Assembly: GCA_964019135.1 (NCBI GenBank)
Contig: OZ025263.1
Coordinates: forward strand, 37,426,133-37,490,132
Source: Arenicola marina
Taxonomy: Eukaryota > Annelida > Polychaeta > Arenicolidae
DNA: 64,000 bases
Reading direction: 5' to 3'
Below are positions 1 through 64,000 of the stretch, piece after piece. How positions within the stretch are numbered: position 1 is the stretch's first letter; every line of letters begins with the position of its first letter. A model generated the notes under the pieces. The model was not told the origin of the DNA. It made no database searches and worked only from the letters and a program-made list of their open reading frames with translations. Made by a program: the position numbers and the translations under genes.

Positions 1-3000
1 TTAGGAAGTGAAGCATACTTCTGGTCGCGCCATTGTGCGTAATGTGAATCCCCAAAGAATGTCAAAGCTTTAGGAAGGGAAGCACTTTTCTGGTCGCGCC
101 CTTGTGCGTAATGTGAATCTCTAGAGAATGTCAAGGCTTTAGGAAGGGAAGCACACTTCTGGTCGCGCCCTTGTGCGTAATGTGAACCCCTAAAGAATGT
201 CAAGGCTTTAGGAAGGGAAGCACTCTTCTGGTCGCGCCCTTGTGCGTAATGTGAATCCCTAAAGAATGTCAAGGCTTTAGGAAGGGAAGCACTTTTCTGG
301 TCGCGCCCTTGTGCGTAATGTGAATCCCTGAAGAATGTTAAGGCTTTAGGAAGGGAAGCACTTTTCTGGTCGCGCCCTTGTGCGTAATGTGAATCTCTAG
401 AGAATGTCAAGGCTTTAGGAAGGGAAGCACACTTCTGGTCGCGCCCTTGTGCGTAATGTGAACCCCTAAAGAATGTCAAGGCTTTAGGAAGGGAAGCACT
501 CTTCTGGTCGCGCCCTTGTGCGTAATGTGAATCCCTAAAGAATGTCAAGGCTTTAGGAAGTGAAGCATACTTCTGGTCGCGCCATTGTGCGTAATGTGAA
601 TCCCCAAAGAATGTCAATGCTTTAGGAAGGGAAGCACTTTTCTGGTCGCGCCCTTGTGCGTAATGTGAATCTCTAGAGAATGTCAAGGCTTTAGGAAGGG
701 AAGCACACTTCTGGTCGCGCCCTTGTGCGTAATGTGAACCCCTAAAGAATGTCAAGGCTTTAGGAAGGGAAGCACTCTTCTGGTCGCGCCCTTGTGCGTA
801 ATGTGAATCCCTAAAGAATGTCAAGGCTTTAGGAAGTGAAGCATACTTCTGGTCGCGCCATTGTGCGTAATGTGAATCCCCAAAGAATGTCAAGGCTTTA
901 GGAAGGGAAGCACACTTCTGGTCGCGCCCTTGTGCGTAATGTGAATCCCTGAAGAATGTCAAGGCTTTAGGAAGTGAAGCATACTTCTGGTCGCGCCATT
1001 GTGCGTAATGTGAATCCCCAAAGAATGTCAAGGCTTTAGGAAGGGAAGCACACTTCTGGTCGCGCCCTTGTGCGTAATGTGAATCCCTGAAGAATGTCAA
1101 GGCTTTAGGAAGGGAAGCACTTTTCTGGTCGCGCCCTTGTGCGTAATGTGAATCCCTAGAGAATGTCGAGGCTTTAGGAAGGGAAGCACACTTCTGGTCG
1201 CGCCCTTGTGCGTAATGTGAATCCCTGAAGAATGTCAAGGCTTTAGGAAGGGAAGCACTTTTCTGGTCGCGCCCTTGTGCGTAATGTGAATCCCTAGAGA
1301 ATGTCGAGGCTTTAGGAAGGGAAGCACACTTCTGGTCGCGCCCTTGTGCGTATTGTGAATCCCTAAAGAATGTCAAGGCTTTAGGAAGGGAAGCACTCTT
1401 CTGGTCGCGTCCTTGTGCGTATTGTGAATCCCTAAAGAACGTCAAGGCTTTTGGAAGGGAAGCACACTTCTGGTCGCGCTCTTGTGCGTAATGTGAATCC
1501 CTAAAGAATGTCAAGGCTTTAGGAAGGGAAGCACTCTTCTGGTCGCGCCCTTGTGCGTAATGTGAATCCCTGAAGAATGTCAAGGCTTTAGGAAGGGAAG
1601 CACTTTTCTGGTCGCGCCCTTGTGCGTAATGTGAATCCCTAGAGAATGTCGAGGCTTTAGGAAGGGAAGCACACTTCTGGTCGCGCCCTTGTGCGTAATG
1701 TGAATCCCTGAAGAATGTCAAGGCTTTAGGAAGGGAAGCACTTTTCTGGTCGCGCCCTTGTGCGTAATGTGAATCCCTAGAGAATGTCGAGGCTTTAGGA
1801 AGGGAAGCACACTTCTGGTCGAGCCCTTGTGCGTATTGTGAATCCCTAAAGAATGTCAAGGCTTTAGGAAGGGAAGCACTCTTCTGGTCGCGTCCTTGTG
1901 CGTATTGTGAATCCCTAAAGAACGTCAAGGCTTTTGGAAGGGAAGCACACTTCTGGTCGCGCTCTTGTGCGTAATGTGAATCCCTAAAGAATGTCAAGGC
2001 TTTAGGAAGGGAAGCACTCTTCTGGTCGCGCCCTTGTGCGTAATGTGAATCCCTAAAGAATGTCAAGGCTTTAGGAAGGGAAGCATACTTCTGGTCGCGC
2101 CATTGTGCGTAATGTGAATCCCTACAGAATGTCAAGGCTTTAGGAAGGGAAGCACTCTTCTGGTCGCGCCCTTGTGCGTAATATGAATCCCTAAAGAATG
2201 TCAAGGCTTTAGGAAGAGAAGCAGAATTCTGGTTGTGCCCTTGTGCGAAATGTGAATCCCTAAAGAATGTCAAGGCTTTAGGAAGGGAAGCACTCTTCTG
2301 GTCGCGCCCTTGTGCGTAATGTGAATCCCTAAAGAATGTCAAGGCTTTAGGAAGAGAATCAGAATTCTGGTTGTGCCCTTGTGCGAAATGTGAATCCATA
2401 AAGAATGTCAAGGCTTTAGGAAGGGAAGCACACTTCTGGTCGCGCCATTGTGCGTAATGTGAATCCCTAAAGAATGTCAAGGCTTTAGGAAGGGAAGCAC
2501 TCTTCTGGTCGCGCCCTTGTGCGTAATGTGAATCCCTAAAGAATGTCAAGGCTTTAGGAAGTGAAGCATACTTCTGGTCGCGCCATTGTGCGTAATGTGA
2601 ATCCCCAAAGAATGTCAAGGCTTTAGGAAGGGAAGCACTTTTCTGGTCGCGCCCTTGTGCGTAATGTGAATCTCTAGAGAATGTCAAGGCTTTAGGAAGG
2701 GAAGCACACTTCTGGTCGCGCCCTTGTGCGTAATGTGAACCCCTAAAGAATGTCAAGGCTTTAGGAAGGGAAGCACTCTTCTGGTCGCGCCCTTGTGCGT
2801 AATGTGAATCCCTAAAGAATGTCAAGGCTTTAGGAAGGGAAACACTTTTCTGGTCGCGCCCTTGTGCGTAATGTGAATCCCTGAAGAATGTCAAGGCTTT
2901 AGGAAGGGAAGCACTTTTCTGGTCGCGCCCTTGTGCGTAATGTGAATCTCTAGAGAATGTCAAGGCTTTAGGAAGGGAAGCACACTTCTGGTCGCGCCCT

Positions 3001-4283
3001 TGTGCGTAATGTGAACCCCTAAAGAATGTCAAGGCTTTAGGAAGGGAAGCACTCTTCTGGTCGCGCCCTTGTGCGTAATGTGAATCCCTAAAGAATGTCA
3101 AGGCTTTAGGAAGAGAATCAGAATTCTGGTTGTGCCCTTGTGCGTAATGTGAATCCCTAAAGAATGTCAAGGCTTTAGGGAGGGAAGCATACTTCTGGTT
3201 GCGCCATTGTGCGTAATGTGAATCCCTAAGGAATGTCAAGGCTTTAGGAAGGGAAGCACTCTTCTGGTCGCGCCCTTGTGCGTAATGTGAATCCATAAAG
3301 AATGTCAAGGCTTTAGGAAGGGAAGCACTCTTCTGGTCTCGTCCTTGTGCGTATTGTGAATCCCTAAAGAATGTCAAGGCTTTTGGAAGGGAAGCACACT
3401 TCTGGTCGCGCTCTTGTGCATAATGTGAATCCCTAAAGAATGTCAAGGCTTTAGGAAGGGAAGCACTCTTCTGGTCGCGCTCTTGTGCGTAATGTGAATC
3501 CCTCAAGAATGTCAAGGCTTTAGGAAGGGAAGCATACTTCTGGTCGCGCCATTGTGCGTAATGTGAATCCCTACAGAATGTCAAGGCTTTAGGAAGGGAA
3601 GCACTCTTCTGGTCGCGCCCTTGTGCGTAATGTGAATCCCTAAAGAATGCCAAGGCTTTAGGAAGGGAAGCACTCTTCTGGTCGCGCCCTTGTGCGTAAT
3701 GTGAATCCCTAAAGAATGTCAAGGCTTTAGGAAGAGAATCAGAATTCTGGTTGTGCCCTTGTGCGAAATGTGAATCCATAAAAAATGTCAAGGCTTTAGG
3801 AAGGGAAGCACACTTCTGGTCGCGCCCTTGTGTGTAATGTGAATCCCTAAAGAATGTCAAGGCTTTAGGAAGGGAAGCACTCTTCTGGTCGCGCCCTTGT
3901 GCGTAATGTGAATCCCTAAATAATGTCAAGGCTTTAGGAAGGGAAGCACACTTCTGGTCGCGCCCTTGTGCGTAATGTGAATCCCTAAAGAATGTCAAGG
4001 CTTTAGGAAGGGAAGCACACTTCTGGTCGCGCCCTTGTGCGTAATGTGAACCCCTAAAGAATGTCAAGGCTTTAGGAAGGGAAGCACTCTTCTGGTCGCG
4101 CCCTTGTGCGTAATGTGAATCCCTAAAGAATGTCAAGGCTTTAGGAAGTGAAGCATACTTCTGGTCGCACCATTGTGCGTAATGTGAATCCCCAAAGAAT
4201 GTCAAGGCTTTTGGAAGGGACGCACTCTTCTGGTCGCGCCCTTGTGCGTAATGTGAATCCCTAAAGAATGTCGGGGCTTTAGG
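1..4283. repeat. 69-bp minisatellite (intron before e1)
   Basis: About 62 copies of a 69-bp unit, running in from the left edge. The unit contains ttctggtcgcgcccttgtgc and ends gtcaaggctttag before gaag. Variants (tctctagag, ccccaaag, the gaattctggttg type) recur in ordered sets, showing higher-order copying. The last units before 4283 are more diverged. No open frame of interest. Intronic on the basis of e1 downstream; the upstream exon is outside the window. Confidence 0.97.
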
Positions 4284-4492
4284 AGGTGATGCTTCCCCGC
4301 AGGATTGGCGTAAACAAGCTAAGCCAATGACTGCGGCTTGTGTAATTGGTACATACGTGGGTCATCCTTATCGCAATGATTCAATGTTAGTAAAGCCCGT
4401 TAGCTATTACTCTTGTCTCGGTTTGAAGAAATGCTTTTACTTTAGTTATGAAATGAAAATTGTGTGAAAACCATGTTTATTTTGTGCTGCAG
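4284..4492 (+). other. Unique 3' end of the intron before e1
   Basis: About 209 bp of non-repetitive, A/T-richer sequence between the 69-bp array and e1, ending in the acceptor tgtgctgcag. No gene or RNA seen. Confidence 0.8.
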
Positions 4493-4594
4493 GACTGGGA
4501 GAATAGACAAGAGGAAGATCGCCTTCTAATTGAGAGAATCTTGATACTGGTGCGGAATATCCTCCATGTTCCCCCAAACCCAGTGAACGAACAG
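4493..4594 (+). CDS. TIMELESS: TIMELESS exon e1
   Basis: 34 codons in phase 0, starting with GAC TGG after the acceptor tgtgctgcag and ending at CAG before donor gtaacc. The motif [10 protein letters not shown] followed by LVRNILHVP is a hallmark of the TIMELESS N-terminal helical domain. Read-through into intron 1 meets TAA in the first 51-bp repeat unit. Confidence 0.96.
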
Positions 4595-7500
4595 GTAACC
4601 CGTGGTTTTCTTTGGGTAACATTCGACATGTCAGTTCTTATGATTTACGCATTAATACACCAGTAAAGAGAAAGGGACGCCACGAGGTCGCCGAGCTGGT
4701 GGTTAGGCCGCCAGTAAAGAGAAAGGGACGCCACGAGGTCGCCGAGCTGGTGGTTAGGCCGCCAGTAAAGAGAAAGGGACGCCACGAGGTCGCCGAGCTG
4801 GTGGTTAGGCCGCCAGTAATGAGTGAGGGACACTACGAGGTCGCCGAGCTGGTGGTTAGGCCGCTAGTAATGAGTGAGGGACACCACGAGGTCGCCGAGC
4901 TGGTGGTTAGGCCGCCAGTAATGAGTGAGGGACACCACGAGGTCGCCGAGCTGGTGGTTAGGCCGCTAGTAATGAGTGAGGGACACCACGAGGTCGCCGA
5001 GCTGGTGGTTAGGCCGCCAGTAATGAGTGAGGGACACCACGAGGTCGCCGAGCTGGTGGTTAGGCCGCCAGTAATGAGTGAGGGACACCACGAGGTCGCC
5101 GAGCTGGTGGTTAGGCCGCCAGTAATGAGTGAGGGACACCACGAGGTCGCCGAGCTGGTGGTTAGGCCGCTAGTAATGAGTGAGGGACACCACGAGGTCG
5201 CCGAGCTGGTGGTTAGGCCGCCAGTAAAGAGAAAGGGACGCCACGAGGTCGCCGAGCTGGTGGTTAGGCCGCCAGTAATGAGTGAGGGACACCACGAGGT
5301 CGCGGAGCTGGTGGTTAGGCCGCTAGTAATGAGTGAGGGACACCACGAGGTCGCCGAGCTGGTGGTTAGGCCGCCAGTAATGAGTGAGGGACACCACGAG
5401 GTCGCCGAGCTGGTGGTTAGGCCGCTAGTAATGAGTGAGGGACACCACGAGGTCGCCGAGCTGGTGGTTAGGCCGCCAGTAATGAGTGAGGGACACCACG
5501 AGGTCGCCGAGCTGGTGGTTAGGCCGCCAGTAATGAGTGAGGGACACCACGAGGTCGCCGAGCTGGTGGTTAGGCCGCCAGTAATGAGTGAGGGACACCA
5601 CGAGGTCGCCGAGCTGGTGGTTAGGCCGCTAGTAATGAGTGAGGGACACCACGAGGTCGCCGAGCTGGTGGTTAGGCCGCCAGTAATGAGTGAGGGACAC
5701 CACGAGGTCGCCGAGCTGGTGGTTAGGCCGCCAGTAATGAGTGAGGGACACCACGAGGTCGCCGAGCTGGTGGTTAGGCCGCCAGTAATGAGTGAGGGAC
5801 ACCACGAGGTCGCCGAGCTGGTGGTTAGGCCGCCAGTAATGAGTGAGGGACACCAAGAGGTGGCCGAGCTGGTGGTTAGGCCGCCAGTAATGAGTGAGGG
5901 ACACCACGAGGCTGGTGGTTAGGCCGCTACTAATGAGTGAGGGACACCACGAGGTCGCCGAGCTGGTGGTTAGGCCGCCAGTAATGAGTGAGGGACACCA
6001 CGAGGTCGCCGAGCTGGTGGTTAGGCCGCTAGTAATGAGTGAGGGACACCACGAGGTCGCCGAGCTGGTGGTTAGGCCGCTAGTAATGAGTGAGGGACCC
6101 CACGAGGTCGCCGAGCTGGTGGTTTGGCCGCCAGTAATGAGTGAGGGACACCACGAGGTCGCCGTGCTGGTAGTTAGGCCGCTAGTAATGAGTGAGGGAC
6201 GCCACGAGGTCGTCGAGCTGGTGGTTAGGCCGCTAGTAATGGATGAGGGACACCACGAGGTCGCCGAGCTGGTGGTTAGGCCGCTAGTAATGAGTGAGGG
6301 TCACCACGAGATCGCCGAGCTGGTGATTAGGCCGCTAGTAATGAGTGAGGGACACCACGAGGTCGCCGAGCTGGTGGTTAGGCCGCTAGTAATGAGTGAG
6401 GAACACCACGAGGTCGCCGAGCTGGTGGTTAGGCCTCTAGTAATGAGTGAGGGACACCACGAGGTCGCCGAGCTGGTGGTTAGGCCGCCAGTAATGAGAA
6501 AGGGACGCCACGAGGTCGCCGAGCTGGTGGTTAGGCCGCCAGTAATGAGTGAGGGACACCACGAGGTCGCCGAGCTGGTGGTTAGGCCGCTAGTAATGAG
6601 TGAGGGACACCACGAGGTCGCCGAGCTGGTGGTTAGGCCACCAGTGATGAGTGAGGGACACCCCGAGGTCGCCGAGCTGGTGGTTAGGCCGCTAGTAATG
6701 AGTGAGGGACACCACGAGGTCGCCGAGCTGGTGGTTAGGCCGCCAGTAATGAGTGAGGGACACCACGAGGTCGCCGAGCTGGTGATTAGGCCGCCAGTAA
6801 TGAGTGAGGGACACCACGAGGTCGCCGAGCTGGTGGTTAGGCCGCCAGTAATGAGTGAGGGACACCACGAGGTCGCCGAGCTGGTGGTTAGGCCGCCAGT
6901 AATGAGTGAGGGACACCACGAGGTCGCCGAGCTGGTGGTTAGGCCGCTAGTAATGAGTGAGGGACACCACGAGGTCGCCGAGCTGGTGGTTAGGCCGCCA
7001 CTATTGAGTGAGGGACACCACGAGGTCGCCGAGCTGGTGGTTAGGCCGCCAGTAATGAGTGAGGGACACCACGAGGTCGCCGAGCTGGTGGTTAGGCCGC
7101 CAGTAATGAGTGAGGGACACCACGAGGTCGCCGAGCTGGTGGTTAGGCCGCTAGTAATGAGTGAGAGACCCCACGAGGTCGCCGAGCTGGTGGTTTGGCC
7201 GCCAGTAATGAGTGAGGGACACCACGAGGTCGCCGTGCTGGTAGTTAGGCCGCTAGTAATGAGTGAGGGACGCCACGAGGTCGCCGAGCTGGTGGTTAGG
7301 CCGCTAGTAATGAGTGAGGGACACCACGAGGTCGCCGAGCTGGTGGTTAGGCCGCTAGTAATGAGTGAGGGACACCACGAGGTCGCCGAGCTGGTGGTTA
7401 GGCCGCTAGTAATGAGTGAGGGACACCACGAGGTCGCCGAGCTGGTGATTAGGCCGCTAGTAATGAGTGAGGGACACCACGAGGTCGCCGAGCTGGTGGT

Positions 7501-10500
7501 TAGGCCGCTAGTAATGAGTGAGGAACACCACGAGGTCGCCGAGCTGGTGATTAGGCCGCTAGTAATGAGTGAGGGACACCACGAGGTCGCCGAGCTGGTG
7601 GTTAGGCCGCTAGTAATGAGTGAGGAACACCACGAGGTCGCCGAGCTGGTGATTAGGCCGCTAGTAATGAGTGAGGGACACCACGAGGTCGCCGAGCTGG
7701 TGGTTAGGCCGCTAGTAATGAGTGAGGAACACCACGAGGTCGCCGAGCTGGTGATTAGGCCGCTAGTAATGAGTGAGGGACACCACGAGGTCGCCGAGCT
7801 GGTGGTTAGGCCGCTAGTAATGAGTGAGGGACACCACGAGGTCGCCGATCTGGTGATTAGGCCGCTAGTAATGAGTGAGGGACACCACGAGGTCACCGAG
7901 CTGGTGGTTAGGCCGCCAGTAATGAGTGAGGGACACCACGAGGTCGCCGAGCTGGTGGTTAGGCCGCCAGTAATGAGTGAGGGACACCACGAGGTCGCCG
8001 AGCTGGTGGTTAGGCCGCTAGTAATGAGTGAGGGACACCACGAGGTCGCCGAGCTGGTGGTTAGGCCGCTAGTAATGAGTGAGGGACACCACGAGGTCGC
8101 CGTGCTGGTAGTTAGGCCGCTAGTAATGAGTGAGGGACACCACGAGGTCGCCGAGCTGGTGGTTAGGCCGCTAGTAATGAGTGAGGGACACCACGAGGTC
8201 GCCGTGCTGGTAGTTAGGCCGCTAGTAATGAATGAGGGACACCACGAGGTCGCCGAGCTGGTGGTTAGGCCGCTAGTAATGAGTGAGGGACGCCACGAGG
8301 TCGCCGAGCTGGTGGTTAGGCCGCTAGTAATGAGTGAGGGACACCACGAGGTCGCCATGCTGGTAGTTAGGCCGCTAGTAATGAGTGAGGGACACCACGA
8401 GGTCGCCGAGCTGGTGGTTTGGCCGCTAGTAATGAGTGAGGGACACCACGAGGTCGCCGAGCTGGTGGTTAGGCCGCTAGTAATGAGTGAGGGACACCAC
8501 GAGGTCGCCGAGCTGGTGGTTAGGCCGCTAGTAATGAGTGAGGGACACCACGAGGTCGCCGAGCTGGTGGTTAGGCCGCTAGTAATGAGTGAGGGACACC
8601 ACGAGGTCGCCGAGCTGGTGGTTAGGCCGCTAGTAATGAGTGAGGGACACCACGAGGTCGCCGAGCTGGTGATTAGGCCGCTAGTAATGAGTGAGGGACA
8701 CCACGAGGTCACCGAGCTGGTGGTTAGGCCGCCAGTAAGAGTGAGGGACACCACGAGGTCGCCGAGCTGGTGGTTAGGCCGCTAGTAATGAGTGAGGGAC
8801 ACCACGAGGTCGCCGAGCTGGTGGTTAGGCCGCTAGTAATGAGTGAGGGACACCACGAGGTCGCCGAGCTGGTGGTTAGGCCGCTAGTAATGAGTGAGGG
8901 ACACCACGAGGTCGCCGAGCTGGTGGTTTGGCCGCTAGTAATGAGTGAGGGACGCCACGAGGTCACCGAGCTGGTGGTTAGGCCGCTAGTAATGAGTGAG
9001 GGACACCACGAGGTCGCCGAGCTGGTGGTTAGGCCGCTAGTAATGAGTGAGGGACACCACAAGGTCGCCGAGCTGGTAGTTAGGCCGCTAGTAATGAGTG
9101 AGGGACACCACGAGGTCGCCGAGCTGGTGGTTAGGCCACCAGTGATGAGTGAGGGACACCCCGAGGTCGCCGAGCTGGTGGTTAGGCCGCTAGTAATGAG
9201 TGAGGGACACCACGAGGTCGCCGAGCTGGTGGTTAGGCCGCTAGTAATGAGTGAGGGACACCACGAGGTCGCCGAGCTGGTGGTTAGGCCACCAGTGATG
9301 AGTGAGGGACACCCCGAGGTCGCCGAGCTGGTGGTTAGGCCGCTAGTAATGAGTGAGGGACAGCACGAGGTCGCCGAGCTGGTGGTTAGGCCGCTAGTAA
9401 TGAGTGAGGGACACCACGAGGTCGCCGAGCTGGTGGTTAGGCCGCCAGTAATGAGTGAGGGACACCACGAGGTCGCCGAGCTGGTGGTTAGGCCGCTAGT
9501 AATGAGTGAGGGACACCACGAGGTCGCCGAGCTGGTGGTTAGGCCGCCAGTATTGAGTGAGGGACACCACGAGGTCGCCGAGCTGGTGGTTAGGCCGCCA
9601 GTAATGAGTGAGGGACACCACGAGGTCGCCGAGCTGGTGGTTAGGCCGCCAGTAATGAGTGAGGGACACCACGAGGTCGCCGAGCTGGTGGTTAGGCCGC
9701 TAGTAATGAGTGAGAGACCCCACGAGGTCGCCGAGCTGGTGGTTTGGCCGCCAGTAATGAGTGAGGGACACCACGAGGTCGCCGAGCTGGTGGTTAGGCC
9801 GCTAGTAATGAGTGAGGGACACCACGAGGTCGCCGTGCTGGTAGTTAGGCCGCTAGTAATGAGTGAGGGACACCACGAGGTCGCCGAGCTGGTGGTTAGG
9901 CCGCTAGTAATGAGTGAGGGACACCACGAGGTCGCCGAGCTGGTGGTTAGGCCGCTAGTAATGAGTGAGGGACACCACGAGGTCGCCGAGCTGGTGGTTA
10001 GGCCGCTAGTAATGAGTGAGGGACACCACGAGGTCGCCGAGCTGGTGGTTAGGCCGCTAGTAATGAGTGAGGGACACCACGAGGTCACCGAGCTGGTGGT
10101 TAGGCCGCCAGTAATGAGTGAGGGACACCACGAGGTCGCCGAGCTGGTGGTTAGGCCGCTAGTAATGAGTGAGGGACACCACGAGGTCGCCGAGCTGGTG
10201 GTTTGGCCGCTAGTAATGAGTGAGGGACGCCACGAGGTCACCGAGCTGGTGGTTAGGCCGCTAGTAATGAGTGAGGGACACCACGAGGTCGCCGAGCTGG
10301 TGGTTAGGCCGCTAGTAATGAGTGAGGGACACCACGAGGTCGCCGAGCTGGTGGTTAGGCCGCTAGTAATGAGTGAGGGACACCACGAGGTCGCCGAGCT
10401 GGTGGTTAGGCCGCTAGTAATGAGTGAGGGACACCACGAGGTCGCCGAGCTGGTGGTTAGGCCGCTAGTAATGAGTGAGGGACACCACGAGGTCGCCGAG

Positions 10501-13500
10501 CTGGTGGTTAGGCCGCTAGTCGACCGCCGTGTGTGCCCACGCCTACTGTGGGACCGGGCCACACGGCATTGTTAAGACCTGTAACAGCAAGTGTAACACA
10601 TGTGTCGCATTGGCCTCACCTTGAAGTGTAACTAACCTACAGTTTCTTGATTATAGTGTTTATTTTGATATTTTAACTTCAGAGAACGGATGACGACGCG
10701 AGTGTGCATGACCAAGTATTATGGTAAGTGGCACTGATTGACCTCCTCAAGGCCATGGCAGTTCATCACATAATGTGGTCGGGGCACTGATTGGCCTCAA
10801 CCATGGCAGTTCTCATGCTATGGTAAGTGGCACTGAGTGGCCTCCTCACGGCCATGGCAGTTCATCACATAATGTGGTCGGGGCACTGATTGGCCTCAAC
10901 CATGGCAGTTCTCATGCTATGGTAAGTGGCACTGAGTGGCCTCCTCACGGCTATCTCACAGCTGTCTCGTCACTGCTATGTGACACTTGTACAACGTCAC
11001 TCAGATTAAGGCAGTTGTTTCAGGTGACATTGGTGACAATGAAGTAATTTTCAGTAACCATTTACTGAATATTACTGAATGACGGCATATAAATTACCGA
11101 AATAGGATTGAAACATCTGAATCGATGTGTCATTTTCAATTGATATGTTATATCCTTTTATTTCAACTGGTGGGGTTTACTAAATTAGAAGAACAAAATG
11201 TGTTTCGCACATTATACCATTGTTAAAGTCCAGGGGCCGTATTCATAATCCCCTCGTAAGTTCGGGGCGAAAAGTACGTTTTCGTCTTAGCCTCACCAGC
11301 TCGTTGTGGTGGAGCTCATGATTCAGAAATCGTCTTCAATATAATTTTAGCGCTCTCTTAATTCAGAAAATTCATTTTTTGGGTGACTACTTATGTATTT
11401 GGAACTTCCACTTAGCGCTCGTGGCGTAGCCTTAGTGGCAATTATGAAGACCAGGTGTTTTACCTTTCGTTCGTATATTGCCGATTGCTGATTGTGATGG
11501 TTTGTCCCAGGGCCCTACACACCAGTGGGATGGAAGACCTCCTCCTGTATCTGGCCAGCGCAGAGGATGAGACTCAATTCGCCTTCCATATCCTGGAAAT
11601 CGTGTCTTTGATGTTCAGGGAACAGGTAACCTTATAGACGCATTCAAACCAATGATTTCTACGGGTAAAGCGAGTGACAATGTTGCTGCTTAATTGATGA
11701 AATAATATAAAGCGGTACTGGCCGCTGACTGGCCTCTGCCTTACAGGAGTAGTGATGATAGCACTGGCCGCTGACTGGCCTCTGCCTTACAGGAGTAGTG
11801 ATGATAGCCCTGGCCGCTGACTGGCCTCTGCCTTACAGGAGTAGTGATGATAGCACTGGCCGCTGACTGGCCTCTGCCTTACAGGAGTAGTGATGATAGC
11901 ACTGGCCGCTGACTGGCCTCTGCCTTACAGGAGTAGTGATGATAGCACTGGCCGCTGACTGGCCTCTGCCTTACAGGAGTAGTGATGATAGCACTGGCCG
12001 CTGACTGGCCTCTGCCTTACAGGAGTAGTGATGATAGCACTGGCCGCTGACTGGCCTCTGCCTTACAGGAGTAGTAATGATAGCACTTGCCGCTGACTGG
12101 CCTCTGCCTTACAGGAGTAGTGATGATAGCACTGGCCGCTGACTGGCCTCTGCCTTACAGGAGTAGTGATGATAGCACTGGCCGCTGACTGGCCTCTGCC
12201 TTACAGGAGTAGTGATGATAGCACTGGCCGCTGACTGGCCTCTGCCTTACAGGAGTAGTGATGATAGCACTGGCCGCTGACTGGCCTCTGCCTTACAGGA
12301 GTAGTGATGATAGCACTGGCCGCTGACTGGCCTCTGCCTTACAGGAGTAGTGATGATAGCACTGGCCGCTGACTGGCCTCTGCCTTACAGGAGTAGTGAT
12401 GATAGCACTGGCCGCTGACTGGCCTCTGCCTTACAGGAGTAGTGATGATAGCACTGGCCGCTGACTGGCCTCTGCCTTACAGGAGTAGTGATGATAGCAC
12501 TGGCCGCTGACTGGCCTCTGCCTTACAGGAGTAGTGATGATAGCACTGGCCGCTGACTGGCCTCTGCCTTACAGGAGTAGTGATGATAGCACTGGCCGCT
12601 GACTGGCCTCTGCCTTACAGGAGTAGTGATGATAGCCCTGGCCGCTGACTGGCCTCTGCCTTACAGGAGTAGTGGCGATAGCCCTGGCCGCTGACTGGCC
12701 TCTGCCTTACAGGAGTAGTGATGATAGCACTGGCCGCTGACTGGTCTCTGCCTTACAGGAGTAGTGATGATAGCACTGGCCGCTGACTGGCCTCTGCCTT
12801 ACAGGAGTAGTGATGATAGCACTGGCCGCTGACTGGCCTCTGCCTTACAGGAGTAGCGATGATAGCACTGGCCGCTGACTGGTCTCTGCCTTACAGGAGT
12901 AGTGATGATAGCACTGGCCGCTGACTGGTCTCTGCCTTACAGGAGTAGTGATGATAGCACTGGCCGCTGACTGGCCTCTGCCTTACAGGAGTAGTGATGA
13001 TAGCACTGGCCACTGACTGGCCTCTGCCTTACTGGAGTAGTGATGATAGCACTGGCCGCTGACTGGCCTCTGCCTTACAGGAGTAGTGATGATAGCACTG
13101 GCCGCTGACTGGCCTCTGCCTTACAGGAGTAGTGATGATAGCACTGGCCGCTGACTGGCCTCTGCCTTACAGGAGTAGTGATGATAGCACTAGCCGCTGA
13201 CTGGCCTCTGCCTTACAGGAGTAGTGATGATAGCACTGGCCGCTGACTGGCCTCTGCCTTACAGGAGTAGTGATGATAGCACTGGCCGCTGACTGGCCTC
13301 TGCCTTACAGGAGTAGTGATGATAGCACTAGCCGCTGACTGGCCTCTGCCTTACAGGAGTAGTGATGATAGCACTGGCCGCTGACTGGCCTCTGCCTTAC
13401 AGGAGTAGTGATGATAGCACTGGCCGCTGACTGGCCTCTGCCTTACAGGAGTAGCGATGATAGCACTGGCCGCTGACTGGCCTCTGCCTTACAGGAGTAG

Positions 13501-16500
13501 TGATGATAGCACTGGCCGCTGACTGGCCTCTGCCTTACAGGAGTAGTGATGATAGCACTGGCCGCTGACTGGCCTCTGCCTTACAGGAGTAGTGATGATA
13601 GCACTGGCCGCTGACTGGCCTCTGCCTTACAGGAGTAGTGATGATAGCACTGGCCGCTGACTGGCCTCTGCCTTACAGGAGTAGTGATGATAGCACTGGC
13701 CGCTGACTGGCCTCTGCCTTACAGGAGTAGTGATGATAGCACTGGCCGCTGACTGGCCTCTGCATTACAGGAGTAGTGATGATAGCCCGGGCCGCTGACT
13801 GGTCTCTGCATTACAGGAGTAGTGATGATAGCCCGGGCCGCTGACTGGCCTCTGCCTTACAGGAGTAGTGATGATAGCACTGGCCGCTGACTGGCCTCTG
13901 CCTTACAGGAGTAGTGATGATAGCACTGGCCGCTGACTGGCCTCTGCCTTACAGGAGTAGTGATGATAACACTGGCCGCTGACTGGCCTCTGCCTTACAG
14001 GAGTAGTGATGATAGCCCGGGCCGCTGACTGGCCTCTGCCTTACAGGAGTAGTGATGATAGCACTGGCCGCTGACTGGCCTCTGCCTTACAGGAGTAGTG
14101 ATGATAGCCCGGGCCGCTGACTGGCCTCTGCCTTACAGGAGTAGCGATGATAGTACTGGCCGCTGACTGGCCTCTGCATTACAGGAGTAGTGATGATAGC
14201 CCGGGCCGCTGACTGGCCTCTGCCTTACTGGAGTAGTGATGATAGCACTGGCCGCTGACTGGCCTCTGCCTTACAGGAGTAGTGATGATAGCACTGGCCA
14301 CTGACTGGCCTCTGCCTTACAGGAGTAGTGATGATAGCACTGGCCGCTGACTGGCCTCTGCCTTACAGGAGTAGTGATGATAGCACTGGCCGCTGACTGG
14401 CCTCTGCCTTACAGGAGTAGTGATGATAGCACTGGCCGCTGACTGGCCTCTGCCTTACAGGAGTAGTGATGATAGCACTGGCCACTGACTGGCCTCTGCC
14501 TTACAGGAGTAGTGATGATAGCACTGGCCGCTGACTGGCCTCTGCCTTACAGGAGTAGTGATGATAGCACTGGCCACTGACTGGCCTCTGCCTTACAGGA
14601 GTAGTGATGATAGCACTGGCCGCTGACTGGCCTCTGCCTTACAGGAGTAGTGATGATAGCAGTGGCCGCTGACTGGCCTCTGCCTTACAGGAGTAGTGAT
14701 GATAGCACTGGCCACTGACTGGCCTCTGCCTTACAGGAGTAGTGATGATAGCACTGGCCGCTGACTGGCCTCTGCCTTACAGGAGTAGTGATGATAGCAC
14801 TGGCCGCTGACTGGCCTCTGCCTTACAGGAGTAGTGATGATAGCACTGGCCGCTGACTGGCCTCTGCCTTACAGGAGTAGTGATGATAGCACTGGCCGCT
14901 GACTGGCCTCTGCATTACAGGAGTAGTGATGATAGCACTGGCCGCTGACTGGCCTCTGCCTTACTGGAGTAGTGATGATAGCACTGGCCGCTGACTGGCC
15001 TCTGCCTTACAGGAGTAGTGATGATAGCACTGGCCGCTGACTGGCCTCTGCCTTACAGGAGTAGTGATGATAGCACTGGCCGCTGACTGGCCTCTGCCTT
15101 ACAGGAGTAGTGATGATAGCCCGGGCCGCTGACTGGCCTCTGCATTACAGGAGTAGTGATGATAGCACTGGCCGCTGACTGGCCTCTGCCTTACTGGAGT
15201 AGTGATGATAGCACTGGCCGCTGACTGGCCTCTGCATTACAGGAGTAGTGATGATAGCTCGGGCCGCTGACTGGCCTCTGCCTTACAGGAGTAGTGATGA
15301 TAGCACTGGCCGCTGACTGGCCTCTGCCTTACAGGAGTAGTGATGATAGCACTGGCCGCTGACTGGCCTCTGCCTTACAGGAGTAGTGATGATAGCCCGG
15401 GCCGCTGACTGGCCTCTGCCTTACAGGAGTAGTGATGATAGCACTGGCCGCTGACTGGTCTCTGCCTTACAGGAGTAGTGATGATAGCACTGGCCGCTGA
15501 CTGGCCTCTGCCTTACAGGAGTAGTGATGATAGCACTGGCCGCTGACTGGCCTCTGCCTTACAGGAGTAGTGATGATAGCACTGGCCGCTGACTGGCCTC
15601 TGCCTTACAGGAGTAGTGATGATAGCCCGGGCCGCTGACTGGCCTCTGCCTTACAAGAGTAGTGATGATAGCACTGGCCGCTGACTGGTCTCTGCCTTAC
15701 AGGAGTAGTGATGATAGCACTGGCCGCTGACTGGCCTCTGCCTTACAGGAGTAGTGATGATAGCACTGGCCGCTGACTGGCCTCTGCCTTACAGGAGTAG
15801 TGATGATAGCACTGGCCGCTGACTGGCCTCTGCCTTACAGGAGTAGTGATGATAGCACTGGCCGCTGACTGGCCTCTGCATTACAGGAGTAGTGATGATA
15901 GCCCGGGCCGCTGACTGGCCTCTGCCTTACAAGAGTAGTGATGATAGCACTGGCCGCTGACTGGTCTCTGCCTTACAGGAGTAGTGATGATAGCACTGGC
16001 CGCTGACTGGCCTCTGCCTTACAGGAGTAGTGATGATAGCACTGGCCGCTGACTGGCCTCTGCCTTACAGGAGTAGTGATGATAGCACTGGCCGCTGACT
16101 GGCCTCTGCCTTACAGGAGTAGTGATGATAGCACTGGCCGCTGACTGGCCTCTGCCTTACAGGAGTAGTGATGATAGCACTGGCCGCTGACTGGCCTCTG
16201 CCTTACAGGAGTAGTGATGATAGCCCTGGCCGCTGACTGGCCTCTGCCTTACAGGAGTAGTGATGATAGCACTGGCCGCTGACTGGCCTCTGCCTTACAG
16301 GAGTAGTGATGATAGCACTGGCCGCTGACTGGCCTCTGCCTTACAGGAGTAGTGATGATAGCACTGGCCGCTGACTGGCCTCTGCCTTACAGGAGTAGTG
16401 ATGATAGCACTGGCCGCTGACTGGCCTCTGCATTACAGGAGTAGTGATGATAGCCCGGGCCGCTGACTGGCCTCTGCCTTACAAGAGTAGTGATGATAGC

Positions 16501-19500
16501 ACTGGCCGCTGACTGGTCTCTGCCTTACAGGAGTAGTGATGATAGCACTGGCCGCTGACTGGCCTCTGCCTTACAGGAGTAGTGATGATAGCACTGGCCG
16601 CTGACTGGCCTCTGCCTTACAGGAGTAGTGATGATAGCACTGGCCGCTGACTGGCCTCTGCCTTACAGGAGTAGTGATGATAGCACTGGCCGCTGACTGG
16701 CCTCTGCCTTACAGGAGTAGTGATGATAGCACTGGCCGCTGACTGGCCTCTGCCTTACAGGAGTAGTGATGATAGCACTGGCCGCTGACTGGCCTCTGCC
16801 TTACAGGAGTAGTGATGATAGCACTGGCCGCTGACTGGCCTCTGCCTTACAGGAGTAGTGATGATAGCCCTGGCCGCTGACTGGCCTCTGCCTTACAGGA
16901 GTAGTGATGATAGCACTGGCCGCTGACTGGCCTCTGCCTTACAGGAGTAGTGATGATAGCACTGGCCGCTGACTGGCCTCTGCCTTACAGGAGTAGTGAT
17001 GATAGCACTGGCCGCTGACTGGCCTCTGCCTTACAGGAGTAGTGATGATAGCACTGGCCGCTGACTGGCCTCTGCATTACAGGAGTAGTGATGATAGCCC
17101 GGGCCGCTGACTGGCCTCTGCCTTACAAGAGTAGTGATGATAGCACTGGCCGCTGACTGGTCTCTGCCTTACAGGAGTAGTGATGATAGCACTGGCCGCT
17201 GACTGGCCTCTGCCTTACAGGAGTAGTGATGATAGCACTGGCCGCTGACTGGCCTCTGCCTTACAGGAGTAGTGATGATAGCACTGGCCGCTGACTGGCC
17301 TCTGCCTTACAGGAGTAGTGATGATAGCACTGGCCGCTGACTGGCCTCTGCCTTACAGGAGTAGTGATGATAGCACTGGCCGCTGACTGGCCTCTGCCTT
17401 ACAGGAGTAGTGATGATAGCCCTGGCCGCTGACTGGCCTCTGCCTTACAGGAGTAGTGATGATAGCACTGGCCGCTGACTGGCCTCTGCCTTACAGGAGT
17501 AGTGATGATAGCACTGGCCGCTGACTGGCCTCTGCCTTACAGGAGTAGTGATGATAGCACTGGCCGCTGACTGGCCTCTGCCTTACAGGAGTAGTGATGA
17601 TAGCACTGGCCGCTGACTGGCCTCTGCCTTACAGGAGTAGTGATGATAGCACTGGCCGCTGACTGGCCTCTGCCTTACAGGAGTAGTGATGATAGCACTG
17701 GCCGCTGACTGGCCTCTGCCTTACAGGAGTAGTGATGATAGCCCTGGCCGATGACTGGCCTCTGCCTTACAGGAGTAGTGATGATAGCACTGGCCGCTGA
17801 CTGGCCTCTGCCTTACAGGAGTAGTGATGATAGCACTGGCCGCTGACTGGCCTCTGCCTTACAGGAGTAGTGATGATAGCACTGGCCGCTGACTGGCCTC
17901 TGCCTTACAGGAGTAGTGATGATAGCACTGGCCGCTGACTGGCCTCTGCCTTACAGGAGTAGTGATGATAGCACTGGCCGCTGACTGGCCTCTGCCTTAC
18001 AGGAGTAGTGATGATAGCACTGGCCGCTGACTGGCCTCTGCCTTACAGGAGTAGTGATGATAGCACTGGCCGCTGACTGGCCTCTGCCTTACAGGAGTAG
18101 TGGCGATAGCACTGGCCGCTGACTGGCCTCTGCCTTACAGGAGTAGTGATGATAGCACTGGCCGCTGACTGGCCTCTGCCTTACAGGAGTAGTGATGATA
18201 GCACTGGCCGCTGACTGGCCTCTGCCTTACAGGAGTAGTGATGATAGCACTGGCCGCTGACTGGCCTCTGCCTTACAGGAGTAGTGATGATATCACTGGC
18301 CGCTGACTGGCCTCTGCCTTACAGGAGTAGTGATGATAGCACTGGCCGCTGACTGGCCTCTGCCTTACAGGAGTAGTGATGATAGCACTGGCCGCTGACT
18401 GGCCTCTGCCTTAGAGGAGTAGTGATGATAGCACTGGCCGCTGACTGGCCTCTGCCTTACAGGAGTAGTGATGATAGCACTGGCCGCTGACTGGCCTCTG
18501 CCTTACAGGAGTAGTGATGATAGCACTGGCCGCTGACTGGCCTCTGCCTTACAGGAGTAGTGATGATAGCACTGGCCGCTGACTGGCCTCTGCCTTACAG
18601 GAGTAGAGATGATTGCACTGGCCGCTGACTGGCCTCTGCCTTACAGGAGTAGTGATGATAGCACTGGCCGCTGACTGGCCTCTGCCTTACAGGAGTAGTA
18701 ATGATAGCCCGGGCCGCTGACTGGCCTCTGCCTTACAGGAGTAGTGATGATAGCACTGGCCGCTGACTGGCCTCTGCCTTACAGGAGTAGTGATGATAGC
18801 ACTGGCCGCTGACTGGCCTCTGCCTTACAGGAGTAGTGATGATAGCACTGGCCGCTGACTGGCCTCTGCCTTACTGGAGTAGTGATGATAGCACTAGCCG
18901 CTGACTGGCCTCTGCCTTACAGGAGTAGTGATGATAGCACTGGCCGCTGACTGGCCTCTGCCTTACAGGAGTAGTGATGATAGCACTGGCCGCTGACTGG
19001 CCTCTGCCTTACAGGAGTAGTGATGATAGCACTGGCCGCTGACTGGCCTCTGCCTTACAGGAGTAGTGATGATAGCACTGGCCGCTGACTGGCCTCTGCC
19101 TTACAGGAGTAGTGATGATAGCACTGGCCGCTGACTGGCCTCTGCCTTACAGGAGTACTGAGGATAGCACTGGCCGCTGACTGGCCTCTGCCTTACAGGA
19201 GTAGTGATGATAGCCCTGGCCGCTGACTGGCCTCTGCTTTACAGGAGTAGTGATGATAGCACTGGCCGCTGACTGGCCTCTGCCTTACAGGAGTAGTGAT
19301 GATAGCACTGGCCGCTGACTGGCCTCTGCCTTACAGGAGTAGTGATGATAGCCCTGGCCGCTGACTGGCCTCTGCCTTACAGGAGTAGTGATGATAGCAC
19401 TGGCCGCTGACTGGCCTCTGCCTTACAGTACCATCATTTACGTATGTTTTGGAACACCAAAAATGCACCTATGTTTTGGAACACCCCTAATTTTGGAAAA

Positions 19501-22500
19501 AATCATTATTTTTCGTGGCTGTATGTTTTAGTACACCACAGATGGTGAGTAATTTTTTTGTATCCATGTTTTAGTACACCCTAATTTTCCGGAAATATTC
19601 CTATCCAGTTAGGTCTCGGCTGTGAAGATATAAGACACTATTCACTACTAAGAAAGCAGACCATGGCTCTGGCAGTGTCGCGCACTTGTTCGGCGGTGAA
19701 ACCGTGAAACTCCTCATCGTCGCTGTCAGTGTCACATTGCCTGCTTTTTCTATAAAGCATTTGTTAGCTTTAGCTACCTGTTGCCCGCTCATCTCTCTCC
19801 GACCCATACCCTGGTTTATCAGTGACCAATCAGAATGCAATAACAATAACGTTGTCTGTATCTACTTTGATGAATAAGGGAGTATCAGCCTCCGATCCAG
19901 CACCCTCCCAACTTTTAGGCATCAGTTCCCACGCTCACCGACCATCCAATATCACTCAAACTACCCATTTGGATAATATTGTCAAGGAGTTCGTTTTGGG
20001 GCATATCAAATATCAGTCAAAACTCACAGTGGTACTCGCGTACATTGTTTATGTCTGGGCTGCCTGACTGCTCTGTCTGCACCGCCCTCCACCCAATCCC
20101 TGTTTTGGTACACCCAGGTTTGTAATTATTTTTCGGGTGTTCCAAAGCATACGTAAATGACGGTAGTCATCATAACACGGATTCTGGGACTTCTTGTTTT
20201 AGACTCCCGAACAATTGTCTAACGCGGCTGGTGGGCGCTCCCTCAGTGAACGGGAACAAGACGAAAAGTAAGCATTCTATTCCTCGGTCATCCCTCTCGG
20301 CATTTTAATGTCCAACCACTTCCTATCCGTATTATAATGTCTCCCCTCCCTGTCCGTATTATAATGTCTCCCCTCCCTGTCCGTATTATAATGTCTCCCC
20401 TCCCTGTCCGTATTATAATGTCTCCCCTCCCTGTCCGTATTATAATGTCTTCCCTCCCTGTCCGTATTATAATGTATCCCCTCCCTGTCCGTATTATAAT
20501 GTCTCCCCTCCCTGTCCGTATTATAATGTCTCCCTTCCCTGTCCGTATTATAATGTCTCCCCTCCCTGTCCGTATTATAATGTCTCCCCTCCCTGTCCGT
20601 ATTATAATGTCTTCCCTCCCTGTCCGTATTATAATGTCTCCCCTCCCTGTCCGTATTATAATGTCTCCCCTCCCTGTCCGTATTATAATGTCTTCCCTCC
20701 CTGTCCGTATTATAATGTCTTTCCTCCCTGTCCGTATTATAATGTCTCCCCTCCCTGTCCGTATTATAATGTATCCCCTCCCTGTCCGTATTATAATGTC
20801 TCCCCTCCCTGTCCGTATTATAATGTCTTCCCTCCCTGCCCGTATTATAATGTCTTCCCTCCCTGTCCGTATTATAATGTCTCCCCTCCCTGTCCGTATT
20901 ATGTCTTCCCTCCCTGCCAGTATTATTATGTCTCCCCTCCCTGTCCGTATTATAATGTCTTCCCTCCCTGTCCGTATTATAATGTCTCCCCTCCCTGTCC
21001 GTATTATAATGTCTCCCCTCCCTGTTCGTATTATAATTTCTCCCCTCCCTGTCCGTATTATAATGTCTTCCCTCCCTGTCCGTATTATAATGTCTTCCCT
21101 CCCTGTTCGTATTATAATGTCTCCCCTCCCTGTCCGTATTATAATGTCTCCCCTCCCTGTCCGTATTTTAACGTATCCTCTCCCTGTCCGTATTATAATG
21201 TCTACCTTCCCTGTCCGTATTATAATGTCTCCCCTCCCTGTCCGTATTATAATGTCTCCCCTCCCTGTCCGTATTTTAACGTATCCTCTCCCTGTCCGTA
21301 TTATAATGTCTACCTTCCCTGTCCGTATTATAATGTCTACCTTCCCTGTCCGTATTATAATGTATCCCCTCACTGTCCTTATTTTAATGTCTCCCCTCCC
21401 TGTCCGTATTATAATGTATCCCCTCCCTGTCCGTATTATAATGTCTTCCCCCCCTGTCTGTATTATAATGTACCCCCCCCTGTCCGTATTTTAATGTCTC
21501 TCTTCCCTGTCCGTATTATAATGTCTTCCCTCCCTGTCCGTATTATAATGCCATCCCTCCCTATCCGTATTATAATGTCTCCCCTCCCTGTCCGTATTAT
21601 AATGTCTCCCTCCCTGTCCGTATTATAATGTATCCCCTCCCTGTCCGTATTATAATGTCTCCCCTCCCTGTCCGTATTATAATGTATCCCCTCCCTGTCC
21701 GTATTATAATGTCTCCCCTCCCTGTCCGTATTATAATGTCTCCCCTCCCTGTCTGTATTTTAACGTATCCCCTCCGTGTCCGTATTATAATGTATTCCCT
21801 CCCTGTCCGTATTATAATGTCTCCCCTCCCTGTCCGTATTATAATGTATCCCCTCCCTGTCCGTATTTTAATGTCTCCCCTCCCTGTCCGTATTATGTCT
21901 CCCTTCCCGGTCCGTATTTTAACGTATCCCTTCCCTGTCCGTATTATAATGTATCCCCTCCCTGTCCGTATTATAATGTCTCCCCTCCCTGTCTGTATTA
22001 TAATGTTTCCCTTCCCTGTCCGTATTATAATGTCTCCCCTCCCTGTCCGTATTATAATGTCTCCCCTCCCTGTCCGTATTATAATGTTTCCCCTCCCTGT
22101 CCGTATTATAATGTCTCCCCTCCCTGTCTGTATTATAATGTTTCCCTTCCCTGTCCGTATTATAATGTCTCCCCTCCCTGTCCGTATTATAATGTCTCCC
22201 CTCCCTGTCCGTATTATAATGTCTCCTCTCCCTGTCCGTATTATAATGTTTCCCCTCCCTGTCCGTATTATAATGTCTCCCCTCCCTGTCCGTATTATAA
22301 TGTATCCCCTCCCTGTCTGTATTTTAACGTATCCCCTCCCTGTCCGTATTATAATGTCTCCCCTCCCTGTCCGTATTATAATGTCTCCCCTCCCTGTCCG
22401 TATTATAATGTCTCCCCTCCCTGTCTGTATTATAATGTTTCCCTTCCCTGTCCGTATTATAATGTCTCCCCTCCCTGTCCGTATTATAATGTCTCCCCTC

Positions 22501-25500
22501 CCTGTCCGTATTATAATGTTTCCCCTCCCTGTCCGTATTATAATGTCTCCCCTCCCTGTCCGTATTATAATGTTTCCCCTCCCTGTCCGTATTATAATGT
22601 TTCCCCTCCCTGTCCGTATTATAATGTATCCCCTCCCTGTCCGTATTATAATGTCTCCCTTCTCTGTCCGTATTATAATATCTTCCCTCCCTGTCCGTAT
22701 TATAATGTCTTCCCTCCCTGTCCGTATTATAATGTTTCCCCTCCCTGTCCGTATTATAATGTCTCCCCTCCCTGTCCGTATTATAATGTCTCCCTTCCCT
22801 GTCCGTATTATAATGTCTTCCCTCCCTGTCCGTATTATAATGTCTCCCCTCCCTGTCCGTATTATAATATCTTCCCTCCCTGTCCGTATTATAATGTCTT
22901 CCCTCCCTGTCCGTATTATAATGTTTCCCCTCCCTGTCCGTATTATAATGTCTCCCCTCCCTGTCCGTATTATAATGTCTCCCTTCCCTGTCCGTATTAT
23001 AATGTCTTCTCTCCCTGTCCGTATTATAATGTCTTCCCTCCCTGTCCGTCTTATAATGTTTCCCCTCCCTGTCCGTATTATAATGTCTCCCCTCCCTGTC
23101 CGTATTATAATGTCTCCCTTCCCTGTCCGTATTATAATGTCTTCCCTCCCTGTCCGTATTATAATGTCTTCCCTCCCTGTCCGTATTATAATGTATCCCC
23201 TCCCTGTCCGTATTATAATGTCTCCCCTCCCTGTCTGTATTATAATGTTTCCCTTCCCTGTCCGTATTATAATGTCTCCCCTCCCTGTCCGTATTATAAT
23301 GTCTCCCCTCCCTGTCCGTATTATAGTGTTTCCCCTCCCTGTCCGTATTATAATGTCTCCCCTCCCTGTCTGTATTATAATGTTTCCCTTCCCTGTCCGT
23401 ATTATAATGTCTCCCCTCCCTGTCCGTATTATAATGTCTCCCCTCCCTGTCCGTATTATAGTGTTTCCCCTCCCTGTCCGTATTATAATGTCTCCCCTCC
23501 CTGTCCGTATTATAATGTTTCCCCTCCCTGTCCGTATTATAATGTCTCCCCTCCCTGTCCGTATTATAATGTCTCCCCTCCCTGTCCGTATTATAATGTT
23601 TCCCCTCCCTGTGCGTATTATAAGGTCTCCCCTCCCTGTCCGTATTATAATGTCTCCCCTCCCTGTCTGTATTATAATGTTTCCCCTCCCTGTCCGTATT
23701 AGAATGTCTCCCTTCCCTGTCCGTATTATTGTCTTCCCTCCCTGTCCGTATTATAATGTCTCCCTTCTCTGTCCGTATTATAATATCTTCCCTCCCTGTC
23801 CGTATTATAATGTCTTCCCTCCCTGTCCGTATTATAATGTTTCCCCTCCCTGTCCGTATTATAATGTATCCCCTCCCTGTCCGTATTATAATGTCTCCCT
23901 TCTCTGTCCGTATTATAATATCTTCCCTCCCTGTCCGTATTATAATGTCTTCCCTCCCTGTCCGTATTATAATGTTTCCCCTCCCTGTCCGTATTATAAT
24001 GTCTCCCCTCCCTGTCCGTATTATAATGTCTCCCTTCCCTGTCCGTATTATAATGTCTTCCCTCCCTGTCCGTATTATAATGTCTCCCCTCCCTGTCCGT
24101 ATTATAATATCTTCCCTCCCTGTCCGTATTATAATGTCTTCCCTCCCTGTCCGTATTATAATGTTTCCCCTCCCTGTCCGTATTATAATGTCTCCCCTCC
24201 CTGTCCGTATTATAATGTCTCCCTTCCCTGTCCGTATTATAATGTCTTCTCTCCCTGTCCGTATTATAATGTCTTCCCTCCCTGTCCGTATTATAATGTT
24301 TCCCCTCCCTGTCCGTATTATAATGTCTCCCCTCCCTGTCCGTATTATAATGTCTCCCTTCCCTGTCCGTATTATAATGTCTTCCCTCCCTGTCCGTATT
24401 ATAATGTCTTCCCTCCCTGTCCGTATTATAATGTATCCCCTCCCTGTCCGTATTATAATGTCTCCCCTCCCTGTCTGTATTATAATGTTTCCCTTCCCTG
24501 TCCGTATTATAATGTCTCCCCTCCCTGTCCGTATTATAATGTCTCCCCTCCCTGTCCGTATTATAGTGTTTCCCCTCCCTGTCCGTATTATAATGTCTCC
24601 CCTCCCTGTCTGTATTATAATGTTTCCCTTCCCTGTCCGTATTATAAGGTCTCCCCTCCCTGTCCGTATTATAATGTCTCCCCTCCCTGTCTGTATTATA
24701 ATGTTTCCCCTCCCTGTCCGTATTAGAATGTCTCCCTTCCCTGTCCGTATTATTGTCTTCCCTCCCTGTCCGTATTATAGTGTTTCCCCTCCCTGTCCGT
24801 ATTATAATGTCTCCCCTCCCTGTCTGTATTATAATGTTTCCCTTCCCTGTCCGTATTATAAGGTCTCCCCTCCCTGTCCGTATTATAATGTCTCCCCTCC
24901 CTGTCTGTATTATAATGTTTCCCCTCCCTGTCCGTATTAGAATGTCTCCCTTCCCTGTCCGTATTATTGTCTTCCCTCCCTGTCCGTATTATAATGTCTC
25001 CCTTCTCTGTCCGTATTATAATATCTTCCCTCCCTGTCCGTATTATAATGTCTTCCCTCCCTGTCCGTATTATAATGTTTCCCCTCCCTGTCCGTATTAT
25101 AATGTATCCCCTCCCTGTCCGTATTATAATGTCTCCCTTCTCTGTCCGTATTATAATATCTTCCCTCCCTGTCCGTATTATAATGTCTTCCCTCCCTGTC
25201 CGTATTATAATGTTTCCCCTCCCTGTCCGTATTATAATGTCTCCCCTCCCTGTCCGTATTATAATGTCTCCCTTCCCTGTCCGTATTATAATGTCTTCCC
25301 TCCCTGTCCGTATTATAATGTCTCCCCTCCCTGTCCGTATTATAATATCTTCCCTCCCTGTCCGTATTATAATGTCTTCCCTCCCTGTCCGTATTATAAT
25401 GTTTCCCCTCCCTGTCCGTATTATAATGTCTCCCCTCCCTGTCCGTATTATAATGTCTCCCTTCCCTGTCCGTATTATAATGTCTTCTCTCCCTGTCCGT

Positions 25501-28500
25501 ATTATAATGTCTTCCCTCCCTGTCCGTATTATAATGTTTCCCCTCCCTGTCCGTATTATAATGTCTCCCCTCCCTGTCCGTATTATAATGTCTCCCTTCC
25601 CTGTCCGTATTATAATGTCTTCCCTCCCTGTCCGTATTATAATGTCTTCCCTCCCTGTCCGTATTATAATGTATCCCCTCCCTGTCCGTATTATAATGTC
25701 TCCCCTCCCTGTCTGTATTATAATGTTTCCCTTCCCTGTCCGTATTATAATGTCTCCCCTCCCTGTCCGTATTATAATGTCTCCCCTCCCTGTCCGTATT
25801 ATAGTGTTTCCCCTCCCTGTCCGTATTATAATGTCTCCCCTCCCTGTCTGTATTATAATGTTTCCCTTCCCTGTCCGTATTATAATGTCTCCCCTCCCTG
25901 TCCGTATTATAATGTCTCCCCTCCCTGTCCGTATTATAGTGTTTCCCCTCCCTGTCCGTATTATAATGTCTCCCCTCCCTGTCCGTATTATAATGTTTCC
26001 CCTCCCTGTCCGTATTATAATGTCTCCCCTCCCTGTCCGTATTATAATGTCTCCCCTCCCTGTCCGTATTATAATGTTTCCCCTCCCTGTGCGTATTATA
26101 AGGTCTCCCCTCCCTGTCCGTATTATAATGTTTCCCCTCCCTGTCCGTATTATAATGTATCCCCTCCCTGTCCGTATTAGAATGTCTCCCTTCCCTGTCC
26201 GTATTATTGTCTTCCCTCCCTGTCCGTATTATAATGTCTCCCTTCTCTGTCCGTATTATAATATCTTCCCTCCCTGTCCGTATTATAATGTCTTCCCTCC
26301 CTGTCCGTATTATAATGTATCCCCTCCCTGTCCGTATTATAATGTCGCCCCTCCCTGTCCGTATTATAGTGTCTCCCTTCCCTGTCCGTATTATAATGTC
26401 TTCCCTTCCTGTCCGTATTATAATGTCTTCCCTCCCTGTCCGTATTATAATGTCTCCCCTCCCTGTCCGTATTATAATGTATCCCCTCCCTGTCCGTATT
26501 AGAATGTCTCCCTTCCCTGTCCGTATTATTGTCTTCCCTCCCTGTCCGTATTATAATGTCTCCCTTCTCTGTCCGTATTATAATATCTTCCCTCCCTGTC
26601 CGTATGATAATGTCTTCCCTCCCTGTCCGTATTATAATGTATCCCCTCCCTGTCCGTATTATAATGTCGCCCCTCCCTGTCCGTATTATAGTGTCTCCCT
26701 TCCCTGTCCGTATTATAATGTCTTCCCTCCCTGTCCGTATTATAATGTCTTCCCTCCCTGTCCGTATTATAATGTCTCCCCTCCCTGTCCGTATTATAAT
26801 GTATCCCCTCCCTGTCCGTATTAGAATGTCTCCCTTCCCTGTCCGTATTATTGTCTTCCCTCCCTGTCCGTATTATAATGTCTCCCTTCTCTGTCCGTAT
26901 TATAATATCTTCCCTCCCTGTCCGTATTATAATGTCTTCCCTCCCTGTCCGTATTATAATGTATCCCCTCCCTGTCCGTATTATAATGTCTCCCCTCCCT
27001 GTCCGTATTATAGTGTTTCCCCTCCCTGTCCGTATTATAATGTCTCCCCTCCCTGTCCGTATTATAATGTTTCCCCTCCCTGTCCGTATTATAATGTCTC
27101 CCCTCCCTGTCCGTATTATAATGTCTCCCCTCCCTGTCCGTATTATAATGTTTCCCCTCCCTGTCCGTATTATAAGGTCTCCCCTTCCTGTCCGTATTAT
27201 AATGTTTCCCCTCCCTGTCCGTATTATAATGTATCCCCTCCCTGTCCGTATTAGAATGTCTCCCTTCCCTGTCCGTATTATTGTCTTCCCTCCCTGTCCG
27301 TATTATAATGTCTCCCTTCTCTGTCCGTATTATAATATCTTCCCTCCCTGTCCGTATTATAATGTCTTCCCTCCCTGTCCGTATTATAATGTATCCCCTC
27401 CCTGTCCGTATTATAATGTCGCCCCTCCCTGTCCGTATTATAGTGTCTCCCTTCCCTGTCCGTATTATAATGTCTTCCCTCCCTGTCCGTATTATAATGT
27501 CTCCCCTCCCTGTCCGTATTATAATGTCTTCCCTCCCTGTCCGTATTATAATGTCTCCCCTCCCTGTCCGTATTATAATGTCTCCCTTCCCTGTCCGTAT
27601 TATAATGTCTTCCCTCCCTGTCCGTATTATAATGTATCCCTTCCCTGTCCGTATTATAATGTCTCCCCTCCCTGTCCGTATTATAATGTCTCCCTTCCCT
27701 GTCCGTATTATAATGTATCCCCTCCCTGTCCGTATTATAATATCTCCCCTCCCTGTCTGTATTTTAACGTATAACCTCCCTGTCCGTATTATTATGTCTT
27801 CCCTCCCTGTCCGTATTATAATGTCTCTCATCTCTGTCCGTATTATAATATCTTCCCTCCCTGTCCGTATTATAATGTCTTCCCTCCCTGTCCGTATTAT
27901 AATGTCTTCCCTTCCTGTCCGTATTATAATGTATCCCCTCCCTGTCCGTATTATAATGTCTCCCCTCCCTGTCCGTATTATAATGTCTCCCTTCCCTGTC
28001 CGTATTATAATGTCTTCCCTCCCTGTCCGTATTATAATGTCTTCCCTCCCTGTCCGTATTATAATGTATCTCCTCCCTGTCCGTATTATAATGTCTCCCC
28101 TCCCTGTCCGTATTATAATGTCTCCCTTCCCTGTCCGTATTATAATGTCTTCCCTCCCTGTCCGTATTATAATGTATCCCCTCCCTGTCCGTATTATAAT
28201 GTTTCCCTCCCTGTCCGTATTATATTGTATCCCCTCCCTGTCCGTATTTTAATGTCTCCCCTCCCTGGATGATCAAATGGGGATAAGTGTGGCTTGACAC
28301 CGTTGTGTGAGGTGTGTTGTTTATATAGGTTTGGGTGTTCTCTCTGTGTACTTACCATCCTCTCCTGTATCTGTAACGCAGTAATGTAAGTAGCTGACCT
28401 CCGTAGTCGATTTAATGCTTTTTAAGGAAATGAAAAAAGTGAATGGTGTTTAGTTGCTGCCTGACCTTCCATTGATGTCCTTGCAGGGAGCTAGCACTGA

Positions 28501-31500
28501 TCAGGGAGACCGAGAAAGCGCAGAAGAAAGCCGCCGTGATGAAATATAGCACCAGGTACGGCACCAGACACACCTTACAGTGGTATCTACACCCAGACAC
28601 CCCTTACAGGTGTATCTACACCCAGACACTCACACCTTACAGGTGTATCTACACCCAGACACTCACACCTTGCAGGTGTATCTACACCCAGACACTCACA
28701 CCTTACAGGTGTATCTACACCCAGACACTCACACCTTACAGGTGTATCTACACCCAGACACTCACACCTTACAGGTGTATCTACACCCAGACACACCTTA
28801 CAGGTGTATCTACACCCAGACACTCACACCTTACAGGTGTATCTACACCCAGACACTCACACCTTACAGATGTATCTACACCCAGACACTCACACCTAAC
28901 AGATGTATCTACACCCAGACACTCACACCTTACAGGTGTATCTACACCCAGACACTCACACCTTACAGATGTATCTACACCCAGACACTCACACCTAACA
29001 GATGTATCTACACCCAGACACTCACACCTTACAGGTGTATCTACACCCAGACACTCACACCTTACAGGTGTATCTACACCCAGACACTCACACCTTGCAG
29101 GTGTATCTACACCCTGACACTCACACCTCACAGGTGTATCTACACCCATACACACCTTACAGATGTATCTACACCCAGACACACCTTACAGATGTATCTA
29201 CACCCAGACACTCACAACTTACAGGTGTATCTACACCCAGACACTCACACCTATCTACACCCAGACACTCACACCTTACAGGTGTATCTACACCCAGACA
29301 CTCACACCTCACAGGTGCATCTACACCCAGACACTCACACCTTACAGGTGTATCTACACCCAGACACTCACACCTAACAGATGTATCTACACCCAGACAC
29401 TCACACCTTACAGGTGTATCTACACCCAGACACTCACACCTTACAGGTGTATCTACACCCAGACACTCACACCTTACAGGTGTATCTACACCCAGACACT
29501 CACACCTTACAGGTGTATCTACACCCAGACACTCACACCTTACAGGTGTATCTACACCCGGACACTCACACCTTACAGGTGTATCTACACCCGGACACTC
29601 ACACCTCTCAGGTGTATCTACACCCAGACACTCACACCTTACAGGTGTATCTACACCCAGACACACCTTACAGGTGTATCTACACCCAGACACTCACACC
29701 TTACAGGTGTATCTACACCCAGACACTCACACCTTACAGGTGTATCTACACCCGGACACTCACACCTTACAGGTGTATCTACACCCGGACACTCACACCT
29801 TACAGGTGTATCTACACCCAGACACTCACACCTTACAGGTGTATCTACACCCAGACACTCACACCTTACAGGTGTATCTACACCCAGACACTCACACCTT
29901 ACAGGTGTATCTACACCCGGACACTCACACCTTACAGGTGTATCTACACCCAGACACTCACACCTTACAGGTGTATCTACACCCAGACACACCTCACAGG
30001 TGTATCTACACCCAGACACACCTTACAGGTGTATCTACACCCAGACACTCACACCTTACAGGTGTATCTACACCCGGACACTCACACCTTACAGGTGTAT
30101 CTACACCCAGACACACCTCACAGGTGTATCTACACCCAGACACACCTTACAGGTGTATCTACACCCAGACACTCACACCTTACAGGTGTATCTACACCCG
30201 GACACTCACACCTTACAGGTGTATCTACACCCAGACACTCACACCTTACAGGTGTATCTACACCCAGACACCCCTTACAGGTGTATCTACACCCGGACAC
30301 TCACACCTTACAGGTGTATCTACACCCAGACACCCCTTACAGGTGTATCTACACCCGGACACTCACACCTTACAGGTGTATCTACACCCAGACACCCCTT
30401 ACAGGTGTATCTACACCCGGACACTCACACCTTACAGGTGTATCTACACCCAGACACTCACACCTTACAGGTGTATCTACACCCAGACACTCACACCTTA
30501 CAGGTGTATCTACACCCGGACACTCACACCTTACAGGTGTATCTACACCCAGACACTCACACCTCACAGGTGTATCTACACCCAGACACTCACACCTTAC
30601 AGGTGTATCTACACCCAGACACTCACACCTTACAGGTGTATCTACACCCAGACACTCACACCTTACAGGTGTATCTACACCCAGACACTCACACCTTACA
30701 GGTGTATCTACACCCAGACACCTTGCAGGTATATCTACACCCAGACGCTCACACCTTACAGGTGTATCTACACTCAGACACTCACACCTTACAGGTGTAT
30801 CTACACCCAGACACTCACACCTTACAGGTGTATCTACACCCAGACACACCTTACAGGTGTATCTACACCCAGACACTCACACCTTACAGGTGTATCTACA
30901 CCTAGACACACCTTACAGATGTATCTACACCCAGACACTCACACCTTACAGATGTATCTACACCCAGACACTCACACCTTACAGGTGTATCTACACCCAG
31001 ACACTCACACCTTACAGGTGTATCTACACCCAGACACTCACACCTTACAGGTGTATCTACACCCAGACACTCACACGTTAGAGGTGTATCTACACCTAGA
31101 CACTCACACCTTACAGGTGTATCTACACCCAGACACTCACACCTTACAGGTGTATCTACACCCAGACACACACACCTTACAGGTGTATCTACTCCCAGAC
31201 ACTCACACTTTACAGGTGTATCTACACCCAGACACTCACACCTTACAGGTGTATCTACACCCAGACACTCACACCTCACAGGTGTATCTACACCCAGACA
31301 CCTTGCAGGTATATCTACACCCAGACACTCACACCTTACAGGTGTATCTACACCCAGACACTCACACCTTACAGGTGTATCTGCACCCAGACACACCTTA
31401 CAGGTGTATCTACACCCAGACACTCACACCTTACAGGTGTATCTACACCCAGACACTCACACCTTACAGGTGTATCTACACCCAGACACTCACACCTTAC

Positions 31501-34500
31501 AGGTGTATCTACACTCACACCTTACAGGTGTATCTACACCCAGACACTCACACCTCACAGGTGTATCTACACCCAGACACACCTTACAGGTGTATCTACA
31601 CCCAGACACTCACACCTTACAGGTGTATCTACACCCAGACACTCACACCTTGCAGGTGTATCTACACCCAGACACCTTACAGGTGTATCTACACCCAGAC
31701 ACTCACACCTTACAGGTGTATCTACACCCAGACACTCACACCTTGCAGGTGTATCTACACCCAGACACACCTTACAGGTGTATCTACACCCAGACACTCA
31801 CACCTTACAGGTGTATCTACACCCAGACACTCACACCTTGCAGGTGTATCTACACCCAGACACACCTTACAGGTGTATCTACACCCAGACACTCACACCT
31901 CACAGGTGTATCTACACCCAGACACACCTTACAGGTGTATCTACACCCAGACACTCACACCTTACAGGTGTATCTACACCCAGACACTCACACCTTACAG
32001 GTGTATCTACACCCAGACACTCACACCTTACAGGTGTATCTACACCCAGACACTCACACCTTACAGGTGTATCTACACTCACACCTTACAGGTGTATCTA
32101 CACCCAGACACTCACACCTTACAGGTGTATCTACACCCAGACACTCACACCTCACAGGTGTATCTACACCCAGACACACCTTACAGGTGTATCTACACCC
32201 AGACACTCACACCTTACAGGTGTATCTACACCCAGACACTCACACCTTACAGGTGTATCTACACCCAGACACTCACACCTTACAGGTGTATCTACACCCA
32301 GACACCTTACAGGTGTATCTACACCCAGACACTCACAATTTACATGTGTATCTACACCCAGACACTCACACCTTACAGGTGTATCTACACTGTATCTACG
32401 CCCAGACACACCTCTCAGGTGTATCTACACCCAGACACTCACACCTTACAGGTGTATCTACACCCAGACACACCTTACAGGTGTATCTGCACCCAGACAC
32501 TCACACCTTACAGGTGTATCTACACCCAGACACTCACACCTTACAGGTGTATCTACACCCAGACACTCACACCTTACAGGTGTATCTACACCCAGACACT
32601 CACACCTTACAGGTGTATCTACACCCAGACACTCACACCTTGCAGGTGTATCTACACCCAGACACCTTACAGGTGTATCTACACCCAGACACTCACAATT
32701 TACATGTGTATCTACACCCAGACACTCACACCTTACAGGTGTATCTACACTGTATCTACGCCCAGACACACCTCTCAGGTGTATCTACACCCAGACACTC
32801 ACACCTTACAGGTGTATCTACACCCAGACACACCTTACATGTGTATCTACACCCAGACACTCACACCTTACAGGTGTATCTACACCCAGACACTCACACC
32901 TTACAGGTGTATCTACACCCAGACACTCACACCTTACAGGTGTATCTACACCCAGACACTCACACCTTACAGGTGTATCTACACCCAGACACTCACACCT
33001 TACAGGTGTATCTACACCCAGACACTCACACCTTACAGGTGTATCTACACCCAGACACTCACACCTTACAGGTGTATCTACACCCAGACACTCACACCTT
33101 GCAGGTGTATCTACACCCAGACACCTTACAGGTGTATCTACACCCAGACACTCACAATTTACATGTGTATCTACACCCAGACACTCACACCTTACAGGTG
33201 TATCTACACTGTATCTACGCCCAGACACACCTCTCAGGTGTATCTACACCCAGACACTCACACCTTACAGGTGTATCTACACCCAGACACACCTTACATG
33301 TGTATCTACACCCAGACACTCACACCTTACAGGTGTATCTACACCCGGACACTCACACCTTACAGGTGTATCTACACCCAGACACTCACACCTTACAGGT
33401 GTATCTACACCCAGACACTCACACCTTACAGGTGTATCTACACCCAGACACTCACACCTTACAGGTGTATCTACACCTACACACCTTACAGATGTATCTA
33501 CACCCAGACACTCACACCTTACAGGTGTATCTACACCCAGACACTCACACCTTACAGGTGTATCTACACCCGGACACTCACACCTTACATGTGTATCTAC
33601 ACCCGGACACTCACACCTTACAGGTGTATCTACACCCAGACACTCACAATTTACATGTGTATCTACACCCAGACACTCACACCTTACAGGTGTATCTACA
33701 CTGTATCTACGCCCAGACACACCTCTCAGGTGTATCTACACCCAGACACTCACACCTTACAGGTGTATCTACACCCAGACACACCTTACATGTGTATCTA
33801 CACCCAGACACTCACACCTTACAGGTGTATCTACACCCAGACACTCACACCTTACAGGTGTATCTACACCCAGACACTCACACCTTACAGGTGTATCTAC
33901 ACCCAGACACTCACACCTTGCAGGTGTATCTACACCCAGACACCTTACAGGTGTATCTACACCCAGACACTCACAATTTACATGTGTATCTACACCCAGA
34001 CACTCACACCTTACAGGTGTATCTACACTGTATCTACGCCCAGACACACCTCTCAGGTGTATCTACACCCAGACACTCACACCTTACATGTGTATCTACA
34101 CCCAGACACTCACACCTTACAGGTGTATCTACACCCAGACACTCACACCTTTCAGGTGTATCTACACCCAGACACTCACACCTTACAGGTGTATCTACAC
34201 CCGGACACTCACACCTTACAGGTGTATCTACACCCAGACACCCCTTACAGGTGTATCTACACCCAGACACTCACACCTTACAGGTGTATCTACACCCAGA
34301 CACTCACACCTTACAGGTGTATCTACACCCGGACACTCACACCTTACAGGTGTATCTACACCCAGACACTCACACCTTACAGGTGTATCTACACCCAGAC
34401 ACACCTTACAGGTGTATCTACACCCAGACACTCACACCTTACAGGTGTATCTACACCCAGACACTCACACCTTACATGTGTATCTACACCCGGACACTCA

Positions 34501-37500
34501 CACCTTACATGTGTATCTACACCCAGACACTCACACCTTACAGGTGTATCTGCACCCAGACACTCACACCTTACAGGTGTATCTACACCCAGACACTCAC
34601 ACCTTACAGGTGTATCTGCACCCAGACACTCACACCTTACAGGTGTATCTACACCCAGACACACCTTACAGGTGTATCTACACCCAGACACTCACACCTT
34701 ACAGGTGTATCTACACCCAGACACTCACACCTTACAGGTGTATCTACACCCAGACACTCACACCTTACATGTGTATCTACACCCAGACACTCACACCTTA
34801 CAGGTGTATCTGCACCCAGACACTCACACCTTACAGGTGTATCTACACCCAGACACTCACACCTTACAGGTGTATCTGCACCCAGACACTCACACCTTAC
34901 AGGTGTATCTACACCCAGACACACCTTACAGGTGTATCTACACCCAGACACTCACACCTTACAGGTGTATCTACACCCAGACACTCACACCTTACAGGTG
35001 TATCTACACCCGGACACTCACACCTTACAGGTGTATCTACACCCAGACACTCACACCTTACAGGTGTATCTACACCCAGACACACCTCACAGGTGTATCT
35101 ACACCCAGACACTCACACCTTACAGGTGTATCTACACCCAGACACCTTACAGGTGTATCTACACCCGGACACTCACACCTTACAGGTGTATCTACACCCG
35201 GACACTCACACCTTACAGGTGTATCTACACCCGGACACTCACACCTTACAGGTGTATCTACACCCGGACACTCACACCTTACAGGTGTATCTACACCCAG
35301 ACACACCTTACAGGTGTATCTACACCCAGACACTCACACCTTACAGGTGTATCTACACCCGGACACTCACACCTTACAGGTGTATCTACACCCAGACACA
35401 CCTTACAGGTGTATCTACACCCAGACACTCACACCTTACAGGTGTATCTACACCCAGACACTCACACCTTACAGGTGTATCTACACCCAGACACTCACAC
35501 CTTACAGGTGTATCTACACCCGGACACTCACACCTTACAGGTGTATCTACACCCAGACACACCTTACAGGTGTATCTACACCCAGACACTCACACCTTAC
35601 AGGTGTATCTACACTCAGACACTCACACCTTACAGGTGTATCTACACCCAGACACTCACACCTTACAGGTGTATCTACACCCAGACACTCACACCTTGCA
35701 GGTGTATCTACACCCAGACACTCACACCTTACAGGTGTATCTACACCCAGACACACCTTACAGGTGTATCTACACCCAGACACTCACACCTCACAGGTGT
35801 ATCTACACCCGGACACTCACACCTTACAGGTGTATCTACACTCACACCTTACAGGTGTATCTACACCCAGACACACCTTACAGGTGTATCTACACCCAGA
35901 CACTCACACCTGTGTATCTACACCCACTCACACCTTACAGGTGTATCTACACCCAGACACTCACACCTTGCAGGTGTATCTACACCCAGACACTCACACC
36001 TTACAGGTGTATCTACACCCAGACACTCACACCTTACAGGTGTATCTACACCCGGACACTCACACCTTACAGGTGTATCTACACCCAGACACACCTTACA
36101 GGTGTATCTACACCCAGACACTCACACCTGTGTATCTACACCCACTCACACCTTACAGGTGTATCTACACCCAGACACTCACACCTTGCAGGTGTATCTA
36201 CACCCAGACACTCACACCTTACAGGTGTATCTACACCCAGACACTCACACCTTACATGTGTATCTACACCCAGACACTCACACCTTACAGGTGTATCTAC
36301 ACCCGGACACTCACACCTTACAGGTGTATCTACACTCACACCTTACAGGTGTATCTACACCCAGACACACCTTACAGGTGTATCTACACCCAGACACTCA
36401 CACCTGTGTATCTACACCCACTCACACCTTACAGGTGTATCTACACCCAGACACTCACACCTTGCAGGTGTATCTACACCCAGACACTCACACCTTACAG
36501 GTGTATCTACACCCAGACACTCACACCTTACAGGTGTATCTACACCCAGACACTCACACCTTACAGGTGTATCTACACCCAGACACTCACACCTTACAGG
36601 TGTATCTACACCCAGACACTCACACCTTACAGGTGTATCTACACCCAGACACTCACACCTTACAGGTGTATCTACACCCGGACACTCACACCTTACAGGT
36701 GTATCTACACCCAGACACACCTTACAGGTGTATCTACACCCAGACACTCACACCTGTGTATCTACACCCACTCACACCTTACAGGTGTATCTACACCCAG
36801 ACACTCACACCTTGCAGGTGTATCTACACCCAGACACTCACACCTTACAGGTGTATCTACACCCAGACACTCACACCTTACATGTGTATCTACACCCGGA
36901 CACTCACACCTTACAGGTGTATCTACACCCAGACACTCACACCTTACAGGTGTATCTACACCCGGACACTCACACCTCACAGGTGTATCTACACCCAGAC
37001 ACTCACACCTTACAGGTGTATCTACACCCAGACACTCACACCTTACAGGTGTATCTACACCCGGACACTCACACCTTACAGGTGTATCTACACCCAGACA
37101 CACCTCTCAGGTGTATGTATATGCCGTTACACCCAGACACTCACACCTTACAGGTGTATCTACACCCAGACACACCTCTCAGGTGTATGTATATGCCGTT
37201 ACACCCAGACACTCACACCTTACAGGTGTATCTACACCCAGACACACCTCTCAGGTGTATGTATATGCCGTTACACCCAGACACTCACTCCTCACAGCAC
37301 GTAGGTTACATGTACGGTGTATTCAGATTGAAGCGTGCGTATGTGTTGCGCAGACTGAGGAAGCGTCATGTTTCTAGCTGACCGCGGGGATGTGTTTTTT
37401 ATTTGCAGACACTCCCGCTTCGGTGGGACGTTCACCATGGCCAAGTTGAAGTCCATCAGCGACAATGATATCATCTATCACCGTCCAGTCGCCACGGTGA

Positions 37501-40500
37501 AGGACGTGACATTTGATCACAACAAGAAACGCCGGAAGCGGCCGCGAAACCGGCAGCCGCTGGTGCAGTGCGCGGAGACGCGGCGCTCGACACTCGCTAT
37601 CCGCGTGGCCCTCCGCCACTTCTGTGTCCAGTTCCTCCACAGCTGTTACAACCCGCTGATGAAGGCCGTCAAGGTGACCTCCACATTGTCATATACGCCA
37701 CTGGGTTATATTATAGTGCGCAATCACTGGTCCACCTGCTAAATGTTACTGTCATGTTAGTTGGTCTTTGCAACGGTTTTCATGTCCCCAGTTTATCGCT
37801 CTTGTTAATTCGTTTACGTCGTTAAGTGGCCGGTTACATTAAAGGTGACGCTGGGAATAAGGCGGGTGTCGATTCTTTGATCAGCCTGATTATCCCTTGA
37901 CTGGCCCACAGGACTCCCTGATGCGGTCCACGGCCCAGGAGAACGACGAGACCTACTACATGTGGGCCATGAGGTTCTTCATGGAGTTCAACAGACGACA
38001 CGGCTTCCGCGTGGACCTGGTCGGGTACGTGAGGCTCACCCACCAACGCGTCGTCCAGGGCCCCATGCCGTGCTGGCGAGGGGGGGGGGGTGGTGTGGTA
38101 CTTCCAATGCCGTGACGGTTAGGGTGGCGGGGAGGGGGGGGCAAGGTGAGTGAGGTGTGGTACTTCCAATGCCGAGATGGCGAGGGGGGGGTGGGCAGGG
38201 GTGGGGGTGAGTGAGGTGTGGTCCTTCCAATGCCGTGATGGCGAGGGTGGTGGAGTGAGGTGTGGTACTTCCAATGCCGTGATGGCGAGGGTGGGGGGGG
38301 GGGAGGTGTGGTCCTTCCAATGCCGTGATGGCGAGGGTGGTGGAGTGAGGTGTGGTACTTCCAATGCCGTGATGGCGAGGGTGGGGGGGGGGGAGGTGTG
38401 GTCCTTCCAATGCCGTGATGGCGAGGGTGGTGGAGTGAGGTGTGGTACTTCCAATGCCGAGATGGCGAGGGGGGGGTGGGCAGGGGTGGGGGTGAGTGAG
38501 GTGTGGTCCTTCCAATGCCGTGATGGCGAGGGTGGTGGAGTGAGGTGTGGTACTTCCAATGCCGTGATGGCGAGGGTGGGGGGGGGGGGAGGTGTGGTCC
38601 TTCAATGCCGTGATGGCGAGGGTGGTGGAGTGAGGTGTGGTACTTCCAATACCGTGATGGCGAGAGTGGGGGGGGGGGGGAGGTGTGGTACTTCCCAATG
38701 CCGTGATGGCGAGGGTGGTGGAGTGAGGTGTGGTACTTCCAATGCCGTGATGGCGAGGGTGGTGGTGGTGGGGGGGGGGGGAGGTGATTGAGGTGTGGTA
38801 CTTCCAATGCCGTGATGGCGAGGGTGGTGGAGTGAGGTGTGGTACTTCCAATACCGTGATGGCGAGAGTGGGGGGGGGGGAGGTGTGGTACTTCCAATGC
38901 CGTGATGGCGAGGGTGGTGGAGTGAGGTGTGGTACTTCCAATGCCGTGATGGCGAGGGTGGTGGTGGTGGGGGGGGGGGGAGGTGATTGAGGTGTGGTAC
39001 TTCCAATGCCGTGATGGCGAGGGTGGTGGAGTGAGGTGTGGTACTTCCAATACCGTGATGGCGAGAGTGGGGGGGGGGAGGGAGGTGAGTGAGGTGTGGT
39101 ACTTCCAATGCCGTGATGGCGAGGGTGGTGGAGTGAGGTGTGGTACTTCCAATGCCGTGATGGCGAGAGTGGGGGGGGAGGGAGGTGAGTGAGGTGTGGT
39201 ACTTCCAATACCGTGATGGCGAGAGTGGGGGGGGGGAGGTGTGGTACTTCCAATGCCGTGATGGCGAGAGTGGGGGGGGGAGGTGTGGTACTTCCAATGG
39301 CCGTAATGGCGAGGGTGGGGGGGGAGGTGTGGTACTTCCAATGCCGTGATGGCGAGAGTGGGGGGGGGAGTTGTGGTACTTCCAATGCCGTGATGGCGAG
39401 AGTGGGGGGGGAGAGGGAGGTGAGTGAGGTGTGGTACTTCCAATGCCGTAATGGCGAGGGTGGGGGGGGGGGGGAGGTGTGGTACTTCCAATGCCGTGAT
39501 GGCGAGGGTGGGGGGGAGGTGTGGTACTTCCAATGCCGTGATGGCGAGGGTGGGGGGGGAGGTGTGGTACTTCCAATGCCGTGATGGCGAGGGTGGGGGG
39601 GGGAGGTGTGGTACTTCCAATGCCGTGATGGCGAGGGTGGAGGGGGAGGTGTGGTACTTCCAATGCCGTGATGGCGAGAGTGGAGGGGGGAGGTGTGGGT
39701 ACTTCCAATGCCGTGATGGCGAGAGTGGGGGGGAGGTCGTGGTACTTCCAATGCCGTAATGGCGAGGGTGGGGGGTGAGGTGTGGTACTTCCAATACCGT
39801 GATGGCGAGAGTGGGGGGGAGGGAGGTGAGTGAGGTGTGGTACTTCCAATGCCGTAATGGCGAGAGTGGGGGGGGAGGTGTGGTACTTCCAATGCCGTGA
39901 TGGCGAGAGTGGGGGGGGAGGTGTGGTACTTCCAATGCCGTGAGGCGAGGGTGGTGGAGTGAGGAGTGTGTGTACTTCCAATGCCGTGATGGCGAGGGTG
40001 GTGGTGGTGGGGGGGGGGGAGGTGATTGAGGTGTGGTACTTCCATTGCCGTGATGGCGAGGGTGGTGGAGTGGAGGTGTGGTACTTCCAATACCGTGATG
40101 GCGAGAGTGGGGGGGGGGAGGGAGGTGAGTGAGGTGTGGTACTTCCAATGCCGTGATGGCGAGGGTGGTGGAGTGAGGTGTGGTACTTCCAATGCCGTGA
40201 TGGCGAGAGTGGGGGGGGAGGGAGGTGAGTGAGGTGTGGTACTTCCAATACCGTGATGGCGAGAGTGGGGGGGGAGGTGTGGTACTTCCAATGCCGTGAT
40301 GGCGAGAGTGGGGGGAGTGTGGTACTTCCAATGCCGTAATGGCGAGGGTGGGGGGGAGGTGTGGTACTTCCAATGCCGTGATGGCGAGGGTGGTGGAGTG
40401 AGGTGTGGTACTTCCAATACCGTGATGGCGAGAGTGGGGGGGGAGGGAGGTGAGTGAGGTGTGGTACTTCCAATGCCGTAATGGCGAGGGTGGGGGTGGG

Positions 40501-43500
40501 GGGGAGGGAGGTGAGTGAGGTGTGGTACTTCCAATGCCGTAATGGCGAGGGTGGGGGGGCAGGTGTGGTACTTCCATGCCGTGATGGCGAGGGTGGGGGG
40601 GAGGTGTGGTACTTCCAATGCCGTGATGGCGAGGGTGGGGGGGGGAAGGTGTGGTACTTCCAATGCCGTGATGGCGAGAGTGGGGGGGGGAGGTGTGGTA
40701 CTTCCAATGCCGTGATGGCGAGGAGGGGGGGGAGAGGGAGGTGAGTGAGGTGTGGTACTTCCAATGCCGTAATGGCGAGGGTGGGGGGGGAGGTGTGGTA
40801 CTTCCAATGCCGTGATGGCGAGGGTGGGGGGGGGAGGTGTGGTACTTCCAATGGCCGTGATGGCGAGGGGTGGGGGGGAGGTGTGGTACTTCCAATGCCG
40901 TGATGGCGAGGGTGGGGGGGGGGAGGTATGGTACTTCCAATGCCGTGATGGCGAGGGTGGGGGGGGAGGTGTGGTACTTCCAATGCCGTGATGGCGAGAG
41001 TGGGGGGGGGGGGAGGTGTGGTACTTCCAATGCCGTGATGGCGAGAGTGGGGGGGGGGGGGAGAGGGAGGTGAGTGAGGGTGTGGTACTTCCAATGCCGT
41101 GATGGCGAGAAGTGGTGGGGGGAGGTGTGGTACTTCCAATGCCGCGATGGCGAGAGTGGGGGGGGGGGGAGAGGGGAGGTGAGTGAGGTGTGGTACTTCC
41201 AAATGCCGTGATGGCGAGAGTGGGGGGGGAGGTTGTGGTACTTCCAATGCCGTTGATGGCGAGAGTGGGGGCGGAGTGAGGTGAGTGAGGTGTGGTACTT
41301 CCAATGCCGTAATGGCGAGAGTGGGGGGGGGGGGAGAGGGAGGTGAGTGAGGTGTGGTACTTCCAATGCCGTAATGCGAGGGTGGGGGGGGGGAGGTGTG
41401 GTACTTCCAATGCCGTGATGGCGAGGGTGGGGGGGGAGGTGTGGTACTTCCAATGCCGTGATGGCGAGGGTGGGGGGGGGGGAGGTTGTGGTACTTCCAA
41501 TGCCGTGATGGCGAGGGTGGGGGGGGGAGGTGTGGTACTTCAAATGCGTGATGGCGAGAGTGGGNNNNNNNNNNNNNNNNNNNNNNNNNNNNNNNNNNNN
41601 NNNNNNNNNNNNNNNNNNNNNNNNNNNNNNNNNNNNNNNNNNNNNNNNNNNNNNNNNNNNNNNNNNNNNNNNNNNNNNNNNNNNNNNNNNNNNNNNNNNN
41701 NNNNNNNNNNNNNNNNNNNNNNNNNNNNNNNNNNNNNNNNNNNNNNNNNNNNNNNNNNNNNNNNGTGGTACTTCCAATGCCGTGATGGCGAGGGTGGGGG
41801 GGGGAGGGAGGTGAGTGAGGTGTGGTACTTCCAATACCGTGATGGCGAGAGTGGGGGGGTGGAGAGGGAGGTGAGTGAGGTGTGGTACTTCCAATGCCGT
41901 AATGGCGAGGGTGGGGGGCGGGAGGTGTGGTACTTCCAATGCCGTGATGGCGAGGGTGGGGGGGGGAGGTGTGGTACTTCCAATGCCGCGATGGCGAGGG
42001 TGGGGGTGGGGAGGGGTGGGGGTGAGTGAGGTGTGGTACTTCCAATGCCGTGATGGCGAGGGTGGGGGTGGGAAGGGGTGGGGGTGAGTGAGGTGTGGTA
42101 CTTCCAATGCCGTGATGGCGAGGGTGGTGGAGTGAGGTGTGGTACTTCCAATGCCGTGATGGCGAGGGTGGGGGGGGGGGGGAGGTGTGGTACTTCCAAT
42201 GCCGTGATGGCGAGGGTGGTGGAGTGAGGTGTGGTACTTCCAATACCGTGATGGCGAGAGTGGGGGGGGGGAGGTGTGGTACTTCCAATGCCGTGATGGC
42301 GAGGGTGGTGGTGGTGGGGGGGGGAGGTGATTGAGGTGTGGTACTTCCAATGCCGTGATGGCGAGGGTGGTGGAGTGAGGTGTGGTACTTCCAATGCCGT
42401 GATGGCGAGGGTGGTGGTGGTGGGGGGGGGGGGGAGGTGATTGAGGTGTGGTACTTCCAATGCCGTGATGGCGAGGGTGGTGGAGTGAGGTGTGGTACTT
42501 CCAATACCGTGATGGCGAGAGTGGGGGGGGAGGGAGGTGAGTGAGGTGTGGTACTTCCAATGCCGTAATGGCGAGGGTGGGGGGGGGGGAGGTGTGGTAC
42601 TTCCAATGCCGTGATGGCGAGGGTGGGGGGGGGGGGAGGGAGGTGAGTGAGGTGTGGTACTTCCAATGCCGTGATGGCGAGGGTGGGGGGGGAGGTGTGG
42701 TACTTCCAATGCCGTGATGGCGAGGGTGGGGGGGGGGAGGGAGGTGAGTGAGGTGTGGTACTTCCAATGCCGTGATGGCGAGAGTGGGGGGGGGAGGGAG
42801 GTGAGTGAGGTGTGGTACTTCCAATACCGTGATGGCGAGAGTGGGGGGGGAGGTGTGGTACTTCCAATGCCGTGATGGCGAGAGTGGGGGGGGGGAGGTG
42901 TGGTACTTCCAATGCCGTAATGGCGAGGGTGGGGGGGGAGGTGTGGTACTTCCAATGCCGTGATGGCGAGGGTGGTGGAGTGAGGTGTGGTACTTCCAAT
43001 ACCGTGATGGCGAGAGTGGGGGGGGGGGGAGGTGAGTGAGGTGTGGTACTTCCAATGCCGTAATGGCGAGGGTGGGGGGGGGGGGGAGGAGGTGAGTGAG
43101 GTGTGGGGTACTTCCAATGCCGTAATGGCGAGGGTGGGGGGGCAGGTGTGGTACTTCCAATGTCGTGATGGCGAGGGTGGGGGGGGAGGTGTGGTACTTC
43201 CAATGCCGTGATGGCGAGGGTGGGGGGGGGGGGAGGTGTGGTACTTCCAATGCCGTGATGGCGAGGGTGGGGGGGGGGAGGGGTGGTACTTCCAATGCCG
43301 TGATGGCGAGGGTGGGGGGGGGGGAGGTGTGGTACTTCCAATGCCGTGATGGCGAGGGTGGGGGGGGGGGAGGGGTGGTACTTCCAATGCCGTGATGGCG
43401 AGAGTGGGGGGGGGGGAGAGGGAGGTGAGTGAGGTGTGGTACTTCCAATGCCGTGATGGCGAGGGTGGGGGGGGGGAGGTGTGGTACTTCCAATGCCGTG

Positions 43501-46500
43501 ATGGCGAGGGTGGGGGGGGGGAGGTGTGGTACTTCCAATGCCGTGATGGCGAGGGTGGGGGGGGGGAGGTGTGGTACTTCCAATGCCGTGATGGCGAGAG
43601 TGGGGGGGGAGGTGTGGTACTTCCAATGCCGTGATGGCGAGGGTGGGGGGGGGGGGGGGAGGTGTGGTACTTCCAATGCCGTGATGGCGAGAGTGGGGGG
43701 GGGGGGAGGTGTGGTACTTCCAATGCCGTGATGGCGAGGGTGGGGCGGGGAGGTGTGGTAGTTCGAATGCCGTGAGGGCGAGGGTGGGAGGAGGGGGGGG
43801 AAGAGGTGAGTGAGGTGTGGTACTTCCAATGCCGTGATGGCGAGGGTGGCGGGGTGGGGGGCAAGGTGAGTGAGGTGTGGTACTTCCAATGCCGTGATGG
43901 CGAGGGTGGTGGTGGTGGGGGGGGGAGGTGATTAAGGTGTGGTACTTCGAATGCCGTGAGGGCGAGGGTGGCGGGGGGGGGGGGGAGGTGAGTGAGGTAT
44001 GGTACTTCCAGTGCCGTGATGGCGAGGGTGGGGGTGTTGGAATGAGGTGTGGTACTTCCAATGGCGAGGGTGGTGGTGGTGGGGGGGGGGGGAGGTGATT
44101 GAGGTGTGGTACTTCGAATGCCGTGAGGGCGAGGGTGGCGTGGGGGGGGGAGGTGAGTGAGGTGTGGTACTTTCAATGCCGTGAGGGCGAGGGTGGGGGA
44201 GTCAGGTGTGGTACTTCCAATGCCGTGATGGCGAGAGGGGGGGGGGCGTGAGTGAGGTGTGGTACTTCCAATGCCGTGATGGCGAGGGGGAGGGGGGGCG
44301 TGAGTGAGGTGGGGTACTTCCAATGCCGTGATGGCGAGGGGGGGGGGGGGCGTGAGTGAGGTGGGGTACTTCCAATGCCGTGTTGGCGAGGGTGGGGGGG
44401 GGAGGTGTGGTACTTCCAATGCCGTGATGGCGAGGGGGGGGGCGTGAGTGAGGTGGGGTACTTCCAATGCCGTGAGGGCGAGGGTGGGGGAGTGAGGTGG
44501 GGTACTTCCAATGCCGTGATGGCGAGGGTGGTGGAGTGAGGTGTGGTACTTCCAATGCCGTGATGGCGAGGGTGGGGGAGTGAGGTGTGGTACTTCCAAT
44601 GCCGTGAGGGCGAGGGTGGTGGTGGTGAGTGGGGGGGGGAGGTGATTGAGGTGTGGTACTTCCAATGCCGTGATGGCGAGGGTGGGGGTTGAGGTGTGGT
44701 ACTTCCAATGCCGTGATGGCGAGGGTGGGGGTGTTGGAATGAGGTGTGGTACTTCCAATGCCGTGAGGGCGAGGGTGGGGGAGTGAGGTGTGGTACTTCC
44801 AATGCCGTGAGGGCGAGGGTGGTGGTGGTGAGTGGGGGGGGGAGGTGATTGAGGTGTGGTACTTCCAATGCCGTGATGGCGAGGGTGGGGGTTGAGGTGT
44901 GGTACTTCCAATGCCGTGATGGCGAGGGTGGGGGTGTTGGAATGAGGTGTGGTACTTCCAATGCCGTGAGGGCGAGGGTGGGGGAGTGAGGTGTGGTACT
45001 TCCAATGCCGTGAGGGCGAGGGTGGTGGTGGTGAGTGGGGGGGGGAGGTGATTGAGGTGTGGTACTTCCAATGCCGTGATGGCGAGGGTGGGGGTTGAGG
45101 TGTGGTACTTCCAATGCCGTGATGGCGAGGGTGGGGGTGTTGGAATGAGGTGTGGTACTTCCAATGCCGTGAGGGCGAGGGTGGGGGAGTGAGGTGTGGT
45201 ACTTCCAATGTCGTGATGGCGAGGGTGGGGGTTGAGGTGTGGTACTTCCAATGCCGTGATGGCGAGGGTGGGGGTTGAGGTGTGGTACTTCCAATGTCGT
45301 GATGGCGAGGGTGGGGGTTGAGGTGTGGTACTTCCAATGCCGTGATGGCGAGGGTGGGTGTTGAGGTGTGGTACTTCCAATGCCGTGATGGCGAGGGTGG
45401 GTGTTGAGGTGTGGTACTTCCAATGCCGTGATGGCGAGGGTGGGGGTGTTGGAATGAGGTGTGGTACTTCCAATGCCGTGATGGCGAGGGTGGGGGAGTG
45501 AGGTGTGGTACTTCCAATGTCGTGATGGCGAGGGTGGGGGAGTGAGGTGTGGTACTTCCAATGTCGTGATGGCGAGGGTGGGGGAGTGAGGTGTGGTACT
45601 TCCAATGTCGTGATGGCGAGGGTGGGGGTTGAGGTGTGGTACTTCTAGTGCCGGAATTAAGAATTATCACATTTACTTCTTTTTCCAGGGAGACCCTCTC
45701 TATACCGACGTTCCACTACATTCAGACCAACATGCAGAACTTTCATGAGATGATGATGAGTCAGAAGAAAGAAGCCATTGTTTGGTCTAGAAGGTGGGTG
45801 GGTAGTCAGCGTCTGACGTGCTTTATGTTGACTAGTGAGCATATCGTGTTTTAGGTTTGTTGATAATTAATATTCTGATGATCGTGTGGTGTTTCCAGGA
45901 TGCATTTGGCCTTGAAGTCTTACCATGAGCTGCTGCAGAGCTTGGCTGCCATGGACCGGGCGGAAGATAGACAGATCCGCGAGAGTTCCCGAGTCCTCAA
46001 GGGTAAGGCGTCCGTCGCTCCAGGGTCAGCAAGGGTAAGGTGTCCATCGCTCCAGGGTCACCAAGGGTAAGATGTCCATCGCTCCAGGGTAACCAAGGGT
46101 AAGGCGTCCGTCGCTCCAGGGTCACCAAGGGTAAGGCGTCCATCGCTCCAGGGTCACCAAGGGTAAGGCGTCCATCGCTCCAGGGTCATCAAGGGTAAGG
46201 CGTCCATCGCTCCAGGGTCATCAAGGGTAAGGCGTCCATCGCTCCAGGGTCACCAAGGGTAAGGCGTCCATCGCTCCAGGGTCATCAAGGGTAAGGCGTC
46301 CATCGCTCCAGGGTCACCAAGGGTAAGGCGTCCATCGCTCCAGGGTCACCAAGGGTAAGGCGTCCATCGCTCCAGGGTCATCAAGGGTAAGGCGTCCATC
46401 GCTCCAGGGTCACCAAGGGCAAGACGTCCATCGCTCCAGGGTCATCAAGGGTAAGGCGTCCATCGCTCCAGGGTCACCAAGGGTAAGGCGTCCATCGCTC

Positions 46501-49500
46501 CAGGGTCACCAAGGGTAAGGCGTCCATCGCTCCAGGGTCATCAAGGGTAAGGCGTCCATCGCTCCAGGGTCATCAAGGGTAAGGCGTCCATCGCTCCAGG
46601 GTCACCAAGGGTAAGGCGTCCATCGCTCCAGGGTCACCAAGGGTAAGGCGTCCATCGCTCCAGGGTCACCAAGGGTAAGGCGTCCATCGCTCCAGGGTCA
46701 TCAAGGGTAAGGCGTCCGTCGCTCCAGGGTCACCAAGGGTAAGGCGTCCATCGCTCCAGGGTCACCAAGGGTAAGGCGTCCATCGCTCCAGGGTCACCAA
46801 GGGTAAGGCGTCCATCGCTCCAGGGTCACCAAGGGTAAGATGTCCATCGCTCCAGGGTCACCAAGGGTAAGGGGTCCATCGCTCCAGGGTCACCAAGGGT
46901 AAGGCGTCCGTCGCTCCAGGGTCATCAAGGGTAAGGCGTCCGTCGCTCCAGGGTCACCAAGGGTAAGGCGTCCATCGCTCCAGGGTCACCAAGGGTAAGG
47001 CGTCCATCGCTCCAGGGTCACCAAGGGTAAGGCGTCCGTCGCTCCAGGGTCATCAAGGGCAAGGCGTTCATCGCTCCAGGGTCATCAAGTGCAAGGCGTC
47101 CATCGCTCCAGGGTCATCAAGGGCAAGGCGTCCATCGCTCCAGGGTCACCAAGGGTAAGGCGTCCATCGCTCCAGGGTCACCAAGGGTAAGGCGTCCATC
47201 GCTCCAGGGTCATCAAGGGCAAGACGTCCATCGCTCCAGGGTCACCAAGGGTAAGGCGTCCATCGCTCCAGGGTCATCAAGGGCAAGGCGTCCATCGCTC
47301 CAGGGTCACCAAGGATAAGGCGTCCATCGCTCCAGGGTCACCAAGGGTAAGGCGTCCATCGCTCCAGGGTCACCAAGGGCAAGGCGTCCATCGCTCCAGG
47401 GTCATCAAGGGCAAGGCGTCCATCGCTCCAGGGTCAAGGGCAAGGCGTCCATCGCTACAGGGTCACCAAGGGCAAGGCGTCCATCGCTCCAGGGTCAAGG
47501 GCAAGGCGTCCATCGCTACAGGGTCACCAAGGGCAAGGCGTCCATCGCTCCAGGGTCATCAAGGGCAAGGCGACCGTCGCTCTAGGGTCATCAAGGGTAA
47601 GGCGTCCATCGCTCCAGGGTCATCAAGGGCAAGGCGTCCATCGCTCCAGGGTCATCAAGGGCAAGGCGTCCATCGCTCCAGGGTCACCAAGGGTAAGGCG
47701 TCCATCGCTCCAGGGTCACCAAGGGCAAGACGTCCATCGCTCCAGGGTCATCAAGGGCAAGGTGTCCATCGCTCCAGGGTCATCAAGGGTAAGGCGTCCG
47801 TCGCTCCAGGGTCACCAAGGGTAAGGCGTCCATCGCTCCAGGGTCATCAAGGGCAAGGCGTCCATCGCTCCAGGGTCATCAAGGGCAAGGCGTCCATCGC
47901 TCCAGGGTCACCAAGGGCAAGGCGTCCATCGCTCCAGGGTCACCAAGGGTAAGGCGTCCATCGCTCCAGGGTCACCAAGGGCAAGGCGTCCATCGCTCCA
48001 GGGTCATCAAGGGTAAGGCGTCCATCGCTCCAGGGTCATCAAGGGCAAGGCTCTGCTCTTCATATGTAATAATGGCCAATATTTCTGGTAGTGCTCTCGA
48101 ATAAAATTAACGGGTATTATATTTAAATGGCGTAATATATTGGGATTAATATCCTGAAAGTCCTTTTGGACCTTGGATCTGAACTTTGAGGCATCTTACG
48201 CTCTTTATGTGACATGAGACCTGTGATGCCGCGTGATGAGTCAAGACTGACTGTACAGACTGTGCAGAAATCATCGACTGTTCTTATAAAACAACTTACT
48301 TTACTTCTGTATGTATTTTCAGGAAATGTCTTCTACACGATGGAATACAGAGACATCTTTGTGATGTTGCTGCGGAGGTTTGATGAGACCAAGCAGTCCA
48401 GGTGAGTGTGCTTTGTGTTGCCCAAGTCATCGCCGCTCTGCATTATCACTGCTTTCATGATACTGTGAAGAATGAAGTGTTTGGTTTACAAGGGCGAGAC
48501 AAGTTAAACATAAACATAAACATAAATGCTTGTGTTTCTTCTATGGCTTGATGTGTTATATTTCTTTTAATGTACAAAGGCTTTATTTCCACCAGTTTGC
48601 CTGTTCAGAGGGCTCTACCAGTTGGATGCATGTCATTGCTGGGCTCCATTCTTCCTGTCTCAGGTCCTTCCTCAAGGATCTGGTCGAGGCGACACATCTG
48701 TTTGTGAAGATGTTGGAGCAGTTCTCCAAGCAGACCGGCCACTTGGTGGTCCAGCGCAAGAGGACGAAGCGGCGCCCGCGACAGAACAAACACCACCTGG
48801 GTAACCTAGGTAACCGCGGTGTGGCCCGACCCGCAGTAACCACTAACACGACCTGGGTAACCTTTGTGTGGCGCGACCCGCAGTAACTGCAAACACGACC
48901 TGGGTAACCTTTGTGTGGCCCGACCCGCAGTAACTACAAACACGACCTGGGTAACCTTTGTGTGGCCCGACCCGCAGTAACTACAAACACGACCTGGGTA
49001 ACCTTTGTGTAGCCCGACCCGCAGTAACTGCAAACACGACCTGGGTAACCTTTGTGTGGCCCGACCCGCAGTAACCACAAACACGACCTGGGTAACCTTT
49101 GTGTGGCCCGACCCACAGTAACTACCAACACGACCTGGGTAACCTTTGTGTGGCCCGACCCGCAGTAACTGCAAACACGACCTGGGTAACCTTTGTGTGG
49201 CCCGACCCGCAGTAACTACAAACACTACCTTGGTAACCTTTGTGTGGCCCGACCCGCAGTAACTGCAAACACGACCTGGGTAACCTTTGTGTGGCCCGAC
49301 CCGCAGTAACCACAAACACGACCTGGGTAACCTTTGTGTGGCCCGACCCGCAGTAACTACAAACACGACCTGGGTAACCTTTGTGTGGCCCGACCCGCAG
49401 TAACCACAAACACGACCTGGGTAACCTTTGTGTGGCCCGACCCGCAGTAACTACCGACACGACCTGGGTAACCTTTGTGTGGCCCGACCCGCAGTAACTG

Positions 49501-52500
49501 CAAACACGACCTGGGTAACCTTTGTGTGGCCCGACCCGCAGTAACTGCAAACACGACCTGGGTAACCTTTGTGTGGCCCGACCCGCAGTAACCACAAACA
49601 CGACCTGGGTAACCTTTGTGTGGCCCGACCCACAGTAACTACCAACACGACCTGGGTAACCTTTGTGTGGCCCGACCCGCAGTAACTGCAAACACGACCT
49701 GGGTAACCTTTGTGTGGCCCGACCCGCAGTAACTATAAACACGACCTGGGTAACCTTTGTGTGGCCCGACCCGCAGTAACTACCAACACGACCTGGGTAA
49801 CCTTTGTGTGGCCCGACCCGCAGTAACTGCAAACACGACCTGGGTAACCTTTGTGTGGCCCGACCCGCAGTAACTGCAAACACGACCTGGGTAACCTTTG
49901 TGTGGCCCGACCCGCAGTAACCACAAACACGACCTGGGTAACCTTTGTGTGGCCCGACCCGCAGTAACTACAAACACGACCTGGGTAACCTTTGTGTGGC
50001 CCGACCCGCAGTAACCACAAACACGACCTGGGTAACCTTTGTGTGGCCCGACCCGCAGTAACTACCGACACGACCTGGGTAACCTTTGTGTGGCCCGACC
50101 CGCAGTAACTGCAAACACGACCTGGGTAACCTTTGTGTGGCCCGACCCGCAGTAACTGCAAACACGACCTGGGTAACCTTTGTGTGGCCCGACCCGCAGT
50201 AACCACAAACACGACCTGGGTAACCTTTGTGTGGCCCGACCCACAGTAACTACCAACACGACCTGGGTAACCTTTGTGTGGCCCGACCCGCAGTAACTGC
50301 AAACACGACCTGGGTAACCTTTGTGTGGCCCGACCCGCAGTAACTATAAACACGACCTGGGTAACCTTTGTGTGGCCCGACCCGCAGTAACTACCAACAC
50401 GACCTGGGTAACCTTTGTGTGGCCCGACCCGCAGTAACTGCAAACACGACCTGGGTAACCTTTGTGTGGCCCGACCCGCAGTAACTACAAACACGACCTG
50501 GGTAACCTTTGTGTGGCCCGACCCGCAGTAACTACAAACACGACCTGGGTAACCTTTGTGTGGCCCGACCCGCAGTAACCACAAACACGACCTGGGTAAC
50601 CTTTGTGTGGCCCGACCCGCAGTAACCACAAACACGACCTGGGTAACCTTTGTGTGGCCCGACCCCCAGTAACTACAAACACGACCTGGGTAACCTTTGT
50701 GTGGCCCGACCGGCAGTAACCACAAACACGACCTGGGTAACCTTTGTGTGGCCCGACCCGCAGTAACCACAAACACTACCTGGGTAACCTTTGTGTGGCC
50801 CGACCCGCAGTAACCACAAACACGACCTGGGTAACCTTTGTGTGGCCCGACCCGCAGTAACCACAAACACGACCTGGGTAACCTTTGTGTGGCCCGACCC
50901 GCAGTAACTGCAAACACGACCTGGGTAACCTTTGTGTGGCCCGACCCGCAGTAACTACCAACACGACCTGGGTAACCTTTGTGTGGCCCGACCCGCAGTA
51001 ACTGCAAACACGACCTGGGTAACCTTTGTGTGGCCCGACCCGCAGTAACTACAAACACGACCTGGGTAACCTTTGTGTGGCCCGACCCGCAGTAACTACA
51101 AACACGACCTGGGTAACCTTTGTGTGGCCCGACCCGCAGTAACCAGAAACACGACCTGGGTAACCTTTGTGTGGCCCGACCCGCAGTAACTACAAACACG
51201 ACCTGGGTAACCTTTGTGTGGCCCGACCCGCAGTAACCACAAACACGACCTGGGTAACCTTTGTGTGGCCCGACCCGCAGTAACTACAAACACGACCTGG
51301 GTGACCTTTTTTGTGGCCCGACCCGCAGTAACTACCGACACGACCTGGGTAACCTTTGTGTGGCCCGACCCGCAGTAACCACAAACACGACCTGGGTAAC
51401 CTTTGTGTGGCCCGACCCGCAGTAACTACCGACACGACCTGGGTAACCTTTGTGTGGCCCGACCCGCAGTAACTACCAACACGACCTGGGTAACCTTTGT
51501 GTGGCCCGACCCGCAGTAACTACCGACACGACCTGGGTAACCTTTGTGTGGCCCGACCCGCATTAACTACAGACACGACCTGGGTAACCTTTTTTGTGGC
51601 CCGACCCGCAGTAACTACCGACACGACCTGGGTAACCTTTGTGTGGCCCGACCCGCAGTAACTACCGACACGACCTGGGTAACCTTTGTGTGGCCTGACC
51701 CGCAGTAACCAGAAACACGACCTGGGTAACCTTTGTGTGGCCCGACCCGCAGTAACTACAGGCACGACCTGGGTAACCTTTGTGTGGCCCGACCCGCAGT
51801 AACTACCGACACGACGTGGGTAACCTTTGTGTGGCCCGACCCGCAGTAACTACCAACACGACCTGGGTAACCTTTGTGTGGCCCGACCCGCAGTAACTAC
51901 CAACACGACCTGGGTAACCTTTGTGTGGCCCGACCCGCAGTAACTACAAACACGACCTGGGTAACCTTTGTGTGGCCCGACCCGCAGTAACTACAAACAC
52001 GACCTGGGTAACCTTTGTGTGGCCCGACCCGCAGTAACCACAAACACGACCTGGGTAACCTTTGTGTGGCCCGACCCGCAGTAACTACCGACACGACCTG
52101 GGTAACCTTTGTGTGGCCCGACCCGCAGTAACTACCGACACGACCTGGGTAACCTTTGTGTGGCCCGACCCGCATTAACTACAAACACGACCTGGGTAAC
52201 CTTTTTTGTGGCCCGACCCGCAGTAACTACCGACACGACCTGGGTAACCTTTGTGTGGCCCGACCCGCAGTAACCACAAACACGACCTGGGTAACCTTTG
52301 TGTGGCCCGACCCGCAGTAACTACCGACACGACCTGGGTAACCTTTGTGTGGCCCGACCCGCAGTAACTACCAACACGACCTGGGTAACCTTTGTGTGGC
52401 CCGACCCGCAGTAACTACCGACACGACCTGGGTAACCTTTGTGTGGCCCGACCCGCATTAACTACAGACACGACCTGGGTAACCTTTTTTGTGGCCCGAC

Positions 52501-54227
52501 CCGCAGTAACTACCGACACGACCTGGGTAACCTTTGTGTGGCCCGACCCGCAGTAACTACCAACACGACCTGGGTAACCTTTGTGTGGCCTGACCCGCAG
52601 TAACCAGAAACACGACCTGGGTAACCTTTGTGTGGCCCGACCCGCAGTAACTACAGGCACGACCTGGGTAACCTTTGTGTGGCCCGACCCGCAGTAACTA
52701 CCAACACGACCTGGGTAACCTTTGTGTGGCCCGACCCGCAGTAACTACCAACACGACCTGGGTAACCTTTGTGTGGCCCGACCCGCAGTAACTACAGACA
52801 CAACCTGGGTAACCTTTGTGTGGCCCGACCCGCAGTAACTACCAACACGACCTGGGTAACCTTTGTGTGGCCCGACCCGCAGTAACTACCAACACGACCT
52901 GGGTAACCTTTGTGTGGCCCGACCCGCAGTAACTACCGACACGACCTGGGTAACCTTTGTGTGGCCCGACCCGCAGTAACTACAGACACAACCTGGGTAA
53001 CCTTTGTGTGGCCCGACCCGCAGTAACTACCGACACGACCTGGGTAACTTTGTGTGGCCCGACCCGCAGTAACTACCAACACGACCAGGGTAACCTTTGT
53101 GTGGCCCGACCCGCAGTAACTACAGACACGACCTGGGTAACCTTTTTTGTGGCCCGACCCGCAGTAACTACCGACACGACCTGGGTAACCTTTGTGTGGC
53201 CCGACCCGCAGTAACTACCAACACGACCTGGGTAACCTTTGTGAGGCCCGACCCGCAGTAACTACCAACACGACCTAGGTAACCTTTTTTGTGGCCCGAC
53301 CCGCAGTAACTACCGACACGACCTGGGTAACCTTTTTTGTGGCCCGACCCGCAGTAACTACAGACACGACCTGGGTAAGCTTTGTGTGGCCCGACCCGCA
53401 GTAACTACAGACACGACCTGGGTAACCTTTGTGTGGCCTGACCCGCAGTAACCACAAACACGACCTGGGTAACCATTGTGTGGCCCGACCCGCAGTAACT
53501 ACAGACACGACCTGGGTAACCTTTGTGTGGCCCGACCCGCAGTAACTACCGACACGACCTGGGTAACCTTTTTTGTGGCCCGGCCCGCAGTAACTACCGA
53601 CACGACCTGGGTAACCTTTGTGTGGCCCGACCCGCAGTAACTACCGACACGACCTGGGTAACCTTTGTGTGGCCCGACCCGCAGTAACTACCAACACGAC
53701 CTGGGTAACCTTTTTTGTGGCCCGACCCGCAGTAACTACCAACACGACCTGGGTAACCTTTGTGTGGCCCGACCCGCATTAACTACAGACACGACCTGGG
53801 TAACCTTTGTGTGGCCCGACCCGCAGTAACTACAGACACGACCTGGGTAACCTTTGTGTGGCCCGACCCGCATTAACTACAGACACGACCTGGGTAACCT
53901 TTGTGTGGCCCGACCCTCAGTAACTACAAACACGTCGTTAGTAGAAATGTATAAATACAACCCTAACTTCAACAGCTGCTACAAATTGTCTTTAAATGCA
54001 TCGTTCGATGTACTTGTTAATTCTGTAGGTTAATGTTGCACTTCATTACTCTAATTTTAACCATCAGGTCAAAAGATGCCGGACCGTGAGTTTAGCGAAG
54101 AGCAACTAGAGGACATGTGGGATGACATCAGCAGTGACCTGTCGGCCATCTTCCAGGGCCGGGCAGCCCTGCCCAGTGACGTCACGCCCTTCGACGCAGC
54201 GTCCGGTGTGGAGCTGGAAGAGCAGCG
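4493..54227 (+). CDS. TIMELESS: TIMELESS (timeout/TIM1-type) replication fork protection protein, internal 12 exons
   Basis: Seen: twelve exons at 4493-4594, 10683-10723, 11511-11625, 20203-20267, 28487-28555, 37409-37673, 37912-38024, 45689-45793, 45899-46002, 48323-48401, 48664-48800 and 54068-54227 splice into one open frame of 1355 nt. All borders are GT-AG and phases match (introns 1 to 12: 0,2,0,2,2,0,2,2,1,2,1,2). The peptide is colinear with vertebrate TIMELESS from roughly residue 145 to residue 640 as I remember it, so the start codon and the C-terminal third (including the PARP1-binding region) lie outside. Known: TIMELESS with TIPIN, CLASPIN and AND-1 stabilises replication forks in the nucleus and supports ATR-CHK1 signalling; the yeast counterpart is Tof1/Swi1. 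The N-terminal part is an alpha-helical repeat fold. Two basic clusters, in e6 and e11, look like nuclear localisation or DNA-contact segments. It resembles the replication-type protein more than the insect circadian paralogue tim. No stop or frameshift was found in any exon. Confidence 0.96.
4660..10520. repeat. 51-bp minisatellite (intron 1)
   Basis: About 115 copies of a 51-bp unit (17 codons), for example ggtcgccgagctggtggtta followed by ggccgccagtaatgagtgag. The array starts 65 bp after the e1 donor. Because 51 is a multiple of three and several frames lack stops, both strands show very long false open frames. Early units include a variant with aaagagaaagggacg. A dimer (102-bp) pattern alternates between about 7500 and 7760. 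A marked variant (gagagacccc) recurs 2549 bp apart, at 7163 and 9712, which is fifty units less one base. Confidence 0.98.
10521..10682 (+). other. Unique 3' end of intron 1
   Basis: 162 bp of non-repeat sequence from the end of the 51-bp array to the acceptor of e2, with a T-rich tract before ttttaacttcag. Nothing else recognised. Confidence 0.8.
10683..10723 (+). CDS. TIMELESS: TIMELESS exon e2 (short)
   Basis: A 41-nt exon encoding [11 protein letters not shown] plus the first two bases of a Trp codon, which e3 completes. Acceptor is ttttaacttcag and donor is a near-perfect gtaagt. The same donor context is repeated 99 and 198 bp downstream (GT at 10823 and 10922). Read-through gives TAA directly after the Trp codon. 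Confidence 0.95.
10720..10955 (+). repeat. 99-bp tandem repeat that duplicates the e2 splice donor
   Basis: Two full 99-bp units and a partial third. Each starts tatg/gtaagtggcactga, the first being the true e2/intron 2 junction, and the copies have GT at 10823 and 10922. The unit is itself built from two related halves sharing ccatggcagttc and gcactgattgg. It looks like an early stage of the donor-anchored arrays seen in other introns. Confidence 0.93.
10956..11510 (+). other. Remainder of intron 2
   Basis: Non-tandem sequence with a short run of gtgacattggtgac and actgaatattactgaatg repeats near 11020-11085, then a MITE-like segment (listed separately), then the pyrimidine-rich acceptor of e3. 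A 60-codon frame over e3 is only the exon extended into its flanks. Confidence 0.7.
11231..11451. mobile_element. Possible MITE-like element in intron 2
   Basis: About 220 bp bounded by an imperfect inverted repeat: gtattcataat near 11239 faces attatgaag near 11438. The start caggggccgtattcataat resembles the ends of short non-autonomous elements common in marine animals. Internal short palindromes (aaaagtacgtttt) add to this. No clear target-site duplication is visible, so the call is tentative. Confidence 0.35.
11511..11625 (+). CDS. TIMELESS: TIMELESS exon e3
   Basis: 115 nt: one base finishing Trp, then 38 codons ending in [10 protein letters not shown], the strongly conserved TIMELESS segment. 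Acceptor is gtttgtcccag, donor gtaacc. The phase agrees with both neighbours. Confidence 0.96.
11717..19428 (+). repeat. 46-bp minisatellite (intron 3) carrying 3'-splice-site-like motifs
   Basis: About 168 copies of a 46-bp unit, very uniform, length fitting 167.7 units exactly. Each unit holds gctgactggcctctgccttacag/gag, which reads as a branch-point-like CTGAC, a pyrimidine-rich stretch and a CAG/G acceptor about 20 nt later. Variants: cccggg for cactgg, ttacaag, ttactgg, ggtctctg. The ttacaag variant recurs at 15651, 15927, 16479 and 17123, spaced 6, 12 and 14 whole units, so blocks of units were copied together. Confidence 0.98.
19429..20165. mobile_element. Non-autonomous DNA transposon (MITE) with terminal inverted repeats, 737 bp including TA
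   Basis: The left end (TA)CCATCATTTACGTATG and onward to ggaacacc is matched by the reverse complement of the right end, CCGTCATTTACGTATG to ggaacacc, with two mismatches in about 28 bp. TA flanks both ends, fitting a TA target duplication. The motif tgttttRgWacacc is repeated inside the left end (19445, 19472, 19524, 19567) and near the right end (20101). There is no transposase. The interior holds two short frames of 81 codons, one per strand, and a minus-strand frame (19638-19742) with an acidic DSDDEEF stretch; none can be assigned. TA duplication suggests a Tc1/mariner-like or other TA-targeting superfamily, but the end sequence is not one I recognise. Confidence 0.85.
20203..20267 (+). 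CDS. TIMELESS: TIMELESS exon e4
   Basis: 65 nt encoding [11 protein letters not shown] and a following acidic segment, ending two bases into a Lys codon. Acceptor ttgttttag, donor gtaagc. It matches the NPEQL-type region that follows MFR-x-Q in vertebrate TIMELESS. It lies only 37 bp after the right end of the inserted DNA transposon. Confidence 0.93.
20302..28267. repeat. 27-bp minisatellite (intron 4), pyrimidine-rich
   Basis: About 295 copies of a 27-bp unit (tattataatg then tctcccctccctgtccg). The array starts about 35 bp after the e4 donor and ends 219 bp before e5. The consensus has no AG dinucleotide. Units of 25 bp (tattattg) mark block borders at 23724, 24749, 24962, 26202, 26524, 26846 and 27276. 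322-bp blocks follow in tandem at 26202-26845, and two blocks of about 1240 bp (from 23724 and 24962) are almost identical over at least 900 bp. Long false frames on both strands arise because 27 is a multiple of three. Confidence 0.98.
28268..28486 (+). other. Unique 3' end of intron 4
   Basis: 219 bp of ordinary sequence between the 27-bp array and e5, with the acceptor gtccttgcag. Nothing else recognised. Confidence 0.8.
28487..28555 (+). CDS. TIMELESS: TIMELESS exon e5
   Basis: 69 nt encoding a charged helix ending [10 protein letters not shown], with the Arg codon split across intron 5. Acceptor gtccttgcag, donor gtacgg. It corresponds to the segment just before the conserved HSRFGG motif. 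The reading frame stays open into the intron 5 repeats up to 29117. Confidence 0.94.
28556..37297 (+). repeat. 33-bp minisatellite (intron 5) with joined AG/GT motifs
   Basis: Roughly 270-290 copies of a 33-bp unit, gtgtatctacacccagacac then tcacaccttacag, with shorter forms of 29, 27 and 25 bp. The first, shortened unit begins at the e5 donor (gtacggcaccagacac). Every unit border reads ccttacag/gtgtat. Marker variants define higher-order blocks: tgtatctacgcc at 32391, 32751, 33210, 33702 and 34029, with spacings 360, 459, 492 and 327 that differ by whole 33-bp units; cctgtgtatctacacccact near 35910, 36129, 36408 and 36750; and three 72-bp units with gtgtatgtatatgccg at 37111, 37183 and 37255. 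Confidence 0.97.
37298..37408 (+). other. Unique 3' end of intron 5
   Basis: 111 bp between the 33-bp array and e6, ending in a T-rich tract and atttgcag. Confidence 0.8.
37409..37673 (+). CDS. TIMELESS: TIMELESS exon e6 (largest exon here)
   Basis: 265 nt. It opens with HSRFGGTF, the best-known conserved motif of TIMELESS/timeout proteins, continues through a KSISDND segment, a basic run [10 protein letters not shown] that could serve as a nuclear signal or DNA contact, and a helical block with [14 protein letters not shown]. Acceptor atttgcag, donor gtgacc, ending in phase 0. Confidence 0.97.
37674..37911 (+). other. Intron 6, short and array-free
   Basis: 238 bp of ordinary intron sequence between e6 and e7; donor gtgacc, acceptor tggcccacag. 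One of three introns here without tandem repeats. Confidence 0.9.
37912..38024 (+). CDS. TIMELESS: TIMELESS exon e7
   Basis: 113 nt encoding [11 protein letters not shown] and then [18 protein letters not shown], almost identical in pattern to vertebrate TIMELESS. Acceptor tggcccacag, donor gtacgt. Ends two bases into a Gly codon completed by e8. Confidence 0.97.
38056..45654 (+). repeat. G-rich minisatellite of about 44 bp with variable G runs (intron 7)
   Basis: Around 155 copies of gaggtgtggtacttccaatg then ccgtgatggcgagggt followed by 5 to 14 G. The variable G run and linkers (gtggagtgag, ggtggtggtgg, gagggaggtgagt, gttgaggtg, tgttggaatgag) make the period vary from about 40 to 60 bp. 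It starts about 30 bp after the e7 donor and runs to 34 bp before e8. From about 44170 on, units have a less extended G run. One-base irregularities cluster from about 39940 to 41560, next to the gap. Confidence 0.96.
41565..41764. other. Assembly gap (200 N)
   Basis: Exactly 200 N inside the G-rich array of intron 7. Units on both sides are of the same family, so the true length of the array is unknown. The irregular units just left of the gap suggest poor base calls. Confidence 0.99.
45689..45793 (+). CDS. TIMELESS: TIMELESS exon e8
   Basis: 105 nt encoding [14 protein letters not shown] and a Met-rich helix ending KKEAIVWSR. Acceptor tctttttccag, donor gtgggt. The split Arg codon is completed by e9, 105 bp downstream. 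Confidence 0.96.
45794..45898 (+). other. Intron 8, short and array-free
   Basis: 105 bp, donor gtgggt, acceptor gtgtttccag. Ordinary A/T-rich intron with no repeat. Confidence 0.92.
45899..46002 (+). CDS. TIMELESS: TIMELESS exon e9
   Basis: 104 nt encoding [12 protein letters not shown] and ending RESSRVLK plus one base. Acceptor gtgtttccag, donor gtaagg. The last ten or so exon bases and the donor are repeated about 64 times in the following 32-bp array. Confidence 0.96.
46003..48050 (+). repeat. 32-bp minisatellite (intron 9) repeating the e9 splice donor
   Basis: About 64 copies of a 32-bp unit, gtaaggcgtccatcgctcca then gggtcaycaagg. The first unit starts exactly at the real donor GT (46003) and the next GT is at 46035. 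The unit end gggtcatcaagg closely matches the exon end gagtcctcaagg. Before about 47040 nearly all units keep GGGTAAGG; after that about half read GGGCAAGG. Two shortened units lack catcaa near 47430-47500. Confidence 0.97.
48051..48322 (+). other. Unique 3' end of intron 9
   Basis: 272 bp, A/T-rich, with no repeat. A 63-codon frame from 48214 is only e10 extended upstream. Acceptor tgtattttcag. Confidence 0.8.
48323..48401 (+). CDS. TIMELESS: TIMELESS exon e10
   Basis: 79 nt encoding [19 protein letters not shown], a conserved TIMELESS block, ending two bases into an Arg codon. Acceptor tgtattttcag, donor gtgagt. Confidence 0.96.
48402..48663 (+). other. Intron 10, short and array-free
   Basis: 262 bp, donor gtgagt, acceptor tcctgtctcag. 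Contains a tiny run of the hexamer cataaa near 48505. No minisatellite. Confidence 0.9.
48664..48800 (+). CDS. TIMELESS: TIMELESS exon e11
   Basis: 137 nt encoding [18 protein letters not shown] followed by a basic tail [10 protein letters not shown] that resembles the Lys/Arg-rich segment at this place in vertebrate TIMELESS. Acceptor tcctgtctcag, donor gtaacc. The last 15 exon bases are copied with one mismatch into the 47-bp repeat of intron 11. Confidence 0.96.
48801..53938 (+). repeat. 47-bp minisatellite (intron 11) repeating the e11 exon-intron junction
   Basis: About 109 copies of a 47-bp unit, gtaacctttgtgtggcccga then cccgcagtaactac and acacgacctgg. The first unit starts at the real donor GT (48801) and is 56 bp long owing to an extra gtaaccta-like piece. 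The unit end acacgacctgg/gtaacc copies the e11 end acaccacctgg/gtaacc. A 13-unit block of 611 bp is duplicated (49357-49967 and 49968 onward). A variant with ttttttgtggcc and the form ctaccgacacg dominate after about 51300. Period 47 is not a multiple of three, so the long minus-strand frames cycle through all three phases. Confidence 0.97.
53939..54067 (+). other. Unique 3' end of intron 11
   Basis: 129 bp of A/T-rich sequence up to the acceptor ttaaccatcag of e12. Nothing else seen. Confidence 0.8.
54068..54227 (+). CDS. TIMELESS: TIMELESS exon e12
   Basis: 160 nt encoding an acidic segment with [12 protein letters not shown] and ending [16 protein letters not shown], matching the VVPFDAAS block of vertebrate TIMELESS. 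Acceptor ttaaccatcag, donor gtgagt. The first 37-bp repeat unit of intron 12 starts exactly at this donor GT. No later exon lies in the window. Confidence 0.95.
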
Positions 54228-57200
54228 GTGAGTGTGGGAGCCGCCTTAGTGCTGTCCCTGTCCGGTGGGTGTGGGAGCCGCCTTAGTGCTGTCCCTGTCC
54301 GGTGGGTGTGGGAGCCGCCTTAGTGCTGTCCCTGTCCGGTGGGTGTGGGAGCCGCCTTAGTGCTGTCCCTGTCCGGTGGGTGTGGAAGCCGCCTTAGTTC
54401 TGTCCCTGTCCGGTGGGTGTGGAAGCCGCCTTAGTTCTGTCCCTGTCCGGTGGCTGTGGGAGCCGCCTTAGTGCTGTTCCTGTCCGGTGGGTGTGGGAGC
54501 CGCCTTAGTGCTGTCCCTATCCGGTGGGTGTGGGAGCCGCCTTAGTGCTGTCCCTGTCCGGTAGGTGTGGGAGCCGCCTTAGTGCTGTCCCTGTCCGGTG
54601 GGTGTGGGAGCCGCCTTAGTGCTGTCCCTGTCCGGTGGGTGTGGGAGCCGCCTTAGTGCTGTCCCTGTCCGGTGGGTGTGGGAGCCGCCTTAGTGCTGTT
54701 CCTGTCCGGTGGGTGTGGGAGCCGCCTTACTGCTGTCCCTGTCCGGTGGGTGTGGAAGCCGCCTTAGTGCTGTCCCTGTCCGGTGGGTGTGGGAGCCGCC
54801 TTAGTGCTGTCCCTGTCCGGTGGGTGTGGGAGCCGCCTTAGTGCTGTCCCTGTCCGGTGGGTGTGGGAGCCGCCTTAGTGCTGTCCCTGTCCGGTGTGTG
54901 TGGGAGCCGCCTTAGTGCTGTCCCTGTCCGGTGGGTGTGGGAGCCGCCTTAGTGCTGTCCCTGTCCGGTGGGTGTGGGAGCCGCCTTAGTTCTGTCCCTG
55001 TCCGGTGGGTGTGGGAGCCGCCTTAGTGCTGTCCCTATCCGGTGGGTGTGGGAGCCGCCTTAGTGCTGTCCCTGTCCGGTGGGTGTGGGAGCCGCCTTAG
55101 TGCTGTCCCTGTCCGGTGAGTGTGGGAGCCGCCTTAGTGCTGTCCCTGTCCGGTGGCTGTGGGAGCCGCCTTAGTGTGCTGTCCCTGTCCGGTGGGTGTG
55201 GGAGCCGCCTTAGTGCTGTCCCTGTCCGGTGGGTGTGGGAGCCGCCTTAGTGCTGTCCCTGTCCGGTGGCTGTGGGAGCCGCCTTAGTGCTGTCCCTGTC
55301 CGGTGGCTGTGGGAGCCGCCTTAGTGCTGTCCCTGTCCGGTGGCTGTGGGAGCCGCCTTAGTGCTGTCCCTGTCCGGTGGGTGTGGGAGCCGCCTTAGTG
55401 CTGTCCCTGTCCGGTGTGTGTGGGAGCCGCCTTAGTGCTGTCCCTGTCCGGTGGGTGTGGGAGCCGCCTTAGTGCTGTCCCTGTCCGGTGGGTGTGGGAG
55501 CCGCCTTAGTGCTGTCCCGGTCCGGTGGCTGTGGGAGCCGCCTTAGTGCTGTCCCTGTCCGGTGGGTGTGGGAGCCGCCTTAGTGCTGTCCCTCTCCGGT
55601 GGGTGTGGGAGCCGCCTTAGTGCTGTCCCTGTCCGGTGGGTGTGGGAGCCGCCTTAGTGCTGTCCCTGTCCTGTGGGTGTGGGACCCGCCTTAGTGCTGT
55701 CCCTCTCCGGTGGGTGTGGGAGCCGCCTTAGTGCTGTCACTGTCCGGTGGGTGTGGGAGCCGCCTTAGTGCTGTCCCTGTCCGGTGGGTGTGGGAGCCGC
55801 CTTAGTGCTGTCCCTGTCCGGTGGGTGTGGGAGCCGCCTTAGTGCTGTCCCTGTCCGGTGGGTGTGGGAGCCGCCTTAGTGCTGTCCCTGTCCGGTGGCT
55901 GTGGGAGCCGCCTTAGTGCTGTCCCTGTCCGGTGGGTGTGGAAGCCGCCTTAGTGCTGTCCCTGTCCGGTGGGTGTGGGAGCCGCCTTAGTGCTGTCCCT
56001 GTCCGGTGGGTGTGGGAGCCGCCTTAGTGCTGTCCCTGTCCGGTGTGTGTGGGAGCCGCCTTAGTGCTGTCCCTGTCCGGTGGGTGTGGGAGCCGCCTTA
56101 GTGCTGTCCCTGTCCGGTGGGTGTGGGAGCCGCCTTAGTGTGCTGTCCCTGTCCGGTGGGTGTGGGAGCCGCCTTAGTGCTGTCCCTGTCCGGTGGGAGT
56201 GGGAGCCGCCTTAGTGCTGTCCCTGTCCGGTGGGTGTGGGAGCCGCCTTAGTGCTGTCCCTGTCCGGTGGGTGTGGGAGCCGCCTTAGTGCTGTCCCTGT
56301 CCGGTGGGAGTGGGAGCCGCCTTAGTGCTGTCCCTGTCCGGTGGGTGTGGGAGCCGCCTTAGTGCTGTCCCTGTCCGGTGGGTGTGGGAGCCGCCTTAGT
56401 GCGGTCCGGTGGGTGTGGGAGCCGCCTTAGTGCTGTCCCTGTCCGGTGGGTGTGGGAGCCGCCTCAGTGCGGTCCGGTGGGTGTGGGAGCCGCCTTAGTG
56501 CTGTCCGGTGGATGTGGGAGCCGCCTTAGTGCTGTCCCTGTCCGGTGGGTGTGGGAGCCGCCTTAGTGCTGTCCGGTGGGTGTGGGAGCCGCCTTACTGC
56601 TGTCCCTGTCCGGTGGGTGTGGGAGCCGCCTTAGTGCTGTCTCTGTCCGGTGGGTGTGGGAGCCGCCTTAGTGATATCCGGTGGGTGTGGGAGCCGCCTT
56701 AGTGCTGTCCCTGTCCGGTGGGTGTGGGAGCCGCCTTAGTGCTGTCCCTGTCCGGTGGGCGTGGGAGCCGCCTTAGTGCTGTCCCTGTCCGGTGGGTGTG
56801 GGAGCCGCCTTAGTGCTGTCCCTGTCCGGTGGGTGTGGGAGCCGCCTTAGTGCTGTCCCTGTCCGGTGGCTGTGGGAGCCGCCTTAGTGCTGTCCCTGTC
56901 CGGTGGGTGTGGGAGCCGCCTTAGTGCTGTCCCTGTCCGGTGGGTGTGGGAGCCGCCTTAGTGCTATCCGGTGGGTGTGGGAGCCGCCTTAGTGCTGTCC
57001 GGTGGGTGTGGGAGCCGCCTTAGTGCTGTCCCTGTCCGGTGGGTGTGGGAGCCGCCTTAGTGCTGTCCCTGTCCGGTGGGTGTGGGAGCCGCCTTAGTGC
57101 TGTCCCTGTCCGGTGGGTGTGGGAGCCGCCTTAGTGCTGTCCCTGTCCGGTGGGTGTGGGAGCCGCCTTAGTGCTGTCCGGTGGCTGTGGGAGCCGCCTT

Positions 57201-60200
57201 AGTGCTGTCCGGTGGGTGTGGGAGCCGCCTTAGTGCTGTCCCTGTCCGGTGGGTGTGGGAGCCGCCTTAGTGCTGTCCCTGTCCGGTGGATGTGGGAGCC
57301 GCCTTAGTGCTGTCCCTGTCCGGTGGGTGTGGGAGCCGCCTTAGTGCTGTCCCTGTCCGGTGGGTGTGGGAGCCGCCTTAGTGCTGTCCCTGTCCGGTGG
57401 GTGTGGGAGCCGCCTTAGTGCTGTCCCTGTCCGGTGGGTGTGGGAGCCGCCTTAGTGCGGTCCGGTGGCTGTGGGAGCCGCCTTAGTGCTGTCCGGTGGG
57501 TGTGGGAGCCGCCTTTGTGCTGTCCGGTGGGTGTGGGAGCCGCCTTAGTGCTGTCCCTGTCCGGTGGGTGTGGGAGCCGCCTTAGTGCTGTCCCTGCCCG
57601 GTGGATGTGGGAGCCGCCTTAGTGCTGTCCCTGTCCGGTGGGTGTGGGAGCCGCCTTAGTGCTGTCCCTGTCCGGTGGGTGTGGGAGCCGCCTTAGTGCT
57701 GTCCCTGTCCGGTGGGTGTGGGAGCCGCCTTAGTGCTGTCCGGTGGCTGTGGGAGCCGCCTTAGTGCTTTCCGGTGGGTGTGGGAGCCGCCTTAGTGCTG
57801 TCCCTGTCCGGTGGGTGTGGGAGCCGCCTTAGTGCTGTCCCTGTCCGGTGGGTGTGGGAGCCGCCTTAGTGCTGTTCCTGTCCGGTGGGTGTGGGAGCCG
57901 CCTTAGTGCTGTCCGATGGGTGTGGGAGCCGCCTTAGTGCTGTCCCTGTCCGGTAAGTGTGGGAGCCGCCTTAGTGCTGTCCCTGTCCGGTGGGTGTGGG
58001 AGCCGCCTTAGTGCTGTCCGATGGGTGTGGGAGCCGCCTTAGTGCTGTCCCTGTCCGGTGAGTGTGGGAGCCGCCTTAGTGCTGTCCCTGTCCGGTGGGT
58101 GTGGGAGCCGCCTTAGTGCTGTCCCTGTCCGGTGGCTGTGGGAGCCGCCTTAGTGCTGTCGCTGTCCGGTGGCTGTGGGAGCCGCCTTACTGCTGTCCCT
58201 GTCCGGTGGGTGTGGGAGCCGCCTTAGTGCTGTCCCTGTCCGGTGGGTGTGGGAGCCGCCTTAGTGCTGTCCCTGTCCGGTGGGTGTGGGAGCCGCCTTA
58301 GTGCTGTCCCTGTCCGGTGGGTGTGGGAGCCGCCTTAGTGCTGTCCCTGTCCGGTGGGTGTGGGAGCCGCCTTAGTGCTGTTCCTGTCCGGTGGGTGTGG
58401 GAGCCGCCTTACTGCTGTCCCTGTCCGGTGGCTGTGGGAGCCGCCTTAGTGCTGTCCCTGTCCGGTGGGTGTGGGAGCCGTCTTAGTGCTGTCCCTGTCC
58501 GGTGGGTGTGGGAGCCGCCTTAGTGCTGTCCCTGTCCGGTGGGTGTGGGAGCCGCCTTAGTGCTGTCCCTGTCCGGTAAGTGTGGGAGCCGCCTTAGTGC
58601 TGTTCCTGTCCGGTGGGTGTGGGAGCCGCCTTACTGCTGTCCCTGTCCGGTGGGTGTGGGAGCCGCCTTAGTGCTGTCCCTGTCCGGTGGGTGTGGGAGC
58701 CGCCTTAGTGCTGTTCCTGTCCGGTGGGTGTGGGAGCCGCCTTAGTGCTGTCCCTGTCCGGTGGGTGTGGGAGCCGCCTTAGTGCTGTCCCTGTCCGGTG
58801 GGTGTGGGAGCCGCCTTACTGCTGTCCCTGTCCGGTGGCTGTGGGAGCCGCCTTAGTGCTGTCCCTGTCCGGTGGGTGTGGGAGCCGCCTTAGTGCTGTC
58901 GCTGTCCGGCGGGTGTGGAGGCCGCCTTAGTGCTGTCCCTGTCCGGTGGGAGTGGGAGCCGCCTTAGTGCTGTCCCTGTCCGGTAGGTGTGGGAGCCGCC
59001 TTAGTGCTGTCCCTGCCCGGTGGGAGTGGGAGGCGCCTTAGTGCTGTCCCTGTCCGGTGGGTGTGGGAGCCGCCTTAGTGCTGTCCCTGTCCGGTGGGTG
59101 TGGGAGCCGCCTTAGTGCTGTCCCTGTCCGGTGGGTGTGGGAGCCGCCTTAGTGCTGTCCCTGTCCGGTGGGTGTGGAAGCCGCCTTAGTGCTGTCCCTG
59201 TCCGGTGGGTGTGGGAGCCGCCTTACTGCTGTCCCTGTGCGGTGGGTGTGAGAGCCGCCTTAGTGCTGTCCCTGTCCGGTGGGTGTGGGAGCCGCCTTAG
59301 TGCTGTCCCTGTCCGGTGGGTGTGGGAGCCGCCTTACTGCTGTCCCTGTGCGGTGGGTGTGAGAGCCGCCTTAGTGCTGTCCCTGTCCGGTGGGTGTGGG
59401 AGCCGCCTTAGTGCTGTCCCTGTCCGGTGGGTGTGGGAGCCGCCTTAGTGCTGTCCCTGTCCGGTGGGTGTGGGAGCCGCCTTAGTGCTGTCCCTGTCCG
59501 GTAAGTGTGGGAGCCGCCTTAGTGCTGTCCCTGTCCGGTGGGTGTGGGAGCCGCCTTAGTGCTGTCCCTGTCCGGTGGGTGTGGGAGCCGCCTTAGTGCT
59601 GTCCCTGTCCGGTGGGTTTGGGAGCCGCCTTAGTGCTGTCCGGTGGGTGTGGGAGCCGCCTTAGTGCTGTCCCTGTCCGGTGGGTGTGGGAGCCGCCTTA
59701 GTGCTGTCCCTGTCCGGTGGGTTTGGGAGCCGCCTTAGTGCTGTCCGGTGGGTGTGGGAGCCGCCTTAGTGCTCTCCCTGTCCGGTGGGTGTGGGAGCCG
59801 CCCTACTGCTGTCCCTGTCCGGTGGGTTTGGGAGCCGCCTTAGTGCTGTCCGGTGGGTGTGGGAGCCGCCTTAGTGCTGTCCCTGTCCGGTGGGTGTGGG
59901 AGCCGCCTTAGTGCTGTCCCTGTCCGGTGGGTGTGGGAGCCGCCTTAGTGCTGTCCGGTGGGTGTGGGAGCCGCCTTAGTGCTGTCCGGTGGGTATGGGA
60001 GCCGCCTTCGTGCTGTCCCTGTCCGGTGGGTGTGGGAGCCGCCTTAGTGCTGTCCCTGTCCGGTGGGTGTGGGAGCCGCCTTAGTGCTGTCCCTGTCCGG
60101 TGGCTGTGGGAGCCGCCTTAGTGCTGTCCCTGTCCGGTGTGTGTGGGAGCCGCCTTAGTGCTGTCCCTGTCCGGTGGGTCTGGGAGCCGCCTTACTGCTG

Positions 60201-60958
60201 TCCCTGTCCGGTGGGTGTGGGAGCCGCCTTAGTGCTGTCCCTGTCCGGTGGCTGTGGGAGCCGCCTTAGTGCTGTCACTGTCCGGTGGGTGTGGGAGCCG
60301 CCTTAGTGCTGTCCGGTGGGTGTGGGAGCCGCCTTAGTGCTGTCCGGTGGGTGTGGGAGCCGCCTTAGTGCTGTCCGGTGGGTGTGGGAGCCGCCTTAGT
60401 GCTGTCCCTGTCCGGTGGGTGTGGGAGCCGCCTTAGTGCTGTCCCTGTCCGGTGGGTGTGGGAGCCGCCTTAGTGCTGTCCGGTGGGTGTGGGAGCCGCC
60501 TTAGTGCTGTCCGGTGGGTATGGGAGCCGCCTTCGTGCTGTCCCTGTCCGGTGGGTGTGGGAGCCGCCTTAGTGCTGTCCCTGTCCGGTGGGTGTGGGAG
60601 CCGCCTTAGTGCTGTCCCTGTCCGGTGGCTGTGGGAGCCGCCTTAGTGCTGTCCCTGTCCGGTGTGTGTGGGAGCCGCCTTAGTGCTGTCCCTGTCCGGT
60701 GGGTGTGGGAGCCGCCTTACTGCTGTTCCTGTCCGGTGGGTGTGGGAGCCGCCTTACTGCTGTCCCTGTCCGGTGCCTGTGGGAGCCGCCTTAGTGCTGT
60801 CACTGTCCGGTGGGTGTGGGAGCCGCCTTAGTGCTGTCCCTGTCCGGTGGGTGTGGGAGCCGCCTTAGTGCTGTCCCTGTCCGGTGGGTGTGGGAGCCGC
60901 CTTAGTGCTGTCCCTGTCCGGTGGCTGTTGGAGCCGCCTTACTGCTGTCCCTATCCCG
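54228..60958 (+). repeat. 37-bp minisatellite (intron 12) starting at the e12 donor
   Basis: About 185 copies of a 37-bp unit, gtgggtgtgggagccgcctt then agtgctgtccctgtccg, with a 31-bp form lacking ctgtcc. Unit one (54228-54264) begins at the GT of the e12 donor (gtgagtgtgggag), so the array border and the splice junction coincide. Some inner units revert to gtgagtgtg or gtaagtgtg (for example near 55116, 57954 and 58576), which score better as donors than the consensus gtgggt. Confidence 0.97.
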
Positions 60959-60961
60959 TGG

Positions 60962-63900
60962 GTAGCGTAGAGACCATTATTATAGTGATCCCTGGACAGG
61001 ATAATGGGTCACAGGGTAGAGACCATTATTGTAGTGATCCCTGGACTGGTTAATGGGTCACAGGGTAGAGACCATTATTGTAGTGATTCCTGGACTGGTT
61101 AATGGGTCACAGGGTAGATACCATTATTGTAGTGATCCCTGGACAGGATAATGGGTCACAGGGTAGAGACCATTATTATAGTGATCCCTGGACAGGATAA
61201 TGGGTCACAGGGTAGAGACCATTATTATAGTGATTCCTGGACAGGTTAATGGGTCACAGGGTAGAGACCATTATTATAGTGATCCCTGGACAGGATAATG
61301 GGTCACAGGGTAGAGACCATTATTATAGTGATTCCTGGACAGGTTAATGGGTCACAGGGTAGATACCATTATTATAGTGATCCCTGGACAGGATAATGGG
61401 TCACAGGGTAGAGACCATTATTATAGTGATTCCTGGACAGGTTAATGGGTCACAGGGTAGAGACCATTATTGTAGTGATTCCTGGACTGGTTAATGGGTC
61501 ACAGGGTAGATACCAGTATTATAGTGATCCCTGGACAGGATAATGGGTCACAGGGTAGAGACCATTATTATAGTGATTCCTGGACAGGTTAATGGGTCAC
61601 AGGGTAGAGACCATTATTGTAGTGATTCCTGGACTGGTTAATGGGTCACAGGGTAGATACCAGTATTATAGTGATCCCTGGACAGGTTAATGGGTCACAG
61701 GGTAGAGACCATTATTGTAGTGATCCCTGGACTGGTTAATGGGTTACAGGGTAGATACCATTATTGTAGTAATTCCTGGACTGGTTAATTGGTCACAGGG
61801 TAGAGACCATTATTGTAGTGATTCCTGGACTGGTTAATGGGTCACAGGGTAGAGACCATTATTGTAGTAATTCCTGGACTGGTTAATTGGTCACAGGGTA
61901 GAGACCATTATTGTAGTGATTCCTGGACTGGATAATGGGTCACAGGGTAGAGACCATTATTATAGTGATTCCTGGACAGGTTAATGGGTCACAGGGTAGA
62001 GACCATTATTGTAGTGATTCCTGGACTGGTTAATGGGTCACAGGGTAGATACCAGTATTATAGTGATCCCTGGACAGGTTAATGGGTCACAGGGTAGAGA
62101 CCATTACTGTAGTGATCCCTGGACTGGTTAATGGGTTACAGGGTAGATACCATTATTGTAGTAATTCCTGGACTGGTTAATTGGTCACAGGGTAGAGACC
62201 ATTATTGTAGTGATCCCTGGACAGGTTAATGGGTCACAGGGTAGAGACCATTATTGTAGTGATCCCTGGACTGGTTAGTGGGTTACAGGGTAGATACCAT
62301 TATTGTAGTAATTCCTGGACTGGTTAATTGGTCACAGGGTAGATACCAGTATTATAGTGATCCCTGGACAGTTTAATGGGTCACACAGTAGAGACCATTA
62401 TTATAGTGTTTCCTGGACTGGTTAATGGGTCACAGGGTAGAGACCATTATTGTAGTGATCCCTGGACTGGTTAGTGGGTTACAGGGTAGAGACCATTATT
62501 GTAGTGATCCCTGGACTGGTTAGTGGGTTACAGGGTAGAGACCATTATTGTAGTGATCCCTGGACTGGTTAGTGGGTTACAGGGTAGAGACCATTATTGT
62601 AGTGATCCCTGGACTGGTTAGTGGGTTACAGGGTAGAGACCATTATTGTAGTGATCCCTGGACTGGTTAGTGGGTTACAGGGTAGAGACCATTATTGTAG
62701 TGATCCCTGGACTGGTTAATGGGTCACAGGGTAGAGACCATTATTATAGTGATTCCTGGACAGGTTAATGGGTCACAGGGTAGAGACCATTATTGTAGTG
62801 ATCCCTGGACTGGTTAATGGGTTACAGGGTAGATACCAGTATTATAGTGATCCCTGGACAGGTTAATGGGTCACAGGGTAGAGACCATTATTGTAGTAAT
62901 TCCTGGACTGGTTAATTGGTCACAGGGTAGATACCAGTATTATAGTGATCCCTGGACAGTTTAATGGGTCACAGGGTAGAGACCATTATTGTAGTGATCC
63001 CTGGACTGGTTAGTGGGTTACAGGGTAGAGACCATTATTGTAGTGATCCCTGGACTGGTTAGTGGGTTACAGGGTAGAGACCATTATTGTAGTGATCCCT
63101 GGACTGGTTAGTGGGTTACAGGGTAGAGACCATTATTGTAGTGATCCCTGGACTGGTTAGTGGGTTACAGGGTAGAGACCATTATTGTAGTGATCCCTGG
63201 ACTGGTTAGTGGGTTACAGGGTAGAGACCATTATTGTAGTGATCCCTGGACTGGTTAGTGGGTTACAGGGTAGAGACCATTATTGTAGTGATCCCTGGAC
63301 TGGTTAATGGGTCACAGGGTAGAGACCATTATTATAGTGATTCCTGGACAGGTTAATGGGTCACAGGGTAGAGACCATTATTGTAGTGATCCCTGGACTG
63401 GTTAATGGGTTACAGGGTAGATACCAGTATTATAGTGATCCCTGGACAGGTTAATGGGTCACAGGGTAGAGACCATTATTGTAGTAATTCCTGGACTGGT
63501 TAATTGGTCACAGGGTAGATACCAGTATTATAGTGATCCCTGGACAGTTTAATGGGTCACAGGGTAGAGACCATTATTATAGTGTTCCCTGGACTGGTTA
63601 ATGGGTCACAGGGTAGAGACCATTATTGTAGTGATCCCTGGACTGGTTAATGGGTCACAGGGTAGAGACCATTATTGTATTGATCCCTGGACTGGTTAAT
63701 GGGTCACAGGGTAGAGACCATTATTGTAGTGATCCCTGGACTGGTTAATGGGTCACAGGGTAGAGACCATTATTGTAGTGATTCCTGGACTGGTTAATGG
63801 GTCACAGGGTAGAGACCATTATTGTAGTGATCCCTGGACTGGTTAATGGGTCACAGGGTAGAGACCATTATTATAGTGTTCCCTGGACTGGTTAATGGGT

Positions 63901-64000
63901 CACAGGGTAGAGACCATTATTGTAGTGATCCCTGGACTGGTTAATGGGTCACAGGGTAGAGACCATTATTGTAGTGATCCCTGGACTGGTTAATGGGTCA
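60962..64000. repeat. 49-bp minisatellite (intron 12, second array), runs off the window
   Basis: About 62 copies of a 49-bp unit, tagagaccattattgtagtg then atccctggactggttaatgg and gtcacaggg. It follows the 37-bp array with no unique sequence between. A 12-unit, 588-bp higher-order block is visible from the marker gacagtttaatggg at about 62371, 62959 and 63547. Runs of identical units with ttagtgggttacag lie at about 62450-62700 and 62990-63290. No exon was found in this part. Confidence 0.96.

What the first reader, a model, noticed from the sequence alone, without database searches (positions are those of the whole stretch)
45990..54300. Minisatellites anchored at the 5' splice site: array start equals exon-intron border
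In introns 9, 11 and 12 the first repeat unit begins at the GT of the true donor (46003, 48801, 54228), and in intron 2 a 99-bp unit does the same (10724). Intron 5 begins with a shortened unit at its donor. The repeat families are unrelated in sequence and length, so the shared property is position, not ancestry. This suggests a recurrent mechanism that starts tandem duplication at exon-intron junctions, or selection that tolerates expansion only if a donor is kept at the left edge. I recall a similar class in amphioxus ('mirages') but cannot confirm it here.
Basis: partly seen in the sequence, partly recalled or inferred. Interest (0 to 1): 0.82.

Follow-up and report, generated by a model that had tools for sequence, protein, structure and literature searches.

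The report
Minisatellite arrays straddling gene splice donors
In an animal TIMELESS gene whose introns are almost entirely short tandem repeats, several unrelated repeat arrays begin across the exon-intron border so that the splice donor is copied many times over, a pattern already described in amphioxus under the name mirages but here with many more copies.

Summary
The window holds 12 exons of an animal TIMELESS gene; eleven minisatellite arrays fill 92.7% of it. The arrays do not start at GT: the unit also copies the last 4 exon nt (intron 2), 5 (intron 9), about 15 (intron 11, 14/15) and 2 (intron 12, uninformative). They are tandem duplications across the border. Four of 9 arrays touch the donor, unlikely under random placement (P about 1e-7; 2.5e-4 with tolerance). 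The other five start at +13 to +91; the intron 5 claim is not supported. Units keep GT in 42/64, 109/109 and 183/186 copies, but donor columns are not specially conserved: copies look like passengers, only the first donor constrained. No genome is held, so species, splicing and the genome-wide test stay open.

The parts
1..4284 (+). array in the intron before E1, 69 bp x 62; its donor is outside the window
4493..4594 (+). TIMELESS exon (E1 of the window); donor GT at 4595
   Evidence: open frame and homology
4662..10520 (+). intron 1 array, 51 bp x 115; starts +67 from donor, not anchored
10683..10723 (+). TIMELESS exon E2; donor GT at 10724
10720..10951 (+). intron 2 array, 99 bp x 2.3, dimer of 53+46 bp; straddles donor by 4 exon nt (TATG|GTAAGT)
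11511..11625 (+). TIMELESS exon E3; donor GT at 11626
11717..20178 (+). intron 3 array, 46 bp x 167, interrupted at its right end by a MITE-like element; starts +91 from donor, ends 24 nt from acceptor; consensus unit contains an acceptor-like CTGCCTTACAG
19429..20165 (.). MITE-like element with 35-nt terminal inverted repeats (89%) and TA at both ends, inserted in the right end of the intron 3 array
20203..20267 (+). TIMELESS exon E4; donor GT at 20268
20291..28267 (+). intron 4 array, 27 bp x 295, decayed first unit; starts +23 from donor (+6 under a permissive alignment)
28487..28555 (+). TIMELESS exon E5; donor GT at 28556
28569..37297 (+). intron 5 array, 33 bp x 270; starts +13 from donor
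37409..37673 (+). TIMELESS exon E6 (intron 6 after it is array-free, 238 nt)
37912..38024 (+). TIMELESS exon E7; donor GT at 38025
38062..45653 (+). intron 7 array, about 43 bp, G-rich, irregular; starts +37 from donor, ends 35 nt from acceptor
45689..45793 (+). TIMELESS exon E8 (intron 8 after it is array-free, 105 nt)
45899..46002 (+). TIMELESS exon E9; donor GT at 46003
45998..48051 (+). intron 9 array, 32 bp x 64; straddles donor by 5 exon nt (CAAGG|GTAAGG), possibly 16; GT intact in 42 of 64 units
48323..48401 (+). TIMELESS exon E10 (intron 10 after it is array-free, 262 nt)
48664..48800 (+). TIMELESS exon E11; donor GT at 48801, alternative in-frame donor at 48810
48786..53934 (+). intron 11 array, 47 bp x 109, counted from the exon-tail copy (14 of 15 nt match); straddles donor; GT intact in 109 of 109 units
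54068..54227 (+). TIMELESS exon E12; donor GT at 54228
54226..60963 (+). intron 12 array, 37 bp x 186; overlaps exon by 2 nt (CG|GTGAGT); GT intact in 183 of 186 units
60967..64000 (+). second array in intron 12, 49 bp x 62, directly abutting the first (left edge 60964 by circular alignment); runs off the window

Best explanation
Short segments that straddle the exon-intron border of an animal TIMELESS gene were tandemly duplicated, separately in at least introns 2, 9 and 11 and probably 12, and then expanded by ordinary minisatellite turnover (slippage, unequal exchange) into arrays of up to 186 units. Each unit carries a copy of the donor and a piece of exon end. The gene tolerates this because splicing uses the outermost donor, the one joined to the real exon, so the array is removed as intron; later donors would bring a stop or a frameshift (except 48810 in intron 11, which adds 9 nt in frame). 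Only that first donor is held by selection, which fixes the left edge of the array at the border while the copies drift. Shown here: the straddling, the unrelated units, the donor copies, the lack of extra conservation of the copies, the statistical excess at donors, no array of 8 touching an acceptor. Inferred: first-donor use, the expansion process, and why duplications arise or survive preferentially at donors.
For: Exact match across the junction between donor and own unit: 18 nt (i2), 16 nt (i9), 13 nt (i11), against at most 8, 6 and 9 for the 11 other donors tested against the same unit. The exon tail is copied in the unit: i11 14/15 nt, 0 of 313 control coding positions (those ending in G) as good; i9 1 of 313; i2 2 of 313; i11 also 0 of 400 shuffles. 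Exon tails of E2 and E9 encode residues shared with human TIMELESS, so the exon is likely the source. 4 of 9 arrays touch the donor, 0.05-0.07 expected. Without arrays (and the MITE-like element) the 8 fully visible array-bearing introns keep 72-556 nt, median 181, beside array-free introns of 105, 238 and 262 nt, so the arrays look like later additions. The first donor is as strong as or stronger than most copies: i9 8.9 vs mean 6.5, 0 of 63 higher; i12 9.2 vs 7.1, 5 of 185 higher (recalled matrix). In-frame stops come 1, 65, 83 and 1 nt into introns 2, 9, 11 and 12.
Against: No transcripts are available, so donor use is inferred. Intron 12 shares only 2 exon nt, which is uninformative (76 of 313 controls as good), and its consensus junction match (5 nt) is beaten by another donor (8 nt). 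The extension of the intron 9 copy from 5 to 16 nt is not significant in the anchored test (p=0.14). Intron 11 fails the anchored test across its 9-nt insertion (p=0.60), though it passes two others. Five of 9 arrays are not at the donor. The broader test on left edges falls to P=0.02 when the MITE-like element is discounted and 6/35 nt are reserved for splice signals. The donor 48801 scores low (3.3) and no better than its copies. One gene only.
Confidence: 0.7

Rival explanations
1. Donor capture: an array with a donor-like motif arose inside the intron, and deletion of the original donor and spacer brought the exon next to the first array donor.
For: Would explain intron 12, where only 2 exon nt are shared. 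Five other arrays stand 13-91 nt from the donor, as intermediates might.
Against: Units in introns 11, 9 and 2 contain copies of the exon end (14/15, at least 5, and 4 nt), which deletion would not create; for 4-5 nt this argument is weak, for intron 11 strong.
Confidence: 0.12
2. The introns themselves arose by tandem duplication of an AGGT-bearing exon segment (intron gain), and the arrays are what is left of that event.
For: The mechanism has support (review PMC3443670, passages read) and was proposed for amphioxus mirages (PMC3087553). Units in introns 2, 9 and 11 carry exon pieces plus GT.
Against: In the 8 introns with both ends visible, acceptors lie outside the arrays by 24-556 nt of other sequence; no acceptor except that of intron 5 (9 nt, cag|acactc) matches its unit beyond the controls. 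Intron ages were not tested.
Confidence: 0.07
3. Functional array: tandem U1-binding donor copies are kept by selection, for example to protect long introns from premature polyadenylation or to strengthen donor recognition.
For: GT intact in 109/109 (i11) and 183/186 (i12) copies.
Against: Donor columns are not clearly more conserved than other columns: windows at least as conserved as -3..+6 number 10/47 (i11), 15/37 (i12) and 19/32 (i9); in i9 GT is among the least conserved (30/32 windows at least as conserved); only G|GT in i11 stands near the top (4/47). The best sense donor of the unit does not exceed dinucleotide shuffles at p 0.05 in 9 of 11 units.
Confidence: 0.05
4. Chance: a window that is 93% minisatellite will have some arrays abutting donors.
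For: Non-array remainders are short (72-556 nt), so arrays must lie near both ends. Only 9 arrays.
Against: P about 1e-7 for 4 of 9 touching, 2.5e-4 with tolerance; exon copies in the units are not explained by mere abutting.
Confidence: 0.06

Closest known systems
Amphioxus 'mirages' (Adh3, globins BflGb6 and BflGb9; PMC3087553, passages read; the primary Adh paper, Nucleic Acids Res 2002, is not held and was seen only as a reference)
   Same: Minisatellite-like tandem repeats spanning an intron-exon border, at either border; unit lengths of 10-72 bp (Adh3) and 150-160 bp (globins), varying between genes; many but not all copies with splice signals.
   Different: Here several unrelated arrays lie in one gene, with 64, 109 and 186 units in introns 9, 11 and 12 against 6 and 3 in the two BflGb6 haplotypes (intron 2 here has only 2.3); species unknown; RNA and length instability untested.
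Lancelet PGBD5 tandem repeats (PMC3902484, passages read)
   Different: 2-7 copies by the two assemblies that the paper compares; described there as imperfect.
Intron gain by tandem genomic duplication of AGGT segments (PMC3443670, passages read) and human internal tandem repeats at exon-intron boundaries (PMC2812944, passages read)
   Same: Tandem duplication that copies splice signals at coding borders.
   Different: There the duplication makes a new intron from copied sites; here the acceptor is outside the array in the 8 introns with both ends visible, and the reading frame is intact.

Membership tests
Mirage (amphioxus type) | tandem repeat unit spans an exon-intron border (contains exon and intron sequence) | tested here: met
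   introns 2, 9, 11; intron 12 inconclusive with 2 nt
Mirage (amphioxus type) | many but not all copies keep splice signals | tested here: met
   GT in 42/64, 109/109, 183/186 units; losses in two of these three arrays
Mirage (amphioxus type) | border units escape homogenisation | tested here: inconclusive
   first unit identity to consensus 0.94 (i9), 0.87 (i11), 0.97 (i12) against array means 0.961, 0.968, 0.961
Mirage (amphioxus type) | normal splicing in spite of the copies | not testable with these tools
   no transcripts; frame is open across the 12 exons
Mirage (amphioxus type) | length and somatic instability | not testable with these tools
   one sequence only
Mirage (amphioxus type) | found in a cephalochordate | not testable with these tools
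   no genome held for the window, species not named
Intron gain by tandem duplication | both splice sites derive from the duplicated segment | tested here: not met
   the 8 arrays with both ends visible stop 24-556 nt before the acceptor; acceptor junctions match their units no better than controls, except 9 nt in intron 5

The most novel reading that the evidence does not exclude
In this animal lineage a process tied to 5' splice sites (for example breakage or re-replication near the transcribed donor) repeatedly seeds tandem duplication across exon-intron borders, so that minisatellites genome-wide start at donors and whole genes such as TIMELESS come to be over 90% minisatellite while remaining spliceable through a first-donor rule.
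Probability: 0.35. Interest if true: 0.78.

Novelty: new member of a known kind. Interest (0 to 1): 0.5.

Why it matters
Arrays with 42 to 183 intact donor copies in a row, of which apparently only the first may be used, are a natural test of how a spliceosome chooses among near-equal 5' splice sites. They also show where minisatellites can be born: across a border where only the outermost copy is held by selection. If the pattern holds genome-wide, the question whether donors seed tandem duplication becomes directly countable.

Tried and rejected
Strand composition as a seed: GC skew of the 11 units runs from -0.54 to +0.57 with no common sign, so a G-rich non-template strand is not a shared property. 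Donor motifs as a property of units in general: 9 of 11 units have no better sense donor than shuffles at p 0.05; i2 (0.003) and i9 (0.039) do. Decayed units between donor and array: found in intron 4 only (0/300); introns 1, 3, 5 and 7 give p 0.09, 1.0, 0.39 and 1.0, and in the looser scan their stretches score higher with some other array's unit than with their own. Exon resemblance 54201-54220 to the intron 12 unit: p 0.005, one of 8 stretches tested, kept as a hint and not counted. In-phase continuation of the intron 3 unit into the true acceptor: none (p=1.0). Non-coding RNA families at gathering threshold and tRNA genes: none found. Inverted repeats in the non-array parts of introns 2 and 9: none of 14 nt or more. 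A first unit parser lost register in intron 12; its unit counts were replaced, and only its stop positions are used. Paper searches; no paper on donor-anchored arrays in TIMELESS was seen in those listings, which is not proof of absence. Passages of PMC2206037 and PMC3152781 were read and gave nothing on splice-site repeats.

Full report
Gene. The window's 12 exons join into one open frame of 451 codons that matches the Pfam family TIMELESS (PF04821, 128 bits) and human TIMELESS from residue 146 to 596, with gaps only near the E11-E12 junction (7pfo_K, 497 bits). Introns 1-12 begin with GT; introns 1-11 and the one before E1 end with AG. The species is not known: no genome is held for the window.

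Arrays. Tandem Repeats Finder gives 11 main arrays among its 81 rows, covering 59,342 of 64,000 bases, 92.7%, against 1,355 exon bases. Introns 6, 8 and 10 have none. Removing the arrays, and the MITE-like element in intron 3, leaves 72-556 nt per intron (median 181, 8 introns), much like the array-free introns (238, 105 and 262 nt). The arrays are therefore best seen as additions to compact introns.

Position. Circular alignment of each unit to its left border, with an anchored extension test, gives the left edge relative to the donor: intron 1 +67, intron 2 -4, intron 3 +91, intron 4 +23 (one decayed unit, 0/300 shuffles), intron 5 +13, intron 7 +37, intron 9 -5, intron 12 -2. Intron 11 aligns from +3 by that method because its first unit has a 9-nt insertion, but the exon tail ACAAACACCACCTGG matches the unit's ACAAACACGACCTGG at 14 of 15, so the array reaches about -15 (0 of 400 shuffles). 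Four of 9 arrays thus overlap the donor (the array before E1 and the second one in intron 12 are left out). If arrays were placed at random in the intron remainders, 0.05-0.07 would touch it (P 1.2e-7 to 3.5e-7 for four; 2.5e-4 if 0 to +5 nt counts; intron 12's remainder is assumed, since its acceptor is outside the window). A broader test on the left edges of 8 arrays is weaker: P 1e-4 raw, 0.001 with either correction, 0.02 with the MITE-like element removed and 6/35 nt reserved for splice signals. No array of 8 touches an acceptor, but intron 3 comes within 24 nt.

What is copied. The longest exact match across the junction between a donor and its own unit is 18 nt in intron 2, 16 in intron 9 and 13 in intron 11; the 11 other donors reach at most 8, 6 and 9 against the same units. 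In intron 12 it is 5 (others up to 8), because the true donor GTGAGT differs from the common GTGGGT; its first unit is nevertheless 97% identical to the consensus. For introns 1, 3, 4, 5 and 7 the match is within the control range. The exon part of the match beats controls in introns 11 (0 of 313 coding positions), 9 (1 of 313) and 2 (2 of 313), not in 12 (76 of 313). The further extension in intron 9 from 5 to 16 exon nt (12/16) is not significant by the anchored test (p=0.14).

Donor copies. Parsing every unit finds GT intact in 42 of 64 (intron 9), 109 of 109 (intron 11) and 183 of 186 (intron 12). In intron 9 the loss is polar: 94% and 100% in the two donor-side quarters, 31% and 38% in the two far ones, 21 of the 22 losses being GT to GC. 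Donor columns are not clearly more conserved than other columns, so the copies do not look selected. The true donor is not clearly weaker than its copies: intron 9 none of 63 higher, intron 12 5 of 185 higher; in intron 2 it equals the unit's best site (10.4); in intron 11 the donor 48801 equals the common copy (3.3) and 48810 scores 5.6 (recalled matrix). Reading past the true donor meets a stop after 1, 65, 83 and 1 nt in introns 2, 9, 11 and 12.

Interpretation. The evidence favours separate tandem duplications across the border, then expansion, with the outermost donor kept by selection. Why duplications are seen at donors more than elsewhere can be mutation (seeding at donors) or tolerance (a duplication that begins in the exon leaves the first donor in place, while one that copies an acceptor upstream would offer the spliceosome a wrong first AG). 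One gene cannot separate these.

Known work. [quoted passage not shown] units 10-72 bp in Adh3 and 150-160 bp in globins; 6 and 3 copies in the two BflGb6 haplotypes. [quoted passage not shown] The present arrays meet the structural definition in introns 2, 9 and 11. They differ in copy number (introns 9, 11, 12) and in being several in one gene. I file them as new members of that kind, species and splicing untested.

Noticed in passing
19429-20165: A 737-bp MITE-like element with 35-nt terminal inverted repeats (89%) and TA at both ends sits in the right end of the intron 3 array; beyond it 15 nt continue the repeat (12 of 15), ending 24 nt before the acceptor.
   Followed up: yes
11717-19428: The consensus unit of intron 3 (167 copies parsed) holds an acceptor-like stretch (CTGACTGGCCTCTGCCTTACAG|G), yet the true acceptor is not in phase with it.
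   Followed up: partly
37406-37414 and the intron 5 array: The intron 5 acceptor junction cag|acactc (9 nt) occurs in the intron 5 repeat unit; other acceptors reach 5 at most against that unit. Suggestive of an acceptor-side origin, not proven.
   Followed up: partly
45998-48051: Donor GT in the intron 9 units is intact in nearly all of the donor-side half and mostly GC in the far half, a polar pattern.
   Followed up: partly
60963-60967: Two unrelated arrays (37 bp and 49 bp) abut within intron 12 with no clear spacer; the units of the second carry AGG|GTAGAG.
   Followed up: no
1-64000: 92.7% of the window is minisatellite inside introns of one gene, an extreme share in itself.
   Followed up: partly
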